A stretch of DNA of 64,000 bases from the NCBI RefSeq assembly GCF_032823475.1, contig NZ_CP127913.1, positions 1-64,000 of the forward strand, given 5' to 3'. The notes beneath the pieces are model-generated. The model was not told the origin of the DNA and ran no database searches. It was given only the letters and a program-made list of their open reading frames with translations. Of the stretch, positions 1-64,000 are shown one piece after another (position 1 is the first letter of the stretch; every line of letters begins with the position of its first letter). The DNA comes from Acinetobacter sp. SAAs474. Lineage in GTDB: Bacteria > Pseudomonadota > Gammaproteobacteria > Pseudomonadales > Moraxellaceae. A program made the position numbers and the translations under genes.

Positions 1-525
1 ACTGTGAGATTATATTGTTTACATCCAAAACCACCTAGCCCAACCGAAGCCAAAGATTCAACTTTACGTGATGCTGAATTACTCATTATTGGCGATCAGG
101 TAAAAGACCTGGATAGCAGTTGCATCGTGATGGGGGATCTTAATGATGTAGCATGGTCAAGGACAACACGTTTATTTCGAAGGATTAGTGGTTTATTAGA
201 TCCTCGTGTTGGACGTCACTATATCAATACCTTTCATGCAGATTATCCATTATTACGCTGGTCATTAGATCATGTATTTCATAGTACTGATTTCGCCTTA
301 GTGCAAATGCAACGTTTAGCTCATATAGGTTCAGATCATTTTCCAATTTATGTTGTTTTGCAAACAGATCAAATTTTTACTCAAATTCAGCAAGAATTAC
401 AACAAACGGATGTTGATGAAGCTGTTGCTCAGGAAGCCATTCAAGAGGGCATTGAAAAAGCTGAGAAAGAAGAAAAAATAGTAACAGATGAAATTACAAC
501 GGATTATAAAAAGGATATTAATTAA
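1..525 (+). CDS. Endonuclease/exonuclease/phosphatase family protein, 3' part
   Basis: C-terminal part of a metal-dependent hydrolase of the endonuclease/exonuclease/phosphatase fold. The reading frame is open from base 1, so the start lies outside the window. In the visible 174 residues the metal/catalytic motifs are GDLND (about 44-48), SLDH (87-90) and SDHFPIYV (110-117), in the order expected for the C-terminal half of the domain. A charged tail rich in Glu and Lys follows the domain. Substrate (phosphodiester, lipid or nucleic acid) cannot be told from this part. It is followed by an IS4-type remnant, so its original downstream neighbour may be lost. Confidence 0.75.
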   Translation, partial: TVRLYCLHPKPPSPTEAKDSTLRDAELLIIGDQVKDLDSSCIVMGDLNDVAWSRTTRLFRRISGLLDPRVGRHYINTFHADYPLLRWSLDHVFHSTDFALVQMQRLAHIGSDHFPIYVVLQTDQIFTQIQQELQQTDVDEAVAQEAIQEGIEKAEKEEKIVTDEITTDYKKDIN

Positions 526-556
526 CTTATTTTAACAGTTTTGTTGAATATTTTAT

Positions 557-831
557 CAGATTGAGCGTAAAACTCCGTCTTTTAAGGCATAGATATCGAC
601 ACAGTATCTGGCTCTTATTCCACATTCAGTGAACAATACAGTGAGTGCAAATCTCATGTGGACTCACTCGCAGAACACATCAAAACGATTGAACAGTATC
701 CGATTGAGAAAATAAAAGTTCATAGCATTGACCGTGAAGGCGATTCCATTGCCTACTTAAGGGACACAGCAGCCATGGTTTCAAATGGCTGATTCTGGCC
801 AAAGAAAGCCATCGAATTGAGCATCAAAGGT
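557..831 (+). pseudogene. IS4-family transposase remnant joined to an IS end
   Basis: Bases 563-603 closely match the left terminal sequence of the intact IS4-type element at 50.9 kb (GCGTAAAA-C-CC-TCTTT--AAGGCATAG pattern). From 607 the + strand encodes SGSYSTFSEQY, then HVDSLAEHI and SIDREGDSIAYLR, matching an internal part of the transposase at 50933-52177 (CYSTFSEHY, HLDSLMEQIEHI, IDHQGDSVAHLR). The frame stops near 788 and resumes in another frame (LILAKESHRIEHQ), so it is frameshifted and truncated. The end is joined to the interior in the opposite orientation to the intact copy, so this is a rearranged scar. Bases 832-1109 hold nothing I recognise beyond a short upstream region for the next gene. 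Confidence 0.8.
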
Positions 832-1109
832 TCATCATTTATTTACTTATCTGAATCAGTGATGAATATACTATTGCTTTTGATATAAAGAAATTGAGCA
901 TAATTTTTCAGGAATTTTCACGGTAAAGTAGTTTAGTAAATTCTGATTTGTTTTTTGCTTAGGCTAATTTCTATCAGCAAATGAATCAATAAAACTGTAA
1001 ATTATTGCAACTAGAGAACATATGATACAGCGAATCACATATGATTTAAACATGACGATCTATAACTAGAATTTTTTTAATTTAAATAAATGATTGGAGA
1101 TAAATCAGA

Positions 1110-1886
1110 ATGATACCGATGGATCTACTTGTATTAACAAATAAAACTGCATTGGTGACTGGTGGTGCTGCAGGTATTGGCAAAGCCAGTGCACTTATTC
1201 TTGCACAAGCAGGTGCCAATGTCATGATTGCCGATTTAAACTTAGAAAAAGCTAAACATACAGCAAACGAAATCCATCAACTTACAGGAGGAAATATCAC
1301 CTGTGTCGCCTGTAATATTTTACAGGATGATGAATTGGTTAATGCTGTGAATCAAACTATAACAACTTTTGGTCATATTCATATTTTGGTGAATAATGCT
1401 GGAGGTGGTGGTGGAGGGCGAGAATCACCAAGTCAAATTGATATAGATACCATTGAACGTGATTTTCAACTTAATGTCTTTGCGGCATGGAGATTATGTC
1501 AGTTGGTTGCACCGCATATGGATCAGGCTGGTTATGGTTCAATTATCAATATTAGTTCAATGAGTTCGATTAATAAAAGTCCTGCGATGAGTGGATATGC
1601 ATCATCAAAAGCCGCCCTTAATCATATGGTTGCAAATTTAGCCCATGATTTTGGGCCGCATATACGTATTAATGCTGTAGGACCAGGAGCAATTCGTACC
1701 GCTGCCTTAGAAAGTGTGATAACTGCTGAAATTGAAAAAACGATGCTTTCGCATACACCATTACAACGATTAGGAGAGCCAGAGGATATTGCAAGAGCAG
1801 TATTATTCTTTGCTTCACCAATGTCATCATGGATTTCTGGACAAACATTATTCGTCAATGGTGGCGGTGTTCAAACCTTAGATTGA
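1110..1886 (+). CDS. SDR family oxidoreductase
   Basis: NAD(P)-dependent short-chain dehydrogenase/reductase of the classical type, 258 residues, cytoplasmic. Cofactor motif TGGAAGIG lies at 17-24, an acidic AD pair at 41-42 after beta-2 (favouring NAD), NNAG at 95-98, the catalytic serine in the INISS segment near 150, and YASSK at 163-167. The C-terminal PEDIARAVLFFASP and SGQTLFVNGGG segments are typical. A GGAG ribosome site sits 12 bases before the ATG. Substrate is unknown; this subgroup includes hydroxysteroid and 3-oxoacyl reductases. A nearby aldehyde dehydrogenase gene suggests an alcohol/aldehyde oxidation role, which is inference. Confidence 0.9.
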   Translation: MIPMDLLVLTNKTALVTGGAAGIGKASALILAQAGANVMIADLNLEKAKHTANEIHQLTGGNITCVACNILQDDELVNAVNQTITTFGHIHILVNNAGGGGGGRESPSQIDIDTIERDFQLNVFAAWRLCQLVAPHMDQAGYGSIINISSMSSINKSPAMSGYASSKAALNHMVANLAHDFGPHIRINAVGPGAIRTAALESVITAEIEKTMLSHTPLQRLGEPEDIARAVLFFASPMSSWISGQTLFVNGGGVQTLD

Positions 1887-1898
1887 CTTGACATACTC

Positions 1899-1927
1899 CC
1901 TCCACTTTTGACTAGCTTAAGTGGAGG
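1899..1927. repeat. IS200/IS605 end hairpin
   Basis: Nine-base arms CCTCCACTT and AAGTGGAGG with an 11-base loop, directly at the 3' end of the tnpB remnant. Imperfect subterminal hairpins of this kind are the ends recognised by Y1 transposases of the IS200/IS605 group. It could also end transcription of the SDR gene. Confidence 0.65.
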
Positions 1928-2477
1928 ATTCTAAAAGCAACAGCGCTGAGGTGACTTCCTTACGGATTTCACTTACTTTCTGCTTCACAGATCGACCTTT
2001 AGCACATCTTCCCTCGACAGACAAAACGCTATGTCCTACCGCCAAAATGTTGCGAGAAGCATTAACGTCTGCATTCTCGCTAAAACTATAAAAGATTGCT
2101 CACCAGCTGATTTTTTTTAATCGTGGCATGAGTGGTCTAAGCTGAATTTCAGCACCATCAGCCAATTTAAACAATTTTGCTTTACGTGGTTTTCGTTTGT
2201 TTTCTTTTAAACGAGCATGATCTTTCGGATGGTAGAATTTAGCCCATACTTGAGCAAGGTCACGGATTTTTTGCTGTAAACATGCTGAATAAGTATTGCC
2301 TAGAAAAGAAAATTCAGGCGTTTTTTTAAGAGGTTTTAAATTTTTCTCAATGCTTTCGTAGCGTATATATTCATCTTTAGCAAACATTTTAAATGATTTA
2401 GCAAGCATTTGATTCCACACAAAACGAGCAGAACCCATTGCTTGATTAAGCAATATTTGCTGTTCTTGATGAGGCAA
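1918..2477 (-). pseudogene. TnpB (IS200/IS605) internal-deletion remnant
   Basis: The N-terminal helix-turn-helix part of a TnpB nuclease is encoded from about 2490 down to 2100 (PHQEQQILLNQAMGSARFVW, then NTYSACLQQKIRDLAQVWAKF). Downstream, 2100-1918, the same strand encodes the extreme C-terminus (SENADVNASRNILAVG, then EVTSALLLLESST). The whole RuvC core and zinc finger between these parts is missing, so the gene is dead. The reading frame runs open upstream of 2477 (HYKFRFLP) without a clear ATG, so the 5' end is also damaged. No tnpA is present. Bases 2500-2768 contain no gene. Confidence 0.85.
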
Positions 2478-2768
2478 AAACCTAAATTTATAGTGTTGTA
2501 AAATATTAATTAAATTAATGTTTATAAAAGAATTATTGTATATGATTTATAGCAAAATCAGGCAATAAAATAAAGAAAATATGAGCTTTTTATGGCTACT
2601 GCCACTCGCTGATATTCCTCACCTGACTTATGATGCATGAAATGACTTCGCGATAATTTTAAATGCTTTAAAAAATAAAAAACATACAGAAAATCATACT
2701 TTAGGATGAGTTGGTCATCTGGATTCCTCGCTAAAATGCGATCAAGTAGGTCGATGGATAAAATTTAT

Positions 2769-4175
2769 ATGAATACCAATTTAATCATTAATGGCACAAT
2801 GCCCACAGGAACAGCCGAAATATTTACCATTATCAATCCGGCAACAGAACAAATATTAGCCAATGTTTCAAGTGCATCTATCACGCAAGTGAATTTTGCC
2901 GTACAAAGTGCAAATGAGGCTTTTAAAACATGGAAAAATACATCAGACCATCAAATTAATCTTGCTTTTATCGATATTGCTGCAGATATTCGTAAAGAGA
3001 AAGAGGATCTTGCACAACTTATTACCCTTGAACAAGGTAAAACTTTGGCCATGGCACAATTTGAAGTTGAGGCCAGTGCCAACTGGATTGAATATTTAAC
3101 CACACTAGAAATTCCAGTAGAAACCATACATGATCCTAGCGGAAAAGTGATTCAAGTCTACAATCGTCCACTTGGCGTAGTTGCCTCAATCACGCCATGG
3201 AATTGGCCCTTTATGATTGCGGTATGGCATTTATTTCCAGCGTTAAAAGCTAAAAATTGTGTGGTGAATAAACCCTCAGAATATACACCTTTAAGTACCA
3301 TTAAACTGGTTGAAATCATCAATCGTCATTTACCCAAAGGTGTTTGTAATCTGATCTTAGGTAAAGGCGATATTGGTCAGGCACTCAGTGAACATCCTCA
3401 AATTGCTAAAGTAACGTTTACTGGCTCAACACGAACAGGACAAAACATTCTTGCACATTCTGTCAAGACCTTAAAAAGTGTTGTGCTTGAGTTAGGAGGA
3501 AATGATGTTGGTATTGTACTTGATGATGTTGATATTGAGACAACGGCAGAAAAAATCTTTGCATCCGCTTTTTTAAATGTAGGCCAAACCTGTGCTGCTC
3601 TTAAACGCCTTTATATACATGAAAATATTTATGATGCATTGACAGCCCAGTTGGTTAAAATTGCAGAGCGACAACATATAGGCAATGGTTTAAATCCACA
3701 AGTCAGTTTTGGTCCTGTACAAAATGCCGCACAATATCACAAAGTGAAAGCTTTAATTGCCGATGCCGTTGCACATGGTGGTATAATTATCAATAAAATA
3801 CCTACCTTACCAGAACAAGGATATTTTATTGCACCAACACTCATGACAGCGGTAAAAGAAGGTATTGCATTGGTCGATGAAGAACAATTTGGTCCCGTAT
3901 TACCTATTTTAAAATTTAATGATATCAATGATGTTATTCAACGCACCAACCATAGTAATTTTGGTTTAGGGGGCTCAATATGGACACAAGATCTGGAACA
4001 AGCAGCTTGGATCGCCAGTCAAATGGAAACGGGGACTGTCTGGATTAATAGCCATTCTGACTTATCTCCAGCAGCACCTTTTGGTGGATGGAAATTATCT
4101 GGTCTTGGCTATTCATTTGGTTTAGATGGTTTATTACTGTTTACGCATAAACAAGCTGTTCATATTAGTTCCTAA
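2769..4175 (+). CDS. Aldehyde dehydrogenase family protein
   Basis: NAD(P)-dependent oxidation of an aldehyde to the carboxylic acid. I chose the ATG at 2769 (MNTNLIINGT, about 468 residues) because the upstream in-frame ATGs at 2706, 2736 and 2754 add sequence unlike the family. Motifs in this numbering: PWNWPF (143-148), NKPSEYTP (167-174), FTGSTRTGQ (217-225), general-base Glu in LELGGND (about 241) and the nucleophile Cys in GQTCAALKR (about 275). The C-terminal PAAPFGGWKLSGLG is typical. Substrate is not determinable. It sits between two IS200/IS605 remnants, so its operon context is lost. Confidence 0.9.
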   Translation: MNTNLIINGTMPTGTAEIFTIINPATEQILANVSSASITQVNFAVQSANEAFKTWKNTSDHQINLAFIDIAADIRKEKEDLAQLITLEQGKTLAMAQFEVEASANWIEYLTTLEIPVETIHDPSGKVIQVYNRPLGVVASITPWNWPFMIAVWHLFPALKAKNCVVNKPSEYTPLSTIKLVEIINRHLPKGVCNLILGKGDIGQALSEHPQIAKVTFTGSTRTGQNILAHSVKTLKSVVLELGGNDVGIVLDDVDIETTAEKIFASAFLNVGQTCAALKRLYIHENIYDALTAQLVKIAERQHIGNGLNPQVSFGPVQNAAQYHKVKALIADAVAHGGIIINKIPTLPEQGYFIAPTLMTAVKEGIALVDEEQFGPVLPILKFNDINDVIQRTNHSNFGLGGSIWTQDLEQAAWIASQMETGTVWINSHSDLSPAAPFGGWKLSGLGYSFGLDGLLLFTHKQAVHISS

Positions 4176-4203
4176 AACATGCTGAAACTGTCAATCTATC
4201 AGT

Positions 4204-4286
4204 GGCAATGTTTGTACAACATTCTATACGATCGGGATATGAATACTGCGATTAATACCCTAAAATATGCAGATAAACATTATTGA
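4204..4286 (+). pseudogene. TnpB C-terminal scrap
   Basis: Open frame ending in TGA encodes DRDMNTAINTLKYADKHY, the RuvC-III catalytic Asp region that ends TnpB proteins (family pattern DRDxNAAxNI). Only about 27 codons remain. It lies on the opposite strand to the neighbouring tnpB remnant, so a different IS copy contributed it. Confidence 0.65.
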
Positions 4287-4291
4287 CTTAC

Positions 4292-4325
4292 TCCCACCAC
4301 TAAACGGCAAGCCGTTCTAGTGGGG
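4292..4325. repeat. IS200/IS605 end hairpin (copy 1)
   Basis: CCACTAAACGGC and GCCGTTCTAGTGG form an almost perfect stem. The same hairpin with one changed base occurs at 39118-39150 next to the same tnpB 3' sequence, showing that both sites carried the same element. Confidence 0.75.
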
Positions 4326-4600
4326 AAATCTTGGTGACCTGTACATCTTTAGAATCTGTACCTTTCGATATTGCACTTGCACCGACAAGTATCGCTAGGA
4401 GCTCTTTATACTGTACTGTGTCACAAGTACATCGGCTAATGCAACGTTGTGAATATTCACGGATGCGTGTGTGGAGCATTAATGATGTTAATCTAGTCGT
4501 TGGTTGCTGATGCTTTTTGTATTGCGGCAACGGCTCTTTTTTACCGCTAGTCATGGTTTGATGCTTTTTGCTTACGTGCAAATATTTTCTATTGAATGAC
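4326..4600 (-). pseudogene. TnpB (IS200/IS605) 3' remnant, degenerate
   Basis: Bases 4326-4460 are closely similar to 39151-39290, the 3' end of another tnpB remnant (both encode VNI-N-ALADVL in the minus strand). Further upstream the minus strand reads RKQKASNH, resembling the ARKQKASKNR segment of TnpB, but the frames are broken by stops and shifts. A 93-codon open frame across this stretch (4300-4581) is an accident of these shifts and is not reported as a gene. Bases 4600-4690 are unassigned. Confidence 0.65.
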
Positions 4601-4687
4601 TTATCGGTGTTGAGATGGTATCAAATAGCTTGGATTGTCTATTGAAAATAAAAAGAGACTTGACTCATTGTCAGATGCACTATCCAT

Positions 4688-4731
4688 CTCCACCTAACTA
4701 GAAAAATTTTTTCTCGAAATTATAGGTGGAG
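4688..4731. repeat. Hairpin, probable IS200/IS605 end or terminator
   Basis: Arms CTCCACCTA and TAGGTGGAG enclose 26 bases that contain an AAATTTTTT run. It resembles the CTCCACC/GGTGGAG end hairpins of the IS200/IS605 copies elsewhere in the window, and lies just past the 3' end of the MFS gene, where it may also end transcription. Confidence 0.5.
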
Positions 4732-4759
4732 AAGTTCGCCCATTTAGTTAAAAAATAGC

Positions 4760-5947
4760 TTAACAATCAGAAAGATGACGTGTTAAAAACAAACTCATTA
4801 CACATAAACAGGCACTAATGCCAATAATGATATTCATTGCATTAGGACCATAGATTGGAAATAGTATACTGACCCAAAAACTCATGAGCGCGCCTATCGC
4901 AAACTGAATAGATACCGATAAACCTGAAGCAGTACCCGCCTGCTGTGGTAAAATTTTTAATAAATTTGCCATAGCATTGGCACCAATCGCGCCGGTTACA
5001 CCAACAAATATCGCCAAGCCTATCATTAACCAAATAACAGTATGTAAATTAAAATAGATAATCCCGATTAAATACAGTCCAGACAAACCAGAAATACTGG
5101 CCATAATCTTTAATAGCTTAAATGCAGATGTATATTTTAGTGCATAACTATTACATAGTGTAAAGATGATAATAGCGCATAGATTAAATCCAAAAAGATA
5201 AGCATATTGAGTGGGTGTAAAATGATAATATTCAATAAAAACAAAGGATGATGCCGTGATATAGGCAAACATTCCACCAAAAGAAAATGCATTGGATAGC
5301 ATCAATCCCCAAACTGTACGATTGGCAACAACGATACGATAGTTTTCAATTATACCTGTAGATACATGATGGCACTGTGGTGAATCAATGGCGATTTTGC
5401 TCCAAATCAGACAGATCAATGCATAACAAAATAAAAAGATGAAAATACCATTCCAGTGCCAATACTCCGTGATCCATGCGCCCAGAATTGGTGCAACTAA
5501 GGTGGCACTGATAGTCATAATATGCATAAATGACAGAATATGTGGAATTTCAGCATTATTAAATAAATCACGGACTAATGCACGTGACAGCACAGAAGCA
5601 CTTGCACCTCCAATCGCTTGTAATAACCGAAAAAGTTGTAAATGTTCTATATGGCTGGAGACAATACAACCAAAGGTTGCGATGAGATAAATTATGATCC
5701 CAATCAGTAATAATCTTTTTCTACCCAAATAATCAGACAATGGGCCATATAACAACATTCCCAAACTGAAACCAATTAAAAATAAAGTAATTGTTTGCTG
5801 TACTTCACTGATTGAAGTCTCCATATCTTGAGCAATAAAAGGTAAACTGGGTAAATACATATCAATCGACAATGGTCCAAATGCCACTAAAGCACTTAGT
5901 AAGACAATCATCGATTTAGAGCCCGTATTTTTTGATTTGATCAACAT
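4760..5947 (-). CDS. Bcr/CflA-type MFS drug efflux transporter
   Basis: Inner-membrane proton-driven exporter, 395 residues, 12 predicted membrane segments. The N-terminal FGPLSIDMYLPSLPFIAQDM segment and the loop LYGPLSDYLGRKRLL (motif A) are typical of the Bcr/CflA branch, which exports drugs such as bicyclomycin and chloramphenicol; the substrate here is unknown. Its ATG overlaps the stop of the upstream AraC gene by one base (TAATG), so the two are translationally coupled and the regulator probably controls this transporter. Confidence 0.88.
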   Translation of the reverse strand: MLIKSKNTGSKSMIVLLSALVAFGPLSIDMYLPSLPFIAQDMETSISEVQQTITLFLIGFSLGMLLYGPLSDYLGRKRLLLIGIIIYLIATFGCIVSSHIEHLQLFRLLQAIGGASASVLSRALVRDLFNNAEIPHILSFMHIMTISATLVAPILGAWITEYWHWNGIFIFLFCYALICLIWSKIAIDSPQCHHVSTGIIENYRIVVANRTVWGLMLSNAFSFGGMFAYITASSFVFIEYYHFTPTQYAYLFGFNLCAIIIFTLCNSYALKYTSAFKLLKIMASISGLSGLYLIGIIYFNLHTVIWLMIGLAIFVGVTGAIGANAMANLLKILPQQAGTASGLSVSIQFAIGALMSFWVSILFPIYGPNAMNIIIGISACLCVMSLFLTRHLSDC

Positions 5948-6843
5948 TATATTTTAGCCATATTCAATTGTAAGCTACGATAATCTGAAGGTCTGATTCC
6001 CGCATGGCGGGTAAAAAAACGACTAAAATATGCTGGATCTTTAAAGCCAAGTTGATAACACACACTATTAATAGTTGCATCTGAAAAAATAAGCAATCGC
6101 TTTGCTTCTTGCATCTGTCGATCAAAAATCAATTTTTTTGATGAAATATCAGCGACACGACGACAAATATCATTTAGACGTGTTTCTGTCATATTGAGTG
6201 ATCTTGCATATTCTGCTAAAGGCCAATGTTCTAAAAAGTGATTTTCAATCAATCCATTAAATGCTCTAAAAACAGCTAAATCACCACTACAACTTTGAAT
6301 ACGAGGTGTAGTAACATCGGCTAAACGGATAATTTGAATAAAAATTAAGGAAACTAAACTTCTTAAAGCAATTTGTCGATTGGTCTTATTGGTCTGAAAT
6401 TCTTTTTGTAGATCATCAAAATAATATTCAAGCTGCTTCATATCCTCTGTATTACTATTTTTAAGGCTATCCATCGATACACATAAAGGCACGATATTTT
6501 GTACTTTTAAATCAACTTGCAGTAATGGCCAAATTAAATTCTGTTGTACCGTTAACACATGACCGTCACACATTGGATCGGTAATAAAAGAATGAGCTAC
6601 AGAGGGTGGTGTTAGAAAACATACAGGTGCTTGACATACATATTTAATATCATCTAAAAAAATTCGAATGGAGCCTTTGGTAAAAAAATGAATTTGAAAA
6701 AATCCATCATGACGATGTGCAGGCATATTCACACCAAAAAAATCTGCGAGTTTACCTTGTGCATCATAATGAATCTCTGAGTTCATATAACGCTGGTCAT
6801 AAACTTCACCTAATTTAATATTCGGAATATACATGTGTTTCAT
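5947..6843 (-). CDS. AraC family regulator with N-terminal cupin domain
   Basis: Transcription activator of 298 residues. The N-terminal half is cupin-like and ligand-sensing (MPAHRHDGFFQIHFFTKG). The C-terminal half has two AraC helix-turn-helix motifs (LAEYARSLNMTETRLNDICR and INSVCYQLGFKDPAYFSRFF). The layout resembles HpaA/PobR regulators of aromatic-acid catabolism, but no such catabolic genes follow; only the coupled MFS gene does. The likely role is therefore ligand-dependent control of that exporter or importer, which is inference. The start at 6843 (MKHMYIPNIKLG) has an AGAAGG-like ribosome site just upstream. Confidence 0.88.
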   Translation of the reverse strand: MKHMYIPNIKLGEVYDQRYMNSEIHYDAQGKLADFFGVNMPAHRHDGFFQIHFFTKGSIRIFLDDIKYVCQAPVCFLTPPSVAHSFITDPMCDGHVLTVQQNLIWPLLQVDLKVQNIVPLCVSMDSLKNSNTEDMKQLEYYFDDLQKEFQTNKTNRQIALRSLVSLIFIQIIRLADVTTPRIQSCSGDLAVFRAFNGLIENHFLEHWPLAEYARSLNMTETRLNDICRRVADISSKKLIFDRQMQEAKRLLIFSDATINSVCYQLGFKDPAYFSRFFTRHAGIRPSDYRSLQLNMAKI

Positions 6844-7147
6844 ACCTTCTAATCCATGAAAAGTATAGTTTTTAATTGCATTGTAAAACAGGATAATAAC
6901 TACAGTGCATTCAATATAAAGTTAATATATTAATTAATTATAATAAAGTCTAGTCTTTCTAAATATACAAGGGCAATATAAAAGTAATAAAATAAACTAA
7001 AGATCCTGATTTATAACATATAATTTTTTATCAGAAATCGTTGAAATAATGCTTCTATAGCATAACAATAGCATCTATATCCATTATCTTGATACGATAT
7101 AGCCATATTAATTTCCATCTATTTGTAAATTAAATCCTCAGCGGATA
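6844..7147. other. AT-rich intergenic region upstream of araC-type gene
   Basis: About 300 bases with no ORF or RNA gene that I can support. It should hold the promoter of the leftward AraC-MFS pair and the 3' untranslated end of the pilus operon. No clear terminator stem with a T-run was found at the pilus end. Confidence 0.4.
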
Positions 7148-8131
7148 TTAATACGTTAAGGTAATGGTTATCGTATCTGAATATTTACCAATACTTTGGA
7201 TTGACTGAGCGGGGACCACGGCATAAACAGGAATACGCTGTTCAGTCACTGAATAGGTGGTATTTGCTTGCCATATTGTTGAATAATTTGGTTTTTGATA
7301 TAAATTATACTTTAAATAATGGCCCAATATATTGCGCATACGTCTTTGTGAGCCAAGGGCATTGTTGCCAGCATCCAAACTCACTTTAAGGTTAGTTCCT
7401 GCTGGACAAGCCAGTTGAATCATTCCCATTCCAGATAAATTACTGTTTAAACGTTCTACCGAACCAAAATCAATGTCTGATGCAGTTAAAATTAAACAAC
7501 TATTTTCATAATTTGTAGTGACAACCAGATTATTTGTAGCAATATCTTGTTCATTGCTAAGTGCTTCTAAATCAGAGGGAGCATCCAAGCCGTAACGATA
7601 AGCATAGTATAATTTCATGTTTACAGAATTGGTTTTATAATAACCTGCGGCTGGATTCTGATTGGCCAGAACTTGCCCGTATAATTTAATCAGGCTTGTC
7701 GGATTTCCTGTATTTGGAGCCACTTTAAACGTTTGACAGACTGCGCTACTTTTCGTATTACTATTTGAAATTTTATTGCTACGCGCAGCATCATAGTATA
7801 ACTGATAATTTAACAAGGGAGCAGGATAATGATCATAATTAATCATTTGACGTGGGTCCTGCCCTTCGGGACTAATGCTATCAATGACCAAGCAAAATTT
7901 ATAACTAACCGTTTGATTCCAATTAGAATTACAATTGACACTAATATCGGTGGATGCAATGCTGGAGCCCTGTATATTGGCTCGACCTAAATTTAAATTT
8001 CCACCACTAATCCAACAGCTCTCTGCATAGGCAGGTGTATAGCAAGCAATAAAGGAAAAAAACAATAAAGTCCTATAATTCATTATCTTAATCGCTAGAT
8101 TATATTGATCAAAGTAGCATGCTATTGACAT
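7148..8131 (-). CDS. csuE: Csu-type pilus tip protein (two spore coat U domains)
   Basis: Tip subunit/adhesin of an archaic chaperone-usher pilus, 327 residues. After an N-terminal signal segment (RTLLFFSFIACYTPAYA) there are two spore-coat-U domains, the first starting at ESCWISGGNLNLG and the second at SCLILTASDIDFGSV. The C-terminal YSDTITITLTY is the donor-strand-type final strand. The start at 8131 has an AGGAA site 7 bases upstream and overlaps the usher stop by 10 bases; an internal ATG at 8083 would give a cleaner signal peptide but a poorer ribosome site. The operon order and two-domain form match CsuE of Acinetobacter, which mediates attachment to abiotic surfaces. Confidence 0.85.
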   Translation of the reverse strand: MSIACYFDQYNLAIKIMNYRTLLFFSFIACYTPAYAESCWISGGNLNLGRANIQGSSIASTDISVNCNSNWNQTVSYKFCLVIDSISPEGQDPRQMINYDHYPAPLLNYQLYYDAARSNKISNSNTKSSAVCQTFKVAPNTGNPTSLIKLYGQVLANQNPAAGYYKTNSVNMKLYYAYRYGLDAPSDLEALSNEQDIATNNLVVTTNYENSCLILTASDIDFGSVERLNSNLSGMGMIQLACPAGTNLKVSLDAGNNALGSQRRMRNILGHYLKYNLYQKPNYSTIWQANTTYSVTEQRIPVYAVVPAQSIQSIGKYSDTITITLTY

Positions 8132-10464
8132 ATGATCGTTCCTAAATCGTTAAAACCTTTAAGTGTAGTAATATCAGGAAGATGAATTTTGCATGGATTT
8201 AATGGATCACCAATATAAAGTTCAGTACTTTGTACATCATCAATATATACAATACCATCATGTCCAACCACCGTCCTAGAGGCGGATTGTTTTTTTTCAG
8301 TATTTTGCCAAACTGCAGTCCCTGCGGCGATAAAATTACCATTAGGGTTCATCACCTGTAATTGAATTCCTTTTACCTGATAAATAGGAAAACGTACCAG
8401 TACACCACTACTTTGCCGAGGTACCGCATCTTGTTGCGTCTGTTCTATTTTTAAATCTAACGGTAAATCCAAAGTATCAATGATGATGCTATTATGTTGA
8501 TAAGGATTAAGTCGATCGAGTAATAAATAACCTTTATGGTTGGTTGTTCCAATTAAACGATTTTCCAAACGAACTGGAACATTTTTGATACCATCGGTAG
8601 AAACAATCGCAAAGGATCCATTATTTAGTCGTGTCGGTAATATAATATCTTTAAAAATAACCATACCACCATTTAAGGACGCAAATATGCTGGTATTATC
8701 TTGTTGATCAGATGCAGTATGTTGAACATTTAACTGTGTTAGGCCATAACGATTCAAGTAATCAACTTGCCCCTGAAATTGAGTATATTGATCTGTATGA
8801 CTAGCAAAAGCTTGCCAACCTAATCCGCCCAGATCTTGATCTACTGTATCAATTATATTTAAACCGACCTGATGAGTACGAGGACTTTGCTGCGTAAATA
8901 CAGTTGCTGAACGACGATTTTTCCAAGGCAGATTAAGGGATAAATAATAGTTATTCTCTTGGTTTAATAAATCATGACTATAGCTTAAATTAAGATGAAT
9001 ACGCCTTGGTAAAATATAGCTCCAATTCAGTAATACATATTGATTATTTTGATTTGAATAATCTTGTGTAATATAACTTGCACCCCATTGCCCTATTCGC
9101 GTATTAAGGCCAATATAAATTTGATCAGAACGATTGGCAAAGGTAGATCCATTTAAACTGGCAATATCATTAAAACGACCAAATTGACGTAAGCCATTGT
9201 AGTTAATATTTATTTTCTCTGAATTCCAACTATAACCAAGACCTAATAGCTGTCCATTATGTTCGGGAATATGGCTATATGCATAGGAGAAATTTAATTG
9301 TCCAGCACGTTGTCCTAATTGATAAATGATACCTAAGCCCGTTTGATATAATGTATTTGTCAACTCTAGATGAGTTTCTACAGTTAACTGATTCGATACA
9401 CCATAACGATAACTTCCATCAAATGCTGGCTGGGATCCATAATCAAAAGAAGATAAAGCATAATTTAATTTAGGATAACCTAAACTAAATGACCAGTCAT
9501 TTAAACCTTGTGCGAGCAGCTGTGTAGCACGATATAAAGAAAAATTGAGTCGCTGCTGTTGTCCATTAATATCTGTAATTAATACTTGTGCATTACCTAG
9601 ACCGGTAATACTAGGAAGCGTTTGAATTTCATACTGACCTGGCAGCACCTGTTGTGACGATTGCTGAATACCATTAATAATCAAATCAACCTGTGATGGT
9701 AACGAGACCTGACCTTTAAAGCTCATTAATGGAGTGGTAACGGTATAGGGCTGTAATGAAAAATTTTTCGCTACACTTAAACCACTTAAACGCGTAGAAC
9801 GAGTCCAAGAAAGTGCATTGGTTTGTCCATCACCTAAACGTAAACGTAGCAATTTTTCCGGAAAATCTCTTTCCCAATATGTATCCAAAATATGTTGTTG
9901 AAAGTGACTATCTTGATATTGATATTGACCCGATAAGCTGAATGTACCTGCAAATAAATTAAAAAAGCGTAGCTCATTCCAACCATTAATTGAAAATGAA
10001 TCCATATTTTTTTGTGCAAATACATTGTAATTTAATAAGGCACCAAATTTTTCCTGTTGAGGATTGATCAGCGCTGGAGATAATGATTGATAGTGATAAT
10101 GAGATTGATTTGTCAGTAATGTAATGGGTACTTGAAGTGAAATTTTTTGATTTAATGGGTCGTACTGATAATGTAAACCTGTAATTTGATCTAACGCAAT
10201 ATAATCACTTTGATCCTTACTGATACTAATCGGTTGTGCTGCAATAGAAAGGTTTTTTAATGACTCGCTATCGATATACAAACGTTGATTCATCTCTAAA
10301 AAGTGGCCGATTTGAGCTTGAGCAGCCTGATTTAATTCTACCTCTAAATATAATTCTTGTTCAGTAGATTGTGTCGAAATCGACGTTGGTTGTTGTGCAT
10401 AGAGCGTAGATGTAATACACCATAACATCATCAGTAAAATGACATCTTTGATATGTATATTCAA
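8122..10464 (-). CDS. csuD: Fimbrial outer-membrane usher, Csu/archaic type
   Basis: Outer-membrane usher that assembles and secretes pilin subunits, 780 residues, with a signal peptide (KDVILLMMLWCITSTLYA). The N-terminal domain precedes a long beta-barrel rich in alternating aromatic strands. A plug-like segment (VDLIINGIQQSSQQVLPGQY, about 260-280) and C-terminal domains containing GFNDLGTIICQ complete the usher layout. It lies between chaperone and tip genes in the same operon, with a 27-base gap from the chaperone stop. The length is usual for archaic ushers, which are shorter than classical FimD. Confidence 0.9.
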   Translation of the reverse strand: MNIHIKDVILLMMLWCITSTLYAQQPTSISTQSTEQELYLEVELNQAAQAQIGHFLEMNQRLYIDSESLKNLSIAAQPISISKDQSDYIALDQITGLHYQYDPLNQKISLQVPITLLTNQSHYHYQSLSPALINPQQEKFGALLNYNVFAQKNMDSFSINGWNELRFFNLFAGTFSLSGQYQYQDSHFQQHILDTYWERDFPEKLLRLRLGDGQTNALSWTRSTRLSGLSVAKNFSLQPYTVTTPLMSFKGQVSLPSQVDLIINGIQQSSQQVLPGQYEIQTLPSITGLGNAQVLITDINGQQQRLNFSLYRATQLLAQGLNDWSFSLGYPKLNYALSSFDYGSQPAFDGSYRYGVSNQLTVETHLELTNTLYQTGLGIIYQLGQRAGQLNFSYAYSHIPEHNGQLLGLGYSWNSEKININYNGLRQFGRFNDIASLNGSTFANRSDQIYIGLNTRIGQWGASYITQDYSNQNNQYVLLNWSYILPRRIHLNLSYSHDLLNQENNYYLSLNLPWKNRRSATVFTQQSPRTHQVGLNIIDTVDQDLGGLGWQAFASHTDQYTQFQGQVDYLNRYGLTQLNVQHTASDQQDNTSIFASLNGGMVIFKDIILPTRLNNGSFAIVSTDGIKNVPVRLENRLIGTTNHKGYLLLDRLNPYQHNSIIIDTLDLPLDLKIEQTQQDAVPRQSSGVLVRFPIYQVKGIQLQVMNPNGNFIAAGTAVWQNTEKKQSASRTVVGHDGIVYIDDVQSTELYIGDPLNPCKIHLPDITTLKGFNDLGTIICQ

Positions 10465-10491
10465 TACTTAAAATCCGTCACGATCAAATGA

Positions 10492-11247
10492 TCAAGGTGA
10501 TAAGGGTAAAACTTGCTCATTTGAGTCCATATTAATCACAGCAACAAATTTACCTTTTGGACTGACATGAATCTGCTTTGGAATCGACCACTGCATCGTT
10601 TGTCCACTTAGCACATATCCCATTAAACCCCTTTGAATTGGTATTTTTTTACCTTGCTCATCAATATAGGAAAATTGACTAAAACGTTTATACTGCCCAG
10701 ATTGATTATCAATCGTTAATGTGTTGGTATTATATTTAAAATTCATATCTTTAAGCGATGTGAATCCTTGTATAACGTCATTTGTGTTTGAGGTTTTAAA
10801 AAAAACTGGAATGGAATATTTTAATAACAGTTGTAAACCACTTTGAGTATCAGTCTGTGCTTGAGGTAATTCATCAACAATCAAACGATATGCTTGTTCA
10901 TTGGATTGCTCAGCTTTATCTTTATCATTGCGCATCAGACGCACTAACTGGCGTTGTCCGGCTGGAATACTCAGTACCATTGGACTGGCAATTAAGTTTT
11001 TTGACGTGGTGAGCGTATCTTGATTATTCTGCTGTGTCCAAGCATTCACCCTCACCTGTGCTTGAATACTTTGATCCCCTGTATTGGTTAACCAAAGCTC
11101 TTTGACTTTTTCTTGTGGTAAAAACTCTAATAAAATAGGCGCAACCTGCAAGCTTGCCGCATGCGCCTGTAACATAAAAATACTTGCAGCGCATATTCCT
11201 ATACAAGCATGTTGAAGTACATGGAATAAGCGTGCTGTATTTTTCAT
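10492..11247 (-). CDS. csuC: Periplasmic pilus chaperone, Csu type
   Basis: Periplasmic PapD-like chaperone, 251 residues, signal peptide ending near MLQAHA. The immunoglobulin-like first domain shows PILLEFLPQEKVKELWLTNT and the conserved IPAGQRQLVRLM strand that donates to pilin subunits. It sits between the pilin and usher genes on the minus strand, spaced 40 bases from the pilin. In this pilus class the chaperone holds subunits until the usher takes them. No CsuA or CsuB homologue separates it from the pilin, unlike the six-gene csu operon. Confidence 0.88.
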   Translation of the reverse strand: MKNTARLFHVLQHACIGICAASIFMLQAHAASLQVAPILLEFLPQEKVKELWLTNTGDQSIQAQVRVNAWTQQNNQDTLTTSKNLIASPMVLSIPAGQRQLVRLMRNDKDKAEQSNEQAYRLIVDELPQAQTDTQSGLQLLLKYSIPVFFKTSNTNDVIQGFTSLKDMNFKYNTNTLTIDNQSGQYKRFSQFSYIDEQGKKIPIQRGLMGYVLSGQTMQWSIPKQIHVSPKGKFVAVINMDSNEQVLPLSP

Positions 11248-11287
11248 GATAGATACTCCGTATGGTGAGTTTCTATAATACCAAAAA

Positions 11288-11749
11288 TTAGTAAGTTACA
11301 GTTGCTGTCACTGTATCAGCATAGTTACCAGCACGGACATTCGTTGATCCTGATACTTTGGCAAGTACAGGAATTTGCTGTGCATTACCTGAACCCACAC
11401 CAGAATACTTATTACTCTCATTATTCCATTCGGTTGTACCGTTAGATTGGAAAAGTTGATATGCAATTGTAGCCGTCTGATCAGTTGAGTGTTTCATTGC
11501 TCCACTACTTGATAAACCCACAGTATAAGGCGTTTGATTGGTACAGGTAACATTGAGCGTACCATTTTTATCTGTTGCAGCAACACCACTATTCACACTA
11601 CCAAAATCAATATCTGTCGCATTTACTGAACATGTCGACAATACTTCTATTTTGACCTGAAATTGTGTAGATGTTGCCGCAGCATTTACTTGACCGATCG
11701 CCAATAATCCAGTTGCAGCGAATAATGCAGTAGTAAGAACTTTTTTCAT
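11288..11749 (-). CDS. Spore coat U domain major pilin (CsuA/B-like)
   Basis: Major structural pilin, 153 residues, with a canonical signal peptide (MKKVLTTALFAATGLLAIG to VNA). One spore coat U domain: STCSVNATDIDFGSV, NVTCTNQTPYTVGL and the final NYADTVTATVTY. It is the first gene of the leftward pilus operon and is preceded by a stem-loop in its leader, which may stabilise pilin mRNA relative to the downstream genes. It matches the CsuA/B role, and its sequence resembles the divergent pilin at 12226. Confidence 0.9.
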   Translation of the reverse strand: MKKVLTTALFAATGLLAIGQVNAAATSTQFQVKIEVLSTCSVNATDIDFGSVNSGVAATDKNGTLNVTCTNQTPYTVGLSSSGAMKHSTDQTATIAYQLFQSNGTTEWNNESNKYSGVGSGNAQQIPVLAKVSGSTNVRAGNYADTVTATVTY

Positions 11750-12225
11750 ATATCAACCTAAAAAATAATAAACTTGAGCGTTGTAAAGCAATTTCTGACT
11801 TAATTGCTTTAATTATTTTTTAATAGTTTGATGAATAAATGTACTACTAAAAAATATAGCGTGAAAAATACCATATTTTTAAAATTTAGCAAGCGTCTTT
11901 TACAAATAATTTGATATATTTATAATCTAGACTGATATTTTTTATCTATATGAAAAATAATATATAATTTATCTATTTATACTCAGAGAGTAAATATTAA
12001 TCTATGTACATGATCTACATCATGAAATTTTGTTGTTTATGCTGTTATAAAACGTTAAAATGATCCTGCAATTTTATATTAAATATATTCTTTAATTTCT
12101 GAGATGATACTGTATTATTAAGATATATTAAGCGCTTCAATATTTGAAATATGCCATCGCGTATTTTAAGATGATAACAGTGAAATTATATAATTATTTA
12201 TAAAGTATCTATATAGGCATATGCT
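11750..12225. promoter_or_regulatory. Divergent control region between two pilin genes
   Basis: A 476-base, strongly AT-rich region between two divergent pilin genes, with no ORF. It must hold promoters for the leftward pilus operon and the rightward single pilin. A perfect stem (AAAGCAATT at 11785-11793 and AATTGCTTT at 11802-11810) lies in the leader of the leftward operon, about 36 bases before the start. Nothing else is recognised. Confidence 0.55.
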
Positions 12226-12696
12226 ATGAAGCTAATTAAATATGCATTTGTTGTTCTAGCCGTAGTTTTAGTGTCTACCTATACCATGAGCAATCGTGAC
12301 TCAAGCCAATTCCAGGTGAAAATACAAATCAAAGAAACCTGTGATATAGGAACAGGTTCATCTTCTGACATGGATTTTGGTACTATTGAACGCAGTACTC
12401 AAAATGTACAGGCCTCAGCAAATTTAAATGTTTATTGTACTCAAGGCACACCGTATCATATTGCATTAAATAGCGAAGGCGTGCTAAAAAATATTAATAA
12501 TAATACTTTAAAATTGCCTTATCGATTATATCAAGATCAGTCTATGACCAGAGAGTGGGGTAATATTCCTGCACATTATTATTCGCAACATGGTACTGGA
12601 CAAACACAGAATATTACTATTTGGGGAAAAGTGCCAGATACCAATGTACCCGCAGGTCATTATAGCGACCAAGTTACTGCAACCATTACCTATTGA
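12226..12696 (+). CDS. Spore coat U domain protein (extra pilin, divergent)
   Basis: 156 residues with an N-terminal hydrophobic segment (YAFVVLAVVLVSTYTM) and one spore coat U domain: ETCDIG, SDMDFGTIE, LNVYCTQGTPYHIALNSEGV and the terminal HYSDQVTATITY. It is clearly related to the pilin at 11288-11749 but transcribed the other way and alone. The signal segment lacks a clean A-x-A cleavage site and could act as an anchor. It could be an alternative pilin, an adaptor or an assembly terminator for the adjacent pilus; which is unknown. Confidence 0.85.
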   Translation: MKLIKYAFVVLAVVLVSTYTMSNRDSSQFQVKIQIKETCDIGTGSSSDMDFGTIERSTQNVQASANLNVYCTQGTPYHIALNSEGVLKNINNNTLKLPYRLYQDQSMTREWGNIPAHYYSQHGTGQTQNITIWGKVPDTNVPAGHYSDQVTATITY

Positions 12697-12911
12697 AATA
12701 TTGTGAGTAAAGTATCTAGGGTAAGTTGTTATTTTGCTAAATTATGCTGACTTTGCCCAAGTAGAATCCCTATTTTTTGATGTATTTTTCTAGTTTTAGG
12801 TAAGATAATTGAATCTTGCCATGTGAAATTTGTCCAGTTTTCTCTCTGCCAGATCCATTCTTGCATTTCAATTTCTCTGATCTAAAATCTATGATGAGTT
12901 GAATACATCAC

Positions 12912-12950
12912 ACATTCGACTCATAATTTGAGTCGAATGTTTGGTTTAAT
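12912..12950 (+). terminator. Rho-independent terminator after divergent pilin
   Basis: Perfect 12-base stem ACATTCGACTCA / TGAGTCGAATGT with a 5-base loop, followed by TTGGTTTAATT. It is placed about 215 bases after the pilin stop. The stretch 12697-12911 contains no gene. Confidence 0.6.
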
Positions 12951-12977
12951 TAGCTCAAATCTTTATTAAAGTATGGG

Positions 12978-13295
12978 TTAAATACATTCAAAAGTCATAT
13001 GTGCTACACCATTTTGCAGATGAGAACTTAATCGAGTGTCTAATATTTTAACTGCTTTATCTTGTTCACTACAGAACTTAGTTGCATTGATTAATGCATA
13101 ACCTTCGGCACCACTTTTACGACCAGCTGCTGGAGCAGCTTCTACTGCGGCCATATAACGGCCATGCCCTAAATCTTGAATATTAGAGTTAAATGTTAAA
13201 CCTATCCCTCTCCATTGAGTATAATCATTAGTAACTGCGCAACCCGTTAATGTCGTTAAAGCAAATAATGTGCAGACGATAATTTTATTTTTCAT
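12978..13295 (-). CDS. Small lipoprotein of unknown function
   Basis: 105 residues. The signal ends in a lipobox LTGC with Cys at residue 19, so the mature protein is lipid-anchored. The mature part contains two Cys (KFCSEQD and MTFECI) that could form a disulphide, and an alanine-rich middle. A GGAAAA-type ribosome site precedes the ATG. I do not recognise the family; similar short lipoproteins are common in Acinetobacter. It has its own upstream region and no obvious operon partners. Confidence 0.75.
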   Translation of the reverse strand: MKNKIIVCTLFALTTLTGCAVTNDYTQWRGIGLTFNSNIQDLGHGRYMAAVEAAPAAGRKSGAEGYALINATKFCSEQDKAVKILDTRLSSHLQNGVAHMTFECI

Positions 13296-13474
13296 GAATT
13301 TTCCTTAAATTTATTACCTATAAAACATAACAGTTTTGATGCATAATAGAAATCTTAAATTACGCTATGCTGTCTCAATACAATAGACTGAATATATTTT
13401 ATTTTAAAAGTTACATCTTAATAGCATCGACAAACTTTATAATACAATAAAATATCTATTAAAAATAAATATGC

Positions 13475-13885
13475 CTAAGGCTCTTTAGGGATAGCATAGG
13501 TTGCAACAGCATGTGCAACCAAATCATTATTAGCTTCTGAATATAAGGAAACCTCACCAATAATTAAGGTTTTTCCTGTTTTAATTAAATTACAATGTGC
13601 AATAATTCGTGAATTTGCAACTGGTTTTCGTAGAAAATTAATATTAAAACTAGTAGTGACAGCCAATGAAACTATGCCTATTTTCCCAAGAATAGCAACA
13701 TAAATTGCAACATCAGCAATCGCCATGAGTACTGGGCCTGCCACTGTACCACCAGGACGAAGTTGGTTAAAGCCAATATCATGTGAAACAATTGCACCAT
13801 TAGCAATGATCTCTTCAACCACACACTGACTTTGTGGAAAATTAGTTTTCATAAATTCAATAATTTCTGCTTTACTTGCCGACAT
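13475..13885 (-). CDS. PaaI-type hotdog-fold thioesterase
   Basis: 136-residue single hotdog domain of the PaaI/acyl-CoA thioesterase group, which hydrolyses acyl- or aryl-CoA thioesters. The GGTVAGPVLMAIADVAIYVAI helix (about 48-68), containing the conserved Asp in AIADVA, is the active-site signature. FNINFLRKPVANSRIIAHC and LIIGEVSLYSE are the following strands. Substrate is unknown. It is a separate unit between the lipoprotein and the MFS gene, with an AAGGAA site before the start. Confidence 0.85.
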   Translation of the reverse strand: MSASKAEIIEFMKTNFPQSQCVVEEIIANGAIVSHDIGFNQLRPGGTVAGPVLMAIADVAIYVAILGKIGIVSLAVTTSFNINFLRKPVANSRIIAHCNLIKTGKTLIIGEVSLYSEANNDLVAHAVATYAIPKEP

Positions 13886-14017
13886 ATTTTCTTCCTTGAT
13901 TATATTATTTATCTCAATATATTTTGATTGGTCATCGTCATTAACTTAACACAAATATCACCATCTCTTGTTATCAATACCGAAAGCGTAACTGATTACA
14001 TATTCTGCTGATCAGCA

Positions 14018-15508
14018 TTAAATATTGGATTGAATGTGCTGTTCTTTCCAAAAAATAGCAATATAAATCGCTAAAAAAAGTAAAATAAAACTAGAAATCA
14101 ACAAAACAGAACGGTGTGCTTCAACAAAAGCAGTATTCGCTAATTGCATAACAGTTGCTGCATTTTCAACTGTTAAATCGGGTAAAATTTGGTATGTTTC
14201 ACCAATCGAATTTTGAGCTGTTTGTTGTTGTACTGTTGATAATAACGCTGTGAAATTTACATGCTGGCGATAATAAAATGAAGCCAATAAACCAAACAAG
14301 GTAACGCCAAATCCTGTACCCAACTCATAAGACATACTTTCAATTGCACCTGCCGATGCTGCTTGTTCAATCGGTGCACCAGATAAAATTGCAGATGTTG
14401 CTGCTAAAAAAGCACATAATATACTTAAACCAAGTAATACCATGTAAAATATAGCAATAAAATCCATTGTAGCAACATCAATACCTGCTAAACCATACAT
14501 GGAGAACGCACTAAGTAGTAAGCTATATACTGCAACTTTTTTACAGCCAAATCGATTAAGAAGTGGTGTACTGAAAAAACCACTGACACTCACGGCAAGC
14601 ATAAAAGGCAAAATATATAATCCTGCCTGTAAAGGACTATATTGATATACATATTGTAATTTTTGAGAAATCAGTAATTCAAAACCAACCAGAGCAATCA
14701 TGGCAACCACAGAAATAATAAAACCATACTGAATAGATTTTGTTCGAAATAGTTGAATGTTAAGTAAAGGTTGTTTGCTATTTATTTGTTTTTTAATAAA
14801 GAGATAAGTTAGTATCCCACCAACTAATCCGAATATAATAACGTTTAGTTCAAACTGTTTTAATCCTGATTTTAAGCTATAAATAAGACAAAGAATCGCT
14901 GTAATTAACATTAATGCATCGACAATATTAATGTGTTGATGAGATTTTACTGCCTGTTTGGGAATGTATTTTAAAATCGCAATAATCACTATTAAAACAA
15001 TCGGGATATTAATTAAAAATACGGCTCCCCAATCAAAATATTCCAGCAAAAAACCACCAATAAGCGGTCCAAATGCCGCACCAGCGCCTCCGGCAACAAC
15101 CCACATTCCTAATGCAAAATTTCTTTCTTTTTCTTCATTAAAAGTATGTCTTATACATGCTAAGGTTGCTGGCATAATCATTGCCGCACCACAAGCTAAA
15201 ATTGCTCTTGATAAAATTAAGAAATTTGCTGTAGTTGAGAAGGCCGCTAATACTGAAGCCATAGCGAAGATAATACTTCCCATCAACATCAATTTTCGAT
15301 AGCCAATCCTATCTCCTAAAGCCCCCATAACTAAAATAAGTCCAGCCATAAGTAATGGATAAATATCAATAATCCATAATAACTGTGCAGTTGTTGCATT
15401 GAGTGTTTGACTTAATGTGGGTATTGCAATGTGCAAAACTGTAGCATCGATTGCGACAGGTAAATAAAGCCCAACAGTAATTGCCAGAATTAACCATTTG
15501 ATTGACAT
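14018..15508 (-). CDS. MFS drug exporter, 14-helix EmrB/QacA (SmvA-like) type
   Basis: Drug:proton antiporter in the inner membrane, about 496 residues from the ATG at 15508 (MSIKWLILAITVGLY). The open frame extends upstream to 15583, but that part overlaps the operator and the divergent TetR region. Motifs: ATVLHIAIPTL in helix 1, motif A GALGDRIGYRKLM and motif C GAAFGPLIGGFLLEYFDW. The hydrophobic profile fits 14 helices. SmvA-type pumps export cationic biocides and dyes. The divergent TetR gene and shared palindrome point to local repression, as in smvA-smvR. Confidence 0.88.
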   Translation of the reverse strand: MSIKWLILAITVGLYLPVAIDATVLHIAIPTLSQTLNATTAQLLWIIDIYPLLMAGLILVMGALGDRIGYRKLMLMGSIIFAMASVLAAFSTTANFLILSRAILACGAAMIMPATLACIRHTFNEEKERNFALGMWVVAGGAGAAFGPLIGGFLLEYFDWGAVFLINIPIVLIVIIAILKYIPKQAVKSHQHINIVDALMLITAILCLIYSLKSGLKQFELNVIIFGLVGGILTYLFIKKQINSKQPLLNIQLFRTKSIQYGFIISVVAMIALVGFELLISQKLQYVYQYSPLQAGLYILPFMLAVSVSGFFSTPLLNRFGCKKVAVYSLLLSAFSMYGLAGIDVATMDFIAIFYMVLLGLSILCAFLAATSAILSGAPIEQAASAGAIESMSYELGTGFGVTLFGLLASFYYRQHVNFTALLSTVQQQTAQNSIGETYQILPDLTVENAATVMQLANTAFVEAHRSVLLISSFILLFLAIYIAIFWKEQHIQSNI

Positions 15509-15519
15509 AACTAAATAAC

Positions 15520-15541
15520 AAATTGAACACTTGTTCAATTT
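15520..15541. promoter_or_regulatory. TetR operator palindrome
   Basis: Perfect inverted repeat with 10-base arms AAATTGAACA and TGTTCAATTT separated by CT. It lies between the divergent MFS and TetR genes, 11 bases before the MFS start, exactly where a TetR dimer would block both promoters. Confidence 0.85.
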
Positions 15542-15606
15542 TAGACATTTTTTGCTTTTTAATGCAACTGATATATGCTGCAATCATGATGGGGAAATTT
15601 AGTAAA

Positions 15607-16206
15607 GCAATGAGTTATTTAAGTAAGGTCGAGCGAAAGCAACAAATTTTAGATATTGCCATGATGATGGCACTTGAAGATGGGCTAAACACCTTAACCG
15701 TAAGAAATATTGCACAGAAAGCAGCTTTATCGGTTGGCCTTATTCATCATCACTTTGCCACCATTCAAACTTTAAAATGTGAAGTGTTTATTCAACTCGT
15801 TTATCAATGCTTAGATCCTCAAAGAATCAAGCAAAATCTCGATTTAACAGAAAAATTACTCTTTGTATTAGGATTTACTGAACGAGAAAGAGAGTTTCCA
15901 TATATTCGATTATGGAACGATGCTGAAAAAAATAGTCAACTCAGTACTGAGTTTCAACGTGTATTTATGATGAGTATGGATGCCTGGCATCATGCAGTTA
16001 AGACATTATTAGAGACAAATCAAGCAGTTGAGGTACAAACTTTAGATGATATTGCATGGCAATTAATCGGTTTAACCTTAGGATTAGAAAGTTTATCAAA
16101 ATTTCATGGCCAGTTATTTACACATCATTATGCAATACAACTGGTCACAACATTTATTGAAGATAAACTTATTAAACCTGAGAAAATGTTAAAATCACAT
16201 CATTAA
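15607..16206 (+). CDS. TetR family repressor of the adjacent MFS exporter
   Basis: 199 residues from the ATG at 15607 (MSYLSKVERKQQILDIA), the start typical for this subgroup; in-frame ATGs at 15586 and 15589 and an open frame to 15523 are less likely. The TetR helix-turn-helix is TVRNIAQKAALSVGLIHHHF. The C-terminal ligand domain contains a Trp/His-rich segment (MDAWHHAVK). By position and the shared palindrome it most likely represses itself and the SmvA-like exporter, responding to exporter substrates. Its stop overlaps the end of the convergent porin-like gene by 4 bases. Confidence 0.85.
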   Translation, partial: AMSYLSKVERKQQILDIAMMMALEDGLNTLTVRNIAQKAALSVGLIHHHFATIQTLKCEVFIQLVYQCLDPQRIKQNLDLTEKLLFVLGFTEREREFPYIRLWNDAEKNSQLSTEFQRVFMMSMDAWHHAVKTLLETNQAVEVQTLDDIAWQLIGLTLGLESLSKFHGQLFTHHYAIQLVTTFIEDKLIKPEKMLKSHH

Positions 16207-17495
16207 TATACGTATTGTACAATCAGCTGTGTATAGGTATTCATTTGTCGATCAGGAGACTGAGTGCCATCATGGTTGATATCATGCTTCGGCTTATAAA
16301 AACCAATCAGTGGTATAAGACTTAAACCCTGATAAGGTGACCAAATGGCAAAAATATCTAACTCATGACCATCTAAATTTTGTGATTGTTTATTTATGGT
16401 ATTAAATTGATAAGCCAATATACCTAAACTTAAATTTTCTTTAATGCTACTTTGTAAGGAAATTTGTTGAATATGAGCATTGGTACTCATTGGTCCAGCG
16501 TAGTTACCAGCAACTTCACCTTGGAACCATGTACCAAAGCCTGCATCAGTATTGCCATAAAATAATGGATCATAATGCGTCGAAAAAGATGAATAACGAT
16601 ATCCTAGTGTTGGCTTGTATTTAAATTGATCAAAAGTATAATTTGCTGCCAAATACCAAGCATTTTCATTACGATCTTGCTGCTTTTGTATCACATACTC
16701 CCCAGTCAAGGTTAGTTGTTGATTTAACTCAGTTTTAGCACGAAAAGAAATATCTTTTAAATGATTACGTATAGATTTTTCTAAAGGATCTTTTAGATCT
16801 AATATCTGTAAATAAGTTAAACCAAAATTACTATTTTTATAACGATATTGCCAATCTGTACTCCATAATGTAGGTTGATATTGTGCTTTATTATTTGATT
16901 TTAAATAATACCAGTGCGTATCTAAATTTTCAGTCAATTTTAAGTTAATCACTGTCGTAAAATCAAAGCTTTGCCTTGCAGCTAAATAATAACCACCGCC
17001 ACGATCAACTTCACCATCAGCAAGTGCTTTACCTAAATTAAGTGCGTCACCTGCCACAATAAATCCATCACCGACCACCACTTTCTGACGTCCCAAACTG
17101 ATCTCAATATCGGTCTGATTTTTCGCTGTATTTTTCCAACCCAAACGCCATTCTTCTATAGAAGTTTTACGTTCTTTTCCTGTGGTAAAACCACCCGCAT
17201 CACCATCACCAAATGTTGCTGAACTTATACCGATAATATTGGCAGACCATAATGAATCTTGCCCATGATATTCTGCTTGTAAACCATATTTTGCATATGC
17301 TTCTTGCCAAGAAACGGCATGTTGTGCTGCTGGATCATTATAGTTTTTTTCACTATGAAATATCGCATAAGTCATATCTAGCACAGGTTGAATTTTAAGT
17401 GCTTCTGGTAAAACCAATTCAGCATTTGCTTGAGCTCCGCCCCATGCCAATAGCATTATTAGAAATGATTTCATTGATGATTTTATCATATACAT
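16203..17495 (-). CDS. Outer-membrane beta-barrel porin, alginate-export-like
   Basis: About 430 residues with a signal peptide (SFLIMLLAWGGAQANA). The mature protein is a run of alternating hydrophobic/aromatic strands typical of an outer-membrane barrel, ending in YTQLIVQYVY with a terminal aromatic residue for BAM recognition. The plug/loop segments WRLGWKN and GDALNLGKALADGEVD recall the alginate export/OprE-like group, but the substrate is not known. I chose the ATG at 17495 because AAGGAA lies 6 bases upstream; the frame runs open to 17522. Confidence 0.75.
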   Translation of the reverse strand: MYMIKSSMKSFLIMLLAWGGAQANAELVLPEALKIQPVLDMTYAIFHSEKNYNDPAAQHAVSWQEAYAKYGLQAEYHGQDSLWSANIIGISSATFGDGDAGGFTTGKERKTSIEEWRLGWKNTAKNQTDIEISLGRQKVVVGDGFIVAGDALNLGKALADGEVDRGGGYYLAARQSFDFTTVINLKLTENLDTHWYYLKSNNKAQYQPTLWSTDWQYRYKNSNFGLTYLQILDLKDPLEKSIRNHLKDISFRAKTELNQQLTLTGEYVIQKQQDRNENAWYLAANYTFDQFKYKPTLGYRYSSFSTHYDPLFYGNTDAGFGTWFQGEVAGNYAGPMSTNAHIQQISLQSSIKENLSLGILAYQFNTINKQSQNLDGHELDIFAIWSPYQGLSLIPLIGFYKPKHDINHDGTQSPDRQMNTYTQLIVQYVY

Positions 17496-17677
17496 TTTTA
17501 TTTCCTTATAAACCGCACGCAATACTCAAAAAGCGGTGATCATGATTTATGTAAATGTCATTTTTTAATCATGTCATCTAAGCGATTATTTACATTATTT
17601 TATTCATAAAAAATACATCATGAATAAATCGAATATAGACCTGTTTAATGTTTAACATAAGAAATTAAAGATAATAA

Positions 17678-17705
17678 AAAATCATCCCAAAGGATGATTT
17701 TTATA
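17678..17705 (-). terminator. Terminator at the end of the liu operon
   Basis: Perfect stem AAAATCATCC / GGATGATTTT with a CAAA loop, flanked by A- and T-runs on both sides, so it can work in both directions. It lies 40 bases past the stop of the HMG-CoA lyase gene. The rest of 17496-17743 is the AT-rich upstream region of the porin gene. Confidence 0.8.
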
Positions 17706-17743
17706 AAAAAATTTAACTAATTGTGCGGAATATATATCAATGC

Positions 17744-18646
17744 CTAAGCACATTCTTGTTGCTGATAAGCATTGGCATAATGAGATAAATTAGGACGATT
17801 TAAAACTTGGCTAATATTTTGACTGGCATGCATTAAAGCATCGAGTTGAATTCCGGTTTCGAAACCTAATTTTGATAGTAAATAATATAAATCTTCTGTT
17901 GCAACATTACCCGAAGCTCCTTTGGCATAAGGACATCCTCCTAAACCAGCAATAGAGGCATCGAAACTGCGTATTCCCTGTAACAGTGACTGATAAATAT
18001 TGGCTATTGCCATACCATAGGTATTATGAAAGTGACCAGCAAGCAGGTTTAAATCTATTTCATCTTGGCATGCTGTTAATAATTGTTGTACACGATTTGG
18101 AGTTGCTGTACCAATTGTGTCACCTAATGAAACCTCATAACATCCCATATCCAGTAAAGCACGGGTAACTTTCACCACATGATGCGGTGCAATTGCACCT
18201 GCATAAGGACAATCAATTACACAGGAAACATAGCCACGAACTTTAACTTGATGTTGCTGAGCAAGCTGTAAAATATCTTTGAATTTCGCTAAACTTTCTT
18301 GGATAGAACAATTAATATTTTTCTGGGTAAATTGTTCAGAGGCAGCAGTAAAAATAGCAACTTCACGGCATCCAGCAGCAAGTGCCGCATCAAATCCCTT
18401 TAAATTTGGCGTAAGCAAACTAAATTGTATTTCTGGTTGTTTAGGCAGGCTCTGTAATAATAGATCACTATTGGCCATTTGTGGAACCCATTTTTCAGAA
18501 ACACATGAACCAACTTCAATATTTTTTAAACCTGCCTGAATTAAATCTAAAATCAGATTGCGACGTTGCGTTAAACTTAATGGTTGTTTTTCATTTTGTA
18601 GTCCATCACGAGGCCCAACTTCAACAATTTTAACAAAATCACTCAT
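17744..18646 (-). CDS. liuE: Hydroxymethylglutaryl-CoA lyase
   Basis: Cleaves (S)-HMG-CoA to acetoacetate and acetyl-CoA, the last step of leucine/isovalerate breakdown. 300 residues, TIM barrel of the HMGL-like family. Seen: GPRDGLQNE (11-19), metal-ligand HFHN (205-208) and the signature loop GLGGCPYAKGASGN (234-247) with catalytic Cys. The start overlaps the stop of the carboxylase alpha gene by 4 bases (ATGA), giving translational coupling. It is the last gene of liuABCDE on the minus strand. Confidence 0.95.
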   Translation of the reverse strand: MSDFVKIVEVGPRDGLQNEKQPLSLTQRRNLILDLIQAGLKNIEVGSCVSEKWVPQMANSDLLLQSLPKQPEIQFSLLTPNLKGFDAALAAGCREVAIFTAASEQFTQKNINCSIQESLAKFKDILQLAQQHQVKVRGYVSCVIDCPYAGAIAPHHVVKVTRALLDMGCYEVSLGDTIGTATPNRVQQLLTACQDEIDLNLLAGHFHNTYGMAIANIYQSLLQGIRSFDASIAGLGGCPYAKGASGNVATEDLYYLLSKLGFETGIQLDALMHASQNISQVLNRPNLSHYANAYQQQECA

Positions 18647-20637
18647 GCAACCTCCTCCGTGAATGGCTGTAATTCAATGAGCTTATCACCAGATTTGACT
18701 TGATCACCATGCTGGTAATAAGCATTAGTAATAATGCCATCATGTGGCGCACGTATCGCATATTCAATTTTCATTGCTTCTAGTGTCATCAAAATATCGT
18801 TCTTTTTCACGCTATCTTGTGCCGTAACCAATACTTGTGTCACTACGCCAGGCATTGGGGCAACCAATTGATGTTCTGTTTGCTCTTCTTCGATTGAATT
18901 AAAGTGATGCTCTGTAGTATCAAAACAATAGCGTTGCCCCGCATGAAACAGCGTAATACCTTGTAGCGTTTTATTAAAATATAAAATTGATTTTTGTGAA
19001 TTAAATTGTACTTGTAAACGATGTTGATCAAGTAAATTGGCTTCAATATGGAGCTGCTGCTGATTAAAATTAGCCACTATGCCTTGTGGTGAGATATTAA
19101 AATCAACTTTAATATTTTCATTTTGATAACTTAATACAACAGTATAATTGGCATATTGATTTAAGCGCCAAAAGTGTTTGTTCTTCCAGACAGGATGATG
19201 CGATATCTGGGATGTATTAATACGCGAAAAAAGTTCAATTAATGCAGCAGAAACGGCTTGTTGCGTGGTTAAAGCTGATTTTTCAGGTAAAAGAAATTTT
19301 TCTTCACGTTGAATCAAATTGGTATCAAGCTGTGCTGTTTTAAATGCATCACAACGTACAAGTCGATCTAAAAATGCAATATTATTGCCTACACCATCCA
19401 CATGAAATTGACTTAAAGCATGGTGCATTTGTGTTAAAGCTGCTTCACGATTTTCGCCCCACACAATGAGTTTGGCAATCATCGGATCATAATAGGTACT
19501 AATTTCATCGCCTTCGATAATACCACTATCAACACGGACACGATCATTTTGTGTAGGATAATGTAAATAGCTAATTTGACCAATGGCAGGTAAAAAATCA
19601 TTTTCAGGCTCTTCAGCATAAATACGTGCTTCAAGCGCATGACCTGTAATAGTTAATTCATGTTGTTGTTTGGGTAGCGGCTCACCACAAGCCACACGTA
19701 ATTGCCATTCAACTAAATCTACCCCAGTAATCATTTCTGTCACAGGATGTTCAACTTGTAGACGCGTATTCATTTCCATGAAATAAGCGTTACCATTTTG
19801 TTCAACAATAAATTCAACCGTACCTGCACCAACATAATTGACTGCACGTGCAGCATTGATTGCAGCATCACGCATCGCTTGTAATTTATCTTCTGGCATA
19901 TTTGGTGCAGGTGCTTCCTCAAGCACTTTTTGATGACGACGCTGTACTGAGCAATCGCGTTCAAAAAGATGAACATAATGACCATATTGGTCACCAAAAA
20001 CCTGTACTTCAATATGACGAGGCTGTACAACATAGCGCTCAATTAAAACATCATCATTACCAAAACTAGCACGTGCTTCACTCTTACATGAAGATAATGC
20101 TGCTAAGAATGATGCGCTGTCTTCGACCAAACGCATACCTTTACCACCACCACCCGCACTGGCTTTAATTAAGACAGGATAACCGATCTGGTCTGCTTGC
20201 TGTTTTAAGAATTCAGGCTCTTGTTGCTGCCCATGATAACCTGGTGTGAGGGGTACGCCTGCCTTTTCCATCAGTGATTTGGAGGTTGCTTTTAACCCCA
20301 TTGCCAAAATAGCCTCAACAGGAGGACCAATGAAAACAATATGATTATTTTGACAAGCCAAGGCAAATTGATCATTTTCTGATAAAAACCCATATCCCGG
20401 ATGTATGGCCTGTGCACCGGTTAATTGTGCTGCTGCAATAATACGTTCAATCTGCAAGTAGCTTTGTGCAGCAGCTGACTCACCAATATAAATTGCTTCA
20501 TCTGCAAGTTTTACATGTTGTGCTTGTGCATCAGCATCTGAATAAACAGCAACCGTTACAATACCAAGTTTTTTTGCAGTACGAATAATACGGCAAGCAA
20601 TTTCGCCGCGATTGGCAATTAAAATTTTTTCAAACAT
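18643..20637 (-). CDS. liuD: Methylcrotonoyl-CoA carboxylase, biotin-containing alpha subunit
   Basis: Biotin carboxylase plus biotin carrier subunit, about 664 residues from the ATG at 20637 (MFEKILIANRGEIACRI) with AAGGA upstream; the open frame extends to 20745 but overlaps the previous gene. Domains: biotin carboxylase with HPGYGFLSEN, ATP-grasp KASAGGGGKGMRLV and EMNTRLQVEHPVTE; a weakly conserved middle region; and the C-terminal biotinyl domain with EAMKIE, whose Lys is biotinylated. With LiuB it converts 3-methylcrotonyl-CoA to 3-methylglutaconyl-CoA. The operon context excludes acetyl-CoA carboxylase and makes propionyl-CoA carboxylase unlikely. Confidence 0.93.
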   Translation of the reverse strand: MFEKILIANRGEIACRIIRTAKKLGIVTVAVYSDADAQAQHVKLADEAIYIGESAAAQSYLQIERIIAAAQLTGAQAIHPGYGFLSENDQFALACQNNHIVFIGPPVEAILAMGLKATSKSLMEKAGVPLTPGYHGQQQEPEFLKQQADQIGYPVLIKASAGGGGKGMRLVEDSASFLAALSSCKSEARASFGNDDVLIERYVVQPRHIEVQVFGDQYGHYVHLFERDCSVQRRHQKVLEEAPAPNMPEDKLQAMRDAAINAARAVNYVGAGTVEFIVEQNGNAYFMEMNTRLQVEHPVTEMITGVDLVEWQLRVACGEPLPKQQHELTITGHALEARIYAEEPENDFLPAIGQISYLHYPTQNDRVRVDSGIIEGDEISTYYDPMIAKLIVWGENREAALTQMHHALSQFHVDGVGNNIAFLDRLVRCDAFKTAQLDTNLIQREEKFLLPEKSALTTQQAVSAALIELFSRINTSQISHHPVWKNKHFWRLNQYANYTVVLSYQNENIKVDFNISPQGIVANFNQQQLHIEANLLDQHRLQVQFNSQKSILYFNKTLQGITLFHAGQRYCFDTTEHHFNSIEEEQTEHQLVAPMPGVVTQVLVTAQDSVKKNDILMTLEAMKIEYAIRAPHDGIITNAYYQHGDQVKSGDKLIELQPFTEEVA

Positions 20638-20650
20638 GATCAAATCCTTT

Positions 20651-21448
20651 TTATTCTGCAGTAGTTTTAATCCAAGCGGGCGTTTGTTTATTAAGAAAGG
20701 CATTAAGGCCTTGTTTGGCTTCATCTCCCTGACGAATATCGGCAATATGCTGTGCTGTAAATTGAAGTAATTGTATATTCAGTTCATGTTGACTGACCAT
20801 TTGAATCAGTTGTTTTGAAGCACTTTGTGCCAAAGGTGCGCCTAATAATAAGCTATCGACCAGTTGTGCAATGGTGCTATCAAGCTGTTCGATGGTTGTC
20901 ACTTCATGTACCAAACCTATATTTTTAGCGTGTTGTGCTGAAATTCGTTCAGCGGTTAAAAAATAACGTGAAGCCTGACGTGCACCAATAGCACGGATCA
21001 CATAAGGACTAATGGTCGATGGAGCCAAACCTAAACGAACTTCAGAGGTTGCAAACTGAGCATCATCTGTGGCGACACAAATATCACAAGCCGCTGCTAA
21101 TCCCATACCGCCACCAAAAGCAATGCCTTGTACACGTGCAATTGTTGGCTGTTTTAAGCTTGCTAAACAATGTAACATTTGTGCCAGTTTAAATGCATCT
21201 GCTTGATTTTCCTGTACCGATGCAGCACCTGCTTGTTTCATCCAATTTAGATCTGCACCTGCAGAAAAGTTTTTACCCCGACTGGCTAAAATGACCACAC
21301 GAATATCTGGATGTTGATGAAGAAATTGAAAACAGTGATACAGTTCTTCAATCACTTCAGTATTAAATGCATTATGCCGCTCAGCACGATCCATCCATAC
21401 GGTCATGACTTGATCTTGTTGTTCGAGTTGTAAAAATTGATAGTTCAT
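20651..21448 (-). CDS. liuC: Methylglutaconyl-CoA hydratase (enoyl-CoA hydratase family)
   Basis: Hydrates 3-methylglutaconyl-CoA to HMG-CoA. 265 residues of the crotonase fold. Seen: ERHNAFN, the oxyanion-hole SRGKNFSAGADLNWMKQAG and VQGIAFGGGMGLAAACDICV with the following catalytic region ATSEVRLGLAPSTISPYV. The start at 21448 has AGGAA upstream; the open frame to 21502 overlaps liuB. Specificity for methylglutaconyl-CoA rests on its place between the two carboxylase subunit genes. Confidence 0.92.
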   Translation of the reverse strand: MNYQFLQLEQQDQVMTVWMDRAERHNAFNTEVIEELYHCFQFLHQHPDIRVVILASRGKNFSAGADLNWMKQAGAASVQENQADAFKLAQMLHCLASLKQPTIARVQGIAFGGGMGLAAACDICVATDDAQFATSEVRLGLAPSTISPYVIRAIGARQASRYFLTAERISAQHAKNIGLVHEVTTIEQLDSTIAQLVDSLLLGAPLAQSASKQLIQMVSQHELNIQLLQFTAQHIADIRQGDEAKQGLNAFLNKQTPAWIKTTAE

Positions 21449-21458
21449 TGCAACATTC

Positions 21459-23066
21459 CTACATCCGGAAAAGACCAAATTTGGTTGGCTGAATTGGTGC
21501 ATTTAATGCACTGATCAAGCTAAGACCCAAAACCTCACGTGATTGTACTGGATCGATAACACCGTCATCCCATAAGCGTGCTGAAGCATAGTAAGGATGG
21601 CCTTGGCGTTCATATTGTTGCCGAATAGGTTGTTTAAACTGCTCTTCTTCTTGATGAGACCATTGCTGACCTTTATCCTCGATTTGATCACGTTTAAGGG
21701 TGGCCAATACACTTGCGGCCTGTTCTCCCCCCATCACAGAAATTCGTGAATTTGGCCATGTCCACATAAATCGTGGTGAGTAAGCACGGCCACACATGCC
21801 ATAGTTACCCGCACCAAATGAACCACCAATGACTAAAGTTAATTTAGGGACGTTGGCCGTTGCAACTGCAGTCACTAATTTAGCGCCATTTTTTGCAATA
21901 CCATCATTTTCATACTGGCGTCCCACCATAAAGCCAGTAATATTCTGTAAGAATAATAATGGGATATTACGTTGAGCACAGAGCTCAATAAAATGGGCTC
22001 CCTTTTGTGCTGATTCTGAAAATAAAATACCGTTATTGGCAATAATGCCAATTTTGATTCCATATAAAGTTGCAAAACCAGTGACTAAAGTGGTACCAAA
22101 GCGAGCTTTAAATTCATCAAAACGAGAACCGTCTACAATACGGGCAATAATTTCACGAACGTCAAAAGGCTTTCGGGTATCGTGGGGTACAATGCCATAA
22201 AGCTCTGTTGCATCAAATAATGGTGCCTCAATATCAAGCGCCATAGTGGTGTGCTGTGGTTTGATATTTAGATTGGCAACAATATTTCGTGCAATCGCCA
22301 ATGCATGTTGATCATTTTCTGCCAAGTGATCAGCAACACCCGATAAACGGGTATGTACATCGCCTCCACCAAGATCTTCACTACTGACGATTTCGCCTGT
22401 GGCAGCCTTGACCAATGGCGGACCACCAAGAAAGATTGTGCCTTGATTACGGACAATAATTGTCTCATCAGACATCGCGGGAACATATGCTCCTCCAGCA
22501 GTACAACTGCCCATGACGACGGCAATTTGTGCAATACCCTGACTCGACATCCGTGCTTGATTATAAAAAATACGGCCAAAATGATCACGATCTGGAAAAA
22601 CTTCATCTTGTAAAGGAAGATATGCTCCACCTGAATCGACTAAATAAATACAAGTTAATTGATTCTGTTCGGCAATTTCTTGAGCACGTAAGTGTTTTTT
22701 AACTGTTAATGGATAATAGGTTCCACCTTTGACTGTTGCATCATTGGCAATAATCATACAGGTCACACCATTAACCTGTCCGATACCGGCAATGACACCT
22801 GCTGCTGGAATATCATCAGCATAAACTTGGTACGCGGCCAATTGACCAATTTCTAAAAATGCTGTGCCAGGATCAATCAATTGATTAATACGATCACGAG
22901 GCAAGAGTTTGCCACGGCTTAAATGCTTTTGACGTGCAAGCTCTCCTCCACCCAAAGCAATATGTTCAACTTTTGCTCTCAGATCGTCGACCAAGCTAAG
23001 CATGGCTGATTGATTGGTTTTAAATTCATCACTACGCGTGTTAATTTTACTGTGAAGTTGATTCAT
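21459..23066 (-). CDS. liuB: Methylcrotonoyl-CoA carboxylase beta subunit
   Basis: Carboxyltransferase subunit, 535 residues, that transfers CO2 from biotin to 3-methylcrotonyl-CoA. Two crotonase-like halves are visible: [20 protein letters not shown] with [17 protein letters not shown] in the first, and [20 protein letters not shown] with [20 protein letters not shown] in the second. It lies 10 bases before liuC and 24 after liuA. The length is usual for the family. Confidence 0.95.
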
Positions 23067-23090
23067 GCTGGACTTCCTTGTAATAGCAAT

Positions 23091-24257
23091 TTATGCAGTT
23101 TCATTAAATAATTCGCGGCCAATCAGCATGCGTCGGATTTCAGAAGTACCAGCACCAATCTCGTATAATTTCGCATCACGCCATAAACGTCCTGCGGCAA
23201 ACTCGTTGATATAGCCATTGCCACCTAAAATTTGGATCGTTTCACCGGCCATCCAAGTGGCTTTCTCAGCAGCATATAAAATGGCACTTGCCGCATCTTT
23301 ACGTAAACTACGTCGATGATCCGATAAATCACATTCGCTTCCCACGGCATAAACCAGTGCCTTACATGCAAGCCATGTTGAATACATATCTGCAATTTTG
23401 CCTTGCATTAACTGAAATTCACCAATGGCCTGACCAAATTGTTTACGATCATGGATGTAGGGAATCACCAAATCCATGCAGGCATCCATAATCCCGAGTG
23501 GCCCAGCACTTAAAACAGCACGTTCATAGTCTAAGCCACTCATCAAGACTTTAACGCCATGGCCTACTTCACCTAATACTTGGCTTTTAGGAACTTTGAC
23601 GTTATCAAAGAATAATGGATAGGTATTAGAACCGCGCATACCCAACTTATCTAAATGACTCCCATGACTAAAGCCATGCATATTTTTCTCAATAATGAAT
23701 GCGGTTAACTGGTTAGATTGCAGATCTGTTTTTGCATACACCACTAAAACATCTGCATCACCACCATTGGTAATCCACATTTTCGAGCCATTCAGCACAA
23801 AATGATCACCCTGATCTTCAGCCTTAAGCTTCATACTGACAACATCTGAACCTGCATTCGGTTCAGACATCGCTAAAGCGCCAATATAATCACCAGAAAC
23901 AAGTTTTGGTAAATAACGTTGCTTTTGTGCTGTGCTACCATTGCGGTTAATTTGGTTAACGCAAAGATTGGAATGTGCGCCATAAGACAATCCAATTGCT
24001 GCAGAAGCACGTGAAATTTCTTGCATCGCAATAATATGGGCCAAATAACCAAGATTAGTACCACCATATTCCTCACTTACTGTTAATCCAAGTAGGCCCA
24101 TATCACCGAATTTTTTCCAAAGCTGTGCAGGAAATTTATTATCTTGGTCAACTTGCTGTGCAATAGGTGCAATTTCCTTTGCACAAAATACTGCAATTGA
24201 ATCACGTAAGGTGACCAATGTTTCATCCAAACCAAAATTCAGGCTTTGTAAATTCAT
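23091..24257 (-). CDS. liuA: Isovaleryl-CoA dehydrogenase
   Basis: FAD-dependent acyl-CoA dehydrogenase, 388 residues from the ATG at 24257 ([15 protein letters not shown]), first gene of the leftward liu operon. Seen: [38 protein letters not shown], the catalytic Glu in [15 protein letters not shown] as in isovaleryl-CoA dehydrogenases, and the C-terminal [20 protein letters not shown]. Electrons go to ETF. The open frame upstream to 24329 overlaps the control region and is not likely translated. Confidence 0.94.
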
Positions 24258-24360
24258 TTCTTCATCCAATTTGAGGTTATATTTGTTGTTTCCAAAAGTA
24301 CATGTGGGTACCTGCTTTCCAACATACAACGAAAATTGAAAAAAGTGAACTTAAATTCAC

Positions 24361-24382
24361 AAAATGATTTACAATTCATTTT
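24361..24382. promoter_or_regulatory. Candidate operator for the liu TetR regulator
   Basis: Inverted repeat with arms AAAATGA and TCATTTT separated by 8 bases, in the 145-base divergent region between liuA and the TetR gene. Placement and size fit a TetR dimer site; the longer half-site symmetry is imperfect. Confidence 0.6.
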
Positions 24383-24402
24383 ATCTAGCTGAGAATACAA
24401 AT

Positions 24403-25017
24403 ATGAGTTATAAAAGATCATCATTGATGCAAGAACGCATGGAACAAAATCGTTTAGCGATTTTACAATCTGCACGTGAATTAATTGCTCAGGGCGGTTT
24501 TAAAGAGGCATCAGTCCAAGCAATTGCTGACCGTGCGGGCGTTTCGAGTGGTTTGGTGTATCGCTACTTTAAAAACAAAAGCCAGATCTTAATTGAAGTA
24601 TTGTCGGAAGCTATTCGTTATGAGATTCGTATTATTAATCACATTAGTGGTTTAGATTTATCGGCAAAACAGAAATTGAAAAAATCTGTTACAACTTTTG
24701 TCAAGCGTGCCATGAATAGCCCACAACTTGCTTATTCATTGATGTTTGAACCCACTGATCCCGAAATTGAACATGAAAGATTTCGCAGTAAGCAACTCAT
24801 CAAACAAAGTATTAAAGAAATTCTAGCGGAAGGAAAAACTAATGGTGAATTTGAGTTTGAGGATTTAAATACCGCAGCTTTAGGGGTGGTTGGTGCAATG
24901 ACCTATGTGGTGATTGAACCATTAAATCCTTCTCGTGATGTGATGTTTGATCAAAAAAATAAGGACTATTTTGTCAAACAAATTGCCGACTTTTGTGTTA
25001 ATGCAGTAATTAACTAA
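24403..25017 (+). CDS. TetR family regulator of the liu genes
   Basis: 204 residues from the ATG at 24403 (MSYKRSSLMQERMEQNR). The helix-turn-helix is ASVQAIADRAGVSSGLVYRYF, near residues 36-56. It is divergent from liuA and followed by the acyl-CoA synthetase gene. In pseudomonads liu genes are controlled by a MerR-type LiuR; here a TetR protein occupies that position, and it probably senses an acyl-CoA of the pathway. That role is inferred from position only. Confidence 0.85.
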   Translation: MSYKRSSLMQERMEQNRLAILQSARELIAQGGFKEASVQAIADRAGVSSGLVYRYFKNKSQILIEVLSEAIRYEIRIINHISGLDLSAKQKLKKSVTTFVKRAMNSPQLAYSLMFEPTDPEIEHERFRSKQLIKQSIKEILAEGKTNGEFEFEDLNTAALGVVGAMTYVVIEPLNPSRDVMFDQKNKDYFVKQIADFCVNAVIN

Positions 25018-25137
25018 TGAATTAAAAGGAGATATTTAGAGCGTGTATTGATTCAACAAGGGCAAAGTTGACAAGGTCGTCATCGGTAAAAACAATAGTG
25101 TAATAATCAAAATTACAAAGAATCAAGGAGTGTTTCG

Positions 25138-26826
25138 ATGCAGCCAGTACAGTTAAGTTATGCATATGGCGCCAGTAGCCAACCTTTATTAGGCATGACG
25201 ATTGGCGAAAAATTTGATCAGGCATGCCAACAGTATGCTGATCACGATGCAATTGTGAGTGTACATCAAGCGATACGGTTAAGTTATCGGGAGCTACAGC
25301 AACAGGTCAATGCTTTTGCCTGTAGCTTACTTAAATTGGGTTTTGAAAAAGGCGATCGTTTGGCGATTTGGTCCCCCAATTGCGTCGAATGGACCATTAC
25401 TCAATTTGCTGCATTTAAAGCTGGGATTATTTTGGTGAATTTAAATCCAGCCTATAAGCGTAATGAATTAGAATATGTTCTAAATAAAGTATCCTGCAAA
25501 GGGGTGGTGATTGCATCACAATTTAAAAGCAGCAACTATTTGGAGACTTTAAAAAAAATAGCACCAGAGATTGAATACGCTGATCATAAAATTTTGGCTG
25601 CAGCTAAACTTCCCCACTTAAAATATGTGATTCAGATTGATTCGCAACAACATCAAGGGATATATCGGTTTAGTGATTTACTGACTGCACCAAGTTTGGC
25701 TGAACTAGAGTGCCTACAACAGCAAGCCAGCCAGCTACAATTCGATGATACCATCAATATTCAATTTACCTCTGGGACAACTGGAAGTCCTAAAGGAACT
25801 ATGTTGACACATAATAATATTCTCAATAATGGCTATTTTGTTGGCGAATCTATTCATCTTCAGCCCCAAGATCGTGTCTGTATTTCAGTACCACTTTTTC
25901 ATTGTTTTGGTATGGTGATGGGGAATCTGGCCTGTATTACCCATGGTTCAACAATGGTTTATCCATCCTTTGTTTTTAATGCCTTAGATACCTTAAAGGC
26001 AATTGAGCAAGAAAAATGTACTGCCGCTTACGGTGTTCCAACCATGTTTATTGCCATCTTAGAGCATGAACAATTTAATGATTTTGATTTATCAAGCTTA
26101 AGAACGGGCATTATGGCTGGAAGCCCATGCCCTAAAGAGATTATGCAACGTGTGATGGACCGTATGCATATGGCAGAAATTACCATTTGTTATGGCATGA
26201 CAGAAACAGCACCGGTCAGTGCACAAAGTTCAACCGATGACTCCATCGAACAACGTGTTACCACGGTTGGTCGTGTTCATCCACATCTTGAAGTGAAAAT
26301 TATTGATGAATGTGGACGTGTTGTACCACGTGGTCAGCTTGGAGAGCTTTGTGTACGAGGCTATTCAGTAATGCTAGGTTATTGGGAAGATCATGATAAA
26401 AGTCATGAAGTGATTGACCATGCACGATGGATGCACACAGGTGATATTGCTGAGATGGATCAAGCTGGCTATATTCAAATCAAAGGTCGTATTAAAGATA
26501 TGGTGATCCGTGGTGGAGAAAATTTATTTCCTAAAGAAATAGAGGACTTTCTATACATTCATCCAGCAGTATGCGAAGTACAAGTCGTCGGAGTGCCTGA
26601 TCCAAAATACGGTGAAGAACTCTGTGCTTGTATTATTTTACATGAACATCATCAATGTACTGCTGAGGAAATTCGTCAGTTTTGTATAGAGCATATTTCT
26701 CATAATAAAGTTCCTAAATATGTTCAATTTTTAACCGAATTTCCAATGACAGCTTCTGGAAAAACACAAAAGTTTAAGTTACAAGAATTTATGCAAAAGC
26801 AATTAAATCTGCAACAGAGTGCTTAA
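25138..26826 (+). CDS. AMP-forming acyl-CoA synthetase
   Basis: ANL-superfamily acyl-CoA ligase, 562 residues. Motifs: FTSGTTGSPKGTMLTHNN (phosphate-binding), YGMTETAPVS, YWEDHDKSHEVI, MHTGDIAEMD and the hinge GRIKDMVIRGGENLFPKEIE, with the C-terminal catalytic Lys in TASGKTQKFKL. A strong AAGGAG precedes the ATG. Homologues accompany liu or atu clusters and probably activate isovalerate, citronellate or related branched acids. It follows the TetR gene by 120 bases on the + strand. Confidence 0.9.
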   Translation: MQPVQLSYAYGASSQPLLGMTIGEKFDQACQQYADHDAIVSVHQAIRLSYRELQQQVNAFACSLLKLGFEKGDRLAIWSPNCVEWTITQFAAFKAGIILVNLNPAYKRNELEYVLNKVSCKGVVIASQFKSSNYLETLKKIAPEIEYADHKILAAAKLPHLKYVIQIDSQQHQGIYRFSDLLTAPSLAELECLQQQASQLQFDDTINIQFTSGTTGSPKGTMLTHNNILNNGYFVGESIHLQPQDRVCISVPLFHCFGMVMGNLACITHGSTMVYPSFVFNALDTLKAIEQEKCTAAYGVPTMFIAILEHEQFNDFDLSSLRTGIMAGSPCPKEIMQRVMDRMHMAEITICYGMTETAPVSAQSSTDDSIEQRVTTVGRVHPHLEVKIIDECGRVVPRGQLGELCVRGYSVMLGYWEDHDKSHEVIDHARWMHTGDIAEMDQAGYIQIKGRIKDMVIRGGENLFPKEIEDFLYIHPAVCEVQVVGVPDPKYGEELCACIILHEHHQCTAEEIRQFCIEHISHNKVPKYVQFLTEFPMTASGKTQKFKLQEFMQKQLNLQQSA

Positions 26827-26839
26827 ACTGAAATATAAA

Positions 26840-26876
26840 ACTACGGATGAGTTAAACTTATCCGTAGTAATCTATT
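26840..26876 (+). terminator. Rho-independent terminator after acyl-CoA synthetase
   Basis: Stem ACTACGGATGAG / CTTATCCGTAGT (12 pairs counting one G-T) with a TTAAA loop, followed by AATCTATTTTG. It ends the TetR/acyl-CoA synthetase unit. Confidence 0.75.
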
Positions 26877-26975
26877 TTGTATGCTTTGAATCATGTCATG
26901 TAATGACTTATCTAATGATGATTAGAGTTAGATCTAATACGACAGTATATTTTGACTAAAGTGAGAGCCTCGATT

Positions 26976-27641
26976 ATGGCAAAAGATTTTCAAAATAAAG
27001 TAGTGGTCGAAAGGTATGATGATCATATTCGAAAATTAATTCCAGGTTATGAATTGGTTCATCAACAAATCAATGCCATTTTAACCACATACTTAACACA
27101 GTCTGCACATATTTTAGTGGTCGGTTGTGGTACTGGATATGAATTAAGTTATTTATTACAACAGCATCCGAATTGGACTTTTACAGCTGTTGATACTTCC
27201 TTAACGATGTTGCAACAAGCTCAACATAATCTATTGAACGATCAAAATCGTGTTGAATTTATTCATGCAGATATTTGTGATATTCCATTAACCGCACAGT
27301 TTGATGCAGCGATTACGATTTTGGTTGGACACTTTATTGCATATGAACATAAAGCCAAATTTTATCAGGCAATTTTCAACCAACTAAAAACTTCAGGTTA
27401 CTTGTTGACCTATGATTTAATGTTGGCACCTGATCCACAAACATTAACGGTTATACAGCATTTGGTTCAACACATCGGTTTAAGCCAACAGCAAAGTCAA
27501 AAAATGCTTGATCGTTTAAAAGATGATTTTCAATTGCTTGATATTGAAGAGTTTCAGGATTATATGATTAATGCCGGATTTAAAAATATAAGAAGTTATT
27601 GTCAAATTATCGATTATTATGGTTTTTTGATGGAAAAATAA
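26976..27641 (+). CDS. Class I SAM-dependent methyltransferase
   Basis: About 221 residues from the ATG at 26976 (MAKDFQNKVVVERYDDHIRK); the frame also has a TTG at 26952. Rossmann-type SAM site: HILVVGCGTGYELSYLL (motif I), the acidic Asp of motif II in TFTAVDTSLTMLQQA, and VEFIHADICDIP. The substrate is unknown; YDDHIRKLIPGYELVHQQI resembles the lid of small-molecule methyltransferases. It stands alone between the liu and phosphonate loci. Confidence 0.85.
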   Translation: MAKDFQNKVVVERYDDHIRKLIPGYELVHQQINAILTTYLTQSAHILVVGCGTGYELSYLLQQHPNWTFTAVDTSLTMLQQAQHNLLNDQNRVEFIHADICDIPLTAQFDAAITILVGHFIAYEHKAKFYQAIFNQLKTSGYLLTYDLMLAPDPQTLTVIQHLVQHIGLSQQQSQKMLDRLKDDFQLLDIEEFQDYMINAGFKNIRSYCQIIDYYGFLMEK

Positions 27642-27735
27642 TCACTATCTAACAGGTGTCAAGATACCGATAATATGTCAAGTCAGTGTCATGATCGGTT
27701 AGTATAGTCATTTTATTTTTAAGAACATTATATTT

Positions 27736-28479
27736 ATGTCTGATTTGACGATCCTTTCACAACGCATTCCTAAATATATTGCAATACGTGACGCAATTGC
27801 ACATCAAATAGAATCCGGACAATTGACTCAACAGATGAAATTACCTTCCGAACGGCTCTTAAGTGAACAATTTTCAACCACACGTGTTGCAGTAAGAGAA
27901 GCTCTGCTGGCTTTAGAAATGGATGGTCTTATTTATCGTTTAGATCGTCGAGGATGGTTTGTTCGCGCACCACGTATTATTTACCATTTACAATCAACAA
28001 AAAGTTTTAATCAATATGTTCAAGAGCAAGGAGGAATTCCTGCAACCGAACTAATTTCTGCCGAATCTGTCGCAGCGACAGAATGGGACGCAGCACACCT
28101 TCATATTGATGTCGGTGATGAGGTTTATTCAATTTGGCGTCGTAGAAGTATTAATGGTCGTCCTGCTGTCGTTGAACATTTAAGAATTAATGCAAAACTT
28201 TTCCCACACTTTCTAACACAAAACTTACAAGACTCTATTACGCTATTAATGGCAACAAAATATCAACGTCAATTAACACGTGCCCATATTAATTTATATC
28301 CAACCGCATTTTCTGAACAACAGGCAAAAGCATTACATGTCAATGTCGGCAGTATGGGCTTATATATTTGTCGTACCAACCGCGATCAAAATGGCATGAT
28401 TACCGATGTTGATCAGGAATACTGGTTACATGATGTCCTTGATTTACATTTTGAGGCACAAAACAATACGATATCTTAA
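27736..28479 (+). CDS. GntR/HutC-type regulator of the phosphonate locus
   Basis: 247 residues: N-terminal winged helix of the GntR type (LPSERLLSEQFSTTRVAVRE, then ALEMDGLIYRLDRRGWFV) and a C-terminal UTRA ligand domain (DEVYSIWRRRSINGRPAVVE). It immediately precedes a 2-aminoethylphosphonate transport and degradation locus, so it is probably the PhnR-type regulator. Two near-identical palindromes centred on TGGTTTAAACCA, before the binding-protein gene and before phnW, are the likely operators; PhnF of mycobacteria recognises a TGGT-N4-ACCA site. Confidence 0.88.
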   Translation: MSDLTILSQRIPKYIAIRDAIAHQIESGQLTQQMKLPSERLLSEQFSTTRVAVREALLALEMDGLIYRLDRRGWFVRAPRIIYHLQSTKSFNQYVQEQGGIPATELISAESVAATEWDAAHLHIDVGDEVYSIWRRRSINGRPAVVEHLRINAKLFPHFLTQNLQDSITLLMATKYQRQLTRAHINLYPTAFSEQQAKALHVNVGSMGLYICRTNRDQNGMITDVDQEYWLHDVLDLHFEAQNNTIS

Positions 28480-28501
28480 TCATTTTACTGTGCTTTTTAG
28501 T

Positions 28502-28525
28502 TTAATCTGGTTTAAACCAGATTAA
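28502..28525. promoter_or_regulatory. Phosphonate-locus operator 1
   Basis: Perfect 24-base palindrome, arms TTAATCTGGTTT and AAACCAGATTAA, 66 bases before the binding-protein start. Its core ATCTGGTTTAAACCAGAT recurs exactly at 33850-33867. It fits a GntR/HutC dimer site. The symmetric stem could also act as a weak terminator for the regulator gene. Confidence 0.85.
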
Positions 28526-28591
28526 TCAAATTGTCATAAATTTTTGTTGAAATAGCATCTATCCAAGAATTGCATTCATTAGGAATGTCAG

Positions 28592-29635
28592 ATGCGTCAG
28601 TATTTAAATCAGCAAAAAAAGCCTATCGCTTTGCTCGCAAGCAGTGCATTGTCTGCATGGATAAGCGTTGGATGTAGCACCAAATCGACTGTCGGCGAAA
28701 ATGAGCAAATTACCGTCTATACCGCTGTAGAAGCCGATCAACTACAACGTTATAAATGGGCATTACGACAAGCTTATCCAGAATTAAAAGTAAGATGGGT
28801 ACGAGATTCTACAGGAGTAATTACCGCAAAATTATTGGCTGAACAAAAAAATCCGCAAGCCGATGTGGTCATGGGTGTTGCTTTAACCAGTATATTGATG
28901 ATGGAACAAAACAATATGCTGCAACCCTACAAACCAAAGTATATTGAACAACTTAAAACAGATTTTTATAGTCAAAAAGATATTCCGACTTGGACTGGTA
29001 TGACCGCGTGGGAATCTGCCATTTGTGTAAATACCTTTGAACTAAAAAAGAAAAATCTCCCAATACCACGCAGTTGGAAAGATTTAACCTTACCAATCTA
29101 TAAAGGCATGATTGTCATGCCAAATCCTGTTTCTAGTGGAACGGGTTATTTAGATGTAACTGCATGGATGCAGCTTTTTGGCGAACAACAAGCATGGAAT
29201 TATATGCGTGCTTTAGATCAAAACATTACTCAGTATGTTCATTCTGGATCTAAGCCCTGTAAAATGGCGGCACAAGGTGAAACCTTAATCGGAATTTCAT
29301 TTGGTTATCCTGGTTATAAATTAAAAGCACGTGGCGCACCACTTGAAATTATTTATCCTAAAGAGGGATTAGGCTGGGAAATGGAAGCATCAGCCATTAT
29401 TAAAGGCACAAAAAAACTCACCAGCGCACAAAAATTTATTGATTGGACTGTCAGTCAGTCTGCCAATCAAGTCTATGCACATAATTTTCCCATTGTGGCA
29501 CATCAAAAAGTCACTAGCCCGAACCCTGACTTTGATCAAAATTTATCGACAAAATTAATCAAACATAATTTTTATTGGGCAGCAACACAGCGTGAAAAAA
29601 TTTTAAAACAATGGTCAGCACAGTTCGAACACTAA
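28592..29635 (+). CDS. phnS: 2-aminoethylphosphonate ABC transporter substrate-binding protein
   Basis: Periplasmic binding protein of the PhnS/FbpA type, 347 residues. The signal region contains a lipobox-like SVGC (Cys 28), so it may be lipid-anchored. Features: ITVYTAVEADQLQRYKWALR, VRDSTGVITAKLLAEQKNPQ and ADVVMGVALTSILMM, typical of iron/phosphonate binding proteins. Placement with ATPase, permease and phnW/phnX fixes the likely substrate as 2-AEP; an iron-binding role is excluded only by context. Confidence 0.88.
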   Translation: MRQYLNQQKKPIALLASSALSAWISVGCSTKSTVGENEQITVYTAVEADQLQRYKWALRQAYPELKVRWVRDSTGVITAKLLAEQKNPQADVVMGVALTSILMMEQNNMLQPYKPKYIEQLKTDFYSQKDIPTWTGMTAWESAICVNTFELKKKNLPIPRSWKDLTLPIYKGMIVMPNPVSSGTGYLDVTAWMQLFGEQQAWNYMRALDQNITQYVHSGSKPCKMAAQGETLIGISFGYPGYKLKARGAPLEIIYPKEGLGWEMEASAIIKGTKKLTSAQKFIDWTVSQSANQVYAHNFPIVAHQKVTSPNPDFDQNLSTKLIKHNFYWAATQREKILKQWSAQFEH

Positions 29636-29683
29636 GCTGTAAATCATTTTAAACCCGATGATATCACTCTATTTAGGCACATT

Positions 29684-30883
29684 ATGCAAATTCCACTTCA
29701 CTTACAACAAGTCTTGCCAGAAAAAATGACTAATCTTTCTGCAGGACATTTACTTTCTACATTAAAAAGCTACTCAACTCATCAGGCAAAAACGATTCTT
29801 GAAGTTATTGATGTACAGAAATCTTTTGCACAAAGTACCGTTTTAAAACATATTAATTTAGCCTTAAAAGAAGGTGAGTTCGTTAGTTTTTTAGGTCCAT
29901 CTGGCTGCGGAAAAACCACATTATTACGTATTATTGCTGGATTGGAACAACCGGATTATGGTCGAATAATTAAACAACAACGTGATATTACTCAATTGGC
30001 AACAGCCAAGCGTCAATGTGGTTTAGTTTTTCAAAATTACGCTTTATTTCCCAATTTTACAGTGGCGGAGAATATTGCATTTGGTCTAGATAAAAAAAAT
30101 TGGTCTAAGCAACAGATTACAGCACGAGTTAATGAACTATTACAACTGATAGAATTACCACATCTGAACAATCATTATCCTAATCAACTTTCTGGCGGTC
30201 AACAACAGCGTGTGGCTTTGGCACGTGCTATTGCACCTCAACCTGATATTTTATTACTAGACGAACCACTATCCGCTTTGGATGCTTTAGTACGTCTAAA
30301 TTTACGTCAAAAAATTCGCATGATTCAGCGTCAGTTAAACCTTCCCGTGATTATGGTGACACATGATCAAGAAGAAGCACTGAGTATTTCAGATCGTGTA
30401 GCCGTCATGAATCAAGGTGTAATTGAACAATTGGATACACCGCATAATATCTATTATCAGCCGCAAACACGCTTTGTCGCAAACTTCATTGGTAGCATGA
30501 ATTTTATAGATGCGATTGCGGTGGATAAACATCGTTTGAATATTGCACAAGACTATCATCTCGACATGCCGGGAATACAATTTGCACAGCAAGAACGTCT
30601 AGAAATCGCATTTCATCCAGAAAGCGCTCAACTTTTATTTGAAAATCAACAACAAAGTGGAAAATTAAACCTCGCTGTACGTATTTTAAGTATGGAATTT
30701 TTGGGTGCAAAACGTCGCTTATTTTGTACCTTACACACCCATGATCAGGCCACAACATCAGCTTTAATCTTACAAGTTGATATTGAAAATCAATACTTTT
30801 CTACTTTAGCAGATGAAATGTGGTTACAAATCCCATGCAATGCATTGCATATTTTTGATATGCAAGGACGTGCAAGATGTTAA
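29684..30883 (+). CDS. phnT: ABC transporter ATPase for 2-aminoethylphosphonate
   Basis: 399 residues; cytoplasmic ATPase of the 2-AEP importer. Walker A GPSGCGKTT, Q-loop VFQNYALFPNFTVAENIAFG, signature LSGGQQQRVALARAI, Walker B ILLLDEPLSALD and H-loop VTHDQEEAL. A C-terminal TOBE-like part follows (IAFHPESAQLLFE). The first 35 residues precede the ATPase fold and are unusual; an internal ATG at 29726 is an alternative start. The stop overlaps the permease start by 7 bases. Confidence 0.9.
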   Translation: MQIPLHLQQVLPEKMTNLSAGHLLSTLKSYSTHQAKTILEVIDVQKSFAQSTVLKHINLALKEGEFVSFLGPSGCGKTTLLRIIAGLEQPDYGRIIKQQRDITQLATAKRQCGLVFQNYALFPNFTVAENIAFGLDKKNWSKQQITARVNELLQLIELPHLNNHYPNQLSGGQQQRVALARAIAPQPDILLLDEPLSALDALVRLNLRQKIRMIQRQLNLPVIMVTHDQEEALSISDRVAVMNQGVIEQLDTPHNIYYQPQTRFVANFIGSMNFIDAIAVDKHRLNIAQDYHLDMPGIQFAQQERLEIAFHPESAQLLFENQQQSGKLNLAVRILSMEFLGAKRRLFCTLHTHDQATTSALILQVDIENQYFSTLADEMWLQIPCNALHIFDMQGRARC

Positions 30884-32589
30884 ATTCAACCACGGCAAGT
30901 GCTGTACTTAAACATAAAATATATCAAAGGCCACGTTATGCGTTAGGATCAAGTATGGTGTTGTGTTTTGCAGCATTTTTTCTGACCTTATGTTTAATTG
31001 TCCCCCTTTTAATATTATTACAAAGTGCATTTTTAGATGAAAATCAACAGTTTATTGGTTTAGAAAATTTTAAAATTTATTTTTCTAACCCTGCCTTAAT
31101 TTCATCTATTTTTCATTCATTATCTATTGCATTATCCGCAACACTAATCACGGTAATATTGGCAAGCATATATGCATTTGCCTTGATCAATACGCAGATG
31201 AAAGCAAAAGCATTTTTCAAAACAGTGGCTTTTTTACCCATTTTAGCACCTGCGATTTTACCGGCATTGGCTTTAATTTATTTATTTGGTCAGCAAGGTG
31301 TTTTTAAAGATCTTTTGGGTAGCTTAGAAATTTATGGTCCTTTAGGAATATTAATTAGTTATTGTTTTTGGTTATTCCCTGCCATGGTCATGTTAATGAG
31401 TACGGCTTTTCGTAATATTGATCAACGTTTAATTGAGGCTGCGTATGCATTGGGTAAAACGCCTTGGCAAACTCAATTTGTAGTGATTTTACCTGCAATA
31501 CGCTATGGCTTAATTAGTGCATGTTTAGTGGCATTCACCTATGTCATCACTGATTTTAGTATTCCCAAAGTTATTGGTGGATCATTTAATATGATGGCTT
31601 TGGATGTATATAAACAAATTATTGGCCAACAAAATATCAGTATGGGTGCGGTCATTTCAATATTGCTATTATGCCCAGCACTGTTGGCTTTTATGATTGA
31701 TCGTTATCAACGGCATCGTCAACAACATACTCAATCTTCACAGACCCAGCCTTACTATATTGCAAAAAATCACAAGCTTGAAACATTATTTACCGTATTT
31801 TGTAGTATTGTTGCCACAGCAATTTTATTAATCATTATCACCGCATTTCTTGCATCTTTTATTCGTTATTGGCCTTATGACTTATCTTTGACATTCAGCC
31901 ATTATCGCTTTGATTATGTCGATGGTGGCGGTTGGCCTAGCTATTTTAATTCCTTAAAATTGGCATTCTGGACCAGTATAATCGGTACCAGTATGATTTT
32001 TATCATTGCTTTATTTACAACACGTTTTAAAGCACATCCCCTACTTAAAAACTATGTGCAAATGTTAGCCTTATTGCCTTTAGCTGTACCCGGATTAGTA
32101 TTAGGAATTGGCTATATTTTATTTTTTAACCAACCAGAAAATCCGTTATCGATACTATATGGCGGTATGACATTATTGGTGCTCTCTACGATAATTCACT
32201 ATTATAGCGTCCCACATTTAACCTTTAGTCATGCCATTCAACAAATTCCAGATCAATTAGATCATGCAGCTCAAAGCCTGAATATTTCTCATTGGAACAT
32301 GTTAAGAAAAGTCTATTTTCCGTTGACTTTACCTGCATTATGCGACGTATCAGTGTATTTATTTGTCAATGCCATGACCACTGTTTCTGCAGCAATTTTC
32401 TTATATTCACCAGAAACAAGTCTTGCCTCTATTGCGGTACTTAATATGGATGATGCTGGCGATACTGTGGCTGCCGTTGCAATGAGCATTTTAATTCTAG
32501 CAACGTCTTGTGGCATTAAATTATTACATTGGTGCTTAACACGAAAAATGCTGCAATCTAGCCAACGCTGGCGTGAACCCTACCATTAA
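30877..32589 (+). CDS. phnU: Fused two-domain permease of the 2-AEP transporter
   Basis: 570 residues holding two binding-protein-dependent permease halves in one chain, about 12 membrane segments. Each half carries an EAA loop: IDQRLIEAAYALGKTPWQTQ in the first (about 185-205) and PDQLDHAAQSLNISHWNMLR in the second (about 455-475). In Salmonella the equivalent functions are split between phnU and phnV; here they are fused as in FbpB-type iron permeases. It is translationally coupled to the ATPase gene. Confidence 0.88.
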   Translation: MLNSTTASAVLKHKIYQRPRYALGSSMVLCFAAFFLTLCLIVPLLILLQSAFLDENQQFIGLENFKIYFSNPALISSIFHSLSIALSATLITVILASIYAFALINTQMKAKAFFKTVAFLPILAPAILPALALIYLFGQQGVFKDLLGSLEIYGPLGILISYCFWLFPAMVMLMSTAFRNIDQRLIEAAYALGKTPWQTQFVVILPAIRYGLISACLVAFTYVITDFSIPKVIGGSFNMMALDVYKQIIGQQNISMGAVISILLLCPALLAFMIDRYQRHRQQHTQSSQTQPYYIAKNHKLETLFTVFCSIVATAILLIIITAFLASFIRYWPYDLSLTFSHYRFDYVDGGGWPSYFNSLKLAFWTSIIGTSMIFIIALFTTRFKAHPLLKNYVQMLALLPLAVPGLVLGIGYILFFNQPENPLSILYGGMTLLVLSTIIHYYSVPHLTFSHAIQQIPDQLDHAAQSLNISHWNMLRKVYFPLTLPALCDVSVYLFVNAMTTVSAAIFLYSPETSLASIAVLNMDDAGDTVAAVAMSILILATSCGIKLLHWCLTRKMLQSSQRWREPYH

Positions 32590-32684
32590 GATTTAACACC
32601 TTAAACAATAACTTTTATCAATGGTTTGCTTAGGCAGACTAGGGACTAACACATGTTTAAAATAACCCAATATGGAATATCAAT

Positions 32685-33839
32685 ATGAACAGGATAGATA
32701 CAGATCTGATTGTAGTTGGAGCTGGAATTTTAGGTTTATCTGCAGCAATTCAAGCTGCAGAGCAAGGCTTAAGGGTTTGTCTTTTTGAAAAAGATCCACA
32801 CGCAATTGGTGCTACACGACGTAATTTCGGTATGGTTGGTATCTCAACCTTAACCCGCCCTGATACAAAATGGCGGCAATATGCATTGGAAACTTGCCAA
32901 TTTTATCAACGTATCCAAAATCAACAAGATATTTCTTTCCAGCAACGGGATGGCGTGTATTTGGCCAACACAGAATTAGAATGGCAAGTGCTTCATGAAT
33001 TTTCTCAAGTTGCGCCTGATTATGCGATTGCCGTGACTTTATTGAATCAACAGCAATTAAGACAACGTTGTCCTTATTTAAATGTAAATGCTGGTATTCG
33101 TGGTGGATTATTGTTTCACGCAGATTATTCCGTTGAGCCTGAGCTTATCACTGATCGCTTATTAGATTATGCACAGCAATTAGGTGTCAAGATTTATCAC
33201 AATGCATGTGTGATTCAAACACGTTCAGAACAAGGTAAGGCAGTCATTCAGCTGGCATCTGGTCAATGCTATACAGCAGCAAAAATCTTTATTTGCCATG
33301 GTGAGATCAGTCAGATTCTTTATCCAGAGGTATTAAAAAAATTAGGACTATTGCGTTGCAGTTTACAAATGATGCTGACGGAACCACTGCGGTATTCTCT
33401 CCATGCCTCTTTATATTCGGGCTTATCAATCTCACGTTATCCTGCTTTTGAAATTTGTCCTAGTCATAGCGCATTAATTGCTGAATCACAACAAGGCGTG
33501 GTGAAGGATTATGGACTGCACATTTTAGTCAAACAGAATCAGTATGGCCAACTTATTTTAGGGGATAGCCATGAATACCGGACACTTGATCAAGCCAAAC
33601 AGTTTAATCAACGAGAAGAAATCAATCAGTTTATTTGGCAATATTGCCAGCAAAAAATGGGCCTCATGTTGCCCAAAATCACATCACGTTGGAATGGTTA
33701 CTATTTAACTCATCCAGATCACTTAGCCAGTGTGATTGAAGTTGAACCTCATATTTTCTTGATTAGTGCCATTGCTGGAAAAGGAATGACAACTGGTGCA
33801 GGTTTTATGAAAGAAATATTAGAAACGTATATTTTATAA
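32685..33839 (+). CDS. FAD-dependent oxidoreductase (DAO family) of the phosphonate locus
   Basis: 384 residues of the D-amino-acid-oxidase/glycine-oxidase fold. FAD site DLIVVGAGILGLSAAIQAAE at 7-26, then LRVCLFEKD, and the C-terminal FLISAIAGKGMTTGAGFMKE. It belongs by context to the family that regularly accompanies phnW/phnX (known as TIGR03364). Such enzymes are thought to oxidise 2-AEP or its N-alkylated forms; that activity is inferred, not shown here. It follows the permease by 95 bases and precedes the second operator. Confidence 0.82.
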   Translation: MNRIDTDLIVVGAGILGLSAAIQAAEQGLRVCLFEKDPHAIGATRRNFGMVGISTLTRPDTKWRQYALETCQFYQRIQNQQDISFQQRDGVYLANTELEWQVLHEFSQVAPDYAIAVTLLNQQQLRQRCPYLNVNAGIRGGLLFHADYSVEPELITDRLLDYAQQLGVKIYHNACVIQTRSEQGKAVIQLASGQCYTAAKIFICHGEISQILYPEVLKKLGLLRCSLQMMLTEPLRYSLHASLYSGLSISRYPAFEICPSHSALIAESQQGVVKDYGLHILVKQNQYGQLILGDSHEYRTLDQAKQFNQREEINQFIWQYCQQKMGLMLPKITSRWNGYYLTHPDHLASVIEVEPHIFLISAIAGKGMTTGAGFMKEILETYIL

Positions 33840-33849
33840 GCATAATGTC

Positions 33850-33867
33850 ATCTGGTTTAAACCAGAT
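33850..33867. promoter_or_regulatory. Phosphonate-locus operator 2
   Basis: Perfect palindrome ATCTGGTTTAAACCAGAT, identical to the core of the site at 28502-28525, placed 42 bases before the phnW start. It suggests that phnW-phnX form a second transcription unit under the same GntR regulator. Confidence 0.85.
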
Positions 33868-33908
33868 TGATTTATACTACATTTAATCTATTCAAAAGTG
33901 ATCTTGTT

Positions 33909-35021
33909 ATGAATGCCCAAATTGAACTTGATAACCCATATATATTGCTTACACCAGGTCCACTATCAACCTCGAAAAATGTCCGTCGTGTTATGCAACG
34001 GGATTGGTGTACATGGGACAAAGAATATAATGATTTGGTAGAGGAAATTCGACAACGACTGGTTGCTTTAGCCACAGAGCAAACTGAAGACTATAGTGCT
34101 GTTTTAATGCAAGGTAGTGGCAGTTTTTCAGTAGAAGCAGTTTTAGGATCGGCAATAGCACCGACTGGAAAAATTTTAATTATTAATAATGGTGCTTATG
34201 GCGCGCGTATGGTGCAAATGGCACATCGTTTAAATATTGACGTCGTGGAGTTACGTTATCCTGAAACACAGACACCCGTTTTATCAGAAATAGAAACAGC
34301 TTTATTAGATCAGGATATTACTCATGTTGCTTGCGTACATTGTGAAACAACGACAGGCTTATTAAATCCTATTCAAGAAATTGGCCAACGCGTAAAAGCG
34401 GCACAAAAAGTGTGGATTGTTGATGCCATGAGTTCATTTGGTGGAATCCCTATGGATATCGCCCAACTAGATATCGATTTTCTTATTTCAAGTGCCAATA
34501 AATGTATTCAAGGTGTACCTGGCTTTGGTTTTATTATTGCCAAACGTCATCAATTACAAGCATGTCGGGGACTAGCACGCTCTGTAAGTTTAGACCTATA
34601 TGATCAATGGCATACCATGGAACAGCACGCGGGTAAATGGCGTTTTACTTCTCCTACACATGTGGTTCGTGCTTTTTATCAAGCACTCTTAGAGCTCGAA
34701 CAAGAAGGTGGAATTGCGGCACGTTATCAACGTTATGCTCGTAATCAGCAACAATTGTCTATTGGTATGCAAGCATTGGGTTTTGAACTGGTTTTACCTG
34801 CTGATAGTGCCCAATCCCCAGTAATTACGACATTTTTATACCCAAAAGATCATCAGTTTAATTTTATGACGTTATACAACAATTTAAAACAAGCTGGTTT
34901 TGTGATTTATCCAGGTAAAGTGACCGATCTCGACTGTTTTCGAATAGGCAATATTGGTGAAGTTTATCTAGAGGATATTCAACGTCTTGTTACCGCTATG
35001 ACAGCCTACTGCCAGCATTAA
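33909..35021 (+). CDS. phnW: 2-aminoethylphosphonate--pyruvate transaminase
   Basis: PLP enzyme that converts 2-AEP and pyruvate to phosphonoacetaldehyde and alanine, 370 residues from the ATG at 33909 ([20 protein letters not shown]); the frame runs open to 33867 through the operator. Motifs: [20 protein letters not shown], the substrate pocket [28 protein letters not shown], and the PLP Lys in [15 protein letters not shown]. The product is used by PhnX, encoded 42 bases downstream. Confidence 0.95.
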
Positions 35022-35063
35022 ATAGATGCATTACTCAATAAATAAATATTTTAGGACAATATC

Positions 35064-35879
35064 ATGACCACGACTAATACCGTATTACAAGCCGTTATTT
35101 TTGATTGGGCTGGAACAACCGTAGATTTTGGTTCTCGTGCACCGATTCTGGCTTTTATGGCACTGTTTGCCGATAATCATGTGACGATTAGTATCGATGA
35201 GGCCAGAGCACCAATGGGTTTAGAAAAACGCGATCATATTGCAGCAGTTCTCAATATGCCTCGAGTCGCAGCAGCTTGGCAAGCCATATATGATCGTGCT
35301 GTTACTGAGGCAGATATTGATCGTTTATATCAAGATTTTATTCCCTATCAACTTAAGACGATTCCACAATGTTCACAGCTGATTCCCGGTGCAGTAGCTG
35401 TATTTAAAGATATTCGTGATCGTGGTGCTAAAATCGGCAGTAATACAGGATATGCAGCGATGATGATTGAGCAATTAGTTCAAGATGCAGCAGCGCAAGG
35501 CTATATACCAGATTGTATTATTACAGCCAGTGATGTAAAACATGGACGACCATATCCAGAAATGCTATGGAAGAATTTAATTGCACTGGAGGTATCAGAC
35601 ATTAAAGCCGTGGTTAAAGTCGATGATACTGTTGTGGGCATTGAAGAAGGCTTAAATGCTGGATGCTGGACAGTCGCCTTGGCTGTGAGTGGTAACGAGG
35701 TGGGTTTAAGTTATCCAGAATGGATCAGCTGTTCTGAATTAGAACAGCACACGTTAAAAACCAAGGCTTATACAAAAATGCAAACTTCTGGCGCACACTA
35801 TATTATTGATACTATAGCTGATTTACCACAGGTTCTGGATGATATTCAGCAACGTTTGCAACAAGGTGAAACACCTTAG
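35064..35879 (+). CDS. phnX: Phosphonoacetaldehyde hydrolase
   Basis: HAD-family C-P bond hydrolase, 271 residues; yields acetaldehyde and phosphate. Motif I DWAGTTVDFG (about 10-19) holds the nucleophile Asp, MGLEKRDHI the Schiff-base Lys, SNTGYAAMM motif II and VKVDDTVVGIEEGLNAGCW the acidic motif III. It ends the phosphonate locus; the acetaldehyde could be handled by the aldehyde dehydrogenase at 2.7 kb, which is speculation. Confidence 0.95.
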   Translation: MTTTNTVLQAVIFDWAGTTVDFGSRAPILAFMALFADNHVTISIDEARAPMGLEKRDHIAAVLNMPRVAAAWQAIYDRAVTEADIDRLYQDFIPYQLKTIPQCSQLIPGAVAVFKDIRDRGAKIGSNTGYAAMMIEQLVQDAAAQGYIPDCIITASDVKHGRPYPEMLWKNLIALEVSDIKAVVKVDDTVVGIEEGLNAGCWTVALAVSGNEVGLSYPEWISCSELEQHTLKTKAYTKMQTSGAHYIIDTIADLPQVLDDIQQRLQQGETP

Positions 35880-35964
35880 TTTGCCTTTTTCCTGAACATG
35901 ACTCATCACTTTTGATTGAAATCAATTTATCCAATCAACGAGACTGCGATCCACTTTGACTTCC

Positions 35965-36186
35965 TCACCTCCCTAAAATGGAGGTGATTCCTACTGTTAG
36001 ACGCTTAAGCCCAAGCGCAAGTATGTTCTTAGCACGATTTAAATCCCGTTGATTGGAACTTAAGCAGTTTTCACATTCCCATACTCTTATTCGCAAATCT
36101 GCTCTACCTTTCGGACTGCTTGCGGTGATCTCACCACAGCACGAACACATTTGGGTTGTGAAACTTTCGTTGACTTCCTCAAACAT
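35965..36186 (-). pseudogene. tnpB: tnpB 3' part (zinc finger and RuvC-III)
   Basis: C-terminal 73 codons of a TnpB nuclease cut off by the IS110 insertion. The zinc finger is CSCCGEI...WECENC and the RuvC-III Asp lies in NQRDLNRAKNI. It would follow directly the 5' part at 37438-38208. The family pattern HDRD is NQRD here, keeping the second Asp. An omega RNA would be expected to overlap this 3' end and the right-end hairpin in an intact element. Confidence 0.85.
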
Positions 36187-36221
36187 GAGATACCGTCTTG
36201 GTAGTCAATCAGGTTTTGAGA

Positions 36222-37208
36222 TTATTCGACCACTAAATAATCTCTTTGATAGGCAGTCTGATGTTTTAAAACGCCATAACACAGATGTATAAGCTTGCGC
36301 ATTGCAGCACCTAAAGCACACATTTTATTTTTACCCTGGCTTAATAATCGTTGATATAAAGCTTCAATGTGTGGATTATATTTAATCGCTGTTAATGCCG
36401 ACATATACAATACTGAGCGTATTTTACTGTCACCTGCTTTTGATAAGTGACTTTGCTTGTTGACTGAACTGCCAGACAACTGATGTACTGGAACCAAACC
36501 TACATATGCAGCAGCTTGACTTGCTTTTTCAAACTTGTGCGAATGAAATAACCCCAACAGTAATAAGCCTGATCGTTCACCGATTGAAGGAATAGTTTGC
36601 AGTAATTTCAAATCCTGTTTCAATGTTGGATCTTGATCTATGTGATTATTTATTAACTTATCAATATGTTCAAGTTGCTGATTTAAATACTCAATATTCT
36701 CTTCAAATAATTTAATCACAACAACGGAGGTATGAGTGGACTGCGCCTTTTCAAGTCGATTCTTTTCCTGCAATAGACTACCTAGATAGATATCTCGTCT
36801 GCCTAGTAAAGCTTTTAATAATCTGACATTTTCAGGTTCAGGCTGCCATATGATTAACTTTGCGGTGTAACCATAACGTGAAAGAGCTTCACTATCAGCT
36901 TTATCCGTTTTATTTAGCATGGACATGCCTTTGGCAAAGGCTCTTACTCGTGAAGGATTAGCCACACAAACCTTTACACCTGCATCATATAGATAATATC
37001 CCAAATTCTCATGATAAACCGAAGTCGCTTCCATGATTGCTGTCACTTGATCAGGTTCAATTTTAAGAGTGATGAGCCATTTGAGCAGACTGCCAAAGCC
37101 ACTTTCTGTATTAGTAAATATTTTATTTTTTCTTTTTCCAGTCAAACCTTGAGGGAAAATGCAACAATCTATTTTGGTTTTACTGACATCAATACCTAGC
37201 ATAATCAT
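36222..37208 (-). CDS. IS110 family transposase (bridge-RNA-guided recombinase)
   Basis: 328 residues. The N-terminal RuvC-like DEDD domain begins with MLGIDVSKTKIDCCIF and continues with ATSVYHENLGYYLYDAG and NKTDKADSEALSRYG. The C-terminal Tnp20 domain contains LLQTIPSIGERSGLLLLGLF, AAYVGLVPVHQLSGSS and the catalytic-Ser region near SKAGDSKIRSVLYMSAL. Length and both domains are complete, so it may be active. Known IS110 recombinases use an RNA from the element's noncoding end to pair donor and target. Confidence 0.92.
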   Translation of the reverse strand: MIMLGIDVSKTKIDCCIFPQGLTGKRKNKIFTNTESGFGSLLKWLITLKIEPDQVTAIMEATSVYHENLGYYLYDAGVKVCVANPSRVRAFAKGMSMLNKTDKADSEALSRYGYTAKLIIWQPEPENVRLLKALLGRRDIYLGSLLQEKNRLEKAQSTHTSVVVIKLFEENIEYLNQQLEHIDKLINNHIDQDPTLKQDLKLLQTIPSIGERSGLLLLGLFHSHKFEKASQAAAYVGLVPVHQLSGSSVNKQSHLSKAGDSKIRSVLYMSALTAIKYNPHIEALYQRLLSQGKNKMCALGAAMRKLIHLCYGVLKHQTAYQRDYLVVE

Positions 37209-37440
37209 AGTGATATTCCTTGAGTTTAAGCTATGATTTTTATCCCATTAACCATCATCTTACCTTGTGAATACAGCATCAAAGTGCTTAGTTACCGTTC
37301 AGAGTTGTATGAGGGATAAGGGCAAATTGTAGGTTTTATCTCAGGTTCAAATTTAAGATTTTAGCAGCACTCCAAACTCTACAATTTGCGTATAGTGGTA
37401 GCTAATCACTATATCAATCAAGATACAAGTAGCACTGCTA
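37209..37440 (-). ncRNA. Candidate IS110 bridge RNA region
   Basis: Noncoding 5' flank of the IS110 transposase, the position of the bridge RNA in IS110-group elements. It contains an 11-base inverted repeat (GCAAATTGTAG at 37322-37332 with CTACAATTTGC at 37379-37389) and a short perfect hairpin TATAGTG/CACTATA (37391-37413), so it is structured. No ORF is present. RNA ends and guide loops cannot be assigned by eye. Confidence 0.5.
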
Positions 37441-38208
37441 CGCAAGGGCGTTCTCGCATTTATACTTGAGCATTGTTTTGAATGCTGAAAACCCTGTATC
37501 TAAAACAGATTTAGCCATTTTAGTTTTTACAAGTTTTTTAGCACTCAGGTTGCCAACAACAATGAGTGCATTTTCTTTAACAAGCTTTGTGCTTGCTTTA
37601 TGCAAATGGTCTTTACGACAATTTGCAATTTTGGCGTGTAATGCACGTACACGTTTTTTATTCTTTGTTCGTTGAGCAAGACCTAATTTCTGCTCATATT
37701 TTCGATAGAATTTAGGGTTTGAAATCACTGTACCATCAGAACAGGTAGCAACATCCTTTAAGCCTAGATCAATACCAATTGATTTAGCTGCAGTTGCACT
37801 TGGTTTATCTTGTTTAGGTGAATCAACAACAAGGCACACGTACCAACGCCCACGACTGTCCTCAACAAATGAGCCTGTTTTAACGCTGTATTTGCTTAAG
37901 CCGTAGCTATCCCATATTTTGATTTTTTGCTTGTTATACTCAACATATCCATCAGCATATTTTATTCCTACTTTCTTGAATGGTATCCATCCAAGTGATC
38001 TTCTTGCTGACTTCTTGTTACTAACACGCCAATTCAGCTTTGCTTTTTTAAATTGCTTTCTACGAGTGACTAATTCAGCAGAAATAGCCTGAATGGTTTG
38101 ACTGTGCAAACCACATTCTTTTGATGTGCCTTTTGTGTATTTGTCAATATCGTAGGCTGAGAAGAATTGATCTGTTCTTTTTAGGTGTTTAAAACTCAAA
38201 TCATTCAC
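37438..38208 (-). pseudogene. tnpB: tnpB 5' part, split by IS110
   Basis: N-terminal and central parts of TnpB. The frame reads open upstream of 38208 to about 38241 (DQLASEVNFVWNYVNDLSFK) without an obvious ATG. RuvC-I is SIGIDLGLKDVATCSDG. In place of the usual RuvC-II Glu the protein reads VVGNLSAKKLVKTKMAKSVL, a variant known in part of the TnpB family; a candidate alternative Glu is in VNESFTT of the 3' part. The IS110 insertion cuts it after KCENALA, adding a TAG stop. Confidence 0.85.
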
Positions 38209-38251
38209 ATAGTTCCAAACAAAATTTACCTCAGATGCTAATTGGTCTATT

Positions 38252-38656
38252 ATGGAAAATCAAGAAATAAGATCAGGTCGTCATTGTGTTTTTAATATGC
38301 ACGTTCACTTGGTCTTTGTAACCAAGTATCGAAAAAATGTTTTCACCAAAGATATGCTTAACGCCATGAAAAGCATGTTTGAGAAAGTGTGTGCTGATTT
38401 TGAAGCTGAATTAATTGAATTTAATGGTGAAGATGATCATGTTCACTTGCTAATTAACTACCCTCCAAAAGTTGCTGTTTCAAATTTGGTGAATAGCTTA
38501 AAAGGTGTATCTAGTCGCCATATTAGAAAAGAATTTCTTGAAATTAAAAACAAACTCTGGGGTGGCTCTTTATGATCGCCAAGTTACTTTGCTTCAAGTT
38601 GTGGTGGTGCGCCTTTGAAAATAATCAAACAATATATTCAAAATCAGCAGGGCTGA
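38252..38656 (+). pseudogene. tnpA: tnpA Y1 transposase with nonsense codon
   Basis: IS200-type single-strand transposase. The HUH motif is HVHLVF near residues 17-22 and DDHVHLLINYPP follows. At 38573-38575 a TGA replaces the Trp of the conserved KLWGGSLWSPSY. The frame then continues without interruption (SPSYFASSCGGAPLKIIKQY) to the natural TGA at 38654-38656. The lost part carries the nucleophile Tyr in QYIQNQ, so the 107-residue product should be inactive. It is divergent from tnpB. Confidence 0.88.
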
Positions 38657-38757
38657 AATACCTGAAATTTACCTCCACCCTGACTGTCGGGTGGAGTCTT
38701 CTTTCACTGGTAGACAGAAACCTTAGGCGGATAATCTAGAAGCAGGTAAACAGGTTA

Positions 38758-39097
38758 TCAATCGTTCATGAGCATATCAACTGCTTTTTCAGCAATAGCA
38801 ACTGTTGGAGCATTGGTATTAGCACTTGGTAATGTCGGAAATACTGAACAATCAATTACTCTTAACTTTTTAATGCCATGTACTTTTAAGTGAGTATCTA
38901 CCACTGAATTATATGGACTTTGTCCCATACGACATGTTCCAACGGGATGATATGTCGTTTTACAAGTCTCACGGACAATTTTTTCAAGTTTGTGCCAATC
39001 ATTACGCTCAATCTGCTGATCAGGGGCAAAAACTTCTGCAACCAAGGTCTTTAATCCTGGTTGTGCTAATAAATCCAGTCCAAATTGCGTTGCATAA
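38758..39097 (-). pseudogene. GMC oxidoreductase, C-terminal fragment
   Basis: C-terminal part of a glucose-methanol-choline oxidoreductase (choline dehydrogenase-like). Seen: QFGLDLLAQPGLKTLVAEVF, then TTYHPVGTCRMGQSP with the catalytic His, VVDTHLKVHGIKKLRVIDCS and ANTNAPTVAIAEKAVDML, ending in a normal stop. The N-terminal FAD part is missing; the frame breaks at about 39098 where an IS200/IS605 remnant begins. It may once have worked with the alcohol/aldehyde genes near 1-4 kb. Confidence 0.88.
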
Positions 39098-39117
39098 ACT
39101 CACCCTTTTGACCTACT

Positions 39118-39418
39118 CCCACCACTAAACGGCAAGCCGTTATAGTGGGGGAGTCTTTACGATCTGTACATATTTAGAATCTGTACCTTTCGACATTGCA
39201 CTTGCACCGACAAATATCGCAATGTAGGAACTCTTTATACCGTACTGCGTCCCAGTACATCGGCTAATGCAAAGTTGCGGATATTCACGGCTGCATTGAC
39301 ATCTCTGTCATGTACCGTGTCACAATCTTTACATGTCCACCAACGAATAGGTAAGGGCATTTTCTCGGCTGTGTAACCACAATGCGAACACACTTTAGAA
39401 CTGGGCACAAATGAACTG
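39118..39418 (-). pseudogene. TnpB (IS200/IS605) 3' remnant, copy 2
   Basis: The minus strand encodes the TnpB C-terminus FVPSSKVCSHCGYTAEKMPL, WWTCKDCDTVHDRDVNAAVN, NFALADVLGRSTV and stop, then the end hairpin CCACTAAACGGC/GCCGTTATAGTGG at 39118-39150. The upstream two-thirds of tnpB is missing. It is the same element as the remnant at 4292-4600, in the same orientation, and it truncates the GMC gene. Confidence 0.82.
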
Positions 39419-39463
39419 CACCCTGAAAATTAGACTAAAAGCATCCAACTTTCAGGGTGCAGT
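39415..39463. repeat. 14-base perfect inverted repeat
   Basis: Arms ACTGCACCCTGAAA (39415-39428) and TTTCAGGGTGCAGT (39450-39463) with a 21-base loop. It resembles two facing ends of an IS3-type element with the interior gone, or a terminator for the leftward CoA-transferase operon. There is no T-run on the minus strand, which favours the IS-scar reading. Confidence 0.55.
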
Positions 39464-39504
39464 TTATATCGCCCAATCTTTAATTGACTTAATATCAGAT
39501 AAAC

Positions 39505-39521
39505 TGTAGCAATTTGCTACA
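39505..39521. promoter_or_regulatory. Palindrome TGTAGCAA-T-TTGCTACA, possible parS
   Basis: Perfect 17-base palindrome identical except for the centre base to the one at 49073-49089 just before parA. It lies in the 3' region of the CoA-transferase gene, where a promoter operator is not expected. A partition-site role is a guess based on the shared sequence. Confidence 0.45.
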
Positions 39522-39547
39522 CAAAAAACTGATTCATCTTTTAACAA

Positions 39548-41044
39548 TTACGCACTTTTCATACGGCCAGTATCTTCAAAATTAGCATGCCATGATAATG
39601 CTTCTTTTAAAATATGTGGTGTTTGCCCACCCTGTTGGCAAGCACGGTTAAAATAGCTGAGCAATTCAGCTTTATAACTCGGATGTGCACATAGCTCGAT
39701 CACTTTGAGAGCGCGTTCACGAGGTGCTAGACCACGTAAATCTGCCAGACCTTGCTCCGTCACTAAAACATCAACATCATGATCAGTATGATCCGTATGA
39801 CTGACCATTGGGACGACAGATGAAATAGCTCCCCCCTTAGCAATAGATTTGGTCACAAAAATTGCAATATGAGCATGACGTGTAAAATCACCAGAACCGC
39901 CAATACCATTCATCATTTTCGTGCCAGCAACATGAGTTGAATTTACATTACCGTAGATATCAAACTCCAACGCTGTATTAATCGCAATAATACCTAAGCG
40001 ACGAATAAGTTCAGGTGTATTTGAAATCTCCTGAGGGCGCAGCATAATTTTATCTTTATATTGATCAAAGTTATTCATTACACGCGCAAAACATGGATCT
40101 GTTAAGGTCATTGAACTGCCTGAAGCAAATTTCATTTTCCCCGAATCAATTAACTGGAAAGTACAATCTTGTAAAACTTCCGAATACATTTCTAAATCAT
40201 GAAAATTAGAATGTTCGAAACCAGAAAATACTGCATTGGCAATTGATCCAACACCTGATTGTAGTGGTCCTAAATTTTCAGGCAATCGTCCAGCAGCAAC
40301 TTCTGCTTCAAAAAATTGAATCAAATGCTGTGCAATTGCTAACGTTTCTGCATCTGGCTCATCCATAGCAAATGCACTATCTGGAATATCATTAAAGACA
40401 ATGGCTGAAATTTTATCTGGATCTACTGGAATACCAATAGTCCCAATACGATCACTAGCTTTAACTAAAGGGATAGGGCCACGATGCGGACGCTTTTGTG
40501 GTATATAAATATCATGTACGCCCTCTAATATAGGATTAATAGTATTGTCAATTTCAATAATTACCTGATCTGCCATTTCAATAAAATTGGCTGAATTACC
40601 ACATGATCCGGTTGGAATAATCAGTCCGTCTTCAGTAATTGCTGTTGCAGCAATTACTGCAACATTAATTTGAGGTAAATTATGATGACGAATATTATCG
40701 GCCATTTCAGATAAGTGCTGATCAATATACATAACTTCACCAGCATTAATCGATTTTCTTAATCCTGGATCTGCTTGGTAAGGATAACGACGTATAATTG
40801 CACCTGCTTCATTTAAGCGACCATCAATGCGATTACCTAAACTCGCGCCAGTCACCAAGGTAATGCGTAATGGATGATTAACAGCATGATTCGCTAAAGT
40901 CAATGGTATTGTTTTGGCTTCACCTGCTCCCCCAAAACCACTTAAACCAACAACTGCACCATCTTGAATTAATGTAATTGCTTGTTCTGCCGATACCACT
41001 TTATCACGTAAAGAATGTAAACGAATGCGGTCTAAATCATTCAT
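39548..41044 (-). CDS. Acetyl-CoA hydrolase/CoA-transferase family protein
   Basis: 498 residues; probably a succinyl-CoA:acetate or acyl-CoA:acetate CoA-transferase (AarC/Cat1-like). Seen: VVGLSGFGGAGEAKTIP, LGPLQSGVGSIANAVFSGF, ALEFDIYGNVNSTHVAGTKM with the candidate catalytic Glu, then NGIGGSGDFTRHAHIAIFV, and VTEQGLADLRGLAPRERA. It is last in a leftward unit after thiolase and acyl-CoA dehydrogenase genes, fitting CoA recycling in short-chain fatty-acid use. Confidence 0.9.
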   Translation of the reverse strand: MNDLDRIRLHSLRDKVVSAEQAITLIQDGAVVGLSGFGGAGEAKTIPLTLANHAVNHPLRITLVTGASLGNRIDGRLNEAGAIIRRYPYQADPGLRKSINAGEVMYIDQHLSEMADNIRHHNLPQINVAVIAATAITEDGLIIPTGSCGNSANFIEMADQVIIEIDNTINPILEGVHDIYIPQKRPHRGPIPLVKASDRIGTIGIPVDPDKISAIVFNDIPDSAFAMDEPDAETLAIAQHLIQFFEAEVAAGRLPENLGPLQSGVGSIANAVFSGFEHSNFHDLEMYSEVLQDCTFQLIDSGKMKFASGSSMTLTDPCFARVMNNFDQYKDKIMLRPQEISNTPELIRRLGIIAINTALEFDIYGNVNSTHVAGTKMMNGIGGSGDFTRHAHIAIFVTKSIAKGGAISSVVPMVSHTDHTDHDVDVLVTEQGLADLRGLAPRERALKVIELCAHPSYKAELLSYFNRACQQGGQTPHILKEALSWHANFEDTGRMKSA

Positions 41045-41073
41045 AATATAAGTCTCAAAATTTCAAAAAGGAA

Positions 41074-42243
41074 TTAAACAAGTTCAACCGCTATCGCTGT
41101 TGCTTCACCACCACCAATACATAATGCTGCGATTCCTTTTTTACCTCCTGTACGTTTTAAAGCATGTAGCAAAGTCACAATAATACGTGAACCAGATGAG
41201 CCTAAAGGATGTCCTAATGCACACGCACCACCGTGAATATTAACTTTTTTATCATCCAAGTTAAAACCATCAATTGCTGCCATCGTAACCATGGCAAAAG
41301 CTTCATTAATTTCCCAAAGATCAACTTCTTCAGCAGACCAGCCCGCCTTTTGCAATACTTTTTCTATGGCACCAATCGGTGCAATGGTAAACTCAGATGG
41401 ATGCTGTGAATGCGATGCATAGGCCACAATATTTGCCAGTGGTACTAAGCCACGTTGTTGTGCAATTGCTGTAGAAGTAATTAATAGTGCTGATGCACCA
41501 TCAGAAATTGAGCTGGCATTGGCTGCGGTAATGGTGCCATCTTTTTTAAATGCTGGACGTAACGTTGGAATTTTTTCTGGTTTAGCACTTAGAGGTTGCT
41601 CATCAGTATCGACCGTCACCTCGCCTCGACGTGTTGTCATCGATATAGGAACAATTTCTGCTTTAAAACAACCTTGCTCAATTGCACTCACTGCTCGTCT
41701 TAATGATTCAATGGCAAAAGCATCTTGCTGTTCACGACTATAGGCTTTTTTATCAGCCATTTCTTGTGCCAAAATTCCCATAGATAATCCGGTATCTGCA
41801 TCTTCCAAACCTTCTTGGAACATATGATCGACCAGTTTGCCATGTCCCATACGATAGCCAGCACGGGCTTTTTCTAAAAGGTAAGGTGCATTCGACATCG
41901 ATTCCATCCCACCTGCGACAATAATTTCTGCAGAACCCGCTTTAATCGCATCTGCAGCTTGCATCACTGCTTTCATTCCAGAACCACAAATTTTATTGAT
42001 TGTAGTTGCTGCGGTTGAATCAGGTAATCCCGCTTGACGCATTGCCTGACGCGCAGGGCCTTGTTTTAAACCTGCTGGTAATACACAGCCCATAATGACT
42101 TCATCAATATCTGTCGGTTGTAATTTAGCACGTTCAACAACAGCTTGAATTGCTGCAGCACCTAAATCAGGTGCACGGCAAGAAGAAAGTGAACCTTGGA
42201 AACCACCCATGGCAGTACGAACAGCATCAATAATTACGATCAT
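41074..42243 (-). CDS. Acetyl-CoA C-acyltransferase (thiolase)
   Basis: 389 residues; cleaves 3-oxoacyl-CoA with CoA to acetyl-CoA and a shorter acyl-CoA. Nucleophile Cys in NKICGSGMKAVMQAAD (about residue 87), ANASSISDGASALLI, NEAFAMVTMAAI, His in GGACALGHPLGSSGSRI and the second catalytic Cys in CIGGGEATA. Biosynthetic acetoacetyl-CoA thiolases look similar, but the neighbours (acyl-CoA dehydrogenase and CoA-transferase) favour a catabolic role. It lies 29 bases upstream of the CoA-transferase gene. Confidence 0.93.
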   Translation of the reverse strand: MIVIIDAVRTAMGGFQGSLSSCRAPDLGAAAIQAVVERAKLQPTDIDEVIMGCVLPAGLKQGPARQAMRQAGLPDSTAATTINKICGSGMKAVMQAADAIKAGSAEIIVAGGMESMSNAPYLLEKARAGYRMGHGKLVDHMFQEGLEDADTGLSMGILAQEMADKKAYSREQQDAFAIESLRRAVSAIEQGCFKAEIVPISMTTRRGEVTVDTDEQPLSAKPEKIPTLRPAFKKDGTITAANASSISDGASALLITSTAIAQQRGLVPLANIVAYASHSQHPSEFTIAPIGAIEKVLQKAGWSAEEVDLWEINEAFAMVTMAAIDGFNLDDKKVNIHGGACALGHPLGSSGSRIIVTLLHALKRTGGKKGIAALCIGGGEATAIAVELV

Positions 42244-42336
42244 TTTTATAGCATCCTATTTTATGTGTTATAGACCCTAAGCATATTTATTATCACTTAG
42301 GGTTGTTCCATTTATGTTAACAATTCAATATGTAAA

Positions 42337-44118
42337 TTAAGCTTGAGCAGTAAAATACGCTTCAGATAATTGCATTACTGATTGTGCACCGGTATAAATA
42401 CGTTGTTTACGTGCAGCTAAATCTGCCAATACTTTGTTGATAAAATATTGTCCTAAAATCAATTTATTTTGAAAGAATGGTTCAGGTTTTGACTGCGCTG
42501 CTTGGCTAATTCGAGCAAACATATAGCTAAAGCTAAGTAAACCAACAGCATGTAAATAATCAACAGCAACGGCACTACTTAAGTTTGCATCTTGCTTTGC
42601 CTGCTCAATAATAAATTGAGTTAACGCTTCAAGTTCATCACATACCATTAATGTAGTTGCTTTAATCGTTAAACTATCCGATAAAGTATTTACAAATTCA
42701 CGAATTTCTTCAAGATATTCTGCAATAAAAGCACCTTGACACTTAATGGTTTTTCGACCAATTAAATCTATTGCCTGTACCCCATTTGTCCCTTCATAAA
42801 TTTGTGCAATACGTAAATCTCGAATACATTGTTCCATTCCCCATTCACGAATATAACCATGACCACCAAAACACATCTGTGCATCTAAAGTCGCTTGTAG
42901 AGCGGTATCGGTAAGATAGGCTTTAGCAATTGGTGTAAGTAATGCAACACGGTTATTCGCTTTACGGACAAGCTCTGCATCTGTGGCATATTTTGTAATA
43001 TCCAGTTGCTGTCCCACATAAACGGCAAATGCACGTGATGCTTCGTTATTGGCACGAACATTCAGTAACATACGACGTACATCTGCATGAACTAAAATTG
43101 AATCAGCAGGCTTTTCTGGCGATTCTGCACCAGTCGCTGCACGACCTTGCAAACGATCTGTCGCATATTGAGCTGCGTTTTGATAAGCATACTCAGATGC
43201 ACCAATACCTTGAATCCCCATCGATAAACGTTCATAGTTCATCATTACAAACATACCAGCCAAGCCTTCATTTTCTTGACCGACCATATAACCTTTTGCA
43301 GCATCAAAATTCATTACGCAAGTTGCAGAGCCTTTAATTCCCATTTTATGTTCAATAGAACCTGCATAAACCGTATTTCGTTCCCCTAAAGAACCATCAT
43401 CATTTACCAAAAATTTCGGTACGATAAAGAGTGAAATACCACGTGAACCTGCTGGTGCATTTGGTGTTTTAGCCAAAACCAGATGAATAATATTTTCAGA
43501 TAAATCATGTTCACCACTCGTGATGAAGATTTTTGTTCCAGTAATATTAAATGATCCATCGGCATTTGGTTCAGCTTTGGTTTTAATGATTCCTAAATCG
43601 GTACCTGCCTGTGGTTCAGTTAAACACATGGTTCCTGACCATTCACCAGTATACATTTTAGGTAAGTAAGTTTCTTTTTGCTGTTGAGATGCACGATCAT
43701 TGAGTGCCATGCCTGCACCAACAGTTAACAAAGGATATAGCATGAATGAAGGATTGGTACTCCAAATCATTTCATCTGCAAGAACAGTCAGCATTTTTGG
43801 CATGCCTTGACCACCCCATTCCTCATTTGCACCTAAGCCAATCCATCCACCTTCAGCAAATTGACGAAATGCCTCTTTAAATCCTGCTGGTGTTGTGACT
43901 GTACCTTGATGAAATTCTGCACCACCAGACTCATCTGCACTACGATTTAAATCAAGAATCACATTCTTTGCGAACTTAGCCATTTCTTCTAAAATTGCAT
44001 TTGCCGTTGCCATATCAAGATGTGCAAGATCCTGATTGCCTTGCCAGAATGTTTCTGCTTGAAAAACATCATTAAGGATAAATTCCATATCTTTAAGTGG
44101 TGCATTATAAATTGGCAT
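42337..44118 (-). CDS. Acyl-CoA dehydrogenase, long form with C-terminal domain
   Basis: 593 residues from the ATG at 44118 (MPIYNAPLKDMEFILNDVFQ), which has AAGGAAAA upstream; the frame is open to 44145. Seen: MCLTEPQAGTDLGIIKTKA, TKIFITSGEHDLSENIIHLV, the flavin and catalytic region MNYERLSMGIQGIG, and GGHGYIREWGMEQCIRDLRI. The extra C-terminal domain (ARKQRIYTGAQSVMQLSEAY) is as in FadE5/DmdC-like enzymes. It is first in the leftward operon with the thiolase. Acyl-chain specificity is unknown. Confidence 0.92.
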   Translation of the reverse strand: MPIYNAPLKDMEFILNDVFQAETFWQGNQDLAHLDMATANAILEEMAKFAKNVILDLNRSADESGGAEFHQGTVTTPAGFKEAFRQFAEGGWIGLGANEEWGGQGMPKMLTVLADEMIWSTNPSFMLYPLLTVGAGMALNDRASQQQKETYLPKMYTGEWSGTMCLTEPQAGTDLGIIKTKAEPNADGSFNITGTKIFITSGEHDLSENIIHLVLAKTPNAPAGSRGISLFIVPKFLVNDDGSLGERNTVYAGSIEHKMGIKGSATCVMNFDAAKGYMVGQENEGLAGMFVMMNYERLSMGIQGIGASEYAYQNAAQYATDRLQGRAATGAESPEKPADSILVHADVRRMLLNVRANNEASRAFAVYVGQQLDITKYATDAELVRKANNRVALLTPIAKAYLTDTALQATLDAQMCFGGHGYIREWGMEQCIRDLRIAQIYEGTNGVQAIDLIGRKTIKCQGAFIAEYLEEIREFVNTLSDSLTIKATTLMVCDELEALTQFIIEQAKQDANLSSAVAVDYLHAVGLLSFSYMFARISQAAQSKPEPFFQNKLILGQYFINKVLADLAARKQRIYTGAQSVMQLSEAYFTAQA

Positions 44119-44705
44119 GGTGTTTTCCTTTCCTTTCTTTGTCACATCAGGTGAGCAAAGTGTTTTTAACTAAGATATATGGGCATAAGACAAAATTGAT
44201 TTGTTTTACACCATTAAGATTAAATTCTTTCAATCAATGCTGATTCGATAACGACCTATCTTAAATTTTCCAACATCATCTAAAATATGGTTTTACACGA
44301 TAGAACTGCTTAAAAACAGCATAACTATATTGAATATTTTTAGACTTTAAGAGAGATAATGACGTTGATATAGACATAATAAAACCTAATATCAGATGGG
44401 TTGAAGCAGTAGATAAAGAACAGTCGTTTTCAAATTTCACTCAGCAGATTTTTGTTGTTCGAACGTAAAAACAATACATTTAAAATTTTAAAATTGGAAT
44501 TTTATTTCCCATTATTGACCTCTTCAGTTCAACTTTCTTGACAAATTATGTTTCACATGAATACAGAATATACTTAACACGATCTAAAAATGCTGTTTAG
44601 TTATGACTGTTTCGGTGTATAGTCAATATGATTGTGGAATAGGATAAACTTAATTCTCGACGATATTCGTCATTAGGTTTTTCCGATGTTTATGGAACAA
44701 AAACT
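44119..44705. promoter_or_regulatory. Divergent control region of the acyl-CoA operon
   Basis: 587 bases between the leftward acyl-CoA dehydrogenase operon and the rightward TetR gene, with no ORF. TTGACA at about 44539 is a candidate -35 box. A near-symmetrical AAATTTTAAAATTGGAATTTTATTT stretch (around 44480-44504, written here in parts: AAATTTTAAAATT then GGAATTTTATTT) is too AT-rich to call an operator. Nothing else is seen. Confidence 0.4.
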
Positions 44706-45320
44706 ATGAGTTCAATACGCCAACAAAATTTTCTATTGCGCAAAGAGCAAATTTTATCAATGGCTGAAATTTTATTACTCGATAATAATCAAGATATTAC
44801 TTTAGGAGAATTGGCCAGTGAACTCGATATTGCAAAGGGAACAATCTACAAACATTTTAAAAGTAAAAACCAATTATATTTAGAATTGATTATTGTCAAT
44901 GAAAAGCGGCTATTAGAAATTTCTAAAAAATATAATAATGATATTAAAACCTACGTATCACAATATATGCTCTATAATATGCTCAATTCAAACCGAACGA
45001 TTTTGCTGCATGTTATTGAAGAACGTTTAACCAACAATGAGCGGAAGCTTAAAGAAATTTTCGAAGAACTCTATAAAATTAGAGAAGAACGTATTATTGA
45101 AATTAGAGATATGACCAGTGAATATTTAAAATCACTCGATAGTGCAATGTCAATTAGAGATTACTTATCTTATATCTGGACCGTAACTTATGGTGCATCC
45201 TTATTACTCAATTCAACCCATTATCAGAAATCAATTGGATCACGCGAAAGATTAATAAAATTATATATAAATCAAGCCTTAATGACTCCAGATAAAATTA
45301 CCACTGTCGAAAAACTTTAG
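44706..45320 (+). CDS. TetR family regulator of the acyl-CoA operon
   Basis: 204 residues. The helix-turn-helix is ITLGELASELDIAKGTIYKHF at about 31-51. The C-terminal domain is helical and charged (LTNNERKLKEIFEELYKIRE). It faces away from the acyl-CoA dehydrogenase/thiolase/CoA-transferase operon, so it is probably its acyl-CoA-responsive repressor, by analogy with FadR-type TetR proteins. A terminator follows at 45451. Confidence 0.85.
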   Translation: MSSIRQQNFLLRKEQILSMAEILLLDNNQDITLGELASELDIAKGTIYKHFKSKNQLYLELIIVNEKRLLEISKKYNNDIKTYVSQYMLYNMLNSNRTILLHVIEERLTNNERKLKEIFEELYKIREERIIEIRDMTSEYLKSLDSAMSIRDYLSYIWTVTYGASLLLNSTHYQKSIGSRERLIKLYINQALMTPDKITTVEKL

Positions 45321-45450
45321 TCTGTTCGTTATTATTGATCTGATTAATGATGAAACAATCATAGCTTATCGAGCTTTCTTTAAAAACCAATGATGATTAC
45401 ACTTAGGATAAACTCAACGCTATAGACTGTAATAATGTCATTGATCAGCA

Positions 45451-45483
45451 TAATGGCTGCTTTAAGCAGCCATTAATTTTTTG
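45451..45483 (+). terminator. Strong rho-independent terminator
   Basis: Perfect 10-base stem TAATGGCTGC / GCAGCCATTA with a TTTAA loop, followed by ATTTTTTTG. It lies 130 bases after the TetR stop. The remaining intergenic sequence 45321-45740 has no gene; its last part is the AT-rich promoter region of the next ORF. Confidence 0.88.
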
Positions 45484-45740
45484 TCTACATACTTTGAGAA
45501 TATGAATAGCAGCATTAAGCACTCGACATAAACCCCACGGTCACTACTTTGACTAGGATCACTTATCGTTTTAAGTTCAATTGAATAATCAACATTTAAT
45601 CGGTGAAAAAACTAAAAAATAGCTAAATAAAAAATAATTTAATTTTTTTATTCCATAAAGATGCATTACTCTAACATCAAGACAATTATAATTTTTTATT
45701 ATAGAATAGTTTAAATAAAATCGCTTGGTATGCAAATAAA

Positions 45741-46034
45741 ATGAAACCAATAAATCAAAATTTATCTATTAATTTAGATTTGATAAAAAATAGTGAATTA
45801 CTCTATTTTTTTAAACCATATATGTGGAAAAAAACCAGTTATCACTTTTTTTGTGAGGAAAGTATCGCAGAGCACACTGTCAACCGGTTAGAAATTATCA
45901 ATAACCATACAGAAACAGATGCTGGTGTAGACGATATTGAGCAAAATATTGAAGAGAAGAGTAGCAATCTTTCACCACAACCACTTGATGAGGTACTCAA
46001 TAGCTATAAAAATATTGTCAAAAAATATAAATAA
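45741..46034 (+). CDS. Small protein of unknown function (97 aa)
   Basis: I do not recognise a family. The sequence has an aromatic/basic N-terminal half (LLYFFKPYMWKKTSYHFF), an acidic linker and a C-terminal helix PLDEVLNSYKNIVKKYK ending at the stop. That last helix resembles the final residues of the 600-residue repeat protein nearby (VKKILDTYQKLTNMYK), which suggests a shared interaction. Base composition matches the backbone region. There is no clear ribosome site. Confidence 0.55.
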   Translation: MKPINQNLSINLDLIKNSELLYFFKPYMWKKTSYHFFCEESIAEHTVNRLEIINNHTETDAGVDDIEQNIEEKSSNLSPQPLDEVLNSYKNIVKKYK

Positions 46035-46071
46035 AATCATGGTTTAATATATAAATTACTTCACATATTTA

Positions 46072-46101
46072 ACCCACTTTTGTATTCACTTAAGTGGATT
46101 T
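46072..46101 (+). terminator. Weak terminator after the 97-aa gene
   Basis: CCACTT and AAGTGG arms around a 12-base loop followed by ATTTTTGG, about 40 bases after the stop. The stem is short, so the call is tentative. Confidence 0.45.
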
Positions 46102-46210
46102 TTGGAAAATCATATCTATTGTGTGTTTTTATATTGTTCTATTGCAATTTGCTTGATCTCAAAGATTAAAATGATATTTAGCCATATTATTATAAAAATA
46201 GATTCTTTAT

Positions 46211-46249
46211 AGCCGTAAAATTTTGTTGTTTAAACAATCAATTACGGCT
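46211..46249. repeat. Hairpin between convergent genes
   Basis: Arms AGCCGTAA and TTACGGCT enclose an inner palindrome TTGTTTAAACAA. It lies 43 bases beyond the 3' end of the TraL-like gene. There is no T-run on either strand, so it may be an mRNA 3'-end stabiliser or a weak terminator. Confidence 0.5.
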
Positions 46250-46292
46250 CAATAAATAAAAATATATCAGTCACTTAATCAAAGCAATAAAA

Positions 46293-47021
46293 TTACATAT
46301 TAAAAACTTTATCTAATTGACTATAAATAGATTTTTTATATAACTCCAAGCGACGTTTAATGATCGCACCAAAGTATTGTTGATCCATATCGACTTCACT
46401 AAAGATAAATTTTTTCTTATTCATCAATTCTAAGTCATAGAGTAATGGAGATGATTGCAAATCATTTAATTTAACTTCACCAATAATATTGGAGAGTACC
46501 TTAAAATTTTCATCCTGATGAAAATCTTGGTCTAATGCACCATGAAATTCATTTTGCCAAATAATAAACTTATTATTTGGAAAAAGTCTTGCTAACTTTA
46601 ATAACTCTTTATAACAATCATGGAAATCGATATTACCAGCAAGCGGTACATGGAAATATATTTCTCGATTATTTTCTTTAAAGAGATTTAAAATATCACT
46701 CCCTTTAATATAATTAATAAAATTGATATGTGTACTTGCGCCACTATCAATTAAAAAACAACAATCATTTAATAAAATCGTTTCAAATAGAGGATCAAAA
46801 TAAGCACGAGAGTCTAAATTGCCATTAATCATTTTAAGCTCTAGTTTTTGTGCATTTAATCCCTTAAATGACACTAGCCCATCATTGAGTGGATCTGCAT
46901 CAAAAGAGAAAACATTCATATGTTCACGTAAGTATTGGATCAGTAATCTCGAAATAAATGATTTTCCTACCCCACCTTTTGCCTGCGTAACAATATGAAT
47001 TGAAGTTTTAGATAAACTCAT
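46293..47021 (-). CDS. TraL-like/ParA-superfamily P-loop ATPase
   Basis: 242 residues. Deviant Walker A KGGVGKSF near 14-21, an Asp-containing FSFDADPLNDGLVSFKGL segment, and LIDSGASTHINFINYI in the Walker B position. The order AQKLELKMINGNLDSRAYFD, LIDSGAS and a terminal RRLELYKKSIYSQL resembles TraL of IncP-type conjugation systems rather than partition ParA. No other tra genes are seen. It is co-directional with, and 24 bases after, the 600-residue membrane repeat protein gene, so the two probably work together. Confidence 0.75.
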   Translation of the reverse strand: MSLSKTSIHIVTQAKGGVGKSFISRLLIQYLREHMNVFSFDADPLNDGLVSFKGLNAQKLELKMINGNLDSRAYFDPLFETILLNDCCFLIDSGASTHINFINYIKGSDILNLFKENNREIYFHVPLAGNIDFHDCYKELLKLARLFPNNKFIIWQNEFHGALDQDFHQDENFKVLSNIIGEVKLNDLQSSPLLYDLELMNKKKFIFSEVDMDQQYFGAIIKRRLELYKKSIYSQLDKVFNM

Positions 47022-47045
47022 AAATGACCTTTAAAATATAAGTAA

Positions 47046-48848
47046 TTATTTATACATATTAGTAAGTTTCTGATATGTGTCCAAGATTTTTTTAACATTT
47101 AATTCTTTATCTGTATTTAAATGATCAGATTTTTCAGTTTTATCTTCTTTTAACACTTGATCTTTAAGATTTTTAGAATCTAAATCGGATATTTTTTCTT
47201 CATTGGATAATTTAGTCAAGTCAATAGCCACATCTTTTTGACGGACAAATGCGACTTGCTCAACACAATTTGTGGGTTGAATTAAATTTTTTTCATGACG
47301 ATCAGCGTCCTGAATAATATCCGATGACGATTGAGCATTCGAAAAATTTAAATCTATCGGTCTAATTAACAAATGTTCATAATCTTCTTCATTAGTTTGC
47401 CCTTGAGATGAGTTAAATGTATCTTGTGATTTCATTGATGTCGCAAAAGCAATTTTAAACGCTGATTCAGGTATCACAGATAAATGATCATTTGCTAAAG
47501 AAGTCGTCAAGAGATCTGAATCAGTTGATTTCATTTGATGATTTAACACTGATGATACTTGAGGTAATTTTTTTTCAATAGCGAGCGTTTCATTTTCAAG
47601 TTGTTGTGATAAAGATATACATGGTTTTAAACTCATAGTTGATGCAATGTTATCTACTACAGATGACGTTATAGATTTTTGTGTTGCCGTCATAATATTT
47701 TTTATATCATGATCTACTTCGGAAGATTCAGCTAAATCTTCCGCTATCATGCTTTGTTGTTGAAGCTCTATGGGCGTAGATTTAATAAGGTCTATAGATA
47801 CTGGCTTATTATCTGAATAAGACTCTGTAACAGGTGATGCTATGGTGTTAACTGATTCTAGAGGCTGTTTACTCGCTGATTCGACTAAATCGATAGATGT
47901 TCCCAGATGATCTGGATCAGACTCTGTAACAGGCGATACTATGGCGTTAACTGATTCTAGAGGCTGTTCATTCGCTGATTCGACTAAATCGATAGATGTT
48001 ACCAGATGATCTGTATCAGACTCTGTAACAGGCGATACTATGGCGTTAACTGATTCTAGAGGCTGTTCATTCGCTGATTCGACTAAATCGATAGATGTTA
48101 CTAGATGATCTGGATCAGACTCTGTAACAGGCGATACTATGGCGTTAACTGATTCTAGAGGCTGTTCATTCGCTGATTCGACTAAATCGATAGATGTTAC
48201 CAGATGATCTGGATAAGACTCTGTAACAGGTGATGCTATGGTGTTAATTGATTCTAGAGGCTGTTCACTCGCTGATTCGACTAAATCGATAGATGTTCTA
48301 GGATGATCTGGATAAGACTCTGTGATAGGTACCACAATATAATTTTCGGTTTCCACAACTGTATCTTTTTGTGCTATAAATCTTCCAGCGACTGAGTCTT
48401 GTAATTTCGCTTTCGTATGTTGCACAGAAAAATGTGCTATACGCGGTATTTGATGATCAATTCTGATGATTTTTTTAGATAAATCATTAAGTATAATATT
48501 ATTTTCCATCTGTAATGGTGGTATCTGAGCTTTTAATGAACTATCCAGATGATCTGTCTTTAGCCCATTCTCAAGCTGATTAAATAAAAATGCTTGTACC
48601 GCATCATGGTAGTAATTTTTCATATCAAATGGACCATCGAGAATCACGATATTAGAATCACTTATCGCTAAAGTGGAAGTTTCTTTCATCGTACTGGGTG
48701 TTTTTTGTGATGATGTGGCTAAAGTACTCTGATTTATATATAAAATTTTTTTAATGATAATAATTTGAGCGATAATACAAATAATAAGCAATATTGCAAT
48801 TAAAATTGCCAAATATATATATATATTTAATTTAGAATCAAAGCTCAC
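47046..48848 (-). CDS. Membrane-anchored protein with 33-residue tandem repeats
   Basis: 600 residues, not recognised. One N-terminal membrane helix (about 8-37, IYLAILIAILLIICIIAQII) is followed by a long hydrophilic part. Residues 174-338 are five tandem copies of a 33-residue unit with core TSIDLVESANEQPLESVN, then a degenerate sixth copy. The C-terminal end is charged and finishes with VKKILDTYQKLTNMYK. The layout suggests a stalk that spaces a C-terminal binding helix from the membrane. It is upstream of and probably cotranscribed with the TraL-like ATPase gene. A single-pass topology with the repeats outside the cytoplasm is possible but unproved. Confidence 0.75.
   Translation of the reverse strand: MSFDSKLNIYIYLAILIAILLIICIIAQIIIIKKILYINQSTLATSSQKTPSTMKETSTLAISDSNIVILDGPFDMKNYYHDAVQAFLFNQLENGLKTDHLDSSLKAQIPPLQMENNIILNDLSKKIIRIDHQIPRIAHFSVQHTKAKLQDSVAGRFIAQKDTVVETENYIVVPITESYPDHPRTSIDLVESASEQPLESINTIASPVTESYPDHLVTSIDLVESANEQPLESVNAIVSPVTESDPDHLVTSIDLVESANEQPLESVNAIVSPVTESDTDHLVTSIDLVESANEQPLESVNAIVSPVTESDPDHLGTSIDLVESASKQPLESVNTIASPVTESYSDNKPVSIDLIKSTPIELQQQSMIAEDLAESSEVDHDIKNIMTATQKSITSSVVDNIASTMSLKPCISLSQQLENETLAIEKKLPQVSSVLNHQMKSTDSDLLTTSLANDHLSVIPESAFKIAFATSMKSQDTFNSSQGQTNEEDYEHLLIRPIDLNFSNAQSSSDIIQDADRHEKNLIQPTNCVEQVAFVRQKDVAIDLTKLSNEEKISDLDSKNLKDQVLKEDKTEKSDHLNTDKELNVKKILDTYQKLTNMYK
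47790..48329 (-). repeat. 99-bp tandem repeats inside the membrane-protein gene
   Basis: Five in-frame copies of a 99-base unit plus a partial degenerate copy. The central three copies differ by only a few bases, while the outer ones diverge more, which indicates recent internal expansion. Copy number is likely to vary between strains. Confidence 0.88.
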
Positions 48849-49072
48849 GACTTATCTCATTCATAAAGTAAAGAATCAATATCGAATAGTCCCTTAGAAC
48901 TGTAAAATATGAAATTTATAAGATGATCATTTAAATATATTTCATCATCAAAACAAAGTTAAAATTGATGAAACGTCAGTAGAACCTATTAAGGTTTCTT
49001 AGAAATAACATCAGCGTATTATAAATGTAGCTAAAATATATTTATACATATATATCGTTAAAATGATGAAAA

Positions 49073-49089
49073 TGTAGCAAGTTGCTACA
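49073..49089. promoter_or_regulatory. Palindrome upstream of parA (operator or parS)
   Basis: Perfect palindrome TGTAGCAAGTTGCTACA, 40 bases before the parA start. It is a likely autoregulatory operator or partition site. The 48849-49072 stretch before it is AT-rich and gene-free and should hold divergent promoters for parA and the repeat-protein gene. Confidence 0.65.
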
Positions 49090-49128
49090 ATTTTATTTAT
49101 ATTAGTAGCATTAAAATGAGGTTTATTT

Positions 49129-49914
49129 ATGACAAATAAGTCAACTAAAATTCTTGCAGTAGCAAATCATAAAGGTGGATGTGGTAAAACCACTACTGTC
49201 GTTCATTTAGCCTCAGAACTGGCAGCATTAGATTATAAAGTATTAGTCATAGACTTAGATCCTCAAGCCAATGCAAGTTTACATATCGGTTTACAGCATC
49301 CTAGCGAAATGGAAACAACCTCTGCTGAATTATTAATCGGTGATTTAAATCTTTTATCTGAGGCACTACAAGAAGAAACCAATTTCAAAAATGTTTCACT
49401 CATTTATGGATCACTGAATCTTGGTAAAACTGAAGATAAACTTAAAGATGAATCACCAAGGCCTTCTGAAGAGTTAGATCGTCAATTAGCATTATTAGAA
49501 GGATTGTACGATTTTATTTTAATTGATTGTCCGCCCAGTTTAAAAATCTTAACCAGTAATGCTTTAGCTGCAGCGACTCATGTTATTATTCCAATTGAGT
49601 CAGGGTCTCAGTATGGTTTATATGGTGTGACTGATTTAATTAATCATTTAACTAAAATTCGCAGAATTAATCCAGAAATAGTACTGTTAGGAGCCTTATT
49701 AATTAAGCATGATGAACGTCAAAATGTGTGTAAGTTAATTAGAGAAGAAGCATTAAATCAAGTAGGTTCTTTATTAACAACAACCATTCCATTAAGCACT
49801 AAAGTGAATCAAGCTGCAATTTTACAACAACCATTAAATGTTGTAGACAAAAATGCTAAAGTTCGTAAAGCATTTCAAGAGTTAGCCAAAGAGATTGTTA
49901 GTCGCGTTGAATAA
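49129..49914 (+). CDS. parA: ParA partition ATPase
   Basis: 261 residues. Deviant Walker A KGGCGKTT at about 15-22, motif LVIDLDPQANAS and Walker B FILIDCPPSLKIL. It drives segregation of the replicon with ParB. There is no N-terminal DNA-binding domain, so it resembles chromosomal/type Ib-size ParAs, and the local palindrome may be bound by ParB instead. GAGG precedes the ATG. parB follows after 17 bases. Confidence 0.93.
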   Translation: MTNKSTKILAVANHKGGCGKTTTVVHLASELAALDYKVLVIDLDPQANASLHIGLQHPSEMETTSAELLIGDLNLLSEALQEETNFKNVSLIYGSLNLGKTEDKLKDESPRPSEELDRQLALLEGLYDFILIDCPPSLKILTSNALAAATHVIIPIESGSQYGLYGVTDLINHLTKIRRINPEIVLLGALLIKHDERQNVCKLIREEALNQVGSLLTTTIPLSTKVNQAAILQQPLNVVDKNAKVRKAFQELAKEIVSRVE

Positions 49915-49931
49915 AGTAGGTAGAATATAAT

Positions 49932-50834
49932 ATGGCAAGTACCAAAGAATTGTTAGCACAACGTCTTCAGCAAAATACCCAAAAACATCAACAAGCTCAA
50001 AAAGAGCATATGAGTGATATCAAAGAATTACGTCGTAATGTACAAATCATTGATATTCAACCAAGCCCAAATCAACCTCGAAAAATATTTAATCAACAAG
50101 ATATTGAAGATTTAGCAATATCAATTGAAGAAATAGGCTTATTACAGCCTATTGCTGTTAGACGTATTCAGGATAAATATGAACTGATTGCAGGTGAGCG
50201 ACGCTTAAAAGCACACCAGTTCCTCAAAAAAAATACCATTGAGGTGATCATTATTGATGCTTCAGATGAGGATGTAGCACTATTAACGTTAGCAGAAAAC
50301 TTAAAACGAGAAGACTTAACAGACTATGAAATTTATATTGGACTGAGTTCTCTAGATGAAAAATTAAAAAAGAACAAACAGAAACTTGCTAAATCATTGG
50401 GTATGAATCGCGAAGATATGTATAAATATCTATCATTTAGCAAATTACCTCCTGAATTAATTCGTGACCTCGAAATACAGCCTGCATTGCTATCTCGTAC
50501 AGCAGCAACGGCAGTCAAAAAATTTCTTTCTGATCATCAAAGTAATTACAGTCATGCTAAAAAAGCACTGTTAATCGCATGGAAAAGACTATTAAGCAAA
50601 GAAGTGGAACAGACTAAATTAGCACTGATGGCTGAGAAAATTTTAAGGGCAGAAGAGACACAACAACCTATAAAAAATTTAATAATACATCCTATTGAAT
50701 ATAAGAATAAGGTAACAGGCCATATTAAATTTGATCATAATCTATTAAAGGTTTCGTTAAAAATAGATGAATTTAGTGATCAAGACTTATATGAACTTGA
50801 TCAAGTTTTAAAAAAAATATTACATAAAAAGTAA
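49932..50834 (+). CDS. parB: ParB partition protein
   Basis: 300 residues. The ParB/Spo0J nuclease-like N-terminal domain has IQPSPNQPRKIF (about 40-51) and the CTP-binding motif AGERRLKAHQFL. The central helix-turn-helix follows in LAENLKREDLTDYEIYIGL and LAKSLGMNREDMYKYLSFSK. The C-terminal part is probably the dimerisation domain. It should bind parS sites and spread. With parA it forms a two-gene operon, cut off downstream by an IS4-type insertion 98 bases after the stop. Confidence 0.93.
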   Translation: MASTKELLAQRLQQNTQKHQQAQKEHMSDIKELRRNVQIIDIQPSPNQPRKIFNQQDIEDLAISIEEIGLLQPIAVRRIQDKYELIAGERRLKAHQFLKKNTIEVIIIDASDEDVALLTLAENLKREDLTDYEIYIGLSSLDEKLKKNKQKLAKSLGMNREDMYKYLSFSKLPPELIRDLEIQPALLSRTAATAVKKFLSDHQSNYSHAKKALLIAWKRLLSKEVEQTKLALMAEKILRAEETQQPIKNLIIHPIEYKNKVTGHIKFDHNLLKVSLKIDEFSDQDLYELDQVLKKILHKK

Positions 50835-50896
50835 TGATATCAACATCTTCACCAGCTTAAAATATGGTAATTGCCACTACTCAATCTTTTCTCAAA

Positions 50897-52218
50897 TTAA
50901 GCGTAAAACCCCCTCTTTAAAGGCATAGGTATCTACACATCATTGTATGGATACCCCAAAGCAATTTCAGCCATACTTTTTAAGTCATCTATTGAATATT
51001 CTGATAGCAATTGAAGAGTATTCAATAAGATCGAGAGTCCTGCCAATATTGCAGGTGCACTTTCTCGTCGACCTCGCTTTTGTTGTCTTCCTGATATCCT
51101 CGTTAAAAATACTCTAACTTTCGTATTTTGCTCATCATTATTACGTTGAATTCGCCATGTTAAAACACAGGCCATACAGGAAATAAGTAGACGTCTTAAG
51201 ATGGCTTGTGGTGTTGTTTGTAGCCATGATTCAACATCATAACCTGCCTGTTTTAACAGTTTAAAGAAGCTTTCAATGTTCCAACGCCAATAATACCACT
51301 GAGCAAGTTCAAACATTTTTATTTCACTAGGCACATTGCTCAATAATGTCCAGCGCGCAAGTGTTTTTCCATCGATGTCTCGAACTTCTGCAATGATCAA
51401 ACGTACATCTAAAGGAATACCTTTTTGAGGTGGTATTCTTTTACCGTTTGTATCTATTTTTTTAGGTTTAGCATTTCTTGTAATCTTAATTTCAGCTTCA
51501 CCCACATATAGCTGTTCTGTTCGTCCTTTATAGTTAACTTTTTGTGCTGAACTTAATACCATCTGATCTGAAACTTCACGAACTTTATAGTTTTTCCCTT
51601 GATATTCAACTAAATGACCTTCTTTTCCTCGAATAAGATATAAATAATCCTGTTGTTGCATAAACCGAAGATGAGCAACTGAATCACCTTGATGATCGAT
51701 TATGTGGACAAGTTTTTTCCCTAACATCTGAGATTCAATATGCTCAATTTGTTCCATTAATGAATCTAAATGTTTTTCTTTAGAATTATAATGCTCTGAA
51801 AAGGTGGAATAGCAACCTTTAGCATCTGTAAGTGTTTGCGCTATAGGTGCTATGGGCATACCATCTTCAGCATTGATCAATAAACTGCTTTGTAATTCAT
51901 AACTTAAGTCATGAGCATGTGTTCTTTCAAATCGATTCTCTTTATGATTATGTTTTACATATTGTAGTTGTGACCAATTATGAGCAACCAAAGCAAAGGC
52001 ATGATTTGATCGTTTGAGTTCATTGATCGCCAAAGACTCAATCGGCTGATTAAGTTGCTTAAAAGAAACACGCTCATTATTCAGAAATCGCCATGTTGCT
52101 TGGGTTGTAGCAAAGCTAGTTTTCTGAGCAGATGCAATATCTTTTATTGCTGGCGCTAAAGATGCGAGTGGGTTCATATTCAGTTTTACGAGATTCTCGT
52201 ATCGTCTTCCTAAACGAG
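50897..52218 (-). mobile_element. IS4-type insertion sequence
   Basis: The left end (GCGTAAAACCCCCTCTTT then AAAGGCATAGGTATC) matches the terminal sequence of the remnant at 557-603. The right end is not clear: it abuts IS3-type terminal sequence at 52219. A short inverted repeat ACGAGATTCTCGT lies just upstream of the transposase start. Confidence 0.7.
50933..52177 (-). CDS. IS4-family transposase
   Basis: 414 residues, apparently intact. DDE-type: N-terminal DNA-binding part (SFATTQATWRFLNNERVSFK), first catalytic Asp region IIDHQGDSVAHLRFM, and the C-terminal YYWRWNIESFFKLLKQAGYD with the YREK-like Glu helix of the IS4 family. The stop codon lies inside the terminal sequence of the element. 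A broken relative is at 557-831. Confidence 0.9.
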   Translation of the reverse strand: MNPLASLAPAIKDIASAQKTSFATTQATWRFLNNERVSFKQLNQPIESLAINELKRSNHAFALVAHNWSQLQYVKHNHKENRFERTHAHDLSYELQSSLLINAEDGMPIAPIAQTLTDAKGCYSTFSEHYNSKEKHLDSLMEQIEHIESQMLGKKLVHIIDHQGDSVAHLRFMQQQDYLYLIRGKEGHLVEYQGKNYKVREVSDQMVLSSAQKVNYKGRTEQLYVGEAEIKITRNAKPKKIDTNGKRIPPQKGIPLDVRLIIAEVRDIDGKTLARWTLLSNVPSEIKMFELAQWYYWRWNIESFFKLLKQAGYDVESWLQTTPQAILRRLLISCMACVLTWRIQRNNDEQNTKVRVFLTRISGRQQKRGRRESAPAILAGLSILLNTLQLLSEYSIDDLKSMAEIALGYPYNDV

Positions 52219-53088
52219 TGTATTAACCCCCAATTAAAACGGACACTCAAAATTAAGATCTAGGCATAGAACTAGAGTTAAGGAGTGTCTTATGGAACGT
52301 ATTGAAGTTATTACATCGGCTCAACGTCGTAGACGTTATACAGGTCAACAAAAAGCACAGTTTGTTGCTATGACCATGCAACCTGGATCATCCGTTTCTT
52401 CTGTTGCTAGACAGTATGGTATTGCCCCAAGTTTACTGTTTAAATGGAAGAAACTTATGCAAGATGGTGGAGTAACTGCCGTGGAAGCCAATGATCAAGT
52501 CGTCAGTGTTTCAAACTACAATGCACTATTAAAAAAGTAAAACAGCTTGAGCAAATGCTTGGTCGAAAGACCGTCGAAGCAGAAATTCTCAAAGATGCTT
52601 TAGAGATTGCTCAGATAAAAAAGTACATATCGCATATGCCCTTATTACCACCAGATGATACCCGACACACAAATAGCGCTGACACTCGGTGTAGCGAGAT
52701 CGAATCGTTATCGTCGCTTAAAGCAGCCTAAACCGACCTCTCGTTCGAGATATAACAAAATGGAGTGCACTCTATTGCTTATAATTCGAGACATCTGTGA
52801 CCAACACCCTAGTAATGGCTATAGAAGTGTTACCGCATCATGAAACAGAATGATTTACTTCTCACTCGACCTAAACGACTTCAAAATAATCGTACACATG
52901 AGGGCAAAGTCATTGTTTCGGAGTCAAATAAAAGGTGGAGTTCAGATGGCTTTGAAATCAAATGTTGGAATGGTGAAAAAGTAAGGGTTGTCTTCAGTTT
53001 AGACTGCTGTGATCGAGAAGTTATGAGTTATGCAGCAACAACAGGATGTTACGCAGTAGCCATTTTAAAACTGGAAATTTCAGAATAG
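52219..53088 (+). pseudogene. IS3-family element remnant (orfA and orfB fragments)
   Basis: The left end TGTATTAACCCCCAATT resembles the IS3-type end near 63645-63660. orfA starts at 52292 (MERIEVITSAQRRRRYTGQQ, helix-turn-helix SSVARQYGIAPSLLFKWKK) but a lost base in an A-run near 52532 creates a stop at YNALLKK; the next frame continues with the leucine-zipper part KQLEQMLGRKTVEAEILKDA. orfB pieces follow: PDTQIALTLGVARSNRYRRL (from about 52655), a frameshift near 52830, then KRWSSDGFEIKCWNGEKVRV with the first DDE Asp, ending prematurely at 53088. The 3' third of orfB is missing. Confidence 0.85.
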
Positions 53089-53099
53089 GCTGCTTTCAA

Positions 53100-54070
53100 A
53101 GATTTTAGATAAAGCTTCGCTTTCAAAGCAAAATGATTCATTTGATGATTAAGTTTTAATTGTTCAAGTTTCAATACACTACAAATTGATAAAAACAAAT
53201 GATTACTTTAAGTTCTAACCTTTCTGGTAGGTGATTTTGCTATGCTCGCATAGACTTCAGTGATTTATGATAAACCTCAATATTCCATCGTTTTTGATAA
53301 ATACGGATAATATCATTTCCATCTAGGGATAAATCACTGCATACTAAATCTAATGAACCTATACTTCCGTCTTTGTTTGTAAAAACTTGCCGACAAATCA
53401 GGACTTCATGCAAATATCCTTTTAGCTAACCATGTACAAATTCACCATCTTTTAATGCAAGGTCTCTTACTTTATGGAAATAACCATCTCTTCTATCTTT
53501 TGCACTCAATGCAACAAGATAATTACTCTTTAATGCACCTATAAAGTGATGTCTTTTCTTACGAATCAGTTCAAAAGTTTCTTTAGAACTAAACCATGAG
53601 TCAAACAGAACATATTTAAACTTCACTGAACTAACAAGCATCTGCAAGAACATTTGATGTAGCATTTCATTCTTTGTAATCAAACTTTCTCATTTAATTT
53701 GCTTTGTTTTTAAATCACAGTAACACACTGGTTTTTCAATAATTTCAAAGCTTAAAGGTAATGAAATACTGTTGTGATGATAAATTAAATTGAGGAGGAT
53801 AATGCCTTTAACAGATCTACCTGTACTATGGTCAAAATGATAACAAATAATGTCATTTTCATCCGTCCATTGTTTTTCGATAATGGTGTCATCAAAAATT
53901 AAAACACCCTCATCGGCTTAAACTTGTCTGAGAGTAGGTTTAACAAGTTTCCATAAATCTTTACTGGTGAATGTTTGATTTGATAAAAAGCGAGTGATTT
54001 GATCGTGACTCACGCCACTATCAAGCATCCGTGATAATTGTTTAGCTGTTATTTATTAAGTTGAACAAAT
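53100..54070 (-). pseudogene. IS4/IS701-type DDE transposase, decayed
   Basis: Reading leftward: LSRMLDSGVSHDQITRFLSN, FTSKDLWKLVKPTLRQV, a stop, then GVLIFDDTIIEKQWTDEND with the first catalytic Asp, HFDHSTGRSVKGIILLNLIY, another stop, VLFDSWFSSKETFELIRKKR, a stop near 53426, and IIRIYQKRWNIEVYHKSLKS with the catalytic Glu near 53240. All catalytic regions are recognisable but at least three in-frame stops break it. The longest open piece is 53426-53683. Confidence 0.85.
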
Positions 54071-54444
54071 CAAAAATCAGTATAGAAGTCTAACAAATCT
54101 TTATTCATGTCATGAATTATAGGACTTTTTGAATCTAGTGCGTAACATCAGTTAATTAAATATTATATATTGTTTGATTTATGTAAATATTGTTACTTTT
54201 ATTAAACTAATAAAATAAATAAATATAAATATTGCTCGTTTATTAACCATAATAAACAACGAGATAAGATAAATAGTTTTTAAATAACTACAAACAGATT
54301 GTTAAGAATAAATTAACAATTGATAACGTAAAGGAATTTTCAAATCTGTATTTTTAAATAAGCAAATGTTTACCATTTGTAAATGTTTACTATTTGTAAA
54401 TATTTACCATTTGTTAAAATTTAATCTATTAAAGGAAATAAAAT
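54071..54444. promoter_or_regulatory. Control region of the peptide cassette
   Basis: About 370 bases, extremely AT-rich, without ORFs. It contains an imperfect hairpin (CTCGTTTATTA at 54235-54245 with TAATAAACAACGAG at 54250-54263) and three tandem 17-base repeats just before the first cassette gene. A TTAACAA-rich stretch lies between. It marks the left edge of a cassette with composition unlike the catabolic loci. Confidence 0.5.
54364..54414 (+). repeat. Three tandem 17-base repeats upstream of the peptide gene
   Basis: Units AAATGTTTACCATTTGT, AAATGTTTACTATTTGT and AAATATTTACCATTTGT follow one another without gaps. They end 30 bases before the peptide start. The phase (about 1.6 helical turns) and position suggest an operator array for a regulator not encoded in the cassette. 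Confidence 0.85.
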
Positions 54445-54660
54445 ATGATTAATAAATCAATTAAAAACAATAATATAGATAGTGTAATTAACAATATTAT
54501 TGTTAATTTAAGCGAAGATAAAATTATTGAATGGACTGAGCAAGGTGCTTTGGGTGTTACTCCTCATCTAGCTTATTGCCCAAACTATATTATTCAACCT
54601 CCAGTCATTCCTCTACGTATGATTGCTTACGAGGATATGACTTCTGAAAAAGTAATTTAG
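54445..54660 (+). CDS. Short peptide, candidate RiPP precursor
   Basis: 71 residues, AAAGGAA just upstream. The N-terminal half is helical and Asn/Ile-rich with an acidic end (SIKNNNIDSVINNIIVNLSE), like a leader. The C-terminal half differs in character: GALGVTPHLAYCPNYIIQPP then VIPLRMIAYEDMTSEKVI, with one Cys, several Pro, Tyr and His. I recognise no family. A terminator-like stem directly follows, and an HExxH enzyme gene and an ABC transporter gene come next, which is the layout of a ribosomally made, modified and exported peptide. That reading is inference. Confidence 0.65.
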   Translation: MINKSIKNNNIDSVINNIIVNLSEDKIIEWTEQGALGVTPHLAYCPNYIIQPPVIPLRMIAYEDMTSEKVI

Positions 54661-54670
54661 CTCGATATAA

Positions 54671-54704
54671 GAGTTAGGTAATTATCATATTACCTAACTC
54701 TTTT
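54671..54704 (+). terminator. Attenuator/terminator between peptide and enzyme genes
   Basis: Perfect 12-base stem GAGTTAGGTAAT / ATTACCTAACTC, 6-base loop, then TTTT. Partial termination here would give more peptide message than enzyme message, a common feature of peptide clusters. Confidence 0.8.
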
Positions 54705-54727
54705 AATCTAAGGATAGGAGATAGCAA

Positions 54728-55585
54728 ATGTTGATTCAAACTAGCTTTCAGGAACAAATGGAAAATATTATCTGTTTAGTTACGAGAAAATATCCAGATA
54801 ATATCAAAAAAATTACAAATAGTTCAGAATTAAAAGAACTGTACTATTCATACCTCGAAACGCTTCAAAAAAGAAAAATAGAAGATAACGATGATGGATT
54901 AATTCTTACATCATTCGATAAAGCTTTTAGAATTTCTAAAGACTTCAACGGTGGATCCGGTGTTTTAGATGATTTTGATCAAAAAAACAATATCACATTA
55001 AAACCTATTGAAAATATTGAAGAAAAAAAAGAGCAGTTGAAAGAAGCATTAACTTTTTTAGCTGAAGTACATGATGAATATTATTCTTTACTTAATTTTA
55101 TGATTACTAATATTTTCTTATTTCCATCTGAAGTTGCTGCAGGAGGTTCTTCATCAACAGCGGTTGGTACAATATGGGCAAATTTAAAAGAAAAATTATC
55201 TACTAAAGATGTAGCAGAATTTTTTATTCATGAACTTACGCATAACTGTATTTTTATAGACGAACATAGATATGGTCATTACGATTATCATATTATTTCG
55301 GATGAGTCTACATGGGCAACATCTGCGGTATTGCTTACAAATAGACCTTTAGATAAAGTGTTACATAGTATTATAGTTTCTATGGAAATTATCTTATTTA
55401 GAGAAAAAGTGATCGGTCATCCACAACAACCCAAGATCCATCCTCCAACTGAAATTTTATTAAATCAAATAAAACAATCAATTAACTCAATAAAAACAGT
55501 GGGAAAAAAATTTCCTAAGGCTTTATCTCAAAGATCATACGATCTATTAGAAAATGTTGAATCGAATTTAAAAAAAATAACTTAA
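54728..55585 (+). CDS. HExxH-motif putative peptide-modifying protein
   Basis: 285 residues, GGAG before the ATG. The motif FIHELTHN places the metal ligands His168 and His172 and Glu169. Further on RPLDKVLHSIIVSMEI (about 206-221) contributes His213 as a possible third ligand. HEL-HN followed by RPL--VLH fits the HExxH family linked to RiPP clusters, some members of which are described as 2-oxoglutarate-dependent peptide beta-hydroxylases, not proteases. The N-terminal 110 residues are helical and could bind the leader. A metallopeptidase role remains possible. It lies between the peptide and transporter genes, 19 bases before the latter. Confidence 0.72.
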   Translation: MLIQTSFQEQMENIICLVTRKYPDNIKKITNSSELKELYYSYLETLQKRKIEDNDDGLILTSFDKAFRISKDFNGGSGVLDDFDQKNNITLKPIENIEEKKEQLKEALTFLAEVHDEYYSLLNFMITNIFLFPSEVAAGGSSSTAVGTIWANLKEKLSTKDVAEFFIHELTHNCIFIDEHRYGHYDYHIISDESTWATSAVLLTNRPLDKVLHSIIVSMEIILFREKVIGHPQQPKIHPPTEILLNQIKQSINSIKTVGKKFPKALSQRSYDLLENVESNLKKIT

Positions 55586-55603
55586 TAAAAATGGTAAGGT
55601 ATT

Positions 55604-56944
55604 ATGGAAAAATATAAAATTTTTTTTGGAACCAAATTTTCTATTATATCACTAATCTTAGTTTTACTTCACCAATCCGTAATTGCCTTATCAGTTATTT
55701 TTCTAACTAACGTAATTAATGATTTTCAAAATCATGTTAGTTTTTCAAAAAATTTATTATTATATTTATTTTGTATGATTTTTCCATATTTTCCCGGATT
55801 AATTTCATTTGTTTTTTTACAAAAATGGGTTAATTATTCTCATCAAGAATATTTAAATTATGTATATAAAAATAACTCATTAAGTCCATTTGACTTAAAG
55901 AGAAAAGTCCAAAGTGAAAGAATAGGATCACTAATATCGAGAAACTCCTTCAGTATAGTAACTTCAACTTTATTTTTCCTACATGATTTTTTAACACTAT
56001 TTCTAAATAGCTTTTTAAGTCTTATTATATTTTTTATAATTTTACCTAAAGAAATTTTTATTGGTTATTTTTTAAGTTTTATTATTAGTTTTATATTAAT
56101 AATAATGACAAGGAAAATTATTGAAAAAATAAATTATGATGTTGAGTTTAATATGATAGAGTACGGAAATTTTCTTAATAAATTCCCAGATAACTATGCA
56201 ATACAAAATAGTATAAACAAAAACACATGGTTTAAAAAATCAAAAAAATATGGAGAATCTTACTATAATTCAACGCTAAAAGCACAATTAACAAGACAAT
56301 CCATTAGCTTAGTATTAGCAATGATAGCTATACTTCCTACTAGCTATTTAATTTTTATCACACTAACATCTAATGAAATTAAATCAGCTGTTATGGCTGC
56401 TATAATAGTAAATATTACAAGAATTTATGCAGTCTTAAGCTCTCTAAATTCTGTCTTAAGCTCTTTCATTGAAATACCATCAATAATAGGTAGATTGAAA
56501 ATTTTATTTGATTTAAATGAAACTAATATAATTGATAAAAACTCATTAATTAAAAATATAAAAATCAATGATGAGTTACTCAAAAATAACGATGATAGAT
56601 TCAATTACTTAATAAGTCAAACACTCGGAAGATTCACTATTAGAGGAGGAAATGGATCAGGTAAAAGTACATTCCTTCATGAACTAAAAGATAAAATTGG
56701 TGATGATGCAATATTAGTACCAACTAATTTAAATAATCTATTATGGTCTGAGGATTTAGATTTAGAAAAACTATCAACAGGTCAAAAAATAAATAAAATA
56801 ATAAATTTAGTTAAAAATAATAATATTAAATATTTACTACTAGATGAATGGGATGCCAATCTAGATAAAAATAAGAAAATTGAAATTAATAACTTATTAG
56901 ATTCTTTAAGTTTAAATAAAGTGATAGTGGAAGTACGACACTAG
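55604..56944 (+). CDS. ABC transporter with compact ATPase domain
   Basis: 446 residues: six membrane segments (about 12-290) fused to an ATPase of only about 115 residues. Walker A GGNGSGKST is at 348-356, signature LSTGQ at 390-394, Walker B YLLLDEWD at 410-417, and the H-loop His446 is the last residue (VEVRH). The gap between Walker A and signature is about 35 residues against roughly 100 usually, so most of the helical subdomain and the Q-loop region are missing or reduced. It is probably the exporter of the cassette peptide. No peptidase domain is present, so any leader must be removed by another protein. Strongly AT-rich. Confidence 0.8.
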   Translation: MEKYKIFFGTKFSIISLILVLLHQSVIALSVIFLTNVINDFQNHVSFSKNLLLYLFCMIFPYFPGLISFVFLQKWVNYSHQEYLNYVYKNNSLSPFDLKRKVQSERIGSLISRNSFSIVTSTLFFLHDFLTLFLNSFLSLIIFFIILPKEIFIGYFLSFIISFILIIMTRKIIEKINYDVEFNMIEYGNFLNKFPDNYAIQNSINKNTWFKKSKKYGESYYNSTLKAQLTRQSISLVLAMIAILPTSYLIFITLTSNEIKSAVMAAIIVNITRIYAVLSSLNSVLSSFIEIPSIIGRLKILFDLNETNIIDKNSLIKNIKINDELLKNNDDRFNYLISQTLGRFTIRGGNGSGKSTFLHELKDKIGDDAILVPTNLNNLLWSEDLDLEKLSTGQKINKIINLVKNNNIKYLLLDEWDANLDKNKKIEINNLLDSLSLNKVIVEVRH

Positions 56945-56994
56945 ATAAAGACAAACATTACTTATTTTTTATTTGAGTTATTTAAGAATGTAAT

Positions 56995-57062
56995 TAACCC
57001 TAATCTTGTTTAAGCCAATAATTCAAATTAGAGAATCATTAGCTTAAACAAGATTAGGGTTA
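56995..57062. terminator. Long hairpin after the transporter gene
   Basis: Perfect 21-base arms (left begins TAACCCTAATCTTGTTTAAG, right begins GCTTAAACAAGATTAGGGTT) with 26 bases between that themselves pair imperfectly. It lies 51 bases after the transporter stop and probably ends the cassette transcript, though no T-run follows; it could also be a small inverted-repeat element. Confidence 0.55.
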
Positions 57063-57146
57063 TTAACTAATAAACCTTTAGAGCTAAGCGCCATGGTAAT
57101 ACCCCCATTATTAATTGAAGTTAAAAATAAAAGCTCTAAGCATTTA

Positions 57147-57480
57147 TTATTGTTTAAAATGAGGCTGTCTCGTGTCTAGGATACTGGGAGCAGTCCACTC
57201 TGGTGCATTATCGGAACGAATACGTTTGGGTTTTCCATGCCATATAATCAATTGATCTAAATCTCTAAGTACACGTTGTGCAGGTAAAAAGAAGTCAACA
57301 GCGATCTCTAAAGACTCACGATTATAATCATCAATGATGTTGTGAACACGATAACTACGCCCATCACTGAGTTGATCATACATTAAGTGTTTGCAACAAC
57401 AGTCGTTTCAAGTATATCTATTTGATACTTATGCTTCTTGCGCTGCTTAGAAACAAGTCCTTATTTATGGATCAATTTCG
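57147..57480 (-). pseudogene. IS3-family orfB fragment
   Basis: The minus strand encodes [60 protein letters not shown] and [16 protein letters not shown] with the second DDE Asp, then loses similarity (frameshift) before the catalytic Glu. Only the middle of the transposase remains. It is a different IS3 subgroup from the remnant at 52219. Confidence 0.82.
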
Positions 57481-58052
57481 GTATCCAATAGCATCTAATT
57501 TAGTCTTCAGTTTTATTAAACTATGACAGACTTATAAAAGTATGTCGTAGTATTAAGATAATGAAAAATAAATGTAATATTAATGTTTTATATAATTTAA
57601 AAAGTCTTTTAATTTATATAGAGTTTTCTGCTAAACTTTGTATTTATTATTAAAAAATTTATAAAATCAATTAAAAGATAGCAAAATATCAGTATAAGTT
57701 TTGATTTTCATAGTAATTTGAACTATCTAACAGTGAATATTGAGTATGTTGAATGTGGTTTAAATATATCTCACAACATATTAGCGCTAAAATATGGGTT
57801 TGTATGTGAAAAAAGGATATTGTAAGGGTTATCAGAGCAAGCTAAAGGCAAGTAAAGTTTGTTAGTAAGTCAGCTAAATACTGTTACTTTTATAATCCAT
57901 CGCTTGAATTCTTTGAAAATAGTTAGGGTATTGCTATCTGAAAATAATTTATCATCAAACTTTGTGATTTTGAATCTAAACAAGATTAAATATTAGCCAA
58001 TCGCTTTAAATTACCACCAAATCGCGTTAAATTAATTTTAGCATAATGATGC
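57481..58052. other. AT-rich gene-free region
   Basis: No ORF, RNA gene or IS part that I can support. Two direct repeats AATCGC-TTAAATTA (57997-58011 and 58021-58034, approximate) occur near the right end, before the origin; they differ from the iterons. Confidence 0.4.
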
Positions 58053-58250
58053 ATGATCCCCTATTCCTATCTTGAAACGTGTCTAATTCGCGCTTTAAAT
58101 GCGAATAATGGGTATAGATTGATAAATCAGTACTTATCTAGTCTTGACAATCCAATTGAATGGGACTCTTTCGATCTAAAATTTAATCAGCTTCAAAATC
58201 GTACTTTAAATCTATTCAAATTTAAAAAAATAAAAATTAAATTTAGCTAG
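58053..58250 (+). CDS. Doubtful 65-aa ORF upstream of the origin
   Basis: Open frame beginning MIPYSYLETCLIRALNANNG with a Lys-rich end (LFKFKKIKIKFS). No family is recognised and there is no good ribosome site. It might be a remnant of a plasmid gene. It is included only because nothing else explains the stretch. Confidence 0.2.
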   Translation: MIPYSYLETCLIRALNANNGYRLINQYLSSLDNPIEWDSFDLKFNQLQNRTLNLFKFKKIKIKFS

Positions 58251-58318
58251 CTAATTATAATTAGTATTAATTAATATACTTAGTTAATTATAATTAGACG
58301 TTTTTTTTTAATTTAAAA
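58251..58318. other. AT-rich palindromic stretch beside the iterons
   Basis: Nearly pure A+T with the palindrome CTAATTATAATTAG and a second copy TTAATTATAATTAG about 30 bases later. It is a candidate DNA unwinding element for the origin. Confidence 0.45.
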
Positions 58319-58336
58319 TCAGTGTTTTAGGCTTTT

Positions 58337-58488
58337 AAAAGTGGAAGGCTTGTCACTGAAAAGTGGAAGGCTTGTCACCGAAAAGTGGAAGGTTTGTCAC
58401 TGAAAAGTGGAAGGCTTGTCACCGAAAAGTGGAAGGCTTGTCACCGAAAAGTGGAAGGTTTGTCACTATGGTGGAAGATTTGTCACGG
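58337..58488 (+). repeat. Origin iterons (six 22-bp units plus one partial)
   Basis: Six head-to-tail 22-base units with consensus AAAAGTGGAAGGYTTGTCAC + TG/CG begin at 58337, 58359, 58381, 58403, 58425 and 58447; a seventh, degenerate unit (GTGGAAGATTTGTCAC) ends at 58488. Exact spacing of 22 bases puts the sites on one DNA face, as for Rep_3 initiator binding. Confidence 0.93.
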
Positions 58489-58575
58489 CTTTAAAAAAAA
58501 TAGCGAATATATGAATAAAAAATATTAAAAAACAATATATTATACTGTTGATAACTTGTGTTTTTTTGATTTAAA

Positions 58576-58973
58576 GGTGGAAACTTTGTCATTTATGCTT
58601 GCTTGCATTGTGGATAACTTTTTTTTCAAATTATTTATCTTAATATTTCATTTATTTATCACAGTAACTGCAACAAAAGTGGAAGCTTTGTCACTTTAAT
58701 GGTGAATTTTTTATTATACTTTCCACTATATTCAGTTATTTAGTCGAATTTTTTTATTTTTAAATATTATAAAAAGAAAGTAATCTTATTAAAAGTGGAA
58801 GCTTTGTCACTTTAAGGTGAATTTAATTATTTTATTCCACTTTTTCTATTGAAACGTATTTTAAATCTACAACTAAAGTGACATATCTTCCACTATTAAG
58901 TTTTTTGAATTGTTTTATATACAGAAAATAATTTTATGAGCATAGTGAATTGTTTGCATAGTTTTCCACTTTT
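58576..58973. other. Dispersed iterons and DnaA box of the origin
   Basis: Single iteron-like sites GTGGAAACTTTGTCA (about 58577), AAAAGTGGAAGCTTTGTCAC (58675-58694) and the same 20-mer again at 58791-58810, plus inverted sites GTGACATATCTTCCAC (58878-58893) and TTTTCCACTTTT (about 58962). A perfect DnaA box TGTGGATAA is at 58609-58617. Inverted sites close to the rep start are typical for rep autoregulation. Confidence 0.8.
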
Positions 58974-59010
58974 GTGTATAACATAAAGAAAAGCATTTAT
59001 ATTTTTATGT

Positions 59011-60183
59011 ATGACGACTCTTAATCAAAAACAAGAAACAGAATATTTACCATATTGTATTGGCAATATTCGACATAATGGTGTGGTAAGTACGAGCAAT
59101 CGTCTGATTAGACCAATTGAATTATCATCTAATGAATATAAGGCCTTACTTTATGCAATGGCTGTTGCTAACTATGGGGAGAAAAATAATCAAGATCGAG
59201 AGATTACTGAACAAACTTATATTTATTTACATAAAAATGACTTAGGTGAGCTATTGGGTTTAGATAAAAAAAACTCAATCAATGTCGCAATTGATCGTAT
59301 ATATAAAGAATTGTCTTCTCGTGTTGCTCATTTTATTATTGAGGAACCCGTTGCTGAAAATAAACGAAAAGTTAAAAAAGTACACTCCGTTGTACCCATT
59401 ATTCGTGAGTTACGTTGGGAAGATGATGCCAAGAATGCATTACAAATTCGATTTACGAGTGAAGTCTTGCCTTATTTTACCCGTTTAGCCAGTGGTAATT
59501 TTACCACTTATCAGTTAAAAGACTTATTTGCTTTGGACTCTGTCACCAGTATGAGTTTATATTCTTATTTTATTAAAAATGAGTTTAAATATTCAAATCA
59601 AGAGCAATATGAAGTTGAACTTTCACTGGAAAATATTAAAGCATTAATTGATATTGGCGAGAAAAAATATGATCGTTGGATTGATTTTAAACGCTATGTT
59701 TTAGATAAAATTATTGATGAAATTAACACAAAAACTAGTCTTAAATTAGAATATGATGCCATTAAAAAAGGTCGACCTGTTGTTGGGGTTAGATTTAAAA
59801 TGATTAATCAACATGTACAGCCTTTTTTATCTCAAGATCAAGAAAAAATTAAAATTTATTTAGATGTTGATTTTGAGGATAATGCAGTAGTAAAAGAGCT
59901 TGGTGCTAAATTCGATTTAACAGTGCGTTCTTGGTATATTTACAATACTGATCCGCATTATAAACAATTTAGTAAATGGTTTAAAAAAGAGGGATGTTTA
60001 ACTGACTCACAAGCAAATGTGATTGTGAATGATATTATTTTTCAAATGGATTTTGCTGTAGCTGGAATATCGATGTCAGAATTTAAAAAAGAAATGAAAT
60101 ATAAACTTAAAAATAATCCAAACTTTGTTCAGGAAAATAAAATGCGTCTTAATGAAATATTTGGTAAAGATATTATAATCTGA
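59011..60183 (+). CDS. repB: Rep_3 family replication initiator with C-terminal DUF5710-like domain
   Basis: 390 residues. Two winged-helix domains of the Rep_3/RepB initiator group: LIRPIELSSNEYKALLYAMA and LGLDKKNSINVAIDRIYKEL in the first, TYQLKDLFALDSVTSMSLYS and WIDFKRYVLDKIIDEINTKT in the second. After about residue 285 an extra part begins: IYLDVDFEDNAVVKELGAKF then DLTVRSWYIYNTDPHYKQFS, which looks like a DUF5710-type module. It lies next to matching iterons and a DnaA box, so it starts replication of this replicon and probably represses its own gene through the inverted sites. Confidence 0.92.
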   Translation: MTTLNQKQETEYLPYCIGNIRHNGVVSTSNRLIRPIELSSNEYKALLYAMAVANYGEKNNQDREITEQTYIYLHKNDLGELLGLDKKNSINVAIDRIYKELSSRVAHFIIEEPVAENKRKVKKVHSVVPIIRELRWEDDAKNALQIRFTSEVLPYFTRLASGNFTTYQLKDLFALDSVTSMSLYSYFIKNEFKYSNQEQYEVELSLENIKALIDIGEKKYDRWIDFKRYVLDKIIDEINTKTSLKLEYDAIKKGRPVVGVRFKMINQHVQPFLSQDQEKIKIYLDVDFEDNAVVKELGAKFDLTVRSWYIYNTDPHYKQFSKWFKKEGCLTDSQANVIVNDIIFQMDFAVAGISMSEFKKEMKYKLKNNPNFVQENKMRLNEIFGKDIII

Positions 60184-60280
60184 TGTGTGAATAATAGATA
60201 TCTTTCATAAATCAAAAAATAGTCATCTTTTGACTAATATTTAGTCTCTAATTTTCTGAGTATTCGTACATAATTTGTAG

Positions 60281-61094
60281 ATGAAATACATCGACTCAAA
60301 AAAGCTTTCTGAAACACAGTTTAAGCGCTATACAGGCATCTCGTGGTCAACTTTTGATTTAATGGTTGAGCAATTAAAGAAGCAAACTCCTTCCAAAGGC
60401 AGGCCACCCAAATTAAGCATAGAGGATCAGATTCTCTTATGCCTAAGCTATTGGCGTGAATACCGAACCTTATTTCATGTTGCTACAAGTTACGGAGTTT
60501 CAGAGCCCACAGCTTCAAGAATTATGCGTCATGTAGAGGATTGCCTCATCAAGTCTAATCTATTTAATTTACCGAAGCATTTGCCAGAAGGTGAAGGCAT
60601 AGACTGGAATGTGGTAATCGTAGATGCTACAGAAATTCCAATACAACGGCCTAAAAAAACAGAAAAAAAGCTATAGCGGTAAGAAGAAGGCACATACTTT
60701 CAAAGTTCAAGCGATCATTCATTATAGAACTCAGCAAATTCTGAGTTTATGTACAAGCCGAGGTGCTGTGCATGATTTCGAATTATTCAAACGTAACTTG
60801 CATCAGATTCCTGTAGGTGGCTTTATTCTCGCAGATAAGGGCTATCAAGGACTTTATGCCGTGTATCCGAATAGTCTATTGCCATTAAAAGCAAAAAAGC
60901 GTTGCACATTAGATCCTGAGCTGAAAATTTATAACCAAGAAATAAACAAGAGGAGAATCAGCATTGAGCATATATTTGGTCGTTTGAAAACCTTTAAAAT
61001 TCTTGCTGAGCGATATCGTAACCGAGGAAAAAGACTGGGTTTAAGATTTAATTTAATTGCTGTAATTTATAATATGGAACTGAGCAGAAAATGA
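60281..61094 (+). mobile_element. IS5-family element with two overlapping transposase frames
   Basis: Frame 1 (60281-60676) has the N-terminal part: KLSETQFKRYTGISWSTFDL, a helix-turn-helix, and VVIVDATEIPIQRP with the first catalytic Asp. Frame 2 (60624-61094) continues with SGKKKAHTFKVQAIIHYRTQ, the second Asp in GGFILADKGYQGL, and RRISIEHIFGRLKTFKILAE with the Glu. The frames join at an A-rich slippery stretch around 60650-60670, which fits programmed frameshifting in the IS427 group of IS5. Terminal repeats could not be defined with confidence. Confidence 0.85.
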
Positions 61095-61122
61095 CTTATG
61101 AAAGAACTCTAATAATGGGAGT

Positions 61123-61368
61123 ATGACCATAGCAACGAATCTTGAGTCAGAATCTAAGTTCAATTATGACGGATTAGCTACTTAAGCAGAGGCTGAGAAT
61201 AAGCGTATTTCTGTAGCAAAACATATTAAAAATAGTCACCTAAAAGAAGCTTTTGGAGTAAATTCTTTAAACCCTATGGTTAGGGTAAAAAAAAAGCCAC
61301 AACGGAGGGGTATTGTTGTGGCTGAAAACTCTTTGCCTTATGCGAAAGAGTTGGGGTTTGTTCGATAG
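61123..61368 (+). pseudogene. Short ORF with an in-frame stop
   Basis: From the ATG at 61123 the frame reads MTIATNLESESKFNYDGLAT, then TAA at 61183-61185, and continues open (AEAENKRISVAKHIKNSHLK to PYAKELGFVR) to TAG at 61366. No family is recognised. It follows rep after the IS5 element and may be a decayed small plasmid gene. Bases 61369-61615 hold nothing identifiable. Confidence 0.35.
61286..61323 (-). terminator. Minus-strand intrinsic terminator
   Basis: On the minus strand a 9-base stem AGCCACAAC / GTTGTGGCT with an 11-base loop is followed by a run of nine T. No minus-strand gene that would use it is visible in 61324-61950; it may end an antisense or regulatory RNA or read-through from the right. 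Confidence 0.6.
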
Positions 61369-61615
61369 TTTTATAATGCCGAAGCAGCATGAATAGAGAA
61401 TGAAGATAAGGTATTAAAAAACTTATTTTTTATAAGGATATTGTCAAAACTTATTGAAAATTATCATGCTTGCCTCAATTAAAACTTAATAATATCGTAA
61501 AATATTGCTCAGATAATCATCGTGGAACATGAAAAATCATATAAAACAATAGTTATTGAATGATAGTACCACTTTTATATAATTAAGATATTGAAAAATA
61601 AGATGAAATATTAAT

Positions 61616-61643
61616 GTTCCGTATAAGGTGTATTATGTTAATT
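61616..61643 (+). repeat. pdif site 1 (XerC/XerD recombination site)
   Basis: XerC-like half GTTCCGTATAA, 6-base spacer GGTGTA and XerD-like half TTATGTTAATT. It fits the pdif sites known from Acinetobacter plasmids. With the second site it bounds the toxin-antitoxin module. Confidence 0.85.
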
Positions 61644-61676
61644 TTAGAAAAAATAAATAAATTGGATATCTAACAT

Positions 61677-61952
61677 ATGTATGATTATTGATCTTCTACT
61701 CCTGAATTTATAAATGAAAAAAATAAAGAATTTATTTTTGTTTGCAATCATGCTTTAGAAGCAGATGAACAAGTAACTATGAGCATCCAATATAATCTTT
61801 CGAGAGTTAAATTTACTCGATCACAATTACCATCACACATTTCTAATTGTCGAATTATTTATGATATTAGAGGACAATTGATAGATGTCCATATACAGGA
61901 AAAAATAGTTAGTCAATTAAGCCTAGTCGCATCTGTGGAGTTTAAAGAATAA
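61677..61952 (+). pseudogene. Unknown small gene with stop at codon 5 (or 57-aa gene from 61779)
   Basis: From the ATG at 61677 the frame reads MYDY, TGA (61689-61691), then continues open to TAA at 61950 (SSTPEFINEKNKEFIFVCNH, then a region ending LSLVASVEFKE). An in-frame ATG at 61779 would give a 57-residue product. The stop overlaps the ATG of the next gene (TAATG), so the two are translationally coupled and likely functioned together. No family is recognised. Confidence 0.5.
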
Positions 61953-62185
61953 TGGGGTTACAAGTCATAATCCGTTGCGAGAGCGAAAATGAGATCATTG
62001 AATCTTTGAAAGGTGTCATTGATTCTTGTGAAGGCTTCTTTATAGATAAAAATTTATTTGGCTTATCAATTCCAACAAATATTCTTGATTTTGTTGGTGA
62101 GGATAATATTTGGGCTGCCCTTAAAAATTTTGATGTATATGCCCTCTGGGCAGGAAACTGGCATTACAAAAAGCCCTCCATTTAA
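61952..62185 (+). CDS. Unknown protein (77 aa) in the pdif module
   Basis: Begins MGLQVIIRCESENEIIESLK and ends ALWAGNWHYKKPSI; no membrane segment or signal. I do not recognise a family; the compact alpha/beta pattern could be an immunity or antitoxin-like protein. The start overlaps the previous stop by one base. It is followed after 92 bases by the toxin gene. Confidence 0.6.
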   Translation: MGLQVIIRCESENEIIESLKGVIDSCEGFFIDKNLFGLSIPTNILDFVGEDNIWAALKNFDVYALWAGNWHYKKPSI

Positions 62186-62248
62186 CATAATGGTGCTTAT
62201 ACGAAATTCAGTGTCTCAGGCCAAAAAAACAAAGTTAATACCTTGCAT

Positions 62249-62272
62249 AAATGTATCTTTTGGGATACATTT
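62249..62272. promoter_or_regulatory. Operator of the toxin-antitoxin operon
   Basis: Inverted repeat AAATGTATC / GATACATTT with a 6-base spacer, 5 bases before the toxin ATG. It is a probable binding site for the HigA-like antitoxin, giving autorepression. Confidence 0.75.
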
Positions 62273-62277
62273 TACTT

Positions 62278-62580
62278 ATGTACTCAATATATACCACAGA
62301 AGTCTTTGATGATTGGTTTACCAAGTTAAAAGACCAACAGGCAAAAAGATGCATACAAGTCCGAATTGATCGGGTTGAAGATGGGAACTTTGGAGATACT
62401 GAACCTGTGGGTGAGGGTGTATCTGAATTACGTTTCTTCTTTGGACCTGGCTATAGGATTTATTACTGCAAACAAGGGCAAAGGGTTGTTATTCTTTTAG
62501 CAGGCGGAGATAAGTCTACGCAAAGTAAAGATATAAAACTTGCCCTGCAATTGGCACAAGATTTAGATGAGGAGCTATAA
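62278..62580 (+). CDS. RelE/HigB-type toxin
   Basis: 100 residues from the ATG at 62278 (MYSIYTTEVFDDWFTKLKDQ); an upstream ATG at 62251 lies inside the operator and is rejected. The RelE-fold core is QAKRCIQVRIDRVEDGNFGD, GVSELRFFFGPGYRIYYCKQ and VVILLAGGDKSTQSKDIKLA. It fits the addiction-module killer group with Gp49-like proteins, probably an mRNA interferase at the ribosome. Toxin before antitoxin is the HigBA order. The stop abuts the antitoxin ATG. Confidence 0.9.
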   Translation: MYSIYTTEVFDDWFTKLKDQQAKRCIQVRIDRVEDGNFGDTEPVGEGVSELRFFFGPGYRIYYCKQGQRVVILLAGGDKSTQSKDIKLALQLAQDLDEEL

Positions 62581-62862
62581 ATGGCTATTAAACTTCGCAA
62601 ATGGGACAGTGCTGAGCATCTAAAAACAGAAGAAGATATGCAGGCTTACTTAGAAGCATGTATCGAAGAATCTAATGGTGATGCCGCATTCATTGCTAAA
62701 GCTTTAGGTAACATTGCTAAAGCTAAAGGAATGGCTCAATTATCACGAGATACAGGTCTAGGCCGAGAAAGTCTTTACAAAGCACTTTCTGGTGATGTTA
62801 ATCCTAGTTTTGATACTGTGATTAAAGTTGTCAAAGCACTGAATTTACGCTTAGCAATTTAA
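62581..62862 (+). CDS. HigA-like antitoxin with helix-turn-helix
   Basis: 93 residues. The N-terminal half (RKWDSAEHLKTEEDMQAYLE) probably wraps the toxin. The C-terminal XRE-like helix-turn-helix is MAQLSRDTGLGRESLYKALS with NPSFDTVIKVVKALNLRL after it, typical of the probable addiction-module antidote group. It should neutralise the toxin and repress the operon at the upstream palindrome. The gene starts directly after the toxin stop and is followed by a strong terminator. Confidence 0.9.
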   Translation: MAIKLRKWDSAEHLKTEEDMQAYLEACIEESNGDAAFIAKALGNIAKAKGMAQLSRDTGLGRESLYKALSGDVNPSFDTVIKVVKALNLRLAI

Positions 62863-62872
62863 AAAAATTACT

Positions 62873-62902
62873 AAAAAATGGAGCTTTAGGCTCCATTTTT
62901 TA
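62873..62902 (+). terminator. Bidirectional terminator after the antitoxin
   Basis: Perfect 12-base stem AAAAAATGGAGC / GCTCCATTTTTT with a TTTAG loop. A- and T-runs on both sides allow use by the antitoxin transcript and by the convergent hydrolase gene. Confidence 0.9.
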
Positions 62903-62930
62903 ATTTCGTATAAGGTGTATTATGTGAATT
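62903..62930 (+). repeat. pdif site 2 (XerC/XerD recombination site)
   Basis: XerC-like ATTTCGTATAA, spacer GGTGTA and XerD-like TTATGTGAATT. It has the same orientation and identical spacer as site 1 at 61616, so XerCD could in principle excise the 1.29-kb module between them. Confidence 0.9.
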
Positions 62931-62939
62931 TTAGGAAAA

Positions 62940-63545
62940 TTAAGAAATGGCTTCTAAAAATTGATTGATATAAACACTAACTTTTTTAGCATATTCTTCA
63001 GCCAAATTATGCTTACCATTACTAATAATTTTTAAGGTAGAACCTTTTAATTTAGTATTTAGATATGTTCCTACCGCTACTGGGCTAATAGGATCAGCAT
63101 CTCCCCAAATTAGCAAAGTCGGAATATTAATTTTTTCTAAATACTCATCGTAATTTACATTTGTTGTCATAAACCATTCAGGATATCTTGGATACTGTTC
63201 TTGGTATTCAGTTCTCCAGTCTTGAACATTGAAGGGAGTTAAATCAACTCCTCCTGATGTTGCTATTAAAACAAGACCTTTGATTAGACTAGCGTCGGTA
63301 AATGCCTTATTAACAGCAAAAATGCCCCCCATTGATTGGGCAATTAGAATAGATTCTGAATTAATTTTTCCTGTAACGTATTTTTCTAAATCACTAAAAT
63401 TCTTTAAGCTATTATCCTCCTCAATATTTCCGAAACCAGGATAGCCAATAATTTGCTTTTCATACTTTTCTGGTAAAAACTCAATCAAAGGTTTCCAAAA
63501 ATCAAGGTTTCCAGATGCACCAGGTAAAAATACTATTTTTTCCAT
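62940..63545 (-). CDS. Alpha/beta fold hydrolase
   Basis: 201 residues, short for the family (usually 250-300), lacking most of the cap domain. Oxyanion region FLPGASGNLDFWKPLIEFLP, nucleophile Ser in LIAQSMGGIFAV (about residue 70), acid Asp in LLIWGDADPISPVA and catalytic His in ISNGKHNLAEEYA. The triad is complete. The substrate is unknown. It starts just outside pdif site 2 and is followed on the right by an IS3-type end, so it belongs to a separate accessory segment. Confidence 0.88.
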   Translation of the reverse strand: MEKIVFLPGASGNLDFWKPLIEFLPEKYEKQIIGYPGFGNIEEDNSLKNFSDLEKYVTGKINSESILIAQSMGGIFAVNKAFTDASLIKGLVLIATSGGVDLTPFNVQDWRTEYQEQYPRYPEWFMTTNVNYDEYLEKINIPTLLIWGDADPISPVAVGTYLNTKLKGSTLKIISNGKHNLAEEYAKKVSVYINQFLEAIS

Positions 63546-63670
63546 CTTTTCATAGTCTTAAAAATTTTAATCGCTAAAACACTATCTTGTATAGCTTTAT
63601 TAGTCTAGGGCGTGTCCTCATTTGAAGAATAATATTTAAACGCTGTATTAGCCCCTATAAAAACGGACAT

Positions 63671-64000
63671 TTAACTTGCTAATTTTAGCGAACGAAATTC
63701 CCGAGGGGATTTCATTTTTAACCCACTATGTGGATGATTGCAATTATAGTCTTCAATCCAGATAGATAAATATCTCATGACAGTTTCTGCATCTGGTACA
63801 TCACTTAAATACATATAGTCCCGCTTAAAGGTTTTCACAAACGCCTCAGCCATACCATTACTTTGTGGGCTGCGAATTGGTGTTGTGCAGACATGGAAAC
63901 CTAATGACTGTGCAAACATACGTGTGGATTGTGCAATGTAACAACTACCGTTATCTGTCAGCCATTCAACCCTTTGTGGTAGATGAAATACTGTACCAAA
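63671..64000 (-). CDS. IS3-family transposase orfB, partial
   Basis: C-terminal part of a DDE transposase running off the right edge. Seen: the second catalytic Asp in VEWLTDNGSCYIAQ and the Glu region SPQSNGMAEAFVKTFKRDYM, then YNCNHPHSGLKMKSPREF. The stop is followed by the IS end (GGGGCTAATACAG on the minus strand, near 63645-63657), similar to the end at 52219. It is probably from the same IS3 subgroup as the remnant there. Confidence 0.9.
   Translation of the reverse strand, partial: FGTVFHLPQRVEWLTDNGSCYIAQSTRMFAQSLGFHVCTTPIRSPQSNGMAEAFVKTFKRDYMYLSDVPDAETVMRYLSIWIEDYNCNHPHSGLKMKSPREFRSLKLAS

Follow-up and report, generated by a model that had tools for sequence, protein, structure and literature searches.

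Three intact, co-directional genes on the forward strand make up a compact cassette within positions 54445-56944 of the window, the whole 64,000-nucleotide stretch of DNA analysed here, which belongs to a replicon of 135,518 bases in a 3.52-Mb genome. The first gene (54445..54660) encodes a putative precursor peptide of 71 residues, with a leader-like N-terminal part, an LR-MIAYE tag and the final eight residues DMTSEKVI. The second (54728..55585) encodes a predicted stand-alone alphaKG-HExxH-type oxygenase of 285 residues, and the third (55604..56944) a compact ABC-exporter-like protein of 446 residues, consisting of a helical membrane part and an ATPase. The record annotates the peptide as 'hypothetical protein', the enzyme as 'HEXXH motif-containing putative peptide modification protein' and the third product as 'ATP-binding protein'. 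A sequence-only reading of the locus had described an AT-rich gene trio between decayed transposons, with an HExxH pattern in the second product and a membrane-ATPase fusion as the third, and all of these features were recovered. The 1-kb bins covering 54001-57000 have 23-26% GC, compared with 27-43% elsewhere; HELTH (residues 168-172) is followed by RPLDKVLH (206-213); the fusion gene is in place; and transposon remnants lie on both sides, upstream as HTH, rve and DDE fragments 82-84 aa long and downstream as an rve fragment of 78 aa, although the rve and DDE matches are under Pfam cut-offs. No protease or immunity gene was seen in the cassette. Plasmid p12SAAs470 (135,520 bases) of Acinetobacter sp. 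SAAs470, whose source is recorded as a lake in South Australia, carries a 100% identical HExxH protein and an identical precursor, and the gene order around its cassette is that of the window.

Two further DNA elements flank the genes. Three copies of a 17-bp tandem repeat of the AAATGTTTACCATTTGT type (54364..54431, +) lie 5' of the precursor ribosome-binding site; the array occurs once in the window and is a possible operator; three Acinetobacter relatives have no such repeats before their precursor genes. Beyond the exporter gene, an inverted repeat (56990..57067, +) with 35-nt arms, 89% complementary, is a putative terminator or IS end.

Several other regions drew attention. ORFs at 58363-58699 contain a repeated stretch, EKWKACHRKVEGLS, just before a Rep3-type initiator gene (59011-60183), and the DNA repeats there may be origin iterons. 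A 600-aa protein with degenerate internal repeats (SIDLVESANEQPLESVNAIVSPVTES..; 47046-48848), for which PADLOC gave no match, adjoins a ParA-looking protein (46293-47021), next to an annotated ParA/ParB pair. Genes for a regulator, a transporter, an oxidoreductase, a class-V aminotransferase and a HAD hydrolase (27736-35879; two genes assigned by Pfam) form what we take to be a set for 2-aminoethylphosphonate breakdown, and a chaperone-usher fimbria-like operon occupies 7148-11749 (usher by Pfam, others by eye). On the same plasmid, L008 (22661-24855) has condensation-domain and AMP-binding genes, a second possible natural-product locus. The cassette itself was also considered as a defence locus and as viral, and both readings were rejected: PADLOC had no match for the HExxH protein and matched the ABC protein only via its ATP-binding part, and one scan of viral contigs found no relative.

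Homologues are rare and patchy in the family, order and class samples, where at E <= 1e-3 they were found in 7/299, 3/390 and 2/369 genomes, respectively, with the genome of the window counted each time. Scanning GTDB contigs yielded 21 loci, assigned to Acinetobacter (3), Bordetella, Cupriavidus, Moraxella, Photorhabdus (3), Acerihabitans, Vibrio (2), Nocardia, Streptomyces, Frankiaceae, Planktothricoides, Oscillatoria, two Deltaproteobacteria MAGs, Bdellovibrionales and Fimbriimonadia. The comparisons below cover 27 loci; L001-L008 and L011-L014 were left out as repeats of the same places, and the set also omits the second HExxH gene of L009, the weak matches L043 and L044, and L071. In a tree of 30 proteins, the GTDB-scan loci included there, together with G443, G283 and the Staphylococcus plasmid proteins, formed one group of 24 (100/99), with six other family members falling apart from it. 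Nine of the 27 inner branches were well supported and ten open, and several rows on long branches (L015, L016, L036 and others) are unsure in place. In the phylum sample, 18 of 398 genomes matched TIGR04267, 15 of them over the cut-off; no tag peptide was found within about 1.5 kb on each side at its 18 non-window loci, three of which (L059, L061 and L062) gave no HExxH ORF by script, nor at L043 and L044. At L016 (3918-8550; Moraxellaceae genome G045), a distant HExxH protein lies beside a SagD/YcaO-like protein (28.9 bits, far below the cut-off), with a flavoprotein and an MFS-looking protein nearby and an upstream small ORF containing MVVSFDD, perhaps another RiPP cluster.

The peptide had been noted for a C-terminal half rich in Cys, Pro and Tyr. 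The window precursor does have several Pro and Tyr residues and one Cys there, but this is not the trait common to the precursors, Cys/Pro richness being found mainly in Acinetobacter and Bordetella. The common trait is a MIAY-type tag near the C-terminus, M-[IV]-A-[YFH]-[DEN]. The window precursor ends in LRMIAYEDMTSEKVI, and its Acinetobacter relatives in LRMIAYNDMKSKKVI (A. gerneri), LRMIAYDDMVNDTNN (A. genomosp. 15BJ) and LRMIAYEDMVNLDK (A. calcoaceticus JUb89). Elsewhere the ends are LRMIAYDDMMKED (Bordetella), LNMIAYEDQA (Cupriavidus), MRMIAYDNKRTKTQS (Moraxella), VRMIAYDDLV (Photorhabdus), VRMIAYDDLA (Acerihabitans), RNMIAFEDQE (Vibrio), LRMIAFDQNN and LIMIAFDEMNAK (Deltaproteobacteria), VVMIAFNNNK (Bdellovibrionales), and LVMIAHDLEAEMF and LVMIAHDLEAENF (cyanobacteria); the tag stands at the very C-terminus in Nocardia (MRMVAFD) and Streptomyces (MNMVAFD).

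The expression M[IVL]A[YFH][DEN], drawn up after the sequences had been seen, matches on the same strand within 600 bp upstream of the enzyme gene in 20 of the 27 loci, and has no match in the other 282.9 kb of these loci in six frames. A fairer measure is MIAY itself, taken from the Acinetobacter loci: of the 18 non-Acinetobacter loci of the GTDB scan, seven have it again upstream, nine others have MIA or MVA followed by Phe or His, and L035 and L036 have neither. Near-duplicates are present among these counts (three Photorhabdus, two Vibrio and two cyanobacterial loci). Variant endings account for four of the seven misses, namely MFTV in L035 (LNMFTVKQ), MTAR in L042 (LNMTARNSQGTSY), MQIHD in L009 and MQIHT in L010; L015 and L016 have other small ORFs, and no upstream small peptide ORF was recognised at L036. 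Outside the 27 loci, Acinetobacter G320, found later via its ABC protein, encodes an HExxH and an ABC protein preceded by a peptide ending in QQMVAM, without an aromatic or acidic residue. Given the endings of G320, L035 and L042, the tag aromatic residue is not universal.

These data support the proposal of a RiPP cassette, against which HExxH homologues without an adjacent short peptide gene would have counted: tag peptide and enzyme are linked in 20 of 27 loci from several distant bacterial groups, and L009, L010, L035 and L042 have a variant-ending ORF. Five phyla have a short tag precursor directly upstream of a stand-alone alphaKG-HExxH-type gene, and in most cases a hairpin separates the two. 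Precursor and alphaKG-HExxH-type protein, often with the ATPase, are kept together; since the three genes remain associated in other species, their linkage in the window is more than chance.

Apart from the tag, the precursors are diverse. Their leader parts are only loosely similar by eye, most of those beyond Acinetobacter and Bordetella (35-60 aa) have little in common but the tag, and the 35-residue Moraxella precursor has hardly any leader. Of 22 precursors, 19 have AGG or GGA within 18 bases 5' of the chosen start, the exceptions being L019, L024 and L029. The window peptide had no Pfam or NCBIfam match up to E 1, and ten relatives gave weak matches far below the cut-offs (best E 0.016). 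The Photorhabdus precursors L026 and L037, the one pair with enough changes for a reading of selection, differ by 12 synonymous and 2 nonsynonymous changes, and on this comparison the peptide is under purifying selection. Less telling pairs gave 2.5 versus 3.5 (Vibrio), 4 versus 5 (cyanobacteria) and none (L026 and L027); L026 and Acerihabitans differ by 19 versus 19 changes (dN 0.20, dS 2.5), and the window and A. gerneri by 25.8 versus 55.2 (dN 0.50, dS 1.7). In L037, from Photorhabdus tasmaniensis (3532-5594), precursor and ABC gene are kept on either side of an enzyme gene that appears truncated.

Between the precursor and enzyme genes lies a hairpin (54666..54705, +), previously taken for an attenuator. 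An RNA structure is indeed present, with 54658-54712 folding at -19.5 kcal/mol (z -7.2), a value that none of 200 dinucleotide shuffles reached. A simple terminator scan found no terminator in the cassette region, and Rfam gave no family over threshold anywhere in the window. The element is likely a partial terminator or RNA-stability element. The corresponding gap folds at <= -14.9 kcal/mol in 16 of 18 cassettes folded, but not in L022 (23-nt gap) or L028 (37-nt gap); shuffle controls cover four cassettes (z -7.2, -7.2, -5.9 and -4.9), and in L025, L029 and L030 the gap is long enough that a fairly good fold would be expected by chance. Because the gap sequences differ between cassettes, it is the position of the hairpin rather than its sequence that is kept. 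A short ORF followed by a hairpin could also serve regulation, encoding a leader peptide through which the operon is attenuated, with no RiPP precursor involved. We regard this as highly improbable and reject it, since the tag is common to distant phyla, with retention within the genus only in cassette genomes, and the Photorhabdus peptide is under purifying selection in the pair described above.

The HExxH protein scores 55 bits against TIGR04267 (alphaKG-HExxH peptide beta-hydroxylase; cut-off 40, E 9.9e-15). Its predicted structure has the HExxH oxygenase fold, matching the HExxH oxygenase domains of ChlH and SjiH far above all else, and an unrelated metallopeptidase fold, which would have spoken against a role in RiPP modification, was not seen. 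Profile and structural model place it among the alphaKG-HExxH-type oxygenases, a known family of peptide-oxidising iron enzymes. An ordinary zinc peptidase, serving bacteriocin-type processing and export without oxidation, is suggested by the HExxH motif itself and by PflC, which hydrolyses leaderless substrate with Zn, Co or Fe (PMC12636437); fold and profile matches make a plain metallopeptidase unlikely, and we consider this explanation improbable. The predicted oxygenase might nevertheless cleave the peptide backbone, by analogy with PflC/PosC. Two side observations concern enzyme genes: Staphylococcus plasmid pPH1-1 (L009, 5679-9035) encodes two tandem HExxH proteins with a peptide ending in MQIHDEE, and its MFS protein resembles a ryptide-exporter model; in Vibrio chagasii (L031, 3778-6950), precursor, HExxH, JmjC_2 and ABC proteins place two different oxygenase-type proteins in one cassette.

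A compact ABC-like gene lies beside or soon after the enzyme gene in 17 of the 27 loci, with a methyltransferase gene in between in Photorhabdus and a JmjC_2 gene in Vibrio; in Bordetella sp. 02P26C-1 (L019, 4001-6265), enzyme and ABC protein share one 754-aa frame. No compact ABC gene was found in the stretch covered at the other ten loci. Among these, the cyanobacteria have a methyltransferase next to the enzyme gene, Nocardia an unknown protein and then an MFS protein, and Staphylococcus an MFS protein near the enzyme gene, that of S. aureus resembling the ryptide-exporter model (233.7 versus a cut-off of 575 bits). The window protein carries Walker A at 348-355, the signature LSTGQ at 390-394, a Walker B with its glutamate retained (LLLDEW) and a C-terminal VEVRH, at which we placed the H-loop histidine by eye; on the strength of these last two features it should bind ATP and probably hydrolyses it. 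The distance from Walker A to the signature is usually about 90-100 residues. Among 14 compact proteins aligned, including the C-terminal half of the Bordetella fusion, it is 31-34 residues in 12 by script and short by eye in the other two; in the one other ABC ATPase measured (window 29684-30883) it is 90, about 55-60 more. This short span falls short of that of a complete NBD with Q-loop and helical subdomain. A profile of the family matched soluble ABC-F proteins best among solved structures, via the ATP-binding part, followed by NdvA, MsbA and BmrA, where the membrane part was covered too. The predicted structure matches MsbA, TmrAB and McjD, but with a pLDDT of 79 and an rmsd of about 15 the domain packing is unsupported. 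We infer that the protein is a transporter.

Taken together, the product of the cassette is very probably a small peptide carrying a chemical modification. Under the account we favour, the hairpin would let more precursor than enzyme be made, acting as a device that gives precursor in excess; the oxygenase, with Fe(II) and 2-oxoglutarate, would bind the precursor via its N-terminal region and tag and hydroxylate one of the tag residues at its beta carbon, the aromatic residue (Tyr in the window) being the likeliest target; and the ABC protein would export the product. No protease being encoded in the cassette, one from another locus of the genome would cleave off the leader. The core of this account, a RiPP cassette whose oxygenase hydroxylates a tag beta carbon and whose ABC protein exports the product, is in our judgement probable as a whole.

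By analogy with characterized enzymes, the precursor is likely oxygenated in or beside the tag. ChlBH acts on Asp and His (PMC12636437) and BipH has been linked to a beta-hydroxy group on an aromatic residue (PMC12707348); since the tag pairs an aromatic with an acidic or amide residue, we favour the aromatic one, at not quite an even chance. The acidic or amide residue after it is a rather unlikely site. Alpha-oxidation of the tag Ala with backbone cleavage to a C-terminal amide, as for PflC/PosC, is unlikely; Leu or Pro before RM, and a site elsewhere or none, are each quite unlikely. In a wider form of the cleavage reaction, the tag would be a follower: the HExxH protein would oxidise the Ala alpha carbon, or hydrolyse, trimming the C-terminus to an amide and leaving the Cys/Pro-rich stretch as product. 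PflC/PosC do cleave in front of Ala, partly Gly, a small residue in a motif that also contains RM (PMC12636437); the tag Ala is present in all 20 loci matching the expression, by its construction, and the Acinetobacter and Bordetella precursors carry a Cys/Pro/Gly stretch before the tag. Most other precursors lack that stretch, however, and the Staphylococcus variants MQIHD and MQIHT have Ile at the Ala position, so that we hold a follower role to be unlikely. We propose only tentatively a RiPP class spanning at least five phyla (more with variant endings), defined by a stand-alone alphaKG-HExxH oxygenase and the tag M-[IV]-A-[YFH]-[DEN], in which the tag itself would be the product. Instead of a variable bacteriocin core, such a class would yield a small beta-hydroxylated peptide acting as a signal or resembling a cofactor, with an exporter of a new reduced ABC type whose NBD would have lost the helical subdomain.

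The alphaKG-HExxH enzymes have only recently been recognised as a family of oxygenases. Their fold and several of their reactions are known, but which transformation a member will catalyse cannot at present be predicted (PMC13060819). The cassette is very small, with one precursor, one oxygenase and one exporter-like protein. Its tag is short enough for a residue-by-residue test, for which the Tyr, Phe, His and MVAM variants are ready-made natural mutants, and the compact ABC protein, if a transporter, would be informative on the coupling of ATP use to transport. The MIAY-type tag seems to be undescribed. We found no account of such precursors in the main text of open-licence PMC papers, a weak absence, with papers containing tag sequences judged by title among the matches listed, no curated Pfam or NCBIfam model, and no mention of the tag in the available part of PMC12636437, which built a similarity network of the enzyme family. 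In open-licence PMC, HEXXH with RiPP and Acinetobacter gave no relevant paper by title and abstract start, the enzyme annotation names gave PMC13060819 as the sole pertinent paper among the matches listed, SjiH gave no paper on the protein by title among the matches listed, and mod_HExxH had no match.

Comparison with known systems sets the cassette apart from each of them. Relative to type IV ABC exporters (MsbA, McjD and PCAT1), the window protein has a shorter Walker A-signature span, ends at VEVRH and is unmatched in domain arrangement (rmsd about 15). In ChlH/ChlBH (PDB 8s5f) the alphaKG-HExxH domain is fused to radical SAM, whereas the window enzyme stands alone, is 13% identical over the structural alignment, has a different precursor and is encoded at a locus without radical SAM or cyclophane. 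The biphenomycin pathway shares with the present loci an alphaKG-HExxH enzyme, BipH, and a JmjC protein in its cluster, recalling JmjC_2 in Vibrio, but differs in its macrocycle, MNIO, B12-rSAM, TldD-type protease and a precursor ending in FRFRS (PMC12707348). PflC/PosC and PflA/PosA of Pseudomonas (PMC12636437) resemble the window in a stand-alone alphaKG-HExxH enzyme, an RM-containing C-terminal tag and the lack of a cluster protease; there, however, the tag is ARMD after a Gln run, an ending that the window precursor does not have, with an NHLP leader, where the tag here is MIAY[DEN], and the clusters contain a GNAT and an MNIO-nitroreductase that the window cassette lacks. PesO, of the nitrilobacillin pathway, works with an MNIO, an asparagine-synthetase-like protein and M16 peptidases, none of them in the window cassette; what it has in common is that an alphaKG-HExxH enzyme acts immediately ahead of a C-terminal tag that is conserved and contains R, here R(V/T)DN (PMC13060819).
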